In this document: in pieces, positions 1 to 64,000 of the stretch | How positions within the stretch are numbered: the stretch's first letter is position 1 | How the letters are laid out: every line of letters starts with the position of its first letter | Assembly: GCF_041381155.1 (NCBI RefSeq) | Contig: NC_091137.1 | Span: 13,697,765-13,761,764, forward strand | Direction of reading: 5' to 3' | Length of the DNA stretch: 64,000 bases | Origin: Argopecten irradians | Lineage: Eukaryota > Mollusca > Bivalvia > Pectinida > Pectinidae | Made by a program: the position numbers and the translations under genes | The notes under the pieces: generated by a model | The model's input: the letters and a program-made list of their open reading frames with translations, nothing else | What the model was told of the DNA's origin: nothing | Databases searched by the model: none

Positions 1-3000
1 ACTACCACACCAGGCTATTTACCGACTTCCACCAGTGGTAGGTATTGTTCGATAACTCACACCTTACACTACCACACCAGGCTATTTACCGACTTCCACC
101 AGTGGTAGGTATTGTTCGATAACTCACACCTTACACTACCACACCAGGCTATTTACCGACTTCCACCAGTGGTAGGTATTGTTCGATAACTCACACCTTA
201 CAATACCACACCAGGCTATTTACCGACTTCCACCAGTGGTAGGTATTGTTCGATAACTCACACCTTACACTACCACACCAGGCTATTTACCGACTTCCAC
301 CAGTGGTAGGTATTGTTCGATAACTCACACCTTACACTACCACACCAGGCTATTTACCGACTTCCACCAGTGGTAGGTATTGTTCGATAACTCACACCTT
401 ACACTACCACACCAGGCTATTTACCGACTTCCACCAGTGGTAGGTATTGTTCGATAACTCACACCTTACACTACCACACCAGGCTATTTACCGACTTCCA
501 CCAGTGGTAGGTATTGTTCGATAACTCACACCCTTACACTACCACACCAGGCTATTTACCGACTTCCACCAGTGGTAGGTATTGTTCGATAACTCACACC
601 TTACACTACCACACCAGGCTATTTACCGACTTCCACCAGTGGTAGGTATTGTTCGATAACTCACACCTTACACTACCACACCAGGCTATTTACCGACTTC
701 CACCAGTGGTAGGTATTGTTCGATAACTCACACCTTAGACTACCACACCAGGCTATTTACCGACTTCCACCAGTGGTAGGTATTGTTCGATAACTCACAC
801 CTTACACTACCACACCAGGCTATTTACCGACTTCCACCAGTGGTAGGTATTGTTCGATAACTCACACCTTACACTACCACACCAGGCTATTTACTGACTT
901 CCACCAGTGGTAGGTATTGTTCGATAACTCACACCTTACAATACAACACCAGGCTATTTACTGACTTCCACCAGTGGTAGGTATTGTTCGATAACTCACA
1001 CCTTACAATACCACACCAGGCTATTTACTGACTTCCACCAGTGGTAGGTATTGTTCGATAACTCACACCTTACACTACCACACCAGGCTATTTACCGACT
1101 TCCACCAGTGGTAGGTATTGTTCGATAACTCACACCTTACACTACCACACCAGGCTATTTACCGACTTCCACCAGTGGTAGGTATTGTTCGATAACTCAC
1201 ACCTTACACTACCACACCAGGCTATTTACTGACTTCCACCAGTGGTAGGTATTGTTCGATAACTCACACCTTACACTACCACACCAGGCTATTTACTGAC
1301 TTCCACCAGTGGTAGGTATTGTTCGATAACTCACACCTTACACTACCACACCAGGCTATTTACCGACTTCCACCAGTGGTAGGTATTGTTCGATAACTCA
1401 CACCTTACAATACAACACCAGGCTATTTACTGACTTCCACCAGTGGTAGGTATTGTTCGATAACTCACACCTTACACTACCACACCAGGCTATTTACCGA
1501 CTTCCACCAGTGGTAGGTATTGTTCGATAACTCACACCTTACACTACCACACCAGGCTATTTACCGACTTCCACCAGTGGTAGGTATTGTTCGATAACTC
1601 ACACCTTACACTACCACACCAGGCTATTTACCGACTTCCACCAGTGGTAGGTATTGTTCGATAACTCACACCTTACACTACCACACCAGGCTATTTACCG
1701 ACTTCCACCAGTGGTAGGTATTGTTCGATAACTCACACCTTACACTACCACACCAGGCTATATTTACCGACTTCCACCAGTGGTAGGTATTGTTCGATAA
1801 CTCACACCTTACAATACCACACCAGGCTATTTACCGACTTCCACCAGTGGTAGGTATTGTTCGATAACTCACACACCTTACACTACCACACCAGGCTATT
1901 TACCGACTTCCACCAGTGGTAGGTATTGTTCGATAACTCACACCTTACACTACCACACCAGGCTATTTACCGACTTCCACCAGTGGTAGGTATTGTTCGA
2001 TAACTCACACCTTACACTACCACACCAGGCTATTTACTGACTTCCACCAGTGGTAGGTATTGTTCGATAACTCACACCTTACACTACCACACCAGGCTAT
2101 TTACCGACTTCCACCAGTGGTAGGTATTGTTCGATAACTCACACCTTACACTACCACACCAGGCTATTTACCGACTTCCACCAGTGGTAGGTATTGTTCG
2201 ATAACTCACACCTTACACTACCACACCAGGCTATTTACTGACTTCCACCAGTGGTAGGTATTGTTCGATAACTCACACCTTACACTACCACACCAGGCTA
2301 TTTACCGACTTCCACCAGTGGTAGGTATTGTTCGATAACTCACACCTTACACTACCACACCAGGCTATTTACCGACTTCCACCAGTGGTAGGTATTGTTC
2401 GATAACTCACACCTTACACTACCACACCAGGTTATTTACCGACTTCCACCAGTGGTAGGTATTGTTCGATAAGTCACACCTTACACTACCACACCAGGCT
2501 ATTTACTGACTTCCACCAGTGGTAGGTATTGTTCGATAACTCACACCTTACACTACCACACCAGGCTATTTACCGACTTCCACCAGTGGTAGGTATTGTT
2601 CGATAACTCACACCTTACACTACCACACCAGGCTATTTACTGACTTCCACCAGTGGTAGGTATTGTTCGATAACTCACACCTTACACTACCACACCAGGC
2701 TATTTACCGACTTCCACCAGTGGTAGGTATTGTTCGATAACTCACACCTTACAATACCACACCAGGCTATTTACTGACTTCCACCAGTGGTAGGTATTGT
2801 TCGATAACTCACACCTTACAATACCACACCAGGCTATTTACCGACTTCCACCAGTGGTAGGTATTGTTCGATAACTCACACCTTACAATACCACACCAGG
2901 CTATTTACTGACTTCCACCAGTGGTAGGTATTGTTCGATAACTCACACCTTACACTACCACACCAGGCTATTTACCGACTTCCACCAGTGGTAGGTATTG

Positions 3001-6000
3001 TTCGATAACTCACACCTTACAATACCACACCAGGCTATTTACCGACTTCCACCAGTGGTAGGTATTGTTCGATAACTCACACCTTACACTACCACACCAG
3101 GCTATTTACCGACTTCCACCAGTGGTAGGTATTGTTCGATAACTCACACCTTACACTACCACACCAGACTATTTACCGACTTCCACCAGTGGTAGGTATT
3201 GTTCGATAACTCACACCTTACACTACAACACCAGGCTATTTACCGACTTCCACCAGTGGTAGGTATTGTTCGATAAGTCACACCTTACACTACCACACCA
3301 GACTATTTACCGACTTCCACCAGTGGTAGGTATTGTTCGATAACTCACACCTTACACTACCACACCAGGCTATTTACCGACTTCCACCAGTGGTAGGTAT
3401 TGTTCGATAACTCACACCTTACAATACAACACCAGGCTATTTACTGACTTCCACCAGTGGTAGGTATTGTTCGATAACTCACACCTTACACTACCACACC
3501 AGGCTATTTACCGACTTCCACCAGTGGTAGGTATTGTTCGATAACTCACACCTTACAATACCACACCAGGCTATTTACCGACTTCCACCAGTGGTAGGTA
3601 TTGTTCGATAACTCACACCTTACAATACCACACCAGGCTATTTACTGACTTCCACCAGTGGTAGGTATTGTTCGATAACTCACACCTTACAATACCACAC
3701 CAGGCTATTTACCGACTTCCACCAGTGGTAGGTATTGTTCGATAACTCACACCTTACACTACCACACCAGGCTATTTACCGACTTCCACCAGTGGTAGGT
3801 ATTGTTCGATAACTCACACCTTACACTACCACACCAGGCTATTTACCGACTTCCACCAGTGGTAGGTATTTTTCGATAACTAACCCCTTACACTACCACA
3901 CCAGGCTATTTACTGACTTCCACCAGTGGTAGGTATTGTTCGATAACTCACACCTTACACTACCACACCAGGCTATTTACCGACTTCCACCAGTGGTAGG
4001 TATTGTTCGATAACTCACACCTTACAACTACCACACCAGGCTATTTACTGACTTCCACCAGTGGTAGGTATTGTTCGATAACTCACACCTTACACTACCA
4101 CACCAGGCTATTTACCGACTTCCACCAGTGGTAGGTATTGTTCGATAACTCACACCTTACACTACCACACCAGGCTATTTACCGACTTCCACCAGTGGTA
4201 GGTATTGTTCGATAACTCACACCTTACACTACCACACCAGGCTATTTACCGACTTCCACCAGTGGTAGGTATTGTTCGATAACTCACACCTTACACTACC
4301 ACACCAGGCTATTTACCGACTTCCACCAGTGGTAGGTATTGTTCGATAACTCACACCTTACACTACCACACCAGGCTATTTACTGACTTCCACCAGTGGT
4401 AGGTATTGTTCGATAACTCACACCTTACACTACCACACCAGGCTATTTACCGACTTCCACCAGTGGTAGGTATTGTTCGATAACTCACACCTTACACTAC
4501 CACACCAGGCTATTTACTGACTTTCCACCAGTGGTAGGTATTGTTCGATAACTCACACCTTACACTACCACACCAGGCTATTTACCGACTTCCACCAGTG
4601 GTAGGTATTGTTCGATAACTCACACCTTACAATACAACACCAGGCTATTTACTGACTTCCACCAGTGGTAGGTATTGTTCGATAACTCACACCTTACACT
4701 ACCACACCAGGCTATTTACCGACTTCCACCAGTGGTAGGTATTGTTCGATAACTCACACCTTACACTACCACACCAGGCTATTTACCGACTTCCACCAGT
4801 GGTAGGTATTGTTCGATAACTCACACCTTACACTACCACACCAGGCTATTTACCGACTTCCACCAGTGGTAGGTATTGTTCGATAACTCACACCTTACAC
4901 TACCACACCAGGCTATTTACTGACTTCCACCAGTGGTAGGTATATTTCGATAACTCATACCTTACACTACCACACCAGGCTATTTACCGACTTCCACCAG
5001 TGGTAGGTATTGTTCGATAACTCACACCTTACAATACAACACCAGGCTATTTACTGACTTCCACCGGTGGTAGGTTTTGTTCGATAACTCACACCTTACA
5101 CTACCACACCAGGCTATTTACTGACTTCCACCAGTGGTAGGTATTGTTCGATAACTCACACCTTACAATACAACACCAGGCTATTTACCGACTTCCACCA
5201 GTGGTAGGTATTGTTCGATAACTCACACCTTACACTACCACACCAGGTTATTTACCGACTTCCACCAGTGGTAGGTATTGTTCGATAACTCACACCTTAC
5301 ACTACCACACCAGGCTATTTACTGACTTCCACCAGTGGTAGGTATTGTTCGATAACTCACACCTTACACTACCACACCAGGCTATTTACCGACTTCCACC
5401 AGTGGTAGGTATTGTTCGATAACTCACACCTTACACTACCACACCAGGCTATTTACTGACTTCCACCAGTGGTAGGTATTGTTCGATAACTCACACCTTA
5501 CACTACCACACCAGGCTATTTACTGACTTCCACCAGTGGTAGGTATTGTTCGATAACTCACACCTTACACTACCACACCAGGCTATTTACCGACTTCCAC
5601 CAGTGGTAGGTATTGTTCGATAACTCACACCTTACAATACCACACCAGGCTATTTACTGACTTCCACCAAGTGGTAGGTATTGTTCGATAACTCACACCT
5701 TACACACTACCACACCAGGCTATTTACCGACTTCCACCAGTGGTAGGTATTGTTCGATAACTCACACCTTACACTACCACACCAGGCTATTTACTGACTT
5801 CCACCAGTGGTAGGTATTGTTCGATAACTCACACCTTACAATACCACACCAGGCTATTTACCGACTTCCACCAGTGGTAGGTATTGTTCGATAACTCACA
5901 CCTTACACTACCACACCAGGCTATTTACCGACTTCCACCAGTGGTAGGTATTGTTCGATAACTCACACCTTACACAATACAACACCAGGCTATTTACCGA

Positions 6001-9000
6001 CTTCCACCAGTGGTAGGTATTGTTCGATAACTCACACCTTACACTACCACACCAGGCTATTTACCGACTTCCACCAGTGGTAGGTATTGTTCGATAACTC
6101 ACTAACCTTACACTACCACACCAGGCTATTTACCGACTTCCACCAGTGGTAGGTATTGTTCGATAACTCACACCTTACACTACCACACCAGGCTATTTAC
6201 TGACTTCCACCAGTGGTAGGTATTGTTCGATAACTCACACCTTACACTATACACACCAGGCTATTTACCGACTTCCACCAGTGGTAGGTATTGTTCGATA
6301 ACTCACACCTTACACTACCCACACCAGGCTATTTTACACACTGACTTCCACCAGTGGTAGGTATTGTTCGATAACTCACACCTTACACTACCACACCAGG
6401 CTATTTACGACTTCCACCAGTGGTAGGTATTGTTCGATAACTCACACCTTACAATACCACACCAGGCTATTTACTGACTTCCACCAGTGGTAGGTATTGT
6501 TCGATAACTCACACCTTACACTACCACACCAGGCTATTTACCGACTTCCACCAGTGGTAGGTATTGTTCGATAACTCACACCTTTACTACTACCACACCA
6601 GACTATTTACCGACTTCCACCAGTGGTAGGTATTGTTCGATAACTAACACCTTACACTACCACACCAGGCTATTTACTGACTTCCACCAGTGGTAGGTAT
6701 TGTTCGATAACTCACACCTTACACTACCACACCAGACTATTTACCGACTTCCACCAGTGGTAGGTATTGTTCGATAACTCACACCTTACACTACCACACC
6801 AGGCTATTTACTGACTTCCACCAGTGGTAGGTATTGTTCGATAACTCACACCTTACAATACAACACCAGGCTATTTACCGACTTCCACCAGTGGTAGGTA
6901 TTGTTCGATTACTCATACCTTACACTACCACACCAGGCTATTTACTGACTTCCACCAGTGGTAGGTATTGTTCGATAACTCACACCTTACACTACCACAC
7001 CAGGCTATTTACCGACTTCCACCAGTGGTAGGTATTATTCGATAACTCACACCTTACACTACCACACCAGGCTATTTACTGACTTCCACCAGTGGTAGGT
7101 ATTGTTCGATAACTCACACCTTACAATACCACACCAGGCTATTTACTGACTTCCACCAGTGGTAGGTATTGTTCGATAACTCACACCTTACACTACCACA
7201 CAGGCTATTTTACCGACTTCCACCAGTGGTAGGTATTGTTCGATAACTCACACCTTACACTACCACACCAGGCTATTTACCGACTTCCACCAGTGGTAGG
7301 TATTGTTCGATAACTCACACCTTACACTACCACACCAGGCTATTTACTGACTTCCACCAGTGGTAGGTATTGTTCGATAACTCACACCTTACACTACCAC
7401 ACCAGGCTATTTACCGACTTCCACCAGTGGTAGGTATTGTTCGATAACTCACACCTTACACTACCACACCAGGCTATTTACTGACTTCCACCAGTGGTAG
7501 GTATTATTCGATAACTGACACCTTACAATACCACACCAGGCTATTTACCGACTTCCACCAGTGGTAGGTATTGTTCGATAACTCACACCTTACACTACCA
7601 CACCAGGCTATTTACCGACTTCCACCAGTGGTAGGTATTGTTCGATAACTCACACCTTACACTACCACACCAGGCTATTTACTGACTTCCACCAGTGGTA
7701 GGTATTGTTCGATAACTCACACCTTACACTACCACACCAGGCTATTTACTGACTTCCACCAGTGGTAGGTATTGTTCGATAACTCACACCTTACACTACC
7801 ACACCAGGCTATTTACTGACTTCCACCAGTGGTAGGTATTGTTCGATAACTCACACCTTACACTACCACACCAGGCTATTTACCGACTTCCACCAGTGGT
7901 AGGTATTGTTCGATAACTCACACCTTACAATACCACACCAGGCTATTTACCGACTTCCACCAGTGGTAGGTATTGTTCGATAACTCACACCTTACACTAC
8001 CACACCAGGCTATTTACGACTTCCACCAGTGGTAGGTATTGTTCGATAACTCACACCTTACACTACCACACCAGGCTATTTACCGACTTCCACCAGTGGT
8101 AGGTATTGTTCGATAACTCACACCTTACAATACCACACCAGGCTATTTACCGACTTCCACCAGTGGTAGGTATTGTTCGATAACTCACACCTTACACTAC
8201 CACACCAGGCTATTTACCGACTTCCACCAGTGGTAGGTATTGTTCGATAACTCACACCTTACACTACCACACCAGGCTATTTACGACTTCCACCAGTGGT
8301 AGGTATTGTTCGATAACTCACACCTTACACTACCACACCAGGCTATTTACTGACTTCCACCAGTGGTAGGTATTGTTCGATAACTCACACCTTACAATAC
8401 AACACCAGGCTATTTACCGACTTCCACCAGTGGTAGGTATTGTTCGATAACTCACACCTTAATACTACCACACCAGGCTATTTACTGACTTCCACCAGTG
8501 GTAGGTATTGTTCGATAACTCACACCTTACACTACCACACCAGGCTATTTACTGACTTCCACCAGTGGTAGGTATTGTTCGATAACTCACACCTTACACT
8601 ACCACACCAGGCTATTTACTGACTTCCACCAGTGGTAGGTATTGTTCGATAACTCACACCTTACATACAACACCAGGCTATTTACCGACTTCCACCAGTG
8701 GTAGGTATTGTTCGATAACTCACACCTTACACTACCACACCAGGTTATTTACCGACTTCCACCAGTGGTAGGTATTGTTCGATAACTCACACCTTACACT
8801 ACCACACCAGGCTATTTACCGACTTCCACCAGTGGTAGGTATTGTTCGATAACTCACACCTTACACTACCACACCAGGCTATTTACTGACTTCCACCAGT
8901 GGTAGGTATTGTTCGATTACTCACACCTTACACTACCAAACCAGGCTATTTACCGACTTCCACCAGTGGTAGGTATTGTTCGATAACTCACACCTTACAC

Positions 9001-9785
9001 TACCACACCAGACTATTTACCGACTTCCACCAGTGGTAGGTATTGTTCGATAACTCACACCTTACACTACCACACCAGGTTATTTACCGACTTCCACCAG
9101 TGGTAGGTATTGTTCGATAACTCACACCTTACACTACCACACCAGGCTATTTACCGACTTCCACCAGTGGTAGGTATTGTTCGATAACTCACACCTTACA
9201 CTACCACACCAGGCTATTTACCGACTTCCACCAGTGGTAGGTATTGTTCGATAACTCACACCTTACACTACCACACCAGGCTATTTACCGACTTCCACCA
9301 GTGGTAGGGTATTGTTCGATAACTCACACCTTACACTACCACACCAGACTATTTACCGACTTCCAACAGTGGTAGGTATTGTTCGATAACTCACACCTTA
9401 CACTACCACACCAAGCTATTTACCGACTGTCCACCAGATGGGTAGGTATTGTTCGATAACTCATTTGCCACATTATGCACACTTACCAACACAGGCTTAT
9501 TTATCGACTTCCACTCCAGTGGTAGGTATTGTTCGATAACTCACACCTTAACACTACAACACCGGTTATTTACCGACTTCCACCAGTGGTAGGGTATTGG
9601 TTCGATAATCTATCACCTTACAATACCACACCATAGGGCTACCCGATAACTATAGACTTGCCAGCCAGTGGTAGTATTGATAACAGTAACCTCATATTGA
9701 CCTAAAACATCCCAGGCTATTTACTGACTTCCACCAAGAGAACCGTATGAAAAGTCGATAAATACCTTACAATACAACACCAGGC
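1..9785. repeat. 67-bp satellite array (about 145 copies)
   Basis: Head-to-tail 67-bp monomers fill the window from its first base. Each monomer runs from CTACCACACCAGG through CCACCAGTGGTAGG to TTCGATAACTCACACC. Copies are nearly identical. Recurrent variants are TTACCGAC versus TTACTGAC, CTACC versus ATACC, and ACACC versus AACACC. Scattered 1-4 bp indels occur (for example near 1758, 6330 and 7200). From about 9420 the units decay, and the last recognisable piece ends at about 9785, followed by an A-run. Because 67 is not a multiple of three, no long reading frame persists. The array probably lies in the last intron of the gene ending at 10150, but no exon is visible to the left, so this is inferred. 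Confidence 0.97.
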
Positions 9786-10016
9786 CCATTTTAAAAAAAA
9801 AAAATTCCCAGTCTGCGCAAGGTTTGCCTTCCATGAACCACCTTACGACCTAACCAACACCTTTATAACTGTGATATTTCCACCCAAATGATAGTATCAG
9901 TTGTTGGTTATAATTCGAGAAAATGGGCATCACATCCTTTCTCTTGCACTCACCAAATGTAATTACCGAAATTCTGTTTTGTATATATAATACTAATCAT
10001 TTTGATTATCTTCCAG

Positions 10017-10150
10017 GTTCACCGAAGAGTCTGCTGCTGCAGATGTTAAACAATATAGTCCAACATGCACGAATGGTAGAACAATATGCCCACAGTTTGG
10101 AAAACGAGGCAAACAATGCAAGGAACTTAGTCGCTCATAGCTTAGGATAA
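10017..10150 (+). CDS. Terminal exon of a CUB-family secreted protein gene (paralogue of the 13311-21935 gene)
   Basis: An acceptor (ATTATCTTCCAG) opens an exon that enters in phase 1 and reads GSPKSLLLQMLNNIVQHA..., ending ...NLVAHSLG and TAA at 10148-10150. It aligns without gaps along most of its length to the last exon of the next gene (SPSLLLQLLTNIANQANTLE ... NLVAQTIG), with the same entry phase, so it is the tail of a tandem paralogue. The segment is Leu/Asn/Ala/Glu-rich with heptad-like spacing and probably forms an amphipathic helix. Poly(A) signals AATAAA lie at 10157 and 10326. No other exon of this gene is visible: upstream is 230 bp of unique sequence and then the satellite. It could be a live 3' exon after a giant intron, or an orphan exon. 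The frame stays open back to an ATG at 9923, but the splice site and paralogy make that start unlikely. Confidence 0.72.
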
Positions 10151-10325
10151 TGAAATAATAAATCAAATCTCTCTAAAACGTCATCACTTATATATCTACA
10201 TGTGTCTACGGTTCACGTAATACTGGTCAGCTGACCTTGGGTCATATAATTAATACGTCACATCATATTGTTATAAAACAGCGGATGCTGTAATCGTGAT
10301 TATTTACTCACAAGCCAATCCCCGA

Positions 10326-10331
10326 AATAAA
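10326..10331 (+). terminator. Poly(A) signal AATAAA for the upstream CUB paralogue
   Basis: AATAAA lies 176 bp after the stop at 10150. A second AATAAA at 10157-10162 sits only 7 bp after the stop and is less likely to be the main one. Confidence 0.4.
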
Positions 10332-13218
10332 ATCTGTAACATTTTGTAAAGTGCCCTGCTATTTCACTTACTGTAGTTACTTTATATTCCCCATGTGTAA
10401 ATGAATCAGGAAATAATTTTAAAAATGTCAATCAACTCTCTGACATGGAAATTCTGTTACATTAAATGAATCGAAACGACAAATCTGAATACTGGCAAAT
10501 AATGACTGTCAAAATTGTGTCAAGTCATCAAAAATCGTATCATCTTATGATTAAGGTATTTTTGAAGTTTTTGTATCAATGTTCATTAAATCAAATTACC
10601 ATAATTTGTGTTGCATTATCTGTTCTGCTAGATTGCAGCATCTGTTGTTACAATTATGTCCCTATTGTATATTCGTTGCTTGATCAATATTTCAAAACAT
10701 AAAATATATTTATGGTGTTTATGACTACGATTGACATTATCGCATTGTATTCAATAATATTTGTATAGCCCGTATAATGTATGATTTGTGGAAATCGTTA
10801 GATAAATAATCATTCTGATATACATTGTATAATGTTTCGTCATTGCAATTAAGTAATGACGACTTTCAATATCTCGTATGCAAGTATAAAAAACTAGCCG
10901 AGCCAGCCTTACAAATAGTTGTTTATATATACTAACACATATTCTGTTGTTGGAAAGTAAACATGTTTTTACCTCACCTGTACCCTGATAACTCACTAGA
11001 TTCTAGTCTTAAACAGAAGTAAAAATGATTTTGCAATATTTTAACGGGATGAATCATAAGATAAATCCTGGGTACCCGATAAGGCTGTACACGCGTACCA
11101 GGGTAGTGAAGTAGATAGCCTAGATATGGTCGGAAAAACCTAACATGATGACATGAATAAAGAAAATGATTGAGAGTATGGTATTTTTTTCTTCTTTCCA
11201 ACATTAAAATATTAAAATATTCAATGTTGGATCGGACAGCAGGCAAAGCCTATATATGCCCTCTCCACATGATTATATGCATGTAATGTATATACAATTT
11301 AGAAACATATTTTATAGCATATCTTTAAAAGCATATTTGCACTAGACTGGATCTATAAAATAATATTTAATTATTTTTAGATTTAACACAAATCGTACAT
11401 ATTTCTGAAAACGCTTATACATTGTAAGTATTTATTTACACATATAATAGAAGAATTTACAAATAGAGATGAAAAACATGCATATCTTCCTGTTGTTTTA
11501 CACTTAAATTACTTACGTATAATTAATAACGGCATTAATTGATTAATATTAACTTACTCAAAAGCTTTTGATTTTAATTTAACTGTTTTTTTTATTATGA
11601 TTATAACTTCTAACTTAATCCCTCAATGTCATTCTCACTCCGGACATCCATTGTACAATTGTAACCGGGCAGCATTAAAATGTCCATAGTGTTTTACCAC
11701 TAAGTGCCTACCTAGTCAAAAATAAGTAAACAATTATAAACGAAATAATCAGAAACCATGATTGATTTACAGAAGTGTGTCTCCAATAAAAGAACACATT
11801 ATTTTTCATCTCAACGCGAATATCAAACTTGCATTGTCAGATTTATGTATTGTCTTAAATCAATTGATTTAGAAGGGGTAATTCTATCTGTTATAAAAGA
11901 TGTTGGTATGACATGCAGACATATCAAATGCAACGACAATCATAACTTAAAATAGCAGTATGATTCAAAATTAAGGTACATGGCTACCTACACTGACCTA
12001 AAGTCTTTGTTAGAATTTTAATACAATTCTAGAAAATATAAACACCTCAAAATGAAGTTTACGTCATACACCATCATTCTTGTCAAGCGGGCTTTTCCTA
12101 CCAATCTCAGATCCAATATAAAAAGTGTCTAATATTAATAATGTTCATGTAAATCATAAATGAAAAAAACAACCAAAAACATATGTAACAGAACAGATGG
12201 AGATGAGTGTACCAATAATAGGCGTGAACATTTTGATTTATTTTGCGAATACATACAGACACTAAGACATCATCATGTGTACTAACACATCATCGTGTGT
12301 TTTTGCGACAATTATTCTATAGATTCTTAGCGCAAAAACCCCCACACAGCGCGCCCTTGGAATGACAACTTATAGAAAATGCGTATAAGAAAATATGTGA
12401 AAACATTTTTACGTGTAATGGTGGATGGGTGCACACCGATCGTTAAATAAAACAAAGTGTGACATACCACAATGGAAGCTTCATTGTATAACAATCTATA
12501 GATAAGGATAATCATATCAAGGATATGCACACAGACCTAGATGCTGGTGACAGATCTCGGACCAACGTCTCAGGAATTGCATTTCATTCGATAAAATGTT
12601 ACAACATGACAGTTTACAAATTGTTTTAAAAAGTTTTAGAAAAGGACTGCCCTCACGCCCTTCTAATAACCCACAGCATGAAATCATAGAAAGATAGTTC
12701 AACGTTTGAAGCAAATGTTTAAATATATATTTCCATTGTATGAAAACAACATCGATATATGCGTTGGGATAGGTCCCATGTACATTCCGTAATCATTGCG
12801 AGATGAGTACATAATGTATTGTCTTTAAATAAAGCTTCCGTTTATGCATCTTTCACATCATACGATTAGGGAGGACACGTGAATAAATCGAGGAAGATTA
12901 TGGAACCTAAATTGTCTCAGTAAAATCTTACAAAACTATAAAAAATCGTAATATCATCACTAGTACCAAACAAAAAAGATTGCGATAACCATGGGACTTT
13001 TTGAAGTAAAATCACGATATAGAAGTGTTTGCCAAAGTAGAGTTATACCGAGTTACACTGCACCGTCGTTGTTATCGGTAGTGTTATATCTTTGTAAATA
13101 AGTTATTACACACACATGAACCACACTACGAACTGTACATATATCTAGATTACGGGATCCAGGATACCGTAGGTATCTCTCACATTTTTGTATTGCGGGG
13201 GTCCTCTTGTGTCAGAGC
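10332..13218. other. Intergenic AT-rich spacer between the two CUB paralogues
   Basis: Only short unsupported open frames are present, with no splice-flanked coding segment and no long repeat. A small local duplication (CACATCATCATGTGTACTAA-like) occurs near 12265-12300. I see nothing else I can support. Confidence 0.6.
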
Positions 13219-13257
13219 TTATAGGGTACGTTTGGGACAAGAGCGCAATCTTCAGTC
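13219..13257 (+). promoter_or_regulatory. Possible core promoter of the two-CUB gene
   Basis: A weak TATA-like TTATAG at 13219 lies about 32 bp before an initiator-like TCAGTC at 13252-13257, which is 54 bp ahead of the ATG at 13311. The spacing fits a TATA/Inr pair, but both motifs are short and the call is inferential. Confidence 0.22.
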
Positions 13258-13310
13258 GGGGAGACGCACATTGTTATTGCTGTGAGGTTAAGTAATCTTT
13301 GTTCGTCAGA

Positions 13311-16300
13311 ATGGCATCCTTCGACGCTCGTTTATTGCTTGTTCTAGCTCTTTTGGTGGTTGCAGAAACCCATGGACAGCAGGTAGGCCAATTTAGTTTC
13401 TTTAATTTATGAGATCTATGTGTTGATATTTAAAGATGCTCCGTCGCTGAAAAAAATTGTATTTTTTCACTTTCAAGAACAAGACCAGACGATTTAGTAT
13501 TTTTCTTCAGTTACAAAAGTTACTTACTTTACAACATTATCACCATTGAAAAGTTATAGGTTCTAATTTTAATACAAGTTAAAATTATCAAAAAAATAAT
13601 TACATCCCGAAAAACTCCTGTGGCATTATATAATATATGGAATGAGGTACTAATTGCGCATGGACCAAAGGCAAAATAAATTATTTTATGTTATGTTTTG
13701 TGTTAATTAGATACATATATACACGATCAAACACCAATTATTGTTCAAATGATGAACATCATTTATGCTCTGTCGGCGATGGAGAATCTTTGCAAGGAAA
13801 TATGCCGAAACAGACCATTGACCATATAAACTTGTTATTTTTCGTATTGTTCCTTAGAGGATTTCACATATTATGTTGTAAGACTATCAAGCCTATAAAA
13901 AGTATATTGTTCATACAAAATTAGAAAAAAGTCAGGAAATAATAACCTAGACATTTATGGTATATTTGGATTTTGATTTTATTTCAGAACGAGCTACAGT
14001 ATGAAGATGATGACCGTAACAGAACTGGTATATAGCTGTTGTTGTTAATACTCAATCTAGTGTATGATAAATCCATGTCTCTTTAAATTAAGATATAAGT
14101 TATCACGATATTAATCATATTTATTGATGTGGTAACGACATGGAGAAGAAACTGTTGATGCAAATTATCCAATGTGTCGTTGTAATTATTCCATCATGCA
14201 CTTCTCTATATTATGAAGATTGATACAAGTGGCAAATTAAGTTGAATATTTAGTAAATTGTAACTATGTTTTCAAAGGAATGGCGGAACTAATTGTGTTT
14301 CGAAATTGATTTTCATACATAGTAGTACAAAAAATAACCAAACACAAAAGCTGAACTTTTGAGATAACCCCAAGAAGATATCAAACATGCTTGAAATGTA
14401 AATTGATCAGGCTGTAATCCCATATAGTTTGTAGCAATGACACATGGGTTCACCCTAATAGTAGCAACAATCTCCAGTCTTTCAAAGTTATAGCTCTTGC
14501 CATCGACTCCATTTCATATGTTCGGAACTAGGTTACAGCCATGTTCTTAGTCACAATTTTTAAATAAATACAATAGAAACATTATACATACGTCATACAG
14601 AATGAACAGTATTTTCAGGTTTAGCCAGGTTGTCTTACAATGCCGATTGCAATGACATAATGCTTTTAAACAAATTGAAGGATACACTACACAAGGATAT
14701 TCTGGAACCACTAGCTTCAGCAAAGTTGGTGTCATCATGAGTCCTGGTTACCCTGGCAATTACCCAAACAACTACCGCTTCCGGTATGACATCTCGCTTG
14801 GCAAAGAGAAAAGTGATCTAGAGATCACCTTTAAGATCTTTGATTTGGAGGACTGTAGTAATTGTAACTGCGACTACGTGATGATCGAAAACTACAAACT
14901 AGCCAAACCCTTAAAGTATTGTGGAGCGGAACTACCTAATGGAAACGGACAGGTGTTCTGTAAGTATGTTTTGTGAGATTCCTATTTGATCTCTATTCCG
15001 TTTTTACATCCAAAGACGGAATTGAAGATAACATACTTAGTTAATATTTATTGTTATTTTGTTGATCAAAAACATTAAAATTCCATACCATTATATAATG
15101 GTTATTCAATAATTGCACTAATATGTCAATAGTCTAAATACTTTACCAGCAAACTGGGTATATTAAATCACTTTTGCGATTTGTCTAGATATGGGTGTTG
15201 ACTATATGACTACGAAACCCTTTTTTCTGTAGTGGATAACTTGGACGACTATGTATGGATAACCTTCCATTCTAATTCCGACCAAAGACGACCTGGGTTT
15301 TACGCTACCTACGAGGTTACCCAGAAAGCTGGCAATGACTCTTTCCTGGCTGGAGGGTCAGTCTGTCCACCTATCGCCTGTCCATACTGTGACGTAGGTC
15401 AGACTCAGGAGTACGAGTAAGTTACTTTTGATTTATACTTTTTCGTCTGATTTCCGTTAAAATCTTGTTATAAGACCTCTTCTTATAATGACAATTACGA
15501 GGTTTAATTCAAGAATACTTAATGATGTGTTAGTGAAATGATTCAATCTCTTACAGGTATATTTCAGACTCGATATAGTTTTAACTTATTTCAATAGCGT
15601 CACAGGTAAGAATAATTCGGATCGTCTTGCGGTATACACATAATTGTTACTCTATGCAACGTTATTTATATGGAATTTTTTACGCATTATCAAGACTTTT
15701 TATGTTGATTAAGACAATTAATGTAAAAAAAGAAATAAAAAAAATATTTGATGCATTCTTTATAAAGATTACATGGCGATTCTAAGACTCCACTGCATTG
15801 TTTTACTTTGTTAATTTTCTCCTATTATTGTTACTTTTTAAAACATAATATAGCATTCCCTGAGAGCTTCCTTTAGTTAAAATGTCTTGATTTATTTCTA
15901 CCGCCAAGTACAATTATTATCTTATAAGCATTTTAACTTTTCAAAAATTATTTAATTTGTGATACTGAAATTAAGCGTATACGATATAACGCGTATATAT
16001 ATATATACTATATTTTCCGTCACTATCTTCAACATTTTTGTGGACAATCGTACATTTCTACACCAGTGGGTCTTACTGACTATCGTACATTTGTACACTA
16101 GTGGGACTTACTGACAATCGTACATTTGTATACCAATGGGTCTTACTGACAATCGTACATTTGTACACCAATGGGTCTTACTGACAATCGCACATTAGTA
16201 CACCAGTGGGTCTTACTGAAATTGGACATTTGTGCACTAGTCGGAATTACTGACAATCGTACATTTGTACACCTATGGGTCTTACTGAATATCGTACATT

Positions 16301-19300
16301 CGTACACCAATAGGTTTTACCGAATATTGTACATCTGTACACCAATGGATTTTACTAACGATTCTACATTTGTACACAAATTGGTCTTACTGACTATTGT
16401 TTATTAATATTAAGTTTTATATGCGATAACAAAGTAGTTCACATACCCTTTGATCGCCATGAGGTTCAGGAAAAATGACATTGTTGAATTTCGTATATTA
16501 ACAGTTACACGAGTGTATGCCCATACTGTTACTGTCGGAGCTACGGATCGTCTAACAACACAACACCATACTACCTTCATAGTAAGTTATTTTTCATTCC
16601 CAGCTGATGTAAAAACCGTGAAATTATACATATTAAAAAGAATAACGATTATTTTATGAAAAATATTACTAAATTTTCTTAGAATGCTCGAAAATCGGTG
16701 TGGAGATTCGATCAATGATAAATGAAATCGGTCTTACTATTTTCAGCTACGGCTACCCTGTGTCCACCAGTCCACTGCCCGACATGTCCGTATGGCTTCC
16801 GTCAATATTGGGAGTGAGTGAAGATATTATATTTCTATTTATGAATGTGGATTTTGATTTGCTGTGGTCTTATTAATATTATGGTCGAAACACACACAAG
16901 ACCTAATTATATATCCCATCTTTACATATTAAATAGGTATCTCCCAGTCTGGTAGGGTTCGATAGAGACGTCAATACTTTATGAACAACAAAAAAACGTC
17001 GTTTTCTTGAAAATGATATTACATTACAATTATAAAAAAACATGACGTTACAATAAGGACCTATTTGGAGGGGTAGATAATTTAAATATATCTCTGTAAA
17101 ATGCAAAGAAAGAATATCTACACATTCAATTAAATATCATGAAGGGGGTACATCGCGTTAAATTCAAACTAGATTGTTTTGTAGTTTTTATGTGTAACTG
17201 ATATTTTCCTTTAATTACTTTTTTCAAATTAACTAATTACAAAGAAGAACACGATTTCTAACATTGAAAAACTTTTACCTATTATATGTCAATTATGTAC
17301 ATGAACTGTATACATTATAAGCGACTTGGGATTATAACTTTTTTGGGTTTTCTTTAATCTTCTCAACTATATCCATCTGTAACATTAAGAAGTGAAAATC
17401 TTGTTAACAATAAACTAATAAATATACAGTGTGAAAATCATTACATCTCCAACAGTTTGAATGATGACTCTGATCCGCACGCGAGATTTTCATCATATGA
17501 CGTGTTACATGTATATTTGGGTATCTGAAGTAGATCAATAACACACTGGGGTTAGCTGTGTAGAGATAAATGATAACTAACTACTAAAGAATTTATGACA
17601 TGGTTTTTCCATTGTGAAACATGTGTAGTTATGGGATAAAAATGTTTAATGCACTTTCTTGGACATCGCATGGCCGTACTTAAGTATTGTCATTATGTAT
17701 ATGACGGTCCCCTCTTTCAATTCACTTGTGAATGTAGATATAATGTTATACAAATATAATGTTATACAAATGTAATGTTTTACAGATGTAATGTAATACA
17801 GATATAATGTTATACACATATAATGTTATACAGATGTAAGTTTTTTCTATTTCAGAATATTTTATTGTCGGATGTTACAGACAATCGGAATTGGGCAACA
17901 TGCCTATATACGCTCTCTCCTTACATATTAACAGTACATACAAATCAATATATATTCATACATAGACTTTACCAATGTAATGTAATACAGATGTAATGTT
18001 ATACAGATATAATGTTATGCAGATGTAATGTTATACAGATATAATTTTATACAGATATAATGTTATACACATATAATGTTATACAGATATAATGTTATAC
18101 AGATATGATGTTATACAGATATAATATTATACAGATATAATGTTATACAGATGTATAATGTTATACAGATATAATGTTATACAGATATAATGTTATACAC
18201 ATTTAATGTATAAGATATAAAGTTATACAGATATAATTTGTTATAAGATATAATGTTATACAGATTACAAATGTTATACAGATATAATTTTATAAGATAT
18301 AATGTTATACAGATATAAGGTTATACAGATATAATGTTATACAGATATAATGTTATACAGATATAATGTTATACAGATATAAGGTTATACAGATATAATG
18401 TTATACAGATATAATATTATACAGATATAATGTTAAACAGATATAATGTTAAACAAATATAATGTTATACAGATGTAATAATAAATCTGGTTACACCATT
18501 TATATACTACGTCATTATCACAGTTACAGCTCTCGATGTTCCCACTGCTACTGTGTCCACGATTCACAGAACAACGACACCATCACCTCTACCTACTGGC
18601 GCCCAACCACCTCCAGCATTACTTATGGTAACATTGATCTATACCCCAAACATAATTACATATCTACAATGTATTTTAAAGTTGTTATTGTTATCTACAT
18701 TTTGCATTGACCGGATTTCTCATTCCGTCTTTGCATATTACATAGTTTGATCCCTTGCGGGTAGGCATCCATTGTCATGTCATAATTTTGTGAGTTCGAT
18801 TCACGTCGTTTTCTCCGAAATGTATGACGTTACGCTCGCAAATAAATTCTGTCATTATCAATACCTACCCGCAAGGGCACATAACACTGAAATATACAAA
18901 TACAGAATATTTGCATGGTCTCTTTTACTATCATTCCAATTTTTTCCTGATCTTCAAAGCATTGAATAGCATGATTTTCTATACAAATGCAGATTGATAA
19001 TAAATAATGTGATTGCTAGGTCAGAGTTAACTACGAAATCGAACTCAGAGAGTAACATCTGTGTGGTTATATGAAATAATCATCAATTTTCTATATGATT
19101 ATTATATAGGCATGGTCCTCTATGACTTGTAAAAGAATTATATCATATATATTTCTGTAAATGTTTTACACTTTTTTTCGTTTGTTTCTTTCTTTGTTTT
19201 CTTTAATTTCATGCCATACTCGTGAATTCTTTCATACCTACACATGTAATACTGGCTGGTCTAGGGCAATACACTCATGTCGCCTGAGGCTGTATTGCAT

Positions 19301-21935
19301 GGCTACCCATGCAATAAAGCCTCGTGACGTCACGGCGTCAACAAAATCTCTATTTCCTCGGTAAATTTTCAACATTTTTTTCACAAAATTGACTGGTTTT
19401 ACTATAAAAGATGCAAGCAACGGAATTTGTGTTGAAAATATCACGTAATTTTTCATGTATGGAAATTGACTTCCAGTCGTGGATTTCTTCGAATTTATTT
19501 CAAAATGGCAGGATATTATAGTTGTAAAATTGCAATAAAACGTCGTGGTATGAAAGAAAAATACTCTTTCATAAGTGGATATGAAGGATAGGGATATTCT
19601 ACCCTCGGGATCACAAAATGTTGCAAAACCCTCGGCAAGCCTCGGGTTTTACTACATTTTGTGACCCTCGGGTAGAATATCCCTATCCTTCATATCCACA
19701 TATGAAAGAGTCTTACAATATTCACCCGCAAAACTAACCTCTATACGGTAACTTCCGTCAGTTTTGCTTCATAATTTAAAAACAAGGCTTTATTACAGAT
19801 GTGGATTGCGGCGTAGGGTACTTCTACGGCTCCTCTGGCGTGATCAAGTCACCAGGTGCGCCGGCACACCGTTACCCTAGCAACGCTAACTGTAGTTATA
19901 ACATCGACTTAGGCGGAGTCCGAGGTGTCCGTAAAACCGTGGCTCTCACGTAAGTCAAGTACTGTCTTCCTTATCGCCAAGCACCTTCATTTATTTTATA
20001 TTTTTTATTCATTATCTTTCTTGAGATGATTAGTAATTAATAGGAACGTAAAAATCTAATATTTGAAAAAGAAATATACAAAATGAAAATTTGTTTGTGG
20101 AGAATGAAAATTGAACAAAAATACGAGGAACTCTCTTGCTAAAATGTTTATATGCCATTTACTTTTTTATTTGAGTTCAAAAAATATTTGTTTGATTTAT
20201 TTACCGTTGTTCTCTTATGTCTATGTTAATTTGATTTGACAGGTATTAACGTTTTGCCAGATGACACGTTGTCTCTAAAAGTTTCGATTTTATTGTCATG
20301 TTCACTCACTGTTCTCTTGATCTGTTGTATCTTGTTTTTGCTTATCTAGCTGTGACTTGTCTCGTTCCAGATTCGATTTCTTTGACTTAGAATATTGTTA
20401 TAACTGCAACTGTGACGCGCTAATAATAGACTCTCAGGAGACCAGTGGAAAACGCATGTGTGAAAATATGATCAATACATCCCGTACATATTACGGTCAG
20501 TAGGGACTCCAAACGTGATTATTATTATGGTCGTATATATTCAATATAAGAACATAAGTGTGATAGCAGTTATATGTTTATAAGTTTATACGTGGTTTAT
20601 ACATGACAATAGTGATAAAATATCAGCATAAATTGATGTTGATATTTCTTGTTTAAACTATTACCGCTGTTATTGATGTTTAAATAGATAACTCACCATG
20701 TATTAAGTATTTGCATACCACATAGTTATCCGCCCTTGCGGGTAAGTTTTGATTATGACGTCATGTGTTTGCAAGCATACGTTTAAAGAAAGCGATGTGG
20801 ATTTCACTCACAAAATCTGTAATATCCAAATACGGAATAGTAATCTCGTCATTTGTATGTCTTGATATTATCTTCTCAGCAGAATTTATATTATAACCTT
20901 TGTATTACAGTACATACACTGAGTGACATTATGCAGTTCCGCTTTACTACGGATGGTTCGGTTACCGGGGCCGGGTTTTCCTTGACCTATGACGTGCTTG
21001 GTGCAGGTACTAATGAGACAAGCTGTGATAGCTACTGTCCCGTCTGTAACTATCCGATACAAAAAGACTACTTTGGCTGTTGTTTTTGTTCTCCTGGAGG
21101 GTACAACACTACCACCCCGGGGTATACTTATAACAGGACCTCGCCTGGCTGTAAGTACAGTTTGTATAAAAATCATTTCGATTACTGACAATGTGTTTGA
21201 CACATCAAACACGATATTTTTCCGAATGTCCTGTAATTTTATATACGTTAATAAAATACTTCCTATTATCAAATATACATTTTGTGTCTTGGTTTTGCGA
21301 TATAATGTTTCGATTTTACTTTTGGTGAACCTTTACGCTATTTCTAACCTCAAGCTAAATAGATTGGCTTTCAAAATCGTTCAGAGAATGTCTTTTGACT
21401 TGATTCACGAGCACTAGAAAACTTTTCTCCGCTGCAAAAGAATGCATAAAGAAAACTTTTCATTATTGATGGTATACGTATCTTAGATTATACTACATTC
21501 ATTGTTTATGATTGAGTTACCTGTATCACAGGTGTGTTGTTATACTGTAAACAATATTATTTTGGCGGAAGGGTTTTTATATCAGCGGATTTCAAACTGT
21601 CTTTTAAGTGCTAAGTCTTGAACAATGTGTTGTTTAATTTTGTAAAAGGTTTTTAGGGGGTATTTTACCACAAAATAGTGCTACATTATATCAACGCTGA
21701 TATATAATGATTTACATTTTTTCGCATTTACGCTACAATTTGACTCCACTTTTTCAGATGAGATGTAATTGTGTAATATCATATCATGATGATTGTTTCA
21801 GCATACTCCCCTAGTCTACTTCTACAGCTGCTCACCAATATAGCGAACCAAGCAAACACCCTGGAACAGTATGCTCACAACCTCCAGAACGAGGCCGACT
21901 ACGCTAAGAACCTTGTCGCTCAAACTATTGGTTAA
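13311..21935 (+). CDS. Secreted two-CUB-domain protein with Cys-rich linkers and C-terminal helix
   Basis: Exons: 13311-13382, 13988-14027, about 14619 (or 14681/14696) to 14959, 15233-15416, 15598-15605, 16747-16813, 18524-18627, 19799-19949, 20371-20495, 20911-21150, 21802-21935. All are flanked by AG/GT, and phases agree throughout except at the start of exon 3. The product is roughly 460-490 aa. It opens with a signal peptide (MASFDARLLLVLALLVVAE, then THGQQ), followed by an acidic stretch with an NRT sequon. CUB1 follows (MSPGYPGNYPNNYRF ... GFYATYEV), then three CPxxxCPxC-type linkers, CUB2 (DVDCGVGYF, GVIKSP ... GAGFSLTYDV), a Cys/Thr-rich segment, and a helical tail shared with the paralogue at 10017. 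Both CUBs carry DLE-x-C-x-NCNCD in place of the usual single Cys before the acidic calcium-site region. The role is unknown; it is presumably extracellular. The acceptors of the exons at 18524 and 20371 have in-frame alternatives (18530 and 20350). Confidence 0.85.
16040..16400. repeat. 35-bp minisatellite in an intron of the two-CUB gene
   Basis: About ten degenerate 35-bp units, each reading roughly ATCGTACATTTGTACACC then ATGGGTCTTACTGAC. The internal GTACATTTGTAC is close to palindromic. The array lies between the micro-exon at 15598 and the exon at 16747. The open frames across it are products of the repeat. Confidence 0.9.
17725..18480. repeat. 16-bp AT-rich tandem repeat (ACAGATATAATGTTAT)
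   Basis: About 35-40 degenerate copies of a 16-bp unit occur, interrupted by unique sequence around 17840-17970. The array ends about 45 bp before the acceptor of the exon at 18524, so it crowds the 3' end of that intron. Each unit ends in TTATACAG, a weak acceptor-like word. Confidence 0.9.
18745..18880. mobile_element. MITE-like palindromic element, copy 1
   Basis: CCCTTGCGGGTAGGCAT near the left end matches the reverse complement of ATACCTACCCGCAAGGG near the right end, about 105 bp apart. The left flank (TTTGCATATTACATAG) and terminus recur near 20706, so this is a dispersed family. It has no coding capacity and lies within an intron of the two-CUB gene. Confidence 0.6.
19286..19720 (+). 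mobile_element. Non-autonomous foldback element, copy 1
   Basis: The right part (about 19561-19716) is a long imperfect palindrome. CTCTTTCATAAGTGGATATG on the left pairs with CATATCCACATATGAAAGAG on the right, and the arms continue for about 65 bp around a short loop. To its left, GAGGCTGTATTGCATGG (19286-19302) forms a tight hairpin with 19307-19323. Sequence near 19480-19560 (TTCTTCGAA, TTTCAAAATGG) reappears inverted at 29996-30110 next to a second copy of the palindrome, which supports one mobile family. It lies within an intron. Confidence 0.7.
20706..20870. mobile_element. MITE-like element, copy 2 (degenerate)
   Basis: TTTGCATACCACATAG followed by CGCCCTTGCGGGTAAG resembles the left end of the element at 18745, and the downstream ATGACGTCATGTGTTTGC is also related. 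The right inverted terminus is not recognisable. It sits in the intron just upstream of the exon at 20911. Confidence 0.4.
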
Positions 21936-24900
21936 TGAGTTAATGAAAGGACTGATAAGGTGCATGACTATAGTCTATTCCATAATATCAAAATGAATCA
22001 AATCCCTTATCTGCTCATCATATATAGATACATTAATTACTTGATCAGCGTTAAATCAAACTCGTTATTAATGCTTATCTGTAGGTATTTGATGTTTAAG
22101 ACTTAGCACGCTGTATATTGTTTTAAGAATTACAAGTCTATATAGCTTGTTCCAGTCTAGATATCGTTAAACACTGCTAAAACATTTATACAATGTATTA
22201 TTTCTGAATATTTAGTAAATGCTTGCGATCATAAATAATTTGTTTGTTTTTAATTAACTTTTCAAGTCGCCTATTTTATGTTGCCAGTACTCTTCATCTT
22301 TATATTTTATAGATAACTGAACAATTAGTTTATACACTTTTATATATTATATTTTATGTTATTAACTTCTCTTTGATTTTAATGTTGTCTTCCTTATCCA
22401 TACTTTGCTTTTCTGTACATTTCGGGTAATCGATATGAATGTATCAAATAGAAAATGGAGCAATTATAATGGATGAGAAAACAGTGCAGGATGCATATTT
22501 GCCCTTCTAACTTCTGACATCAGATGTGTAAGGATATCCCGCAAATGTCTGTCACCATATCGTGATCAACAATGTCATTCCTTTTTTACAATGCTTCAAA
22601 ACTATCGATCGTTTACTCCACTGAAAATATGTCAGAAAGATGTAGATCTACATTTTACTGCCGTGTTCTTTTAGGCAGAAAATCTGTGCTTACGGTTTTA
22701 TTGACATTTATGTTAAGTACCTGTTCAGGAACCAGGTAAGATATAGACATTCAAGTGTTGACAAAGCTCGATAAGACGTGATATCTAAAATCCCCCTATA
22801 AGGTCACATTCGTACGTAAATGCCGATGCTATTTCTGTAGAGCCCTGCGCATAACAATGGATGTTTGATCCGGAGAGGACAACATCTGGAGCTAGGATAT
22901 TATTGAACGCTCTTTGTAACACGTTTATGTATGTCGACACCCAATGATTAATGACTGAGTAGTATTAATCAGCGTCTATACATACTGCACTCGAAAGACA
23001 GACTGACCATCCTAAGGAATTGGTATTATATTTATCGAATAAATGACAATTAATTAACAACAGGAAAATATATTCACATGAAACACCAAAAAAACAAGTA
23101 CGAGGATATTTTCAAATAATGAATATCAGTGTGGAACCAGAAATTTGATATTGATGTTATTAATATCAACATTTCTAGATACGACAACGAACCCATCCTT
23201 TCTTGTTAAATGCATTGCGCTAAAGTTTAAATTTCGTAATTATCTTAGGTAGGGAAAGCCAATATTGCTTTATTATGAGTACAGTTGGTCGAAAACAATT
23301 TTACTAATGGTCATCCTCTCAACAAAACCGGGAATCCTTGACCTCATCGACGATCAAGATTTGAATAAAGCCAGTTACGTTACGATGATTGTTTCGTTAA
23401 AATCTTGTAATGCACAATAAGAAACTTGCATGGCGATATGCGTTCCAATGGGGGTAGCACTGTGTGCCATTAGCTGCCATGTCGAATTAACTAAATTACG
23501 ACTTTGACAGATTTGAACGGCCGATACCTACAAGAAAGAGATCAGTTAAGAAAATATTCTAAAACTAAATTCCATTTTACCTGCAAACAGGGACGTTAAC
23601 TAGTGGAGGAATAACAAATACAGCTAACTGACAAAAATGTTTATGTAACAGACACAAACATAAACAAAACAATATATATGTTTTAAAATTATAAAACCAT
23701 TAAGTATAATTTATTTCTATGTCTGTTACAGGTTAATATAAATTGAGTTTGTTTATAAACTATCTATCGACCACTAAGTTCACAATTAAGTCATGGTAAA
23801 TACTGGAAATCCTAGGCTAAAACATCACAGAAACAGAAGAATCACGCTCACAGCTGTTGTTTATAGTGATGTCGGGTATGGTGACTGTCAATCAACTTCT
23901 GGCTGATGGTGATAAACGACAAAAGAATGCAATAACCAATCCGTCTGGTATGTACACCTCATATCAACACTGTGCTATAATCAATATCACATTTATAGAC
24001 AACTTCTTTTACACAAAAATTCTAACAATCACCTACCACACAGTATTTGTAAATATGTCATAAGCCATATGCAAATTGTCATCAGATATTGAGTCACCTA
24101 CTTTATAAGGCTTAAATACAAATTCGTATAAATAATAAGGATAATATGTTTTTATCTGATTAAACCACATTTGACCTTTACCTAATTTACATGACATCGG
24201 AAAGAAATGTTGATGCGATTCATTCTTCATAACGCAATTATTGAATCCATTATAGAAATGGTTTGATCAAGGTTGACTGCAATATGCAATAGTGTTTGGT
24301 GTGGCGATGCCCTGAAGATATTTTGAAAGATGAAACTTCTATCAAATACTCCGATCAATTTTTTGACATTTCTGTCTGACGAGATCTGCCATATATCCGT
24401 ATCAAATGAAATCTTATCGTTCGTTTGTAAAATCATTAAATACATTTTGTGAACTCCCGAGCTTCTCGATACCAAGAGATCTAACGAATCCTTTACATGA
24501 TATTATCTTATCCAGTTTTTAACCCTTGGTTCTTTAAGCCTTAAAACCACATGCAATACGGGTAAGCTAGGTTTACACCTAACGGTATAGATAGTTTGGT
24601 GTTTTGATGGAAGAATATGGATATAACATCTATATCTAATAATGTCGTGTACTGCGTTCTGATAACCTTGTGTACTCAGTTCATAACATAGTTCTGTATA
24701 CTTAATAACCCCATAATATTCCTGGATACATGTTCCTATACAATATCTTAGTGCAAATGACTCATCGATATGTACATTTCTGCTTATATTGCTACTCTAC
24801 AATCTAACATATTCTAAAGTCTTTAACATTGTAAACATCCACTATACATACAATCTATGGACGAAATTGAAACAATTTCAGATAAAGTATTAAATACATT

Positions 24901-25812
24901 GATTACTTATTTCTTTATTCGGGTAATACTAAATGTGATAGTATTTTAGCATTCGATTATTTTAAAATAAAAATATGGGTTTTATAAATAGTTGAAATTA
25001 ACATTGAAAGAAGAAGGCGTGGACTATACACTATAATTGGCGTTAGGATTCGATATCCTCTCTATACTGATCAACTGATACTATATGACCTATCATAAAG
25101 TGCACAATTCTTAAACTTCTTTATCTTTGATTGAAATTTATAGTAATATTTCACCGTTTTACTGGGTTTTTTCTCTGTATCGTTTAAAAATCGCGCTAAA
25201 AGTGAGACTCACAAGATATTGAAACTTTTTTAAACAAAAATGAAACTTTGACTCAGTAGGGCTGAGTTTTCTAGGAATGTCACGTGTATTATGGGACTTT
25301 TTTGTCGGCGATAAATATGTTTTACATATATAAATTATTGTTAATATATTATTTCTAGCATTCAAATGCTTGTAAAACCTAAGTTTATGATTTATTCCAT
25401 ATGTTTATGTAAATATTGTGACGTATTGCTGTCGATATCCCCAACAATACATAAACTACTGGGAGATCGATATTCAACCAGATTCATTTCATCCGCCCAT
25501 ATGTTCATAGCTTACCATGACTCACATATTTACATAGTGAGCCTCCACACAGCGTATTATTAAGTTGACATGCGATGAAGGATGTATTAAATAGTATCAG
25601 GTAAGACAACTAGCAGTCATTTAATTTTCTGTAAGGACTTTTATGATTAAGATAAGTTAACTGCCGGTTGGATGTTTTGTTGAAATTTCCATGAAAAGTT
25701 TTAAAACTGTAGAATTTCCTGATAAATAAAACTTGCATTACATTGTTCTAGAACTTCGGGATATGCATTTGTTGTGTAGACATGATTTAGATAATCTTTA
25801 AGTTTTAAAACA
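21936..25812. other. Intergenic AT-rich region
   Basis: About 3.9 kb without a convincing gene. A possible splice-flanked segment ending at 23946 (AATCCGTCTG, then GTATGT) is weak and out of phase with the next gene. Near 23644-23731, TGTAACAGACA pairs with TGTCTGTTACA about 75 bp away, possibly a tiny MITE. AATAAA at about 23037 is too far from 21935 to assign to the upstream gene. Confidence 0.5.
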
Positions 25813-25950
25813 ATGCTGTTCTGTCAATACACATTCTTGTTAGTCTTGTTTTATAGTACGTGTGCATCTGCGTATTTATCCACCAATATAAAAAATATAC
25901 GCCGCCTGCTAAAGTTCTGCTGTTCAGTGATAACAAAACGAAATAGATAA
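25813..25950 (+). CDS. Small ORF with a strong signal-peptide-like N-terminus (uncertain)
   Basis: ATG at 25813 gives 45 aa opening MLFCQYTFLLVLFYSTCASA, which has a hydrophobic core followed by small residues as expected for signal peptidase cleavage. A short basic, Cys-containing remainder ends at TAA 25948-25950. It could be a small secreted peptide, the leader exon of another gene, or chance. A donor joining it in phase to the exon at 26280 was not found: GTACGT at 25856 would create a stop. Confidence 0.25.
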   Translation: MLFCQYTFLLVLFYSTCASAYLSTNIKNIRRLLKFCCSVITKRNR

Positions 25951-26285
25951 TTTAATTTGTATGCGATGTATATAGTAGCTATGGTAATATAATTATTCTC
26001 TTCAAAGAAGATTTGTATATATAAAAAAAAAAAAATACTTATGGAATTATTTCCATTCCAAATCTTTTATATTTTGAATCAGCAATGCATGCCACGTCTT
26101 TAACCTTACGACTACCGCTGTCGCTCAGAATGAACATAATTGCTTGGACTTTTAAAACGAAATTTTATCCTTTACCTTCATTCTGTATTTTTATCATGTC
26201 CCCTTATTCCATATAATGATGAAAGATGAACAACTACATTTATGTTAAATGCAATAGTTTGTGCTTCCTTGTCTTTCAGATAAAG

Positions 26286-27563
26286 ATGAATAATGCTACC
26301 GCAGGTATAACAGACACGACATACAGCGGAACCCGTGAGCGGAATACGTACATGCTGATTGGCTTCTCGTTCATGAGCTTGCTTATGATAGGAATATTTC
26401 TGGGTTTTGTTCATAGAAAGTGTAGACAATCAACGACAAGTGCTAAACAGTGGTGTCTATCGTGTTGTACCCGTGACCCAGATAACAGGTGTCCATCTGT
26501 ATCACGCACAGAGGAGGTAACTGGCACGGAAAATAACACCGCGCAAGTCAAACCGGAACCGGAACATCTATATGAAAATCTTGCGTTTACAGACGACGAT
26601 GGGAAAATAAAAAAGGAAGTTGTTGTCAAAGAAAAAAGTGTAAATTTAAAAAGAGAAATGCAGCAATGTTCGGGATTTTGTGATACCGAAGATGATTCGG
26701 GGATATCAGATGTTTGTACAAGTCCTCGATGTTACGAAAGTCATTCTTCGATAGATACACGATGTTTTGCCTACGACAATCGTCCTGGCGTCCATGTATA
26801 TTACAACGAGGGCGTTGAATACGATATCGTGCCAAAAGGAATTATACGTGTTCTAATGCCAGAGAATCTTGACACCGAATACCAAAATCGAAGGCGAAAA
26901 AAACCTGTTCATGTATATGAAAATATCGATAAAGATAAACATACATATGTTAATGTGACACAGGAACGAAACCAGTCTCCAGTGCAATCTCAGTATCAAC
27001 AACAAAACCAACAACAGCAACGTTATATACAAAAACACCAACAAAAACAACGACTTGGACGTGACGTGGTTACACGTGAAAATAGCTTTCATAAACAACG
27101 TCAAAAAGTTGGTACAGTTTATCCAGTGTATGACATGGATCCAAATTACGAGAATTTAAAGCCAGAGAAAAGGTTGGAACATCTCCATCCGGAAACGGAA
27201 ACAGTTTATTATGTGAATGAACACAGTACTGACCGGATGTTAGCAGCACTTAGGGACAGTTTTCGTCATTCACAGCGGAAATGGCAGACTAATCTGTTAC
27301 AGGAAAACTTGGCTTCTCATGACAATGCCATTGAAGGGAGCAGGCTAGAAAGAGGCTCTCCCTATAAAATACGTCAGTCACGTGGTTTCTACAGAACGCC
27401 GTCAGGAAGACGACACGCGAGTTCCCATAAAAGGTACCACAGTTCACCAGCAGAGTTCACTCACCGTTCGCCCAATCAAGGGAGTGAACAGGAATCGCGT
27501 TTTGTGACGCAATACGTTAAAGCTGCTGACGGTACGCTACGTGCTATTACGTTACACGTTTGA
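26286..27563 (+). CDS. Single-pass transmembrane protein with eight YxN motifs (adaptor-like)
   Basis: A 425-aa frame is read from ATG 26286, chosen because a strong acceptor (TTCCTTGTCTTTCAG) ends at 26279. The frame is open further back to 26226, but that part is probably intron. Residues 1-21 form a short outside segment with an NAT sequon at N3. Residues 22-42 are a hydrophobic transmembrane helix, followed by HRKCR and the Cys cluster CLSCC (57-61), plausible palmitoylation sites. The tail of about 380 residues is hydrophilic, with a Gln-rich patch (234-255), Ser/Arg-rich C-terminus and Tyr-x-Asn at Y96, Y163, Y172, Y199, Y211, Y221, Y288 and Y309. YxN is the consensus bound by GRB2-type SH2 domains when phosphorylated. 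The layout resembles vertebrate transmembrane adaptors such as LAT or NTAL without visible homology. Upstream exons could exist. AATAAA lies at 27828. Confidence 0.8.
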   Translation: MNNATAGITDTTYSGTRERNTYMLIGFSFMSLLMIGIFLGFVHRKCRQSTTSAKQWCLSCCTRDPDNRCPSVSRTEEVTGTENNTAQVKPEPEHLYENLAFTDDDGKIKKEVVVKEKSVNLKREMQQCSGFCDTEDDSGISDVCTSPRCYESHSSIDTRCFAYDNRPGVHVYYNEGVEYDIVPKGIIRVLMPENLDTEYQNRRRKKPVHVYENIDKDKHTYVNVTQERNQSPVQSQYQQQNQQQQRYIQKHQQKQRLGRDVVTRENSFHKQRQKVGTVYPVYDMDPNYENLKPEKRLEHLHPETETVYYVNEHSTDRMLAALRDSFRHSQRKWQTNLLQENLASHDNAIEGSRLERGSPYKIRQSRGFYRTPSGRRHASSHKRYHSSPAEFTHRSPNQGSEQESRFVTQYVKAADGTLRAITLHV

Positions 27564-28712
27564 TCACGTGGGATTTTCACAGTGTATTTTTAATTAAGCA
27601 GTTATCAACGACAAATTAACAGGCAAAATATATCTTTGTGTTTCTTATAATTACATATCACAATTTTGATTTTATGTACCGTATAGCCGGTTTATAGGGA
27701 TAATATTTTCGCAAATTTCGCAGGACATTTCTATGATCGCGGAAGTTTGAACCACGAAATATTGAGATATGGTTGAATCATTGGTTAAGATGGAAGCAAG
27801 ACCGCAAAAATTCAAATACTGCGAAAAAATAAATTTCTTGTTTTCAATTAAAATCAAGAAAAGTTTGACACGTGTAATTAACCAGCTATACAGTTTAAAT
27901 GTTCCCATCTTGATTCTGTAAGGGTTTTTAGCGTTAAAATGGTGTTTTTCACAATTTGGTAAAAAGGTTTTGAAATTAATTTGATAAATAGGATAAACAA
28001 CATTCACTCGTTAGGGGACCACTATTCAGCTTTTTACGCAATAGATGTTTTACGCTTAAATATGATTGTACTACTTTCACATTTGCATGGCGTTAATGCA
28101 TCATTTGTTACGATTGCACAAAACAAATTTGGAAAGCTACATGTATTATTTCATAATAATTATTTCAGAAATAAGTTTAACTTGAAATTATGATTAGTCT
28201 AATCACCTATGTTTTTGATTTTACACGAGTAGCTATGACTGAACCGCCGTATCTATGCAGGTATGAACACCTCTGCATTCATAAATGTCTACCAAATAAA
28301 CTACCAAACTAACATACCTGGTCTGATACGATACTAGTTAAATAAGTAACAACATTAAAAACAAGAGATCCTAGTCTTACAGGTAAATTTGATTGTGTAT
28401 TATTGTTTGCCAGAGGTGTGGACACGGTCCTTGACATGTTTTGTCATATACGTAAAGACAACAGAGCTGATATTGATCGTGATTTGTGAAACAATCACCC
28501 ATCTGTGGGCATCTGTTGTTGTGATTGATTAATTAAATGAAGCAGATTTCTATAGAATAGATAGGACACTCCTGCATAGTTTAACCCAATTCCCATTGCC
28601 TGGTACTTTATAGCATGGAATATATATATACATTGTTTGTCGTCCGATGGACATCAAAGTAACGTATTTAAACGTCTTTGAATTATCTCAGTCAATGAGT
28701 CCCATTTCCAAA
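27564..28712. other. 3' flank and spacer, with a probable degenerate repeat
   Basis: Contains AATAAA at 27828-27833. The stretch at about 27700-27850 (TTCGCAAATTTCGCAGG, CGCGGAAGTTTGAACCACG, CGAAAAAATAAATTTC) resembles TTCGC-rich MITEs common in molluscs and the element near 61758. That assignment is low confidence. No coding exon is recognised in the rest. Confidence 0.35.
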
Positions 28713-28714
28713 GC

Positions 28715-28726
28715 ATAAATATATAA
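28715..28726 (+). promoter_or_regulatory. TATA-like element for the small secreted-peptide ORF
   Basis: ATAAATATATAA lies about 62 bp upstream of the ATG at 28788, a plausible distance for a TATA box with a short 5' leader. The region is AT-rich, so chance is possible. Confidence 0.3.
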
Positions 28727-28787
28727 TTCCTTGAACTAATGCGAACGTACTAAACCATGAGATAATGTGCCCAGGGATGTTAATACT

Positions 28788-29030
28788 ATGATAAAAGTCT
28801 GTGCGCTCCTGTTTGGGTGTCTTTGGGCGACAACTTTATTCCTATCCGAGGGTAGAGCGAGAACATGTTCTCATGAATTCTCACCCAAACAACGTGAACA
28901 AAACCTAAGAACAAATATGGCGATTGCCGCAGTAGAGAACTTGGATACATTAGCTATTTATCAATTTATAGATGATCTTCTTAACACTGAAGATGTACCG
29001 AATCGGAGACACTACTTTCTATACATATAA
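28788..29030 (+). CDS. Candidate small secreted peptide, 80 aa, single exon
   Basis: ATG 28788 was chosen over the upstream in-frame start because it immediately begins a signal peptide (MIKVCALLFGCLWATTLFLS, then EGRART). The mature part holds one Cys (CSHEF), a long amphipathic helical stretch rich in Leu, Ile and Asp (AVENLDTLAIYQFIDDLLN), a dibasic NRR and the short tail HYFLYI. TATA-like sequence lies 62 bp upstream, and AATAAA at 29093-29098 is 63 bp after the stop, so all parts of a compact intronless gene are present. No family was recognised. A neuropeptide or hormone precursor is possible, but the lone Cys and lack of an amidation site give no specific support. Chance is not excluded. 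Confidence 0.45.
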   Translation: MIKVCALLFGCLWATTLFLSEGRARTCSHEFSPKQREQNLRTNMAIAAVENLDTLAIYQFIDDLLNTEDVPNRRHYFLYI

Positions 29031-29861
29031 CAAACCTGAAAAAAACACCTTTTAATGTTGAACGTTAATTGTTTACAAAATAATTTAGATTTAATAAAAA
29101 ATAAATTTCACCTATTTAATCTGGTCTGATCGGTCAATATGTTTATGCCTAATACATAAGTGACAATCGTATCAGCCAAAGTTTTTCGCATTTCCAAACA
29201 AATGAGTCACTAACGTGTACGGTAACGTTACGCCAATATAAAGAAATTATAGGAAATTTGTCAATAAACAAACTTCACTGCAATTTATGACCTGTTAGTA
29301 CTTAAAAATATATAAATTTACATTAACATAAGTATTTTCAATCTTATAATAACACTAGACGGCCACAGACAAGAAAGTCAAATTGAAGCTAAGGCATTAC
29401 TTTAAATTGTTTGTTCTTCATACTCTCGGTTTGGAGGTGGTGTGAGGTTTTGTTCCGAGAACAATGTTCTCGTTTCATACTCATTGCGTTTGGGCGAAAT
29501 TATCCACAGAGAACAATCTCCTTGTATCAAGTACACATTGTCAACTGACGGTAGTTTCAGTCTAGCGGTACTGTATATACCACAGGCGTTCCATTTTTGT
29601 TTTAATAAAGGTTTTATTATATAGATCTTGGTAGTATTCTATAAAGTCATTATTATCAAGACACGCTGTCAGATTATCTTTTTAGTCTGCAAATGCCCGT
29701 GAGGTGTAAAGTGTACATGTATATGTTCATTGATGTCGTGTTTGACCTGGAACAACGATTAAATAAACAACGAAGATGTGTGAATTAGTGGAATACAAGG
29801 TTATAATGAATATGTCTACCTTCGTAGTAATGTTGATGCCCCAAACCATTTATGTTATGTG

Positions 29862-30190
29862 GATATGAGAGATAGAGATATTCTACCCAACGGTAACAAA
29901 ATGTTGAAAATCCGGGTCTGCCGAGAATTAAACAACATTTTGTGATCCCGAATGTAGAATATTCCTATCCGTCATATACACATATAAAGGACTGTTTTTC
30001 TTTCATATTTCCATGACTGTTTTTCTTTCATACTTCCATGTTTTATTTCAATTTTACAATTATGACATCCCGCCATTTTGAAATAAGTTCGAAGAAAACC
30101 GCGACTGCAAGTAAATTCAAGATAGATGTGATTTTCAGCGATATTTAGATGATGCATCTGTTCTTTTAGACGCGATAATGTATAATTACA
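29862..30190 (-). mobile_element. Non-autonomous foldback element, copy 2 (inverted)
   Basis: 29862-29990 is a degenerate palindrome (GTGGATATGAGAGATAG pairing with the CTATCCGTCATATACAC region) matching the palindrome at 19561-19716. The flank 29996-30170, read on the minus strand, matches the left part of copy 1 (TTCTTCGAA, TTTCAAAATGG, TATGAAAGAAAAA). The gene-free stretch after it (30190-30790) shows nothing further. Confidence 0.6.
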
Positions 30191-30799
30191 GTATGTGTTC
30201 GAACTGGTTTTCATCATTTTATATTTTAATTGTGATTGTTGCATATTTACTTACTAAATTCATACAAATATAATGTTTGGGTGGTATTAAATTTGTAGAC
30301 ATACATTATTTGTACAGAGCGAAAAGATGCGGGCGTCTTTATGGTATTATCGTGTATATTGTCACATTATCATGTTTTGTATGATCTTGTTTTAGTTATT
30401 TTATTTTTCACACTAAACCCACATAACTTGTATAATTGTAAATGTGGTGAGACATGTCGTCATTGTGCATGGTGTTTATCTATTGTTGCCATTGTTGATT
30501 GATTAAGTTTTATGACGTGTGTTTATTTCATTTTCATACTTGGTGTTGTCAGAAAATCAATTATGCAACAAAATTTCTGGAACAAACAATAAAGAAACCA
30601 TTTGACTGCATAACATTTGCCGCGTTGTCAATCTGAAAAGACAAAGTGAATTAAAGACTATAGATTTTACATATTGATAAGCATATGTGGAAAAGGGAGT
30701 GTTTATATATAAACGAAATGCATTCGGTGACAAACGCATTTACAATGTCTAGGATACGAGTTGTTTTATTGATTTACATTTTGTTTTTTCAGACAAAAG

Positions 30800-31340
30800 G
30801 ATAGGTGGTTGGTTGGTTGATTTATTGATTATATTAACGTCCAACTATCAGTCAATGTCGTTTAAGGCATGCCTCTTGTATATATACGATGTATGTGTGT
30901 ATGGAGTAGGTGCGTGTTTTGGGAGACTGCAGTATGTTTGTGCTGTGACTACCCATTTTATAGTGCTACAGTGTATCTCACTGTTCAAAACATGCTGCCG
31001 GAGATACAGAACAAAAATGCCCGGTCATATTATACTGAAAACAGGGAGACTCATTCCTTAATTATGCTAAGTGCTAAGCAGGGGCAAAAACCACTGTCAT
31101 TTCAGTAATATATTACTATGAATTCAGTATGCAAATACGCTACTTATATTTGTCTTTGTAGCCCCCGAAAACATTTATGATTTGAGAATCGTACCTCATC
31201 TCGTACTCGACGAGAGAAACATAAACTACCATATTTATAGAATATGATTGATCCCGGCAAGATTACAGGACCCAGAGTCTTCCTCGCGTGGGAGAACGCT
31301 CAGCTGATGGCCAGATGTAAGGCCAAGAAAGACTTTAAAA
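30800..31340. mobile_element. Dispersed repeat resembling a common bivalve element (tentative)
   Basis: It begins TTGGTTGGTTGATTTATTGA and includes GGGAGACTGCAGTATG, TTTTATAGTGCTAC, TGCCGGAGATACAGAACA and GCTAAGTGCTAAGCAGG, then a segment ending in GCCAGATGTAAGGCCAAGAA. I recognise this string of words as typical of a high-copy bivalve repeat, but no second copy lies in this window to prove it. The overlapping open frames at 30813-31108 are not credible genes. Confidence 0.4.
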
Positions 31341-31504
31341 AGAAGTCAATTAGGAAAAATACAAAATATAACTTCCCACATTTAGTTTGAGTAAACATGC
31401 AATTTAACAGGTATAATTATAATGCTTCAGGCAAATGAAGACAACTCCAATACAAGACAAAAAGGCATGGGCACAGTGATATGGAGACGTATGCGTAGTC
31501 AATT

Positions 31505-31560
31505 CAATTTCATTTTTTTTATTTCCGTAAGCCTTGCGGCTTATAAGACACAAAGTACAA
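31505..31560 (-). mobile_element. Possible retroelement 3' end, minus strand
   Basis: Read on the minus strand, GCCGCAAGGCTTACGGAAAT followed by AAAAAAA looks like the tail of a LINE or SINE 3' UTR. No coding remnant is recognised to its right, and 31560-32280 shows nothing else. Confidence 0.25.
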
Positions 31561-32290
31561 TTTAATACATATTAAATAATTTAAACATGTACATGAGAGT
31601 GATCGTAAACATTAGCACACAATTATCATACATCAGATACTATACAGTTACGATGTATTAAGAGACTGAGAACGTTTCTGGAATGCTAGTTTAAAAAAAA
31701 TTCCGAGATTATTTAAATCTTTAACATTATTTACTCTGAGTAATTGAACAAGTTTGAACACACTTGGATGATAAAAATAATAAGGTTTCAGATATCTAAC
31801 TCGTAGTTGGGTATATAGTCCTTCTGGTCAAATAAAACGAGTTGACTATACACGTGCGATATTTTAACTAACACATAAATGTATATATAATAAATGTAGG
31901 AAAATCGGAGTAAACAAAATAAAGATCAATGTAATGCATTTTGTATGTACTATGATAACATTGAGCAAATAATAATGAAAATAAAGGAAGGGAAAAGTTA
32001 GTTTGTAAGTGATAAGTAAAGGATTTTATTCGGGACGCAATTAACTATTTTAATATTTATTTCATTTTGAAGTAAAATTTGAAGCTCAAACTTCAAAAGT
32101 GTAAAGTTTGTAACCGAAGAAAAATACTATTTGATTCGTCTGCTCCAGTTTTAGTAAAATCCCCGTATAAAAAATCTATTAAAAATACTGAGAAATGTAT
32201 TTTTTGACAAAATTTGCACCTTGCAACTTGCTACAGATATTGAGAGATTTTATTTGTAAATCTCATAACGTCTTCGATCAATGTCGAAAC

Positions 32291-32371
32291 TAGCTGCTGC
32301 TGAAGCGGAAAAGATATCACTTTCTGACTGACATTCAGAAAGTGATATCTTTTCCGCTTCAACAGTAGCTA
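32291..32371. repeat. Long near-perfect hairpin, 37-bp arms, 7-nt loop
   Basis: The arm 32291-32327 pairs with 32335-32371. The inner 26 bp (from GAAGCGGAAAAGATATCACT through TTCTGA) is perfect, and the outer 11 bp has two mismatches. The loop is CTGACAT. It could be a young foldback element or, if transcribed, a hairpin RNA. TGTCGAAAC occurs on both sides as a direct repeat. Confidence 0.85.
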
Positions 32372-32569
32372 TATATGTCGAAACGAGACTTCAACGAGAC
32401 TGAAACCTCATAAGAAGCTTCCTAACAAGGAATGTCCATTTGTTTATTTTGTCGAATGGTATGATTATTATAACTTGATTGTTTTCAACTTCTGTTCAAC
32501 GTCTGTTCAGCAATAGTTAAGTTACTTATATATTTAGATATGATCAATCAAAGCACTAACATACCCATT

Positions 32570-33367
32570 GAGACGACAACCACCAGGTTATGGTAGTCAA
32601 AGCACATTCAGGTACCGAGAAAGTCCCCGATATGGAGCCAGTGTTCCCAGTAAGGGACCTGACGTAAGTTGAATGAAGGCAATTGCTGAGAAATTTCGGA
32701 GCTAGCTCTACTGGGTCAGATAGGCCATGAAACTAGGGTGGGTCTTAACACTGACATTGCACCCCCCCCCCCCCCAAACTTCCTCCGGAACGAAATCGAC
32801 CATTCTTTTGAAATTGATAAACATTTTTGATATAAGGCAGGAAAGACTAAGAGCAACTAGCAGTTTGAAAAGGACGGATCATTGTTTACTAAAGCAACAA
32901 AAAATTTTAATTTACAAATGTTTTGTTTTATCAAACTTTGAATTGTCCCTTTATGGCATTTCCTGCAGTATTTCTGACACTAGAAAAACTCGAACGAGTG
33001 CAAGAGAGGGGGCTTGCGATTCATTCATTAATGACCACACCTCTAACCTTAAAGAACTGCTAGCCGGTATCAAATTTGTCTTTTTTACATGTCCACAGGA
33101 TGAAAATGATGGGCCTGTGAGGTTTTTAAATTTTTTAAACAATATTGCTCCTGACTACATACGTAACCTTATATAAAAAACAAGAAAACACTTATAATTT
33201 CAGATCTGAAAACAAAGCTAACTTACCAGAGTTAAACCACCAGGGTTTATGGTAAGAAATCATTTCAGGTACGAGGTGGCTGTCCCGCAATTATGGAACA
33301 GGCCTCCCCAAATGACCTGCGTAAGGTTGGAAAAACTTTGCAGAGTTTCGGAGGGCTGCTCCGTAAT
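32570..33367 (+). pseudogene. Decayed LINE reverse-transcriptase C-terminal region, with a duplicated 3' piece
   Basis: 32815-33176 encodes a frame-broken but recognisable RT C-terminal region: KILIYKCFVLSNFE, SISDTRKTR, FINDHTSNLKELL and FLNFLNNIAPDYIRNLI match the order of motifs in non-LTR retrotransposons (IYKSF..SNF, N-TRK, Y-ND-TSSY-ELL, LN-I-P-YI). Past a stop, 33240-33310 continues with FRYEVAVPQLWN, the usual Y...LWN signature. The piece at 32570-32720 is a second, diverged copy of 33225-33367. The element is dead through stops and frameshifts. Confidence 0.75.
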
Positions 33368-36300
33368 TAGGCCATGGGCTCGGTGGGTTCCCACATGCCA
33401 CCCCCCCCCCCACCCCCAAACCTCCGACACCAATATTTTTCTGAACCCTTATGACCCACTGATCCACAAATCAAAAATGTTAACATTGCTATAAGTCTGG
33501 GATGAACTTCCGGTTATTACGTCATCAAGATGGCCGTCATCTCGAATTTGACTAAAAATTGAAAAAAATAGTCGTAACATTGACATTTTTCAACCGAAGT
33601 AGACAAATGACGGTATCAAAAATGACCATATTTGATCAACAAATACATATGCAGGACCAAGATAAAATCGGAATATATATGTGATTTCTTACGCAGGAAA
33701 TGAAAAAAATCTGATTTTAACCTCAAAATATGGAGCTTTTTTTCAAGCAAATTTTTCATCATATTGGCTTGACGCAGCAAAAAATGTTTTCCAACAGCAA
33801 ATCTATTTTTTCTAATTACGTTTTTTGAACCACGTTATCTATCTGTTAAGCAACGAAAACAACAAAAACCAATGATTAACATTGTTATAAAATCGGTTAT
33901 GACGTCATCAAAATGGCCAACCATCTCACGAAATTCACTGGAAAAATGAAAAATAGTCATAAACATTGGCATTTTCGAATGAAGTAGACAAATGAGGTAT
34001 CTAAAATGACCACAATAGAACAAACAAATTCAAGTCAGGGACCACAATAATCCAAGTATATGTAGTGATTTGAATCGCAGGAATACTAAAAGAAATACGA
34101 TTTTTAAGTACTAAAATGATAATTTTGCAGCATTTCTTTTTCATATTTTGGCTTGACGGCAGCAATATTGTTTCCCAACCAACAAATTATTATTCAGTAA
34201 TCAATTATTTGACCTCTTATTCATCAGTTTAAAAACAACAACAACAAACAAAAAATATATTAGAAATGCAAAATCGAGGAATTGTTGTATACTACCATCA
34301 TTTAGGTTTACAAAACATCAACGTGATGCGGCTTATGATTGTTATTTTTTTTCCAAACCTCTGGCACTACAGTTTCCTGGTGTCTTGGAATTTTCCTGAA
34401 TATCTAACATTTGGCTATTAACGATTTATATTCTTAACCAAATTTGAATTTAAAGTTGGCTGAATATCTAAGTAGGACTTCAAATAATAAATTCATTTTC
34501 ACTGTTCGGAAATATTGTAGACTAGTAGCCTGCTCAAACTGAATTATTACAGCAAAAACGCCAACTTAATAGCTATAGGGTATCAAATTAAAATTCCGCA
34601 AGTACCATGGACACTTTTGCGAATCGTGTTGTGTCTTTTAGAATGAGCACATCCGATTATTTACTTCCTGTGTTTAACGTTAGGAAATATATATGATGGT
34701 TATACAGTGGTCACCATATTTCTTTCACTATTTTCTTAATGAATAATCATTTTCGGTTAGAGTGCTTTCTCGCCAGGAGTGTCGTCTTCGACCTCCGATG
34801 ACCTGATGTGACATTACATTATCGGGTTACACATCGTGGTTCTAAACTTGTCAACGTCCATGGATATACACTTCAGTTACAATCGGATTCAGGGGATGTT
34901 GGAGCTACTTACCTCTTTCTACCTTGTTTCACCTAGATTCACATATCGTATATGATGTTTCCAAACTTCCCCGGCATTGTGGAAAAGACACCAGGTCCAC
35001 ATCTCTGCGGAGGGTTGGGTTGGTTTCTCCTTAATTCGTATGTAAGCACAATTCCCCATTCTTGTGAACCTCAGTAACCTTAGGTAGCACAGGTGGGATT
35101 CTTTGAGGTCATTGATGAGGTCTGCAGTGAAAGTTTCACCTCTTTGCCAAGTCTGGAAAGCACTGTAGAGAACTTTTTACTTGAGAGTCCTCAATGTTCT
35201 CTTTACGCATACACCAGATGTGACAAAACCAGCACCTTCAAGGGAGTGGAAAAGTCAGACCAATGAAAAGCATTTAACATTTATGGCCTCATTAATGGAC
35301 CTCGATGATATCACCTGTGCCATTTAATGGTTGCACGGAGGGTCCTCACACGATTGATGAATAGTTACTTCATACGAAATTATGGAGCTCCATGCGCAAA
35401 GGAGAACAAGGATGAATGTGGCATGCTGGTGTAATTCCATCATGCACGGAGAAGTCTGAAAACCGCATATATGTACGATATGTTAGAATCTGAAAGAGAT
35501 TCCCACATCTCCGAACCTGTTGTTTCCTGATATGAACTCATTGCCCATGGATGGGTTCATAAAAAGAAGACTCAGGCTCTAGAACAACACTGGCAATTAA
35601 GACGACGCTCTGACTTTCAACGATATTGGAAACCGATTAATCCCGGATTACTCTGATTCGGCTGCATGTGCCAGCTACCAGATATGCCGAGTCACTTCAG
35701 TGGAATAGTTGCAGTGTGGCAGAGAAAGCACGCGCAATGATAAGATGGTTATCATTGAGAAACCAGTGAAAGGACATATGTGACACTGTAGTAACCATCT
35801 TCATTTTGCTTTTGCTAATGCATAGAAAATAAACAACTATGAATCTGCTCATTTTCAAAGACACAAACGTTTTGGAAAATAACTGTTAAAGATTATTAAA
35901 CCCCGGAAACACTAAGCTTAGCTTAGGTTAAATTTGTTACGCTATCATTAGGCGCGTTGTGCTATAATAATTATTTTTTGAGGCGCTGCTAATCTACAAC
36001 AATTTAGGGTTATATACAAATAATTCTCTTTTTTGCATTTCCTGTATATTTTTTGTGTGTTGTTGTTTTACTGATTGATAGGAGTTTAAATAAACTGATT
36101 ACGAGTAAATATTTTGTTGTTGGGAAAACATTTTTGCTGCGTCAAGCCAAGTATGAAAAATTTGCTGAAACTTAATCACCATTTTTGAGCTTAAAATTAT
36201 TTTTTTTTTCATTTCTTGCGTACAAATCACTAAAATATATTGAGTTATTTGGCGCTGATATGTAATTTGTTGTTCCTATTGTGGTCATTTTGATACCTTC

Positions 36301-37310
36301 ATTTGTCTGCTTCAGTTGAAAAATATCAGTGTTATAACTATTTTGCATTTTTCAGTGAAATTCGAGATGGTGGCCATTTTGATGACGTAAATAACCGGAA
36401 TTTATACGATGTTAACATTGGTTTTTTGTTGTTTTTGTTGCTTAAACTGAATTGATAAGTGGTCAAAAAACTTATTAGAAATAATAGTTTGCTGTTGGGA
36501 AACATTTTTGCTGCGTCAAGCTAAATATGAAAAAAAAAATTGCTGAAAAATCTCCATTTTTGAGGTTGAAATCAGATTTTTTCATTTCCTGCGTAGAAAT
36601 CACTACATATATTGGCTTTTTTGGTACTGATATGTCCCCCCCCTTTGTTGTTCTATTGTGGTCATTTTGATACCTCATTTTGTCTACTTCAGTCGAAAAA
36701 ATGTCAATGTTATGGACTATTTTTCATTTTTCAGAATGAAATTCGTGATAGTGGCAATTTTGATGACGTTCATAACGGAATTTTTATACGATGTTAACAT
36801 TGGTTATTGTTTGTTTCGTTGCTTAAATGACCCGAAAAGTGGCCAAACAACTTATTAGAAATAATAATAGTTTGATGCTGTAGGGGAAATCATTTTTGCT
36901 GCCGTCAAGCCTCAAATATGTAAATATTTGCTGAAAAATCTCCATTTTTGAGTGTTAAATAAAATCAGTTTTTTTCATTTCCTGCGTAGAAATCATCTAC
37001 ATATATTGGATTTTGTTTGGTCCCATGATTATGTATTTGTTGATCAAATACGGTCATTTGATAACCTCATTTGTTCTACTTCGGTTGGAACAAAAATGTC
37101 AATGTTCATGGACTATTTTTCAATTTTTAGTCAAACATCGAGATTGACGGCCATCTTGATGACGTCATAATCCGAAGAAGGTCATCCCAACTTATGCAAT
37201 GTTAACATTTGATTTGTGATCCAGTGGCGTTTTCATAAGGGTTCAGAAAAATCTATTCTCGGGTTCGGAGGTTTGGGGGGGGATGCATGTGCGGACCCTC
37301 CTAGCCCATG
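33368..37310. mobile_element. About 3.9-kb foldback (inverted-repeat) structure inside the LINE
   Basis: The ends are inverted: GGCCATGGGCTCGGTGGG on the left matches the reverse complement of CCTCCTAGCCCATGGCC on the right, continuing through C- and G-runs. The left arm to about 34250 holds two tandem subunits of roughly 370-400 bp and the right arm (36040-37275) three, in opposite orientation. Each subunit includes GACGTCATCAAGATGGCC-like, GAAGTAGACAAATGA-like and ACGCAGGAAATGAAAAAA-like words. The interior (34260-36030) is unrelated and shows no credible coding frame. The short open frames in the arms are chance. Confidence 0.75.
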
Positions 37311-37680
37311 GCCATATAAGTCCGGGACGGCCCGGACCTGTAAGTGTAAACTTTGTTCTTAATGTCTCCCTGCATCCTGTGGGTGGTAACACATGTCTTT
37401 ATGTCTTTTATTTTATTTTTATTTTGGTTTGTTTTTACTTTGTTGCTTGTGTTGTCACCCCTTTTAATATAAATTTGTAAAAAATTCTGTGATAGCTTAT
37501 GTAGTGCCCTGTACTTATATTTACTGACAACTGTGATGCTTTAGTTTTAATTTACTTGTTATATATACCAATATACTTTGTTTTGTCGGAAATACAAGCT
37601 CGAACGAGCTTATGTTACCATGTTTTATTATACTTCGACACTAAATAAAGTTTCTTGTATCTTGTATCTTGTATCTTGTA
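37311..37680 (+). mobile_element. LINE 3' end: RT terminus, 3' UTR and heptamer tail
   Basis: From about 37306 to 37362 the frame ends ...GTARTCKCKLCS and stop, the C-x-C-x-x-C terminus typical of many LINE RT proteins. A 3' UTR follows with AATAAA at 37644-37649 and tandem TATCTTG heptamers to 37680, a microsatellite tail typical of non-LTR elements. The polarity matches the RT remnant at 32815-33367, so the two probably belonged to one element before the foldback structure separated them. Confidence 0.65.
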
Positions 37681-37689
37681 AGGTATTTT

Positions 37690-39307
37690 GATTGTATACC
37701 ATTGAGATTCCAAATCTCGTTGATTACAATACTGATTAAGCAGGTACAAAACATCTACGCTGTGCCCTTACCCTGAGTCAAAGGCACGCACGTTAAACAA
37801 ATGCAATTACATTACCTATCTGAGGAGTTTGACTGAATTATTTTTAGTCCAAGAGCATGCATCTAATAATGTTAAAACACAACTTGTAAGAGTACGTTTT
37901 TGAGTTAGTAGTTTCTAGACAAAAAAATCTTACTACTACACAAGGGCAAGGGTCATGGGTTCGGCATACAAGGCTTTGTGTATATGGCGATTGAACAATT
38001 TCACATACAAATGTACCTACCAGTGGGCTTTTTGGCATTATCACAGTAAAAACCAACCCTATAATTCTAATTTCCATTAAAACGGCGGTTTTTTTTCGAA
38101 ATTATCATGGGTGTAATTTTAACGGTACTCTAAAGAAACAATTGGGAAATGTTATCAAACACGTTTTAAAAAATTACAAATATAAAAAATGCCCATTATG
38201 AATAAAAACACGTTTCGGTTTAGATTATATCGAAGAAATTTTGGTCTATTCGGATATTAGCATCAGACGTGTTTCGAATTTTAGCACATACTGAAGATCT
38301 TAGTCATCCAAGCACTTGCTTTGAAAGAGGCAACAGCCAAGCATAAAATTGACCCAGTCGGGGAAAAGGCGGCTGTTTTGCATTGTTGTGAAAGAATGCA
38401 CACCTGTGTCTTCAAGCTTTAAAATGATGATCGTAATACAAACGGCTTCGGTAAATACCCATATCTAATTTTCGAATAGTTCCCTATATCCATACCAAAC
38501 TTTACTGTAATGTAAACGTTGTCTTGTATACTATCTCAAAGTTAGCACAATTTATGATAATGAAAGTGAAACAATGTTTGGTCGACTATGTCGAATGGTA
38601 CAGCACAAGGTCAACAATATCCTTTTGTCGTAGTGACGTATAGTAGGTTCTTAAAATGCATGTACCCGGTATATGTACGATGCAGTTTTACCGTTGGAGT
38701 ACAATGTACGTACAGTACATGTACACTTGTTGTATTCTGTTGTCTCTCTGTATGCTATCTACTGCTCATTTGCTGTAGTAATCGTCATCAAGGAAAATCG
38801 ACATTTAACAACACGGCCTTTGGTATCATATTACTGATTTAACTGCAATACTGTAAATCTGTCGGTGACGCCAAAATCCATTGATCATGCGAAAGACAAC
38901 AAACCCACTTGTTTCTAAAGATATAAACATGTATTTGTAAGATCTATAAATAGAATATGCTGACGTTTCTCTTTTGCAAAAATGTGATTTAATGATTGGA
39001 TGATAAATTGATATAAAAATTTGACCAATAGGGTTCGAGATAATTCATGTTGTAAATACATTTTCAGTAGTGTACCATTTATGCATATACATATACATGT
39101 TATGTATATATTATGTCATTCCATGCGTATTTTCAATTTTGAAAAGTGTGAGTGAATTAATGAAAAGATTTCATTTAATACCAAGTGTTTCAAAGCAGTC
39201 ATCAATTTATTTTTGCAGCAGAGTGAAGTGATAAACAATTAATCATTGTCCTGAACCAGTACGAAAAGACAATCTGTTTTAGTAATTTACATACAAATTT
39301 TACAAAA
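37690..39307. other. Spacer before the FBXL6-like gene
   Basis: AT-rich sequence with only short open frames such as 38588-38842. I looked for an F-box exon here because the downstream gene should have one, and did not find it. Confidence 0.45.
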
Positions 39308-42300
39308 ATGAGACGCAACGAAAAGGGAATTTTCGGAATGAAAAAGGACCCGAAGAATCTGATGCTGTTTTCATTCCAAGTGAGAGAAGGTGAAGAATGG
39401 CCATCTAGTGCCATGTGTCGAGTGTGAGTATTAAGTTATACTACTTACATGGTTATTTTAGAAAAAAACATATATTGCCTTTGATCATTGAATTGTTTAT
39501 GAAGAAATTGATTGTTTAATTACTAGGTACAGTATTAGTGTTGGGATAAAAGGGAAGCAATTCATATAAGTCATATAAATACATACTGTGCAGTAAAGGT
39601 TATCTCCCTTGTGACTCATACAAGGGTTTACTGAATACAATAATGCAATGTGCAGATGTTTTTATTATCTTTGGATGTAAATGTGCAGGTGTTGATTTTT
39701 TTTATTGTCAGATACAAGTTCCTGCTGTCAAAACTCTTGTGGAGAAGTGTGGCAAAAACCTCAAGCAGCTCAATGTTGGTGGCAATAATCTTACAGGATT
39801 CAACAATGTATTGATAGCACTCAAGGTATAGTACAAATACACTTGTCTACACAACTTCATTATCAACACACCATATTTGACTGTTATAGTAACAGGACTA
39901 GTCAATTTGTAAACTGATTGACACCATATGATGTGCCTAATGCCGTGCTTACCCTTATAAATTTGTGCATGGTTACAGCATAAATACAGCATAATGATGT
40001 GATAAAGAGCAAAATATCACTAGTGAAATTAGGGCTGCCGCGATACGGCAGAAGCGTACCACGATATATTGCGATACACAACAACTGTATTGTGATATGT
40101 ATTGCAATATTTTGACCTTAACATATGTGTTGTCTATTTTGTATATATTCCATAATAAAAAACACCCATTACATTATACAAACATACAGTGCTGTGTTAT
40201 GTAGTTTTACATCGATTTGAACCATGTTGTTGAGTAACAAAAATGTTCAAATGTGTTCTTGTTTTAAAAAAATACGAGTCTGTTTGTGAAAACGATAGGC
40301 TAACTGTTTACAGACGATCGTAACCTAATAATGCAATAACTAAACATGATAGTGTCTGCAAATATTTACACTTTTGAACCTAAATGATGAACAAATTTAC
40401 GTACAATTGTCCTGGCAAAATAAGCTTACGATCGTGATTAAACTTCAAAGGGCTGACCGGCTTGCAGTGTTGTTTTGACACGTGTAGGAAATCGAAAATG
40501 GCGGCGGACGATGAAGCCTGAAAAAGCTGGCAAAATCCCTGCAGCCATGTATTCACCGGGCCTTAAATGTGTTTAGAGAATTAGATATTCCGGTATTGTT
40601 GATTGATGGAGCGAATCAGCTTGATAATATTCAGAAACTAGCCTAATGTCATATTTGTTTATATTCAACGTCATGCAAATGTTTGAATCATTTGAACATT
40701 ATACACGTTAGTTACAAACATTTGACCGACATCTGAATCGAATGAAAACGAAAGGGATACCCACATGGCTTCATATTAGCCTATCGGAAAGGAAAACAAA
40801 TACAACTTGCTGGTTTTGTTTTAATGACAGGACGTTTTAATTATATCAAATTAATGAAATTATGATACTAAGAAAATATATCGTAAAAACCGGTACAGGT
40901 AAACTGTATCGCGGTACAATATTTTTTGGTGGTGTATTGCAATACCCCAATATACCGGTGAACCGCGGCAGCCCTAAGTGAAATATTCTTCAACAAGTAT
41001 TGTATTTACATACTGTCTTTAATCTATTTTGGTGAACTGTACCGTTTTTTCCAGAAATGCCCAAATCTCCAGCTATTAGATGTATCCAATGTGAGATTTT
41101 CTTCTGATTTCATGGCATTTGATATAGAGAAATTTCAGCATGCCTGCCCCAAAATGAGAGTACTTCGACTGGCAAACTCTAAATTTAGGGCTCCAGAAGC
41201 ATCAAAGAGAATACAGGTAAGTTATGTCATTTAATATGGTTTTTTTTTCCTTCAAGATAGATTGATTGTTTGGAATGATTTTAAAAATTTTAATTTGAAT
41301 TTTTTTGTCTGAATTATTAAATACAAGGTATGTGAACAGCATAGCAGGAAGAATTTTAAGTGTGTTCTGTAAAATGTAAAGAATAATACTTGTTACAGAA
41401 TGAGTCACCTGGCTTCCCCAGTGTTTTAGTGGTGTTCTGTGTAATAAAATGAATATTATATAATCACCAGTTACAGAATGAGTCACCTGGCTTCCCTGGT
41501 GTTTTAGTAGCGTTCTGTGTAATAAAACAAATATTATATAATTACCTGTTACAGAATGAGTCACCTGGCTTCCCCAGTGTTTTAGTGGTGTTCTGTGTAA
41601 TAAAATGAATATTATATAACCACCTGTTACAGAATGAGTCACCTGGCTTCCCTGCCTTTAGTAGTGTACTGTGTAATGTAAGGAATATTACCTGTTACAG
41701 AATGAGTCACCTGGCTTCCTTGGCTTTAAGTAGTGTTCTGTAACAAGTAATAAAACGAATATTATATAATTACCTGTTACAGAATGAGTCACCTGGCTTC
41801 CCTGGCTTTAAGTAGTGTTCTGTGTAATGTAAGGAATATTACCTGTTACAGAATGAGTCACCTGGCTTCCCTGGCTTTTAGTAATGTTCTGTGTAATGAA
41901 ACGAATATTATATAATTACCTGTTACAGAATGAGTCACCTGGCTTCCGTGGCATTTTAGTAGTGTTCTGTAACAGGTAATAAAACGAATATTATATAATT
42001 ACCTGTTACAGAATGAGTCACCTGGCTTTCCTGGCTTTAAGTAGTGTTCTGTGTAATGTAAGGAATATTACCTGTTACAGAATGAGTCACCTGGCTTCCC
42101 TGGCTTTAAGTAGTGTTCTGTGTAATGTAAGGAATATTACCTGTTATATAATGAGTCACCTGGCTTCCCTGGCTTTAAGTAGTGTTCTGTGTAATGTAAG
42201 AATATTCCTGTTACAGAATGAGTCACCTGGCTTCCCTGGCTTTAAGTAGTGTTCTGTGTAATGTAAGGAATATTACCTGTTACAGAATGAGTCACCTGGC

Positions 42301-45300
42301 TTCCCTGGCTTTAAGTAGTGTTCTGTGTAATGTAAGGAATATTACCTGTTACAGAATGAGTCACCTGGCTTCCCTGGCTTTAAGTAGTGTTCTGTGTAAT
42401 GTAAGGAATATTACCTGTTACAGAATGAGTCACCTGGCTTCCCTGGCTTTTAGTAATGTTCTGTGTAATGTAAGGAATATTACCTGTTACAGAATGAGTC
42501 ACCTGGCTTCCCTGGCTTTTAGTAGTGTTCTGTGTAATGTAAGGAATATTACCTGTTACAGAATGAGTCACCTGGCTTCCCTGGCTTTAAGTAATGTTCT
42601 GTGTAATGTAAGGAATATTACCTGTTACAGAATGAGTCACCTGGCTTCCCTGGCTTTAAGTAGTGTTCTGTGTAATGTAAGGAATATTACCTGTTACAGA
42701 ATGAGTCACCTGGCTTCCTTGGCTTTAAGTAGTGTTCTGTGTAATGTAAGGAATATTACCTGTTACAGAATGAGTCACCTGGCTTCCTTGGCTTTAAGTA
42801 GTGTTCTGTGTAATGTAAGGAATATTACCTGTTACAGAATGAGTCACCTGGCTTCCCTGGCTTTAAGTAGTGTTCTGTGTAATGTAAGGAATATTACCTG
42901 TTACAGAATGAGTCACCTGGCTTCCCTGGCTTTAAGTAGTGTTCTGTGTAATGTAAGGATTATTACCTGTTACAGAATGAGTCACCTGGCTTCCCTGGCT
43001 TTAAGTAGTGTTCTGTGTAATGTAAGGAATATTACCTGTTACAGAATGAGTCACCTGGCTTCCCTGCCTTTAAGTAGTGTTCTGTGTAATGTAAGGAATA
43101 TTAATAATTACCTGTTACAGAATGAGTCACCTGGCTTCCCTGGCTTTAAGTAGTGTTCTGTGTAATGTAAGGAATATTACCTGTTACAGAATGAGTCACC
43201 TGGCTTCCTTGGCTTTAAGTAGTGTTCTGTGTAATGTAAGGAATATTACCTGTTACAGAATGAGTCACCTGGCTTCCTTGGCTTTAAGTAGTGTTCTGTG
43301 TAATGTAAGGAATATTACCTGTTACAGAATGAGTCACCTGACTTCCTTGGCTTTAAGTAGTGTTCTGTGTAATGTAAGGAATATTACCTGTTACAGAATG
43401 AGTCACCTGGCTTCCTTGGCTTTAAGTAGTGTTCTGTGTAATGTAAGGAATATCACCTGTTACAGAATGAGTCACCTGGCTTCCTTGGCTTTAAGTAGTG
43501 TTCTGTGTAATGTAAGGATTATTACCTGTTACAGAATGAGTCACCTGGCTTCCTGGCTTTAAGTAGTGTTCTGTGTAATGTAAGGAATATTACCTGTTAC
43601 AGAATGAGTCACCTGGCTTCCCTGGCTTTTAGTAATGTTTCTGTGTAATGTAAGGAATATTACCTGTTACAGAATGAGTCACCTGGCTTCCCTGGCTTTT
43701 AGTAATGTTCTGTGTAATGTAAGGAATATTACCTGTTACAGAATGAGTCACATGGCTTCCCTGGCTTTAAGTAGTGTTCTGTGTAATGTAAGGAATATTA
43801 CCTGTTACAGAATGAGTCACCTGGCTTCCCTGGCTTTTAGTAGTGTTCTGTGTAATGTAAGGAATATTACCTGTTACAGAATGAGTCACCTGGCTTCCCT
43901 GGCTTTAAGTAGTGTTCTGTGTAATGTAAGGAATATTACCTGTTACAGAATGAGTCACCTGGCTTCCCTGGCTTTAAGTAGTGTTCTGTGTAATGTAAGG
44001 AATATTACCTGTTACAGAATGAGTCACCTGGCTTCCCTGGCTTTTAGTAGTGTTCTGTGTAATGTAAGGAATATTACCTGTTACAGAATGAGTCACCTGG
44101 CTTCCTTGGCTTTAAGTAGTGTTCTGTGTAATGTAAGGAATATTACCTGTTACAGAATGAGTCACCTGGCTTCCCTGGCTTTAAGTAGTGTTCTGTGTAA
44201 TGTAAGGAATATTACCTGTTACAGAATGAGTCACCTGGCTTCCTGGCTTTAAGTAGTGTTCTGTGTAATGTAAGGAATATTATTACCTGTTACAGAATGA
44301 GTCACCTGGCTTCCCTGGCTTTAAGTAGTGTTCTGTGTAATGTAAGGAATATTACCTGTTACAGAATGAGTCACCTGGCTTCCCTGGCTTTTAGTAGTGT
44401 TCTGTGTAATGTAAGGAATATTACCTGTTACAGAATGAGTCACCTGGCTTCCCTGGCTTTAAGTAGTGTTCTGTGTAATGTAAGGAATATTACCTGTTAC
44501 AGAATGAGTCACCTGGCTTCCCTGGCTTTAAGTAGTGTTCTGTGTAATGTAAGGAATATTACCTGTTACAGAATGAGTCACCTGGCTTCCCTGGCTTTAA
44601 GTAGTGTTCTGTGTAATGTAAGGAATATTACCTGTTACAGAATGAGTCACCTGGCTTCCCTGGCTTTAAGTAGTGTTCTGTGTAATGTAAGGAATATTAC
44701 CTGTTACAGAATGAGTCACCTGGCTTCCCTGGCTTTAAGTAGTGTTCTGTGTAATGTAAGGAATATTACCTGTTACAGAATGAGTCACCTGGCTTCCCTT
44801 GGCTTTTAAGTAGTGTTCTGTGTAATGTAAGGAATATACCTGTTACAGAATGAGTCACCTGGCTTCCCTGGCTTTAAGTAGTGTTCTGTGTAATGTAAGG
44901 GATATTACCTGTTACAGAATGAGTCACCTGGCTTCCCTGGCTTTTAGTAGTGTTCTGTGTAATGTAAGGAATATTACCTGTTACAGAATGAGTCACCTGG
45001 CTTCCCTGGCTTTTAGTAGTGTTCTGTGTAATGTAAGGAATATTACCTGTTACAGAATGAGTCACCTGGCTTCCCTGGCTTTTAGTAGTGTTCTGTGTAA
45101 TGTAAGGAATATTACCTGTTACAGAATGAGTCACCTGGCTTCCCTGGCTTTTAGTAGTGTTCTGTGTAATGTAAGGAATATCACCTGTTACAGAATGAGT
45201 CACCTGGCTTCCCTGGCTTTTAGTAGTGTTCTGTGTAATGTAAGGAATATTACCTGTTACAGAAATGAGTCACCTGGCTTCCCTGGCTTTAAGTAGTGTT

Positions 45301-48300
45301 CTGTGTAATGTAAGGAATATCACCTGTTACAGAATGAGTCACATGGCTTCCCTGGCTTTTAGTAGTGTTCTGTGTAATGTAAGGAATATTACCTGTTACA
45401 GAATGAGTCACCTGGCTTCCCTGGCTTTAAGTAGTGTTCTGTGTAATGTAAGGAATATTACCTGTTACAGAATGAGTCACCTGGCTTCCCTGGCTTTTAG
45501 TAGTGTTCTGTGTAATGTAAGGAATATTACCTGTTACAGAATGAGTCACCTGGCTTCCTTGGCTTTAAGTAGTGTTCTGTGTAATGTAAGGAATATCACC
45601 TGTTACAGAATGAGTCACCTGGCTTCCTTGGCTTTAAGTAGTGTTCTGTGTAATGTAAGGAATATCACCTGTTACAGAATGAGTCACCTGGCTTCCTTGG
45701 CTTTAAGTAGTGTTCTGTGTAATGTAAGGAATATTACCTGTTACAGAATGAGTCACCTGGCTTCCTTGGCTTTAAGTAGTGTTCTGTGTAATGTAAGGAA
45801 TATTACCTGTTACAGAATGAGTCACCTGGCTTCCCTGGCTTTTAAGTAGTGTTCTGTGTAATGTAAGGAAATATCACCTGTTACAGAATGAGTCACCTGG
45901 CTTCCCTGGCTTTTAAGTAGTGTTCTGTGTAATGTAAGGAATATCACCTGTTACAGAATGAGTCACCTGGCTTCCCTGGCTTTTAGTAGTGTTCTGTGTA
46001 ATGTAAGGAATATTACCTGTTACAGAATGAGTCACCTGGCTTCCCTGGCTTTTAGTAGTGTTCTGTGTAATGTAAGGAATATTACCTGTTACAGAATGAG
46101 TCACCTGGCTTCCCTGGCTTTTAGTAGTGATTTCTGTGTAATGTAAGGAATATCACCTGTTACAGAATGAGTCACCTGGCTTCCCTGGCTTTTAGTAGTG
46201 TTCTGTGTAATGTAAGGAATATCACCTGTTACAGAATGAGTCACCTGGCTTCCCTGGCTTTTAGTAGTGTTCTGTGTAATGTAAGGAATATCACCTGTTA
46301 CAGAATGAGTCACCTGGCTTCCCTGGCTTTTAGTAGTGTTCTGTGTAATGTAAGGAATATCACCTGTTACAGAATGAGTCACCTGGCTTCCCTGGCTTTA
46401 GTAGTGTTCTGTGTAATGTAAGGAATATCACCTGTTACAGAATGAGTCACCTGGCTTCCCTGCCTTTAGTAGTGTTCTGTGTAATGTAAGGAATATCACC
46501 TGTTACAGAATGAGTCACCTGGCTTCCCTGGCTTTTAGTAGTGTTCTGTGTAATGTAAGGAATATCACCTGTTACAGAATGAGTCACCTGGCTTCCCTGG
46601 CTTTAGTAGTGTTCTGTGTAATGTAAGGAATATAACCTGTTACAGAATGAGTCACCTGGCTTCCCTGGATTTAAGTAGTGTTCTGTGTAATGTAAGGAAT
46701 ATCACCTGTTACAGAATGAGTCACCTGGCTTCCCTGGCTTTAGTAGTGTTCTGTGTAATGTAAGGAATATTACCTGTTACAGAATGAGTCACCTGGCTTC
46801 CCTGGCTTTAAGTAGTGTTCTGTGTAATGTAAGGAATATAACCTGTTACAGAATGAGTCACCTGGCTTCCCTGGCTTTTAGTAGTGTTCTGTGTAATGTA
46901 AGGAATATCACCTGTTACAGAATGAGTCACCTGGCTTCCCTGGCTTTAGTAGTGTTCTGTGTAATGTAAGGAATATCACCTGTTACAGAATGAGTCACCT
47001 GGCTTCCCTGGCTTTTAGTAGTGTTCTGTGTAATGTAAGGAATATTACCTGTTACAGAATGAGTCACCTGGCTTCCCTGGCTTTTAGTAGTGTTCTGTGT
47101 AATGTAAGGAATATCACCTGTTACAGAATGAGTCACCTGGCTTCCCTGGCTTTTAGTAGTGTTCTGTGTAATGTAAGGAATATCACCTGTTACAGAATGA
47201 GTCACCTGGCTTCCCTGGCTTTAGTAGTGTTCTGTGTAATGTAAGGAATATCACCTGTTACAGAATGAGTCACCTGGCTTCCCTGGCTTTTAGTAGTGTT
47301 CTGTGTAATGTAAGGAATATCACCTGTTACAGAATGAGTCACCTGGCTTCCCTGGCTTTAGTAGTGTTCTGTGTAATGTAAGGAATATCACCTGTTACAG
47401 AATGAGTCACCTGGCTTCCCTGGCTTTAGTAGTGTTCTGTGTAATGTAAGGAATATCACCTGTTACAGAATGAGTCACCTGGCTTCCCTGGCTTTTAGTA
47501 GTGTTCTGTGTAATGTAAGGAATATTACCTGTTACAGAATGAGTCACCTGGCTTCCCTGGCTTTTAGTAGTGTTCTGTGTAATGTAAGGAATATAACCTG
47601 TTACAGAATGAGTCACCTGGCTTCCTTGGCTTTTAGTAGTGTTCTGTATAATGTAAGGAATATTACCTGTTACAGAATGAGTCACCTGGCTTCCCTGGCT
47701 TTAAGTAGTGTTCTGTGTAATGTAAGGAATATTACCTGTTACAGAATGAGTCACCTGGCTTCCCTGGCTTTTAGTAGTGTTCTGTGTAATGTAAGGAATA
47801 TTACCTGTTACAGAATGAGTCACCTGGCTTCCCTGGCTTTAAGTAGTGTTCTGTGTAATGTAAGGAATATTACCTGTTACAGAATGAGTCACCTGGCTTC
47901 CCTGGCTTTTAGTAATGTTCTGTGTAATGTAAGGAATATTACCTGTTACAGAATGAGTCACCTGGCTTCCCTGGCTTTTAGTAGTGTTCTGTGTAATGTA
48001 AGGAATATTACCTGTTACAGAATGAGTCACCTGGCTTCCCTGGCTTTTAGTAGTGTTCTGTGTAATGTAAGGAATATTACCTGTTACAGAATGAGTCACC
48101 TGGCTTCCCTGGCTTTAAGTAGTGTTCTGTGTAATGTAAGGAATATTACCTGTTACAGAATGAGTCACCTGGCTTCCCTGGCTTTAAGTAGTGTTCTGTG
48201 TAATGTAAGGAATATTACCTGTTACAGAATGAGTCACCTGGCTTCCCTGGCTTTAAGTAGTGTTCTGTGTAATGTAAGGAATATTACCTGTTACAGAATG

Positions 48301-51300
48301 AGTCACCTGGCTTCCCTGGCTTTTAGTAATGTTCTGTGTAATGTAAGGAATATTACCTGTTACAGAATGAGTCACCTGGCTTCCCTGGCTTTTAAGTAGT
48401 GTTCTGTGTAATGTAAGGAATATTACCTGTTACAGAATGAGTCACCTGGCTTCCCTGGCTTTAAGTAGTGTTCTGTGTAATGTAAGGAATATTACCTGTT
48501 ACAGAATGAGTCACCTGGCTTCCCTGGCTTTTAGTAGTGTTCTGTGTAATGTAAGGAATATTACCTGTTACAGAATGAGTCACCTGGCTTCCCTGGCTTT
48601 AAGTAGTGTTCTGTGTAATGTAAGGAATATTACCTGTTACAGAATGAGTCACCTGGCTTCCCTGGCTTTAAGTAGTGTTCTGTGTAATGTAAGAATATAC
48701 TACTGTTACAGAATGAGTCACCTGGCTTCCCTGGCTTTAAGTAGTGTTCTGTGTAATGTAAGGAATATTACCTGTTACAGAATGAGTCACCTGGCTTCCC
48801 TGGCTTTTAGTAGTGTTCTGTGTAATGTAAGGAATATTACCTGTTACAGAATGAGTCACCTGGCTTCCCTGGCTTTAAGTAGTGTTCTGTGTAATGTAAG
48901 GAATATTACCTGTTACAGAATGAGTCACCTGGCTTCCTTGGCTTTAAGTAGTGTTCTGTGTAATGTAAGGAATATCACCTGTTACAGAATGAGTCACCTA
49001 GCTTCCTTGGCTTTAAGTAGTGTTCTGTGTAATGTAAGGATTATTACCTGTTACAGAATGAGTCACCTGGCTTCCCTGGCTTTTAGTAATGTTCTGTGTA
49101 ATGTAAGGAATATTACCTGTTACAGAATGAGTCACCTGGCTTCCCTGGCTTTTAGTAGTGTTCTGTGTAATGTAAGGAATATATACCTGTTACAGAATGA
49201 GTCACCTGGCTTCCCTGGCTTTAGTAATGTTCTGTGTAATGTAAGGAATATCACCTGTTACAGAATGAGTCACATGGCTTCCCTGGCTTTAAGTAGTGTT
49301 CTGTGTAATGTAAGGAATATTACCTGTTACAGAATGAGTCACCTGGCTTCCCTGGCTTTAAGTAGTGTTCTGTGTAATGTAAGGAATATTACCTGTTACA
49401 GAATGAGTCACCTGGCTTCCTTGGCTTTAAGTAGTGTTCTGTGTAATGTAAGGAATATTACCTGTTACAGAATGAGTCACCTGGCTTCCCTGGCTTTTAG
49501 TAATGTTCTGTGTAATGTAAGGAATATTACCTGTTACAGAATGAGTCACCTGGCTTCCCTGGCTTTAGTAGTGTTCTGTGTAATGTAAGGAATATCACCT
49601 GTTACAGAATGAGTCACCTGGCTTCCCTGGCTTTAAGTAGTGTTCTGTGTAATGTAAGGAATATCACCTGTTACAGAATGAGTCACCTGGCTTCCCTGGC
49701 TTTTAGTAGTGTTCTGTGTAATGTAAGGAATATTACCTGTTACAGAATGAGTCACCTGGCTTCCCTGGCTTTTAGTAGTGTTCTGTGTAATGTAAGGAAT
49801 ATTACCTGTTACAGAATGAGTCACCTGGCTTCCCTGGCTTTTAGTAATGTTCTGTGTAATGTAAGGAATATTACCTGTTACAGAATGAGTCACCTGGCTT
49901 CCCTGGCTTTTAGTAGTGTTCTGTGTAATGTAAGGAATATCACCTGTTACAGAATGAGTCACCTGGCTTCCCTGGCTTTAGTAGTGTTCTGTGTAATGTA
50001 AGGAATATCACCTGTTACAGAATGAGTCACCTGGCTTCCCTGGCTTTTAGTAGTGTTCTGTGTAATGTAAGGAATATCACCTGTTACAGAATGAGTCACC
50101 TGGCTTCCCTGGCTTCCCTTTTAGTAGTGTTCTGTGTAATATAAGGAATATCACCTGTTACAGAATGAGTCACCTGGCTTCCCTGGCTTTTAGTAGTGTT
50201 CTGTGTAATGTAAGGAATATTACCTGTTACAGAATGAGTCACCTGGCTTCCCTGGCTTTTAGTAGTGTTCTGTGTAATGTAAGGAATATCACCTGTTACA
50301 GAATGAGTCACCTGGCTTCCCTGGCTTTTAGTAGTGTTCTGTGTAATGTAAGGAATATTACCTGTTACAGAATGAGTCACCTGGCTTCCCTGGCTTTAAG
50401 TAGTGTTCTGTGTAATGTAAGGAATATTACCTGTTACAGAATGAGTCACCTGGCTTCCCTGGCTTTAAGTAGTGTTCTGTGTAATGTAAGGAATATTACC
50501 TGTTACAGAATGAGTCACTGGCTTCCTTGGCTTTAAGTAGTGTTCTGTGTAATGTAAGGAATATTACCTGTTACAGAATGAGTCACCTGGCTTCCTTGGC
50601 TTTAAGTAGTGTTCTGTGTAATGTAAGGAATATTACCTGTTACAGAATGAGTCACCTGGCTTCCCTGGCTTTAAGTAGTGTTCTGTGTAATGTAAGGAAT
50701 ATTACCTGTTACAGAATGAGTCACCTGGCTTCCTTGGCTTTAAGTAGTGTTCTGTGTAATGTAAGGGATATTACCTGTTACAGAATGAGTCACCTGGCTT
50801 CCTTGGCTTTAAGTAGTGTTCTGTGTAATGTAAGGAATTTCACCTGTTACAGAATGAGTCACCTGGCTTCCCTGGCTTTAAGTAGTGTTCTGTGTAATGT
50901 AAGGAATATCACCTGTTACAGAATGAGTCACCTGGCTTCCCTGGCTTTAAGTAGTGTTCTGTGTAATGTAAGGAATATCACCTGTTACAGAATGAGTCAC
51001 CTGGCTTCCCTGGCTTTAAGTAGTGTTCTGTGTAATGTAAGTAATATTACCTGTTACAGAATGAGTCACCTGGCTTCCCTGCCTTTTAGTAGTGTTCTGT
51101 GTAATGTAAGGAATATCACCTGTTACAGAATGAGTCACCTGGCTTCCCTGGCTTTAGTAGTGTTCTGTGTAATGTAAGGAATATCACCTGTTACAGAATG
51201 AGTCACCTGGCTTCCCTGCCTTTTAGTAGTGTTCTGTGTAATGTAAGGAATATCACCTGTTACAGAATGAGTCACCTGGCTTCCCTGGCTTTTAGTAGTG

Positions 51301-54300
51301 TTCTGTGTAATGTAAGGAATATCACCTGTTACAGAATGAGTCACCTGGCTTCCCTGGCTTTAAGTAGTGTTCTGTGTAATGTAAGGAATATTACCTGTTA
51401 CAGAATGAGTCACCTGGCTTCCCTGGCTTTAAGTAGTGTTCTGTGTAATGTAAGGAATATCACCTGTTACAGAATGAGTCACCTGGCTTCCCTGGCTTTT
51501 AGTAGTGTTCTGTGTAATGTAAGGAATATCACCTGTTACAGAATGAGTCACCTGGCTTCCCTGGCTTTAAGTAGTGTTCTGTGTAATGTAAGGAATATAA
51601 CCTGTTACAGAATGAGTCACCTGGCTTCCCTGGCTTTTAGTAGTGTTCTGTGTAATGTAAGGAATATTACCTGTTACAGAATGAGTCACCTGGCTTCCCT
51701 GGCTTTTAGTAGTGTTCTGTGTAATGTAAGGAATATCACCTGTTACAGAATGAGTCACCTGGCTTCCCTGGCTTTAAGTAGTGTTCTGTGTAATGTAAGG
51801 AATATCACCTGTTACAGAATGAGTCACCTGGCTTCCCTGGCTTTTAGTAGTGTTCTGTGTAATGTAAGGAATATCACCTGTTACAGAATGAGTCACCTGG
51901 CTTCCCTGGCTTTAAGTAGTGTTCTGTTAATGTAAGGAATATCACCTGTTACAGAATGAGTCACCTGGCTTCCCTGGCTTTAAGTAGTGTTCTGTGTAAT
52001 GTAAGGAATATCACCTGTTACAGAATGAGTCACCTGGCTTCCCTGGCTTTAAGTAGTGTTCTGTGTAATGTAAGGAATATCACCTGTTACAGAATGAGTC
52101 ACCTGGCTTCCCTGGCTTTAAGTAGTGTTCTGTGTAATGTAAGGAATATTACCTGTTACAGAATGAGTCACCTGGCTTCCCTGGCTTTAAGTAGTGTTCT
52201 GTGTAATGTAATGTAAGAATATACCTGTTACAGAATGAGTCACCTGGCTTCCCTGGCTTTAAGTAGTGTTCTGTGTAATGTAAGGAATATTACCTGTTAC
52301 AGAATGAGTCACCTGGCTTCCCTGGCTTTAGTAGTGTTCTGTGTAATGTAAGAATATTACCTGTTACAGAATGAGTCACCTGGCTTCCCTGGCTTTAGTA
52401 GTGTTCTGTGTAATGTAAGGAATATTACCTGTTACAGAATGAGTCACCTGGCTTCCCTGGCTTTAAGTAGTGTTCTGTGTAATGTAAGGAATATTACCTG
52501 TTACAGAATGAGTCACCTGGCTTCCCTGGCTTTAAGTAGTGTTCTGTGTAATGTAAGGAATATCACCTGTTTCAGAATGAGTCACCTGGCTTCCCTGGCT
52601 CTGAGTAGTTTTCTGTGTAATGTAAGGAATATTACTTGTTACAGAATGAGTCGCCTGGCTTCCCTGAGTTGGAGGAGCTAAGCCTGGCTGTACACACAGC
52701 CAAAGTCGGAGCTGGACTTGCCATACATGACAACTTTTATCAAAGGTATGTACACTGTTCTATTTTGTTGGAAAGTGGCTGTTGCTGATTGGATGTCTAT
52801 AATATATTGTTATTTTAGTTCATTACCCCCCCCCCCCCCCACCCCCCTCCCCTCGAAAATCCGTTAAAGACTGCTGCAGTCTTTGAATTAGAATAGTTCA
52901 AATGTGACTTCAGAGGTGAATGAATTACATATATAAATTCTACATAACAATGAATTGTCACTCAATTTTAGGACACCTGAGACAAAGTCTCAAGTGACCT
53001 ATTCTGATCGCCATTGTCCGTCGTCGTGCATCGTCCGTCATATGGCGATAAACAATTTACTTTTTCAACTTCTTCTCCAAAACTACTGAACCAAAATTGT
53101 TGAAATTTTGTAGAAACCTTCCATAGCTAAAGGTCAACCAAATTTGTGAATTATATGGTCCCAGCCCCCCAGGGGACTGAGGGGTGGGGCCAAAAGGGGT
53201 CAAATAGGCTCTAAAACTTAAAAAATCTTCTCCTGAAATACCAAAAAATGATAGAATCAAATACTCTTCATATATTGAAAGGTCTTGAGGTCCATAACAA
53301 AAGTTGTGAATTATATGACCCTTGGGTCTTGCGTTCCCCCCTGGGGAGAGGGTCAAGTTTATTATAGTTTATATAGGGAAAAGACATTTTTGAGCATTAT
53401 TTGGTCATTTGTAATAAGAAATAAGTCAAAAGTGGTCAGAATTATCAGTATGAGATGGCCATTGAATCCTATTAGCAATTTTTCTTCGACTGACCCCCAG
53501 GGGCCTGAGGGGTGAGGCCAACAGGGGTCAAATAGGCTAAAACCTCAAAAATCTTCTTCTGAAATTCCAGAAATGGCAGAATCAAATACTCTTCATAGAT
53601 TGAAGGGGCTGGGTTAGAATATTATAAGCCTGAGAAAGCATTTTAACATATCCATATTGGTCCTGGCCAACCCCCAGGGGCCAGAGGGGTGGAGCCAAAA
53701 GGGGTCAAATTGGCTGTCGACCCCCAGGGGCCAGAGGGTGGGGCCAAAAGGGGTCAAATTGGCTAACTTTTCTTTCTTCAGAATTCACAGATTCGTCTTA
53801 AGGCCCTTTACAAAATGTGTGAATTTCATGGCCCTGGGATCTCAGATTTTCCCCTGTAGAGGGAGTCAAATTTACTATAGTTTATATAGGAAAACACATT
53901 TATGAACATTATTTGCTTAGTTTTAATAGGAAATGAGTCAAACTGGGTTGGAATTATTAGCCTGAAATTGAATTTTAACACCATATCCATTTTGGTCCTG
54001 GCTGTCCCACAGGGACCAGAGGGGGTGGGGGTAGGGGGGGGGACAAAATGGGTCAAAATGGCTAAAATTTCAAAAATCTTCTTAAGAATTCACAGGTTTG
54101 ATGGAACCAAATAATCTTCATAGATTAAAAAGTGAAATTTATAAAATCGCTGACACTGACAGACTTCTAGTTTGGTTTTGTTGTTTAACATTGGCAAAGT
54201 AAATTGGAATTTAAAGCATAAGGTTTGGTAACATAATACAATAACTATCAAAAAGAAAAACAAAAAAGAAAATTCCTAATACAAAGGTTCAACTTTAAAG

Positions 54301-57300
54301 TTAATTCTAATTGGTAAATACTTTTTACAGATTTAAACCAACTTTGTCATGCTCTTTATGTATCAGCACTCAGGTGAGCGTCAAGGCCTCTTGAGCCTCT
54401 TGTATTATAATGACTACTAAAAATCTCTTTAATGATACATGTATTTATTTCATTTATGAATAGCTAATTTCTCGTATTTTTCACCTAGTATTATGATGCT
54501 TTTCTATAAATGTGAATTTCATTGTGATGAAATATTGCTCCACAGAATTTTGAAGTCCTCCCTTGGTCTGCGGCTGTTGGACCTGAGGGGACTGAGCCAG
54601 ATCACCACTCTAGGACTGGCATCCCTCCCTGTGACTGACCTTGAGTCACTCTATCTGTCAATGACCTCTCTGGCCTCACGCAACAATAATGTGGATGTTG
54701 TTCTCCACAAGGTATGTACATTCCACAGCTTTTTCTCACTTAATTGGAATGTAGCTTTTTGCCTTATCGTGTGATGAAAGTTGGTAAAATTGAAAAGAAA
54801 ATCTCAAGGAGTGTACTGTATTTGTAAAGGACCTTGGCTACAATTTGAAATGATTTATATCCATTTACAGCTCCTAAAAGGTACTAGAAAAAGTCCTGCA
54901 TTCAAACGTTACTTTTCACAGAGAAATCTTTCCAGGTCAGAGTCATTTTTGAGGTGTATATAATGTGATAAATGAAGATTATTGACATGATTTATGTTGT
55001 AGTGGCGTCACAGTTTGAAAGTAGTGGACCTGTCCTGGAACACCTTCCAGGATAATGTACTGGACGCAGCGTTCGAGGTGTATGTAGGTCTCCCCACCAC
55101 TACGAAACACAAACTACGCTGGATCAACTTCGCTGGCACTGCAGTGACATTAACCACTGTCAAGTAAGTTCAACATTGGTGTTCTTTCGTTTTGTCATCT
55201 ATAAGACTGTTGAAACATTGGTGTTCTTTCGTTTTGTCATCTATAAGATTATTAAAACATTGGTGTTCTTTCGTTTTGTCATCTATAAGACTGTTGAAAC
55301 ATTGGTGTCCTTTCGTTTTGTCATCTACCGGTATAAGACTGTTAAAACATTGGTGTCCTTTCGTTTTGTCATCTATTAGACTGTTAAAACCTTGGTGTCC
55401 TTTTCGTTTTGACATCTACAAGACTATTAAAACATTGGTGTCCTTTCGTTTTGTCATCTATGAGACTATTAAAATATTTGTGTCCTCTATAAGACTATTA
55501 AAACATAGGTGTCCTCCAAAATAATTGCAACAGATTTTTTTCTTTGTTTTTCATACAGATCTGACTTTGTTTTATACAAGAAAAAAAAGTCGTCACAAAT
55601 AAAAATATGGGAAAGTGTTTTTCTTGACCCCCAAAAAATCAGAAAAATAGGGATATTTGCATAATTTGCAAACTTTGAAGCCAAATATAAACTTACATGG
55701 TTATCATGAGATACTAGCTATAGAAAATTAATGTATGACAAGAACGTTATAAGGACAGCACAGATTGCCAAAAACATAGGTTGAAATCAACACAGGGAAA
55801 AAGTATAACAGCATGAAAATTGCATAATTATGTCCTTGCAACAGCCAAATATGCTTTTGTTGGATTGTTAAGATAAAAAATTGTTATTATCAACAATACC
55901 ATTGATACTCATTTTGGTGGAATCTTTTTAAATAAAACTTGTTGATTAAAGGCTTTAAAAGTGAAACTTTTACTATCACTACCTGAGATGATATGGTTGC
56001 TCAAAGTTGGTCTTTTGGCCTTTTCCAAGGACATTTTGAAGTCCAAATTGAATTATACGTCTTTTTCATTCAAGAATTATTCAGTAAGTACCATCTCAAG
56101 TGTTTAGATAGTTATTAATTCAGATTCTATGTAGGCTATACTCACCTAAAAGAGAATACTATATCAAGATATCCCCAAATATAAAAGATGTCAGGTCGAT
56201 CAAATCCTCATTTAGTGCCAATTTGACTAAACTTCTCTAATTGGCTAAGTCCTTAAGTTGAAATGTCAAAATGTGAATATCTATTTTGTGACTAATCAGA
56301 TTGCAAAATCCTTTGGCAGATATTACCACCATAATGGAGCGCTCTTTATAAAGTGAGATTGAAGTTTCTTCTTGATCAAATATTTGCATAGGTCAGTTTT
56401 TCATTTTTCCATTATGTAACTGGATGGGGATTATAAAATTTTCAATGAGATAAAGGAATAAAATAAAAGTTCAAGTTCAATTTTATAGCTGAAAATCATC
56501 ACAGTTCTGATTTATTTACTGGCAAAATTTTATGACAAATGAATAAAGCATATTCGAAAAATTAAGATTTTTGTATTGCAGATTTATGGATATTTTGGTA
56601 TTCAGCCAAATTAACGTGATAGGAAGTTTTTACTACCAAATAAGATGTGCATATTTATACCGTTTTTACAACAAATGATAAAAATAACAAGTACAAAATA
56701 TACAAAAAAGGATATAACATATTTGGAAGCATTTGCTTTTTTATTTTCCGAAATATTAACTACCAAAATGGGTGTTTTGCCAAAAATCTAAGTATAAAAA
56801 CACTTCAAATTGGCACGATCAGTCAACTTGACATGTTAATATTTAGGTTTTTCTAGCTAATGTATTATCGATCATGCATTAATATCAAAGAAAATGTAAT
56901 TCTTTAAGGCATAAAACATAAACTGATATAGTTCAGGGTAAGATTTTATAAATGTTTGCATCTAAATAAGAACAAAAACGGTAATGCTAGCTAAATTCAA
57001 AAGGTTTTGAGCCGCTTTCATCCCGATTTCATATTTCAAGTATCGCAAAAATAGCAGATATTGTACTTTAAAAGTGGTCAAAAGCGTAATTTCTATATAT
57101 TTTCTTATTTTTTCGGGTATTGAAAAAACGACTTTCCGAATACGGGTATATGCTTTTTGGCGACTTTTTTCATGGTAAAATACTAAGATCCTCCAACCCA
57201 AAAAGCAGAAAACAAATTCTGTTGCAATTATTTGGAGGTTAGGCCTCTATTTTTCGTATTTTTACTGGACTAATAAGACTATTAAGACATTGGTGTCCTC

Positions 57301-57513
57301 TATAAGACTATTAAAACATTGGTGTTCTTTCGTTTTGACATCAGATTGATCCTGGATAACTGTTCTGAGTTGGAGTACATTAATCTGTCCTCGTGTCGGG
57401 GACTTCCCAGAGGCATGAAGAGGGAATATAATCAAAGACAGCTCAGCCAGCTTAAAAAGGAAGTTCGAATGGAGACACAATCAGACACTGGAGATTCTTC
57501 AGCTAGCGACTGA
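39308..57513 (+). CDS. FBXL6: FBXL6-like F-box/leucine-rich-repeat protein (LRR part; F-box not seen)
   Basis: Exons: 39308-39379 (tentative), 39712-39825, 41055-41216, 52645-52745, 54546-54711, 55003-55163, 57345-57513. All have GT/AG and consistent phases (0,0,0,2,0,2), giving 314 aa. LRR segments are plain: NLKQLNVGGNNLTG, NLQLLDVSNVRF, KMRVLRLANSKF, ELEELSLAV, GLRLLDLRGLSQITTLGLAS, WRHSLKVVDLSWNTF, KLRWINFAGTAVT, ELEYINLSSCRGLPRGMKR. The order, and the SCRGLPRGMKR ending, fit my knowledge of FBXL6, an SCF ubiquitin-ligase substrate receptor. Human FBXL6 is about 540 aa with an N-terminal F-box, so the 5' part is missing or lies in unrecognised exons. The first exon is uncertain: an alternative donor at 39424 would be out of phase. 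The gene is remarkable for repeat-filled introns. AATAAA lies at 58224. Confidence 0.72.
40030..40976. mobile_element. hAT-type non-autonomous DNA transposon, 947 bp
   Basis: Terminal inverted repeats TAGGGCTGCCGCG and CGCGGCAGCCCTA bound the element, flanked by a perfect 8-bp target duplication AGTGAAAT (40022-40029 and 40977-40984). An 8-bp duplication and TAGGG-type ends are hallmarks of hAT transposons. Subterminal GCGATACACAAC and TATTGCAATACC words are also partly inverted. No transposase frame is present. It sits in intron 2 of the FBXL6-like gene. Confidence 0.88.
41351..52644. repeat. 69-bp intronic array made of copies of the gene's own 3' splice site
   Basis: About 160 units fill intron 3 of the FBXL6-like gene. 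Each reads ATTACCTGTTACAG, then AATGAGTCACCTGGCTTCCC, TGGCTTTAAGTAG, and TGTTCTGTGTAATGTAAGGA. The true acceptor (ATTACTTGTTACAG at 52631-52644) and first 22 nt of the exon (52645-52666) match the unit, after which exon and unit diverge. The earliest units (41398 to about 42000) are older variants of 77-82 bp with TAATAAAATGAATATTATAT inserted. Common variants are CTTTAAG versus CTTTTAG and ATTACC versus ATCACC. Since 69 is divisible by three, long spurious frames appear on both strands. Confidence 0.96.
52970..54405. mobile_element. Dispersed repeat with internal GGGGCCAAAAGGGGTCAA blocks
   Basis: Starts GGACACCTGAGACAAAG and ends CTCAGGTGAGCGTCAAGGCC, with ACACCTGAG and CTCAGGTGA as short inverted ends. 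Inside, about five diverged blocks contain CCCCCAGGGG..GAGGGGTGG and GGCCAAAAGGGGTCAAAT, plus repeated TTCATAGATTGAA-like words. I recognise this composition from bivalve genomes as a common non-coding element; class is uncertain. It fills most of intron 4 of the FBXL6-like gene. A C-run lies just upstream at 52827. Confidence 0.6.
55172..55511. repeat. 42-bp minisatellite at the 5' end of intron 6 of the FBXL6-like gene
   Basis: About eight units of ACATTGGTGTTCTTTCGTTT then TGTCATCTATAAGACTGTT begin 8 bp after the donor GTAAGT at 55164. The same motif recurs at 57271-57344, the last copy (TTCTTTCGTTTTGACATCAG) supplying the pyrimidine tract and acceptor of the final exon. Units are thus related to the intron's own 3' splice site. 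Open frames across the array on both strands are artefacts. Confidence 0.9.
55513..57238. mobile_element. Non-autonomous DNA transposon inserted in the 42-bp array
   Basis: CCTCCAAAATAATTGCAACA at the left end matches the reverse complement of TGTTGCAATTATTTGGAGG at the right end; the inverted ends extend to about 30 bp. The 1.7-kb AT-rich interior has no credible transposase. The element separates the array at 55172-55511 from its continuation at 57271, so it inserted into a pre-existing array. No clear target duplication was found. Confidence 0.75.
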
Positions 57514-60500
57514 AGAGACTGTTAATTGCTGTGATTTTACAAACAATTCAGGTTATAATGAGAAACATCCAGTTTCTTGATGTGGCAGCTACAATAGACC
57601 TTTTTACACCTTTGTGTAGGTTAGCTACCACCATGACATATTTTGTGCCTGATCTATCACGTGTCTATACAGGAAAATACACATTTTGGTAATATTTACC
57701 ACATTGGACAAAGAGATGGAGATGTTACAGAAATACATGTGGACTACTGTGTCATATTGTGTATTGTTTTCATCATTTATGTACTTACAAAACTGCTAAT
57801 TGTTTACGGTTGTTGTCGATGGGTATGTATATTAAAATGTCAATGTGCTTTTGTGAAATATATACATTATTTACATTAATTAGATGTGTGGCACATATGA
57901 TAACTTTAATACTAAAATCAAATGCAAAATCTTGTCCACCTTTATGTTAAGTTAGAGGTAATGTTTTTGTATAAAATCAAATGAATTCGATATTAAACTT
58001 AAGATTAATGAAATACATACAAGTCTTAATTTCCGAAATGTTAACTTTACATTTCAGGGTCGCAATATCCATGTGTCCAAATGTTAAATGCCCAATATCC
58101 GTATCTTTCTTATTTTTCTCATGATTTAGAAGAATGTTCAATCCTGTTGTAAATCATGCAGAGACAGGACTAAATAGAAGTCAAGATGAGCAATTATGAT
58201 TCGGAATACTTTGATAAAAATCAAATAAATATTAAACATCGCTAGGTGGGTCCAACTTAGTCATACAAGCCGAAGTTAGCCGACATCATAACGTGGTTGC
58301 CGAGAACGTCATTTGACTATTGTAACTACGTAACGTCTGTCCGAACTCTTCCGAAAACGGCCCAGGAACTTTCTGACTTCCATTCGGTAATAATCGTAAC
58401 TTCTATTGCGACCAGTTTAAAATGAAGGCATGCTTACATGTATCGACTTTCTACAACTGCTGTACCAAAGTGATCAAAAAAACCATTATAAATATTCTTT
58501 AATATATCTTAATTTCAACTTCATTTACAAATATTAACAATATCAGAGTCGAATTTAACTTAAATTTTTGTTGATAATTACGTATAGTGTGGCTTTAACT
58601 TTCCATTTTTTGATCGCAATACCCACACGTTCCCAGACTAAGATGTTGAAGTGTCCGACTCACTGCGATGTTTCAGGTATGCACCACCCATAACCGGGGT
58701 GTTGTGACATTTGTCGACTGTTGATAGATTAACCACATACAGCGATTAACGTCTTGGTTTGGTTGAAAAATAATCTGCTTCCATTTGTAAAATGACCTAA
58801 AACAAGTTCAATGCTTAAAAATTCCCCATTGTACTTCCATTGCTACTACAGCTTTCTCGTTTACGATTCCGATTCTTGATCCACTTTTGACTGATTTTAG
58901 AGTGTTGTCCACGAATCAGGAAATGTTTATGATCTGTGATATCCTATTAGACCTTGTGCTATATATATCATGTTTCTATTTATTTGCTATACTATCAATG
59001 TTCATGATCGTATTATTGACAGGTCTTGGTTGAATGTTTACTGTCGCAATGATAACACAGCGATATAAAATATGCGACATGAAATAATCATTCTTGTATA
59101 TTTCGAGTGCTAGAAGGACTATAAAGGCTGAATGGTTTCCCTTCGGTCACTAGAGGCATGGGAAGACGTGTGTATCATGTTCTCAACATTTCTACCGACA
59201 CCGTGGACATTGTTTGTGGTATGCATTACAAAGCATCAATGGCAGAGAAATGATAGAAATGTAGAAAACTCGCTAGAAGACTAGCAACGACTGGACGTTC
59301 ATAGCCAAAATCAGCTCTATGATGCCCCTAGCATCGCCATAGAGATAACAATATTGGCTGTTTGATAATTCTAGCATCATTAATGGCTGCAACCTAGATC
59401 ACTAACGGCTGTTTTGGCATCACTAAGTAGTAGGAAGATTATATCATCTTTGATTTAAAAAAGAAACTCTTGTTTTCCAGTTTCACTCTACGTGTGGGTG
59501 TTTCTTCGTTTCTCTATCCATGGTTAATACACACATTCATTATAGTCTTGTCGAACAATAGATATTATCCACATTCCCCTTAAAACTGTGGCGTATTGGC
59601 AGCAATGCGTCATCATTGCAATAGTTAAAACAAATCTTTATACACTTGATATTCTACGTAGGCTAATGACAATTATAAGATTTGTAAAGATTAAAATAAC
59701 ACTTTCCTTCTCTTATTCAATGCAGTAATCTATCGTACTGGTGATCGACGATATTCCCGTCATCACAGCGGGATGTAGTAATTGCAATTTGATCACGGAG
59801 TGGAGTATAGTTGTTGCAGTATAAATTAAGTTTTTACTACAAACGTTTGCTCAAATCAAAGGATTAACTTGAATATGTTTTTTTATGTTAGGGAGATATA
59901 ACACAGATATTTAGAGTACACTCGGAGTTTTGTTTATATCTCCTTAACATTAAATATATATTCAAGTTTATCCTTATAATTTTATAAATCTTTTACATAT
60001 GTTTTCATGTTTATTGATGGAGGGGTTTCTCTTAGAAATTGTTACCATGCCGTATCAACCAATCAAATTCGACGTGATAAACGGCGACGTCATTTTTTAC
60101 GTTATGGGCTGGCGACATAATTTTCAAACCAATGAAAATGCTTGTTATATGAAGGATATTTGTTGCACAATATTTCACGTGTAATAGTTCGATGATAAGT
60201 ACGATGTGTACGTATACATCGTCACCTTTATTGGACCAGGTAACATGCACTGTACGTACACAAACATAGGTAGAAGTTGTTTTCGAAATCATAAAGGCGA
60301 ATATCGATGACTGATGTTTATTTTGATATTCGACTTGCATTTCCTGATTGATGTATATCAATGAAACCTATACACTAAAGTTACAACAAACACGACAAAA
60401 CGCCATTATTTAGTTCTTGATGCAAAATTTAAGAACCATTATTTATTGAGAAATTCGTAAAACAAATAATATAAGCTCGGAGATCGTGTATTTGACATAT

Positions 60501-61144
60501 ATTGTTTTACCTGCATGCTAAATGGAACAAAATGACAGGTTTTTTATCTTCTATAATTGGATGTTATACAAATTAAACAAAGAACCCTGAGTAAACTATT
60601 TGTTCATATTATCATTGTAATGTCTCTAATCTAAACACAATGAAATTTGACTGTTTTATCATATGTCCCTCCAACAATCCGTTTATCTTAAATAAACATT
60701 TGTAGTCGATAATTATTGATGAATGTTTCGTCAGTTTTGTCAGATCATTCATCCTTAATTCAGCATTTCTAACAAACAATTTGGAGGGCAGTTTAATTAT
60801 CGATTAGATTTGACAAAATGAATGGGTTGATCATATATTTCATACGTTTAAAGAATTCCTTAACATCCACAGACAATGAGTAGTAAAATTTGAAGTTCGT
60901 TAATATTCGCTGTTGAGATTCATGTCCAGTGTCTGTTGACGATATGTTTCGTTCCAATACATAATTATACATATGATGATCGACCCGTACAAGGAATAAA
61001 TAACAGATAACAAGAAATATTGAAAACTAACGCTGACAGTTGAAGTTAAAAGTATGTAATTATGATTAAGAATGAATTACCATATTTCTAAAATCATTTC
61101 ATAACTATAAATAATATTGCATAGATCCTTTGAATTGACATTCA
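57514..61144. other. Intergenic region between convergent genes
   Basis: Contains AATAAA at 58224-58229, a candidate polyadenylation signal for the FBXL6-like gene 711 bp after its stop. A segment near 60045-60180 (CCAATCAAATTCGACGTGAT, ACGTCATTTTTTACG, CCAATGAAAATGCTTG) looks like a degenerate dispersed repeat. No coding exon is supported in the remaining 3.6 kb. Confidence 0.5.
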
Positions 61145-61150
61145 TTTATT
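61145..61150 (-). terminator. Poly(A) signal of the minus-strand CUB gene
   Basis: TTTATT on the plus strand is AATAAA on the minus strand, 41 bp beyond the stop codon of the CUB/polybasic gene at 61192. Confidence 0.5.
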
Positions 61151-61191
61151 GCACTTATATATATACCACACACAAATCCTACGAAATATAG

Positions 61192-62870
61192 TCATATACG
61201 AGTCTTTCTTCTATGTGTTTTTGTCTTCTTTATTCTTCTTGACCTTTTGGTCTTGTTCTTGTTTGACTTCCTGAATTTTTTTTTCGGTTTTTTGGATTTT
61301 CTCTTTTTGTTCATTCTTTGACGATTATTGTCACCACTTTGTCCACGCCGTTTACGCTTTCTTCTGATCTCTCTTTGTTTATGATTTCGCTTAGAACTTA
61401 TTTTCACTATGTCTGAATTCTTTTGTGCGGTTTCCCCGATCTCTGAAATAATTGTAAAAGAATGTCATCTAAGTGAAACAAAGAAAGACATGAACAATAT
61501 AGATATCATGGTATTGATAAAGAAACTTCAATTTAATGTTCAAAGGCATGATATAGTATTTGATATACAGCGAGATTTTCTGCGTTAGTAACATTGTATT
61601 ACGTTTCCATATTTTATGTTGATGGGAGTGGAGATGAGGTTTCCTTTCATTCTTGTGATAACATGTGTTTCTCTGCTACACGATGAAGCCACAATGAAAT
61701 GTACTACTGATATCAATGTGCACGTTTTACTGAAAACGAATTACCGAATAGCGGTTCTATTTCGCTGGGGTTTTATTTTCACTATATTCGCGGTTCCACC
61801 GAAATCCGTGAATTTTAAACACCAGCGAAATACATAGCACAACACTGAAAAGTATCGTTATCATTACATAAAACACAATTTCTAGTTGCCATGGGTCGAG
61901 TAACATCGGCGATAGTGGTGTCCGTATGCCCAGTTTCCCATGTTTTAGCCATGTATCGAAAGACAATATTATTGTGCATGTACCTGTAATTGCCTGTCGA
62001 CTGAGTAAAAACATACAAAAAATATTTCTGTAAGTAATTCTCCTGGTCAACTATTACATTGGGTATCGTATCCTTTAATGATATAGACAATTGAAGAGGC
62101 ACGTATTTCTACTTACTTTCAAAGTATATGATGAACCCTTTGCCTGTTTTTGATCTGCCTGATACAGTAAGATAAATTTCCACGACTCCTTCTGACAAAG
62201 TGGCGTTAAAGCGTTTTGTATTCCCTTTAACAACTAGTGTCTGTGTGTTGACCTTAGTGTGAATGATCCTAAATGTATCACGATCCTCGTCAACTTCAGC
62301 GGCCTCTAGTCTTAATAGTAGTTGTTTCCCTTCGCCTATCTGTAAAATGTAAGTAGTTAAAATTTACGTAGTAGACAAAATGACTTCCAGTGACAAAAAA
62401 CAACAAAAACAACATCCAGCTTAAATAAGAACATGATTAGCATGGGACATTTCCTTTCTATTTCAGTGAGTATTCCATTGTTTATCTCCACTTGATGTTG
62501 CAATTCCCTAAGCTACACGGGCTAGTACGGCAAACATAGTTTTGTTACACTTGAGTAGTAGATAGAAGACTAACGAATTCTGATCATGCGATTTCTGGAT
62601 TACCAATAATAATATGGCGATGTTTGTTTACCTTTATGGTGAATGACCATAGTGATTTATACGATAATAATTCTATGCTTTTTTATCAACTGTCAGGTAA
62701 ACATATTGTTCATTGTTTCAAATCTTCGCCCTGATCTACCTTGATGACTTTTCTGCAGTCCACCGATTCTGCACCGTAGTCCCAAGGGTAGATGTTGTGA
62801 CTCCGAATGATACCGACCTCTTTGTCCACCAGCTCTGGTTTGTAACGACTGCACATATTTATAACGTTGT
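61192..62870 (-). CDS. 3' part of a CUB-domain protein with an extremely basic C-terminal tail
   Basis: Minus-strand exons in reading order: 62870-62740, 62339-62117, 61442-61192. Acceptors TACTATTTTCAG, CATTTTACAG and AATTATTTCAG and donors GTAGAT and GTAAGT give phases 1, 0, 1 that all agree. The first two exons form one CUB domain: MCSRYKPELVDKEVGIIRSH, NIYPWDYG, DCRKVIK, IGEGKQLLLRLEA, then VSGRSKTGKGFIIYFE. The second half of this CUB lacks Cys, so the usual second disulphide is absent; it has an NAT sequon. The last exon is about 83 residues, mostly Lys and Arg (REIRRKRKRRGQSG, KKRKSKKPKKKFRKS), ending THRRKTRI. This could act as a heparan-sulfate or matrix retention tail or a nuclear/nucleolar signal. 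The 5' exons, including any signal peptide, lie right of 62870. Function unknown. Confidence 0.78.
61758..61834. mobile_element. Small foldback MITE in an intron of the minus-strand CUB gene
   Basis: TATTTCGCTGGGGTTTTATT at the left pairs with the reverse complement of AAACACCAGCGAAATA at the right; about 25-bp arms carry a few mismatches around a core that includes TTCGCGGTTCCACCGAAATC. The core resembles TTCGC-rich sequence near 27700-27850. No coding capacity; the open frames crossing it are not credible. Confidence 0.6.
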
Positions 62871-63019
62871 CTGAAAATAGTAATTTTTGAAGCCTGGAAA
62901 TAAAGTGTTCGCATACATTGTTCGACATAATGATGTGAAATAATTTTCACTGGTGCATCAACATTACGTTCTAAACACGGATTTATTAGTGAGACTCATA
63001 TATGTCTTTGGTTTTGGGG

Positions 63020-64000
63020 AATTAAGTAAGATTAGAACTATACGACATTTTTTTAAAAACGAAGACGTGGGAATAAAGTAGAGTAGAACTGTACGACAGT
63101 ATTTAGACACGAAGACGTGGGAATTAAGTAGAGTAGAACTGTAAGACAGTATTTAGACACGAAGACATGGGAATTAAGTAGAGTAGAACTGTAAGACAGT
63201 ATTTAGACACGAAGACGTGGGAATTAAGTAGAGTAGAACTGTAAGACAGTATTTAGACACGAAGACGTGGGAATTAAGTAGAGTAGAACTGTAAGACAGT
63301 ATTTAGACACGAAGACGTGGGAATTAAGTAGAGTAGAACTGTAAGACAGTATTTAGACACGAAGACGTGGAAATTAAGTAGAGTAGAACTGTAAGACAGT
63401 ATTTAGATACAAAGACGTGGGAATTAAGTAGAGTAGAACTGTAGACAGTATTTAGACACGAAGACGTGGGAATTAAGTAGAGTAGAACTGTAAGACAGTA
63501 TTTAGACACGAAGACGCGGGAATTAAGTAGAGTAGAACTGTAAGACAGTATTTAGACACAAAGACGTGGGAATTAAGTAGAGTAGAACTGTAAGACAGTA
63601 TTTAGACACGAAGACGTGGGAATTAAGTAGAGTAGAACTGTAAGACAGTATTTAGACACGAAGACGTGGGAATTAAGTAGAGTAGAACTGTAAGACAGTA
63701 TTTAGATACAAAGACGTGGGAATTAAGTAGAGTAGAACTGTACGACAGTATTAAGACACGAAGACGTGGGAATTAAGTAGAGTAGAACTGTAAGACAGTA
63801 TTTAGACACGAAGACGTGGGAATTAAGTAGAGTAGAACTGTACGACAGTATTTAGACACGAAGACGTGGGAATTAAGTAGAGTAGAACTGTAAGACAGTA
63901 TTTAGACACGAAGACGTGGGAATTAAGTAGAGTAGAACTGTAAGACAGTATTTAGACACGAAGACGTGGGAATTAAGTAGAGTAGAACTGTACGACAGTA
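63020..64000. repeat. 50-bp tandem array running off the window
   Basis: About 19-20 copies of a 50-bp unit (AGTAGAACTGTAAGACAGTA, then TTTAGACACGAAGACGTGGG, then AATTAAGTAG). Variants include CTGTACGACAG versus CTGTAAGACAG and GATACAAAG versus GACACGAAG. The first unit is degenerate. It lies upstream, in transcription order, of the last visible exon of the minus-strand CUB gene, so it is either intronic or 5' flanking. Confidence 0.95.

Follow-up and report, generated by a model that had tools for sequence, protein, structure and literature searches.

Introduction

Reed and Maniatis reportedly worked with duplicated β-globin 3′ splice-site constructs in 1986. When the upstream site carries a stub of 14, 55 or 205 exon nucleotides, splicing goes exclusively to the distal site and is very inefficient; in the absence of ATP, binding of a second U2AF35 is more frequent on a duplicated strong 3′ site than on a single one (PMC5389562). 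Such constructs, which are artificial, two-copy and assayed in vitro, resemble the scallop array described below in setting a short-stub upstream acceptor against a downstream one.

Natural repeats that include a splice site are found on the donor side of human introns. F7 intron 7 holds only a handful of copies. Its 37-bp repeats are highly homologous, as are those of the scallop array, and the exon-proximal, most upstream donor alone is used in the normal condition (PMC6627357). The VNTR of ABCA7 intron 18 is built of 25-bp units, with about 427 repeats over 10,678 bp in the largest allele, and the donor of the next unit is used at about 2%, giving a frameshift. Longer VNTRs go with lower expression and more exon-19 skipping, and retention of a repeat unit is constant across VNTR lengths (PMC5954066). 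Internal tandem repeats also occur at exon–intron boundaries in human duplicated genes, on average about four copies of 30 bp; these minisatellites alter splicing and yield new introns, not a long series of decoys (PMC2812944).

Like the ABCA7 VNTR, which can reach hundreds of copies, the scallop array is contiguous with an exon and includes its splice site, and its units keep that site intact (AG in 161 of the 162 upstream copies). ABCA7 differs in that a 5′ donor is repeated, on the downstream side of the exon. The scallop unit contains a 3′ acceptor and 22 nt of the coding exon, and the array also bears 150 occurrences of a weak donor-like AATGTAAGG. Because the repeated site is an acceptor, the array is a mirror variant of the ABCA7/F7 type and not the same type. 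The arrangement is less unprecedented than the title of a first-pass annotation of this DNA implied, since ABCA7 and F7 provide 5′ precedents of the same general kind. The open-licence literature searched yielded no recognised description of an acceptor-side array of similar size, which does not prove absence.

The host gene and its exons

By protein comparison the host gene is an FBXL6 homolog, the predicted product being 89% identical to FBXL6 of Mizuhopecten yessoensis, so the DNA probably comes from a scallop. Six exons with GT/AG splice sites join into a single open frame of 290 aa. The coding features in the window (the whole 64-kb stretch analysed) are as follows.

39308..39406, + strand, FBXL6 N-terminal coding stretch (MRRNEKGIFGMKKDPKN...EEWPS)
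39712..39825, + strand, LRR coding exon of FBXL6 (open frame and homolog alignment)
41055..41216, + strand, coding exon upstream of the array, with a strong donor CAG/GTAAGT at 41217 (frame; U1 duplex −12.6 kcal/mol)
52645..52745, + strand, coding exon after the array, NESPGFPELEELSLAVHTAKVGAGLAIHDNFYQ(R), donor CAAAG/GTATGT at 52746 (frame and alignment)
54546..54711, + strand, FBXL6 coding exon (open frame and homolog alignment)
55003..55163, + strand, FBXL6 coding exon (open frame and homolog alignment)
57345..57513, + strand, final FBXL6 coding exon, carrying the stop codon (open frame and homolog alignment)

The F-box exons, expected after 39308..39406, were not found within the 64-kb window, and the first exon departs from its homologs past WPS. 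This FBXL6 copy may hence be truncated or under relaxed constraint. Both features would also suit a decayed gene copy, in which splice choice at the array no longer matters; against the six exons with GT/AG sites, the open 290-aa frame and the identity to the other scallop's protein, we regard such decay as unlikely. The same frame and the M. yessoensis protein support the use of exon 52645–52745.

Structure and origin of the array

The array sits in the intron that runs from donor 41217 to exon 52645–52745.

41352..52666, + strand, tandem array of 163 copies of a 69-bp unit (TRF and anchored copy search)
41352..42033, + strand, left-edge copies u1–u9 (unit alignment)
52598..52666, + strand, last copy, the real acceptor (AG at 52643–52644), with five differences from the array consensus (from the sequence)

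Each unit joins the terminal 47 nt of the intron to the opening 22 nt of the exon that follows. TRF delimits 157.5 copies at 41769–52666 with 96% matches. Anchoring on TGTTACAGAATGAGTC, with up to three mismatches allowed, gave 162 copies, and one further copy with a 1-nt insertion at 45255 brings the total to 163. With the last copy included, AG is kept in 162/163 and TTACAG in 161/163. The first-pass annotation had reported about 160 tandem copies of the gene's own 3′ splice site ahead of the real one, and had taken the last copy as the true site. The count, its coordinates for array and exon, and the place of the true site are all confirmed, the sequence continuing beyond the last copy as real exon.

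The start of exon 52645 encodes NESPGFPELEELSL, which is the majority FBXL6 sequence in the homolog alignment: SPGFP stands at the exon start in 15 of the 21 aligned homologs (21 of 26 matches were taken in). By this majority the exon start is ancestral, and since it carries the majority FBXL6 sequence, the alignment establishes the array as derived from the exon, that is, from the gene's own intron–exon junction. The exon-side bases of the array consensus match the conserved coding start at 21/22 positions, the sole mismatch being TCG in the exon and TCA in the consensus, which rules out chance similarity or an unrelated dispersed satellite. Outside the array, the window held only weak matches to the unit (best E 0.75). 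Two non-scallop bivalves, Mactra and Magallana, lack SPGFP and have PGFTNLEELSM and PGFEELTELSL, respectively; this was counted against a junction-derived minisatellite.

The 47 intron and 22 exon bases would first have been duplicated in tandem, and growth to about 163 copies probably proceeded for the most part by local events. With the first 8 copies and the last one excluded, a unit shares its type with its neighbour at a frequency of 0.51, where 0.30 would be expected. At the left edge, six of the nine copies u1–u9 are 77–83 nt long and bear an 8-nt insertion, while u7 equals the consensus. The array is most divergent at its edges: differences from the consensus average 7.4 in the first ten copies, 0.7–2.4 in later blocks of ten and 3.5 in the last two. 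Unit position 39 is T in u1 and the last copy only, the remaining 160 aligned copies all having C.

The window gave no matches in Rfam and tRNA scans. Long open frames in the translated array are unsurprising because 69 is divisible by 3, and of 7991 candidates scored against a 138-aa query built from the repeat peptide, none qualified as a homolog at E 0.001.

Decoy and real acceptors

The core splice signals are nearly shared between the decoys and the real site. In an ungapped comparison of positions −24 to +3, the difference of about one base given by the first-pass annotation holds for 87/162 decoys; two bases differ in 56 and at least three in 19. The pyrimidine tract is weak in decoys and real site alike: 8 of the 17 positions from −20 to −4 are pyrimidines at the real site, and 141/162 decoys have the same count. 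The earlier description of the unit stands for TTACAG and the 22 exon nucleotides and needs one correction, as little of a pyrimidine tract is present. Over −50 to −4, 74 of the 162 decoys reach the level of the real site. Pyrimidine content being no discriminator, a superior acceptor signal in the real copy was rejected. Recursive (ratchet-point) splicing, which calls for a GT donor immediately after the AG, was also rejected, with AAT following the acceptor in 162/162 aligned copies.

The donor-like AATGTAAGG lies 45–48 nt downstream of 150/163 acceptors, so that the array can form exon-like acceptor–donor pairs of its own. The calculated U1 duplex is −4.8 kcal/mol for the consensus array donor versus −8.2 kcal/mol for the real exon's donor at 52746. 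The argument from donor strength is modest, because donor 55164, which belongs to exon 55003–55163 and is required by the open frame, reaches only −5.6 kcal/mol, near the array's value. Purine-rich hexamers occupy 5/96 positions of the real exon versus 2/41 of the pseudo-exon; enhancer-like purine density was accordingly rejected as a discriminator. Given the 150 donor-like copies, downstream context separates real from decoy acceptors less cleanly than the first-pass annotation assumed in proposing that splicing would choose, presumably by exon definition, among some 160 putative competitors.

No AG-bearing decoy (0/161) gives a frame that stays open across the whole real exon, and a stop follows after 9 or 10 codons in 136/161. 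In addition, the pseudo-exons, 45–47 nt long, contain a phase-0 stop in 130 of 147 cases (last unit's donor excluded). Together these counts exclude tandem alternative exons of the Dscam type.

A model for splicing at the array

On balance, it is probable that the locus is a splice-site minisatellite in which the exon-proximal copy is used, a 3′ mirror of the ABCA7 intron-18 and F7 intron-7 repeats. Every copy presents a near-complete acceptor, and in most a weak donor-like site is added. Use most likely falls on the last copy, which adjoins a complete 101-nt exon with a stronger donor; copies with a mere 22-nt exon stub would be skipped over. The exclusive distal splicing of the β-globin constructs, the sole use of the exon-proximal donor in F7 and the roughly 2% use of the next unit's donor in ABCA7 speak for this reading. 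A transcript spliced to a decoy, with the array beyond it retained, would run into one of the observed stops, mostly within 10 codons, and would presumably be removed by nonsense-mediated decay. Slowed splicing or partial skipping of exon 52645–52745 would be the likely price. Against use of the proximal copy, the decoys, near-identical in core signals, are transcribed ahead of the real site.

A length-tunable splicing rheostat, in which U2AF would be captured by some 160 acceptors, poison-exon transcripts would result and copy number would set the amount of functional mRNA, appears improbable. Function of the array more generally, with many acceptors binding U2AF and feeding poison exons and array length tuning gene output, is improbable as well. 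The absence of any open decoy would fit such a role, as would the second U2AF35 at duplicated sites and the length effects in ABCA7; the constant unit retention in ABCA7 points the other way, and the array gives no sign of selection. The acceptor block, 17 of the 69 positions, holds 3 of 44 distinct variants, a low variation that is not robust (scan p 0.059 over the 153 copies that remain once the first 8 and the last are excluded). Counting cells, a measure that indel alignment may inflate, a 17-nt stretch is free of rare variants (scan p 0.0002), located at unit positions 3–19, and block 41–57 has 3/47 rare cells. Purifying selection on the decoy acceptors is thus not claimed, given the distinct-variant p and an empty stretch at 3–19 and not at 41–57.

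RNA structure could also act as the main silencer, a TTCTGT(GTAA)/(TTAC)AGAA(T) hairpin hiding the decoy CAG and a different downstream sequence freeing the last copy. The 45-nt hairpin does stand out from shuffled sequences in the consensus (z −2.56; 4/200 as good) and in the leftmost copy (z −3.51; 0/200), but the last copy has it too (z −1.95). In a 120-nt window, CAG accessibility is 0.060 at the real site versus a decoy median of 0.008, with 6/162 decoys reaching the real value; at 240 nt the gap is almost gone (0.014 versus 0.011; 37/162). The branch-point region is less accessible in the real copy than in the median decoy (0.296 versus 0.596 at 120 nt; 0.169 versus 0.577 at 240 nt), and acceptor 57344 of the same gene has an accessibility as low as that of the decoys (0.009). 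Folding is unremarkable for full 69-nt units (z −1.06 and +0.24) and for the last 455 nt (z −1.31). With the accessibility gap window-dependent and the hairpin shared by the last copy, a structural main switch is not robust, and we consider this explanation improbable as well.

Finally, long arrays are prone to assembly error and other haplotypes may differ in length, but 56 distinct unit sequences among 162 copies, irregularly ordered and showing no higher-order period at lags up to 39, and a window without any N make an artefactual copy number very improbable.

Significance

Choice between identical splice sites has been studied by two-copy constructs. Here, a single gene carries about 160 near-identical acceptors that differ chiefly in their distance to the exon, and proximity, exon context and transcription order would be separable from the junctions in ordinary RNA data. 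The scallop array would be the acceptor-side counterpart of the human ABCA7 VNTR, whose length changes splicing.

A tandem array of acceptors in the FBXL6 homolog

Joining six exons across introns bounded by GT/AG yields a single open frame of 290 aa with a stop at its end. The product best matches F-box/LRR-repeat protein 6 from the scallop Mizuhopecten yessoensis (89% identity, full query), so a scallop is the probable source of the window.

Features of the FBXL6 homolog
39308-39406, N-terminal stretch, matched to homologs
39712-39825, exon (LRR)
41055-41216, exon
41352-52666, 69-bp tandem array, 163 copies in all
52645-52745, exon
54546-54711, exon
55003-55163, exon
55164-57344, intron with seven copies of a 42-bp unit from 55172, 8 nt past the donor
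57345-57513, last exon

TRF gave 157.5 copies with 96% matches at 41769-52666, and anchoring on the acceptor counted 162, plus one copy with a 1-nt insertion at 45255. Each unit combines the last 47 nt of the intron with the first 22 nt of the exon; across the 162 aligned copies, the consensus is GCTTTAAGTAGTGTTCTGTGTAATGTAAGGAATATTACCTGTTACAG before the acceptor and AATGAGTCACCTGGCTTCCCTG after it. The AG is retained in 161 of the 162 copies upstream of the real site (hereafter decoys). The first-pass annotation was right, and its observation striking, in placing about 160 acceptor copies before the real one; its interpretation is supported in part only.

The exon after the array starts with NESPGFPELEELSLA. 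SPGFP is seen in 15 of 21 aligned homologs (21 of 26 hits aligned), whose majority sequence at the exon start is NESPGFPELEELSL; among non-scallop bivalves, Mactra has PGFTNLEELSM and Magallana PGFEELTELSL. The exon start therefore predates the array, which was built from it.

Copies differ from the consensus by a mean of 7.4 positions in the first ten, 0.7-2.4 in the following blocks of ten, and 3.5 in the last two. Unit position 39 is T only in the first and last copies and C in the other 160 aligned. Unit types cluster locally (lag-1 agreement 0.51 against 0.30 expected; identical neighbours 23 of 161 against 12.4 expected), and no higher-order period was found in unit order up to lag 39. 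A homogenised interior with diverged ends and local clustering is the pattern expected if the junction was duplicated in tandem and the copies then turned over locally. Matches to the unit elsewhere within the window were weak (best E 0.75).

Other arrays lie at 1-9633 (67-bp unit, ~143 copies, 96% matches) and at 63017-64000 (50-bp unit, extending to the window end); the three together make up 34% of the window. The reverse complement of the 63017-64000 array contains an acceptor-like TGTCTTACAG; a putative minus-strand exon follows it near 62870, and this exon's own acceptor looks unlike the array motif by eye. An open frame at 26223-27563 (446 aa) shows, by eye, a hydrophobic segment and a tail rich in tyrosine; it had no Pfam match at E 0.1.

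In homologs, the F-box and first LRRs sit between the N-terminal stretch and the LRR exon, here only ~300 nt apart. Among the matches listed, tblastn with the M. yessoensis protein and proteins P0009, P0012, P0014 and P0017 (E up to 10) gave no convincing match to this part in the window, which has no N. These exons were either lost or dropped by the assembly; if this is a truncated gene copy, the constraint on splicing may be relaxed.

Signals at the real acceptor and the decoys

Decoys had been said to differ from the real site by about one base. Near-identity stands, with one difference over -24 to +3 in 87 of 162 and two in 56. TGTAAT, ~24 nt before the AG and nearly invariant across aligned copies, is what we take, from a general motif rule, to be a plausible branch point. 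Nearly all copies have a poor pyrimidine tract; among the other five acceptors of the gene, that of exon 54546 has equally few pyrimidines (8/17) and the rest 9-13. The core signals thus do not separate the real site; the difference lies in position and context.

The real copy continues into a 101-nt exon whose donor has a computed U1 duplex energy of -8.2 kcal/mol, whereas decoys continue into a donor-like AATGTAAGG (-4.8 kcal/mol). This motif is present 150 times, 45-48 nt downstream for 150 of the 163 acceptors, so the array can form exon-like pairs of ~46 nt, or of 115 nt spanning two units. Exon definition, the presumed chooser, is therefore not a clean answer alone. Another donor of this gene, at 55164, reaches only -5.6 kcal/mol, which counts against a strong argument from the donor.

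In predicted folds, the CAG is held in a hairpin, TTCTGT pairing with ACAGAA. In 45-nt pieces it folded better than shuffles, with z of -2.56 (consensus), -1.95 (last copy) and -3.51 (first copy). This hairpin is an unlikely main selector of the site: whole units and the array end did not fold clearly better than shuffles, and the real CAG was more accessible than decoys only with a short folding window. At the branch-point region, the real copy was less accessible than the decoys. The predicted hairpin may have been present already in the ancestral intron end.

A second minisatellite in the gene

The last-exon acceptor tract (57315-57342) forms the start of a further 42-bp copy: it matches at 27 of 28 positions and stops immediately upstream of the AG. 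Between it and the seven copies there is ~1.8 kb of different sequence. The 42-bp copies lack both an AG at the corresponding place and exon bases, and so are not decoys equivalent to those of the 69-bp array. They show that two acceptor regions in one gene belong to minisatellites.

Consequences of decoy use and comparison with known arrays

In the gene's frame, 136 of the 161 AG-bearing decoys read for 9 or 10 codons before a stop, and with the rest of the array kept none of the 161 reads through the whole of the real exon. Decoy-spliced transcripts should go to nonsense-mediated decay (NMD), an established pathway. Choice would most likely work through exon-proximal preference. PMC5389562 reports that a duplicated beta-globin 3' site, with the upstream copy plus 14, 55 or 205 exon nt, uses the distal site exclusively and very inefficiently, with higher double occupancy by U2AF and much reduced U2 binding relative to another, strong duplicated construct. 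On the donor side, human F7 intron 7 repeats normally use only the most upstream, exon-proximal donor (PMC6627357). The ABCA7 VNTR includes the exon 18 donor; according to PMC5954066, the next unit is used at ~2%, unchanged with array length, and exon-19 skipping rises with VNTR length. This skipping is large in brain (45% and 29% in two regions), so that such an array can be costly. By analogy with these three systems, most splicing of the scallop intron should go to 52645, alongside limited use of the copy just before it and a degree of skipping. The largest ABCA7 allele reported there (10,678 bp) is comparable in size to the scallop array, which is a new, acceptor-side form of the known splice-site-bearing minisatellites at exon boundaries.
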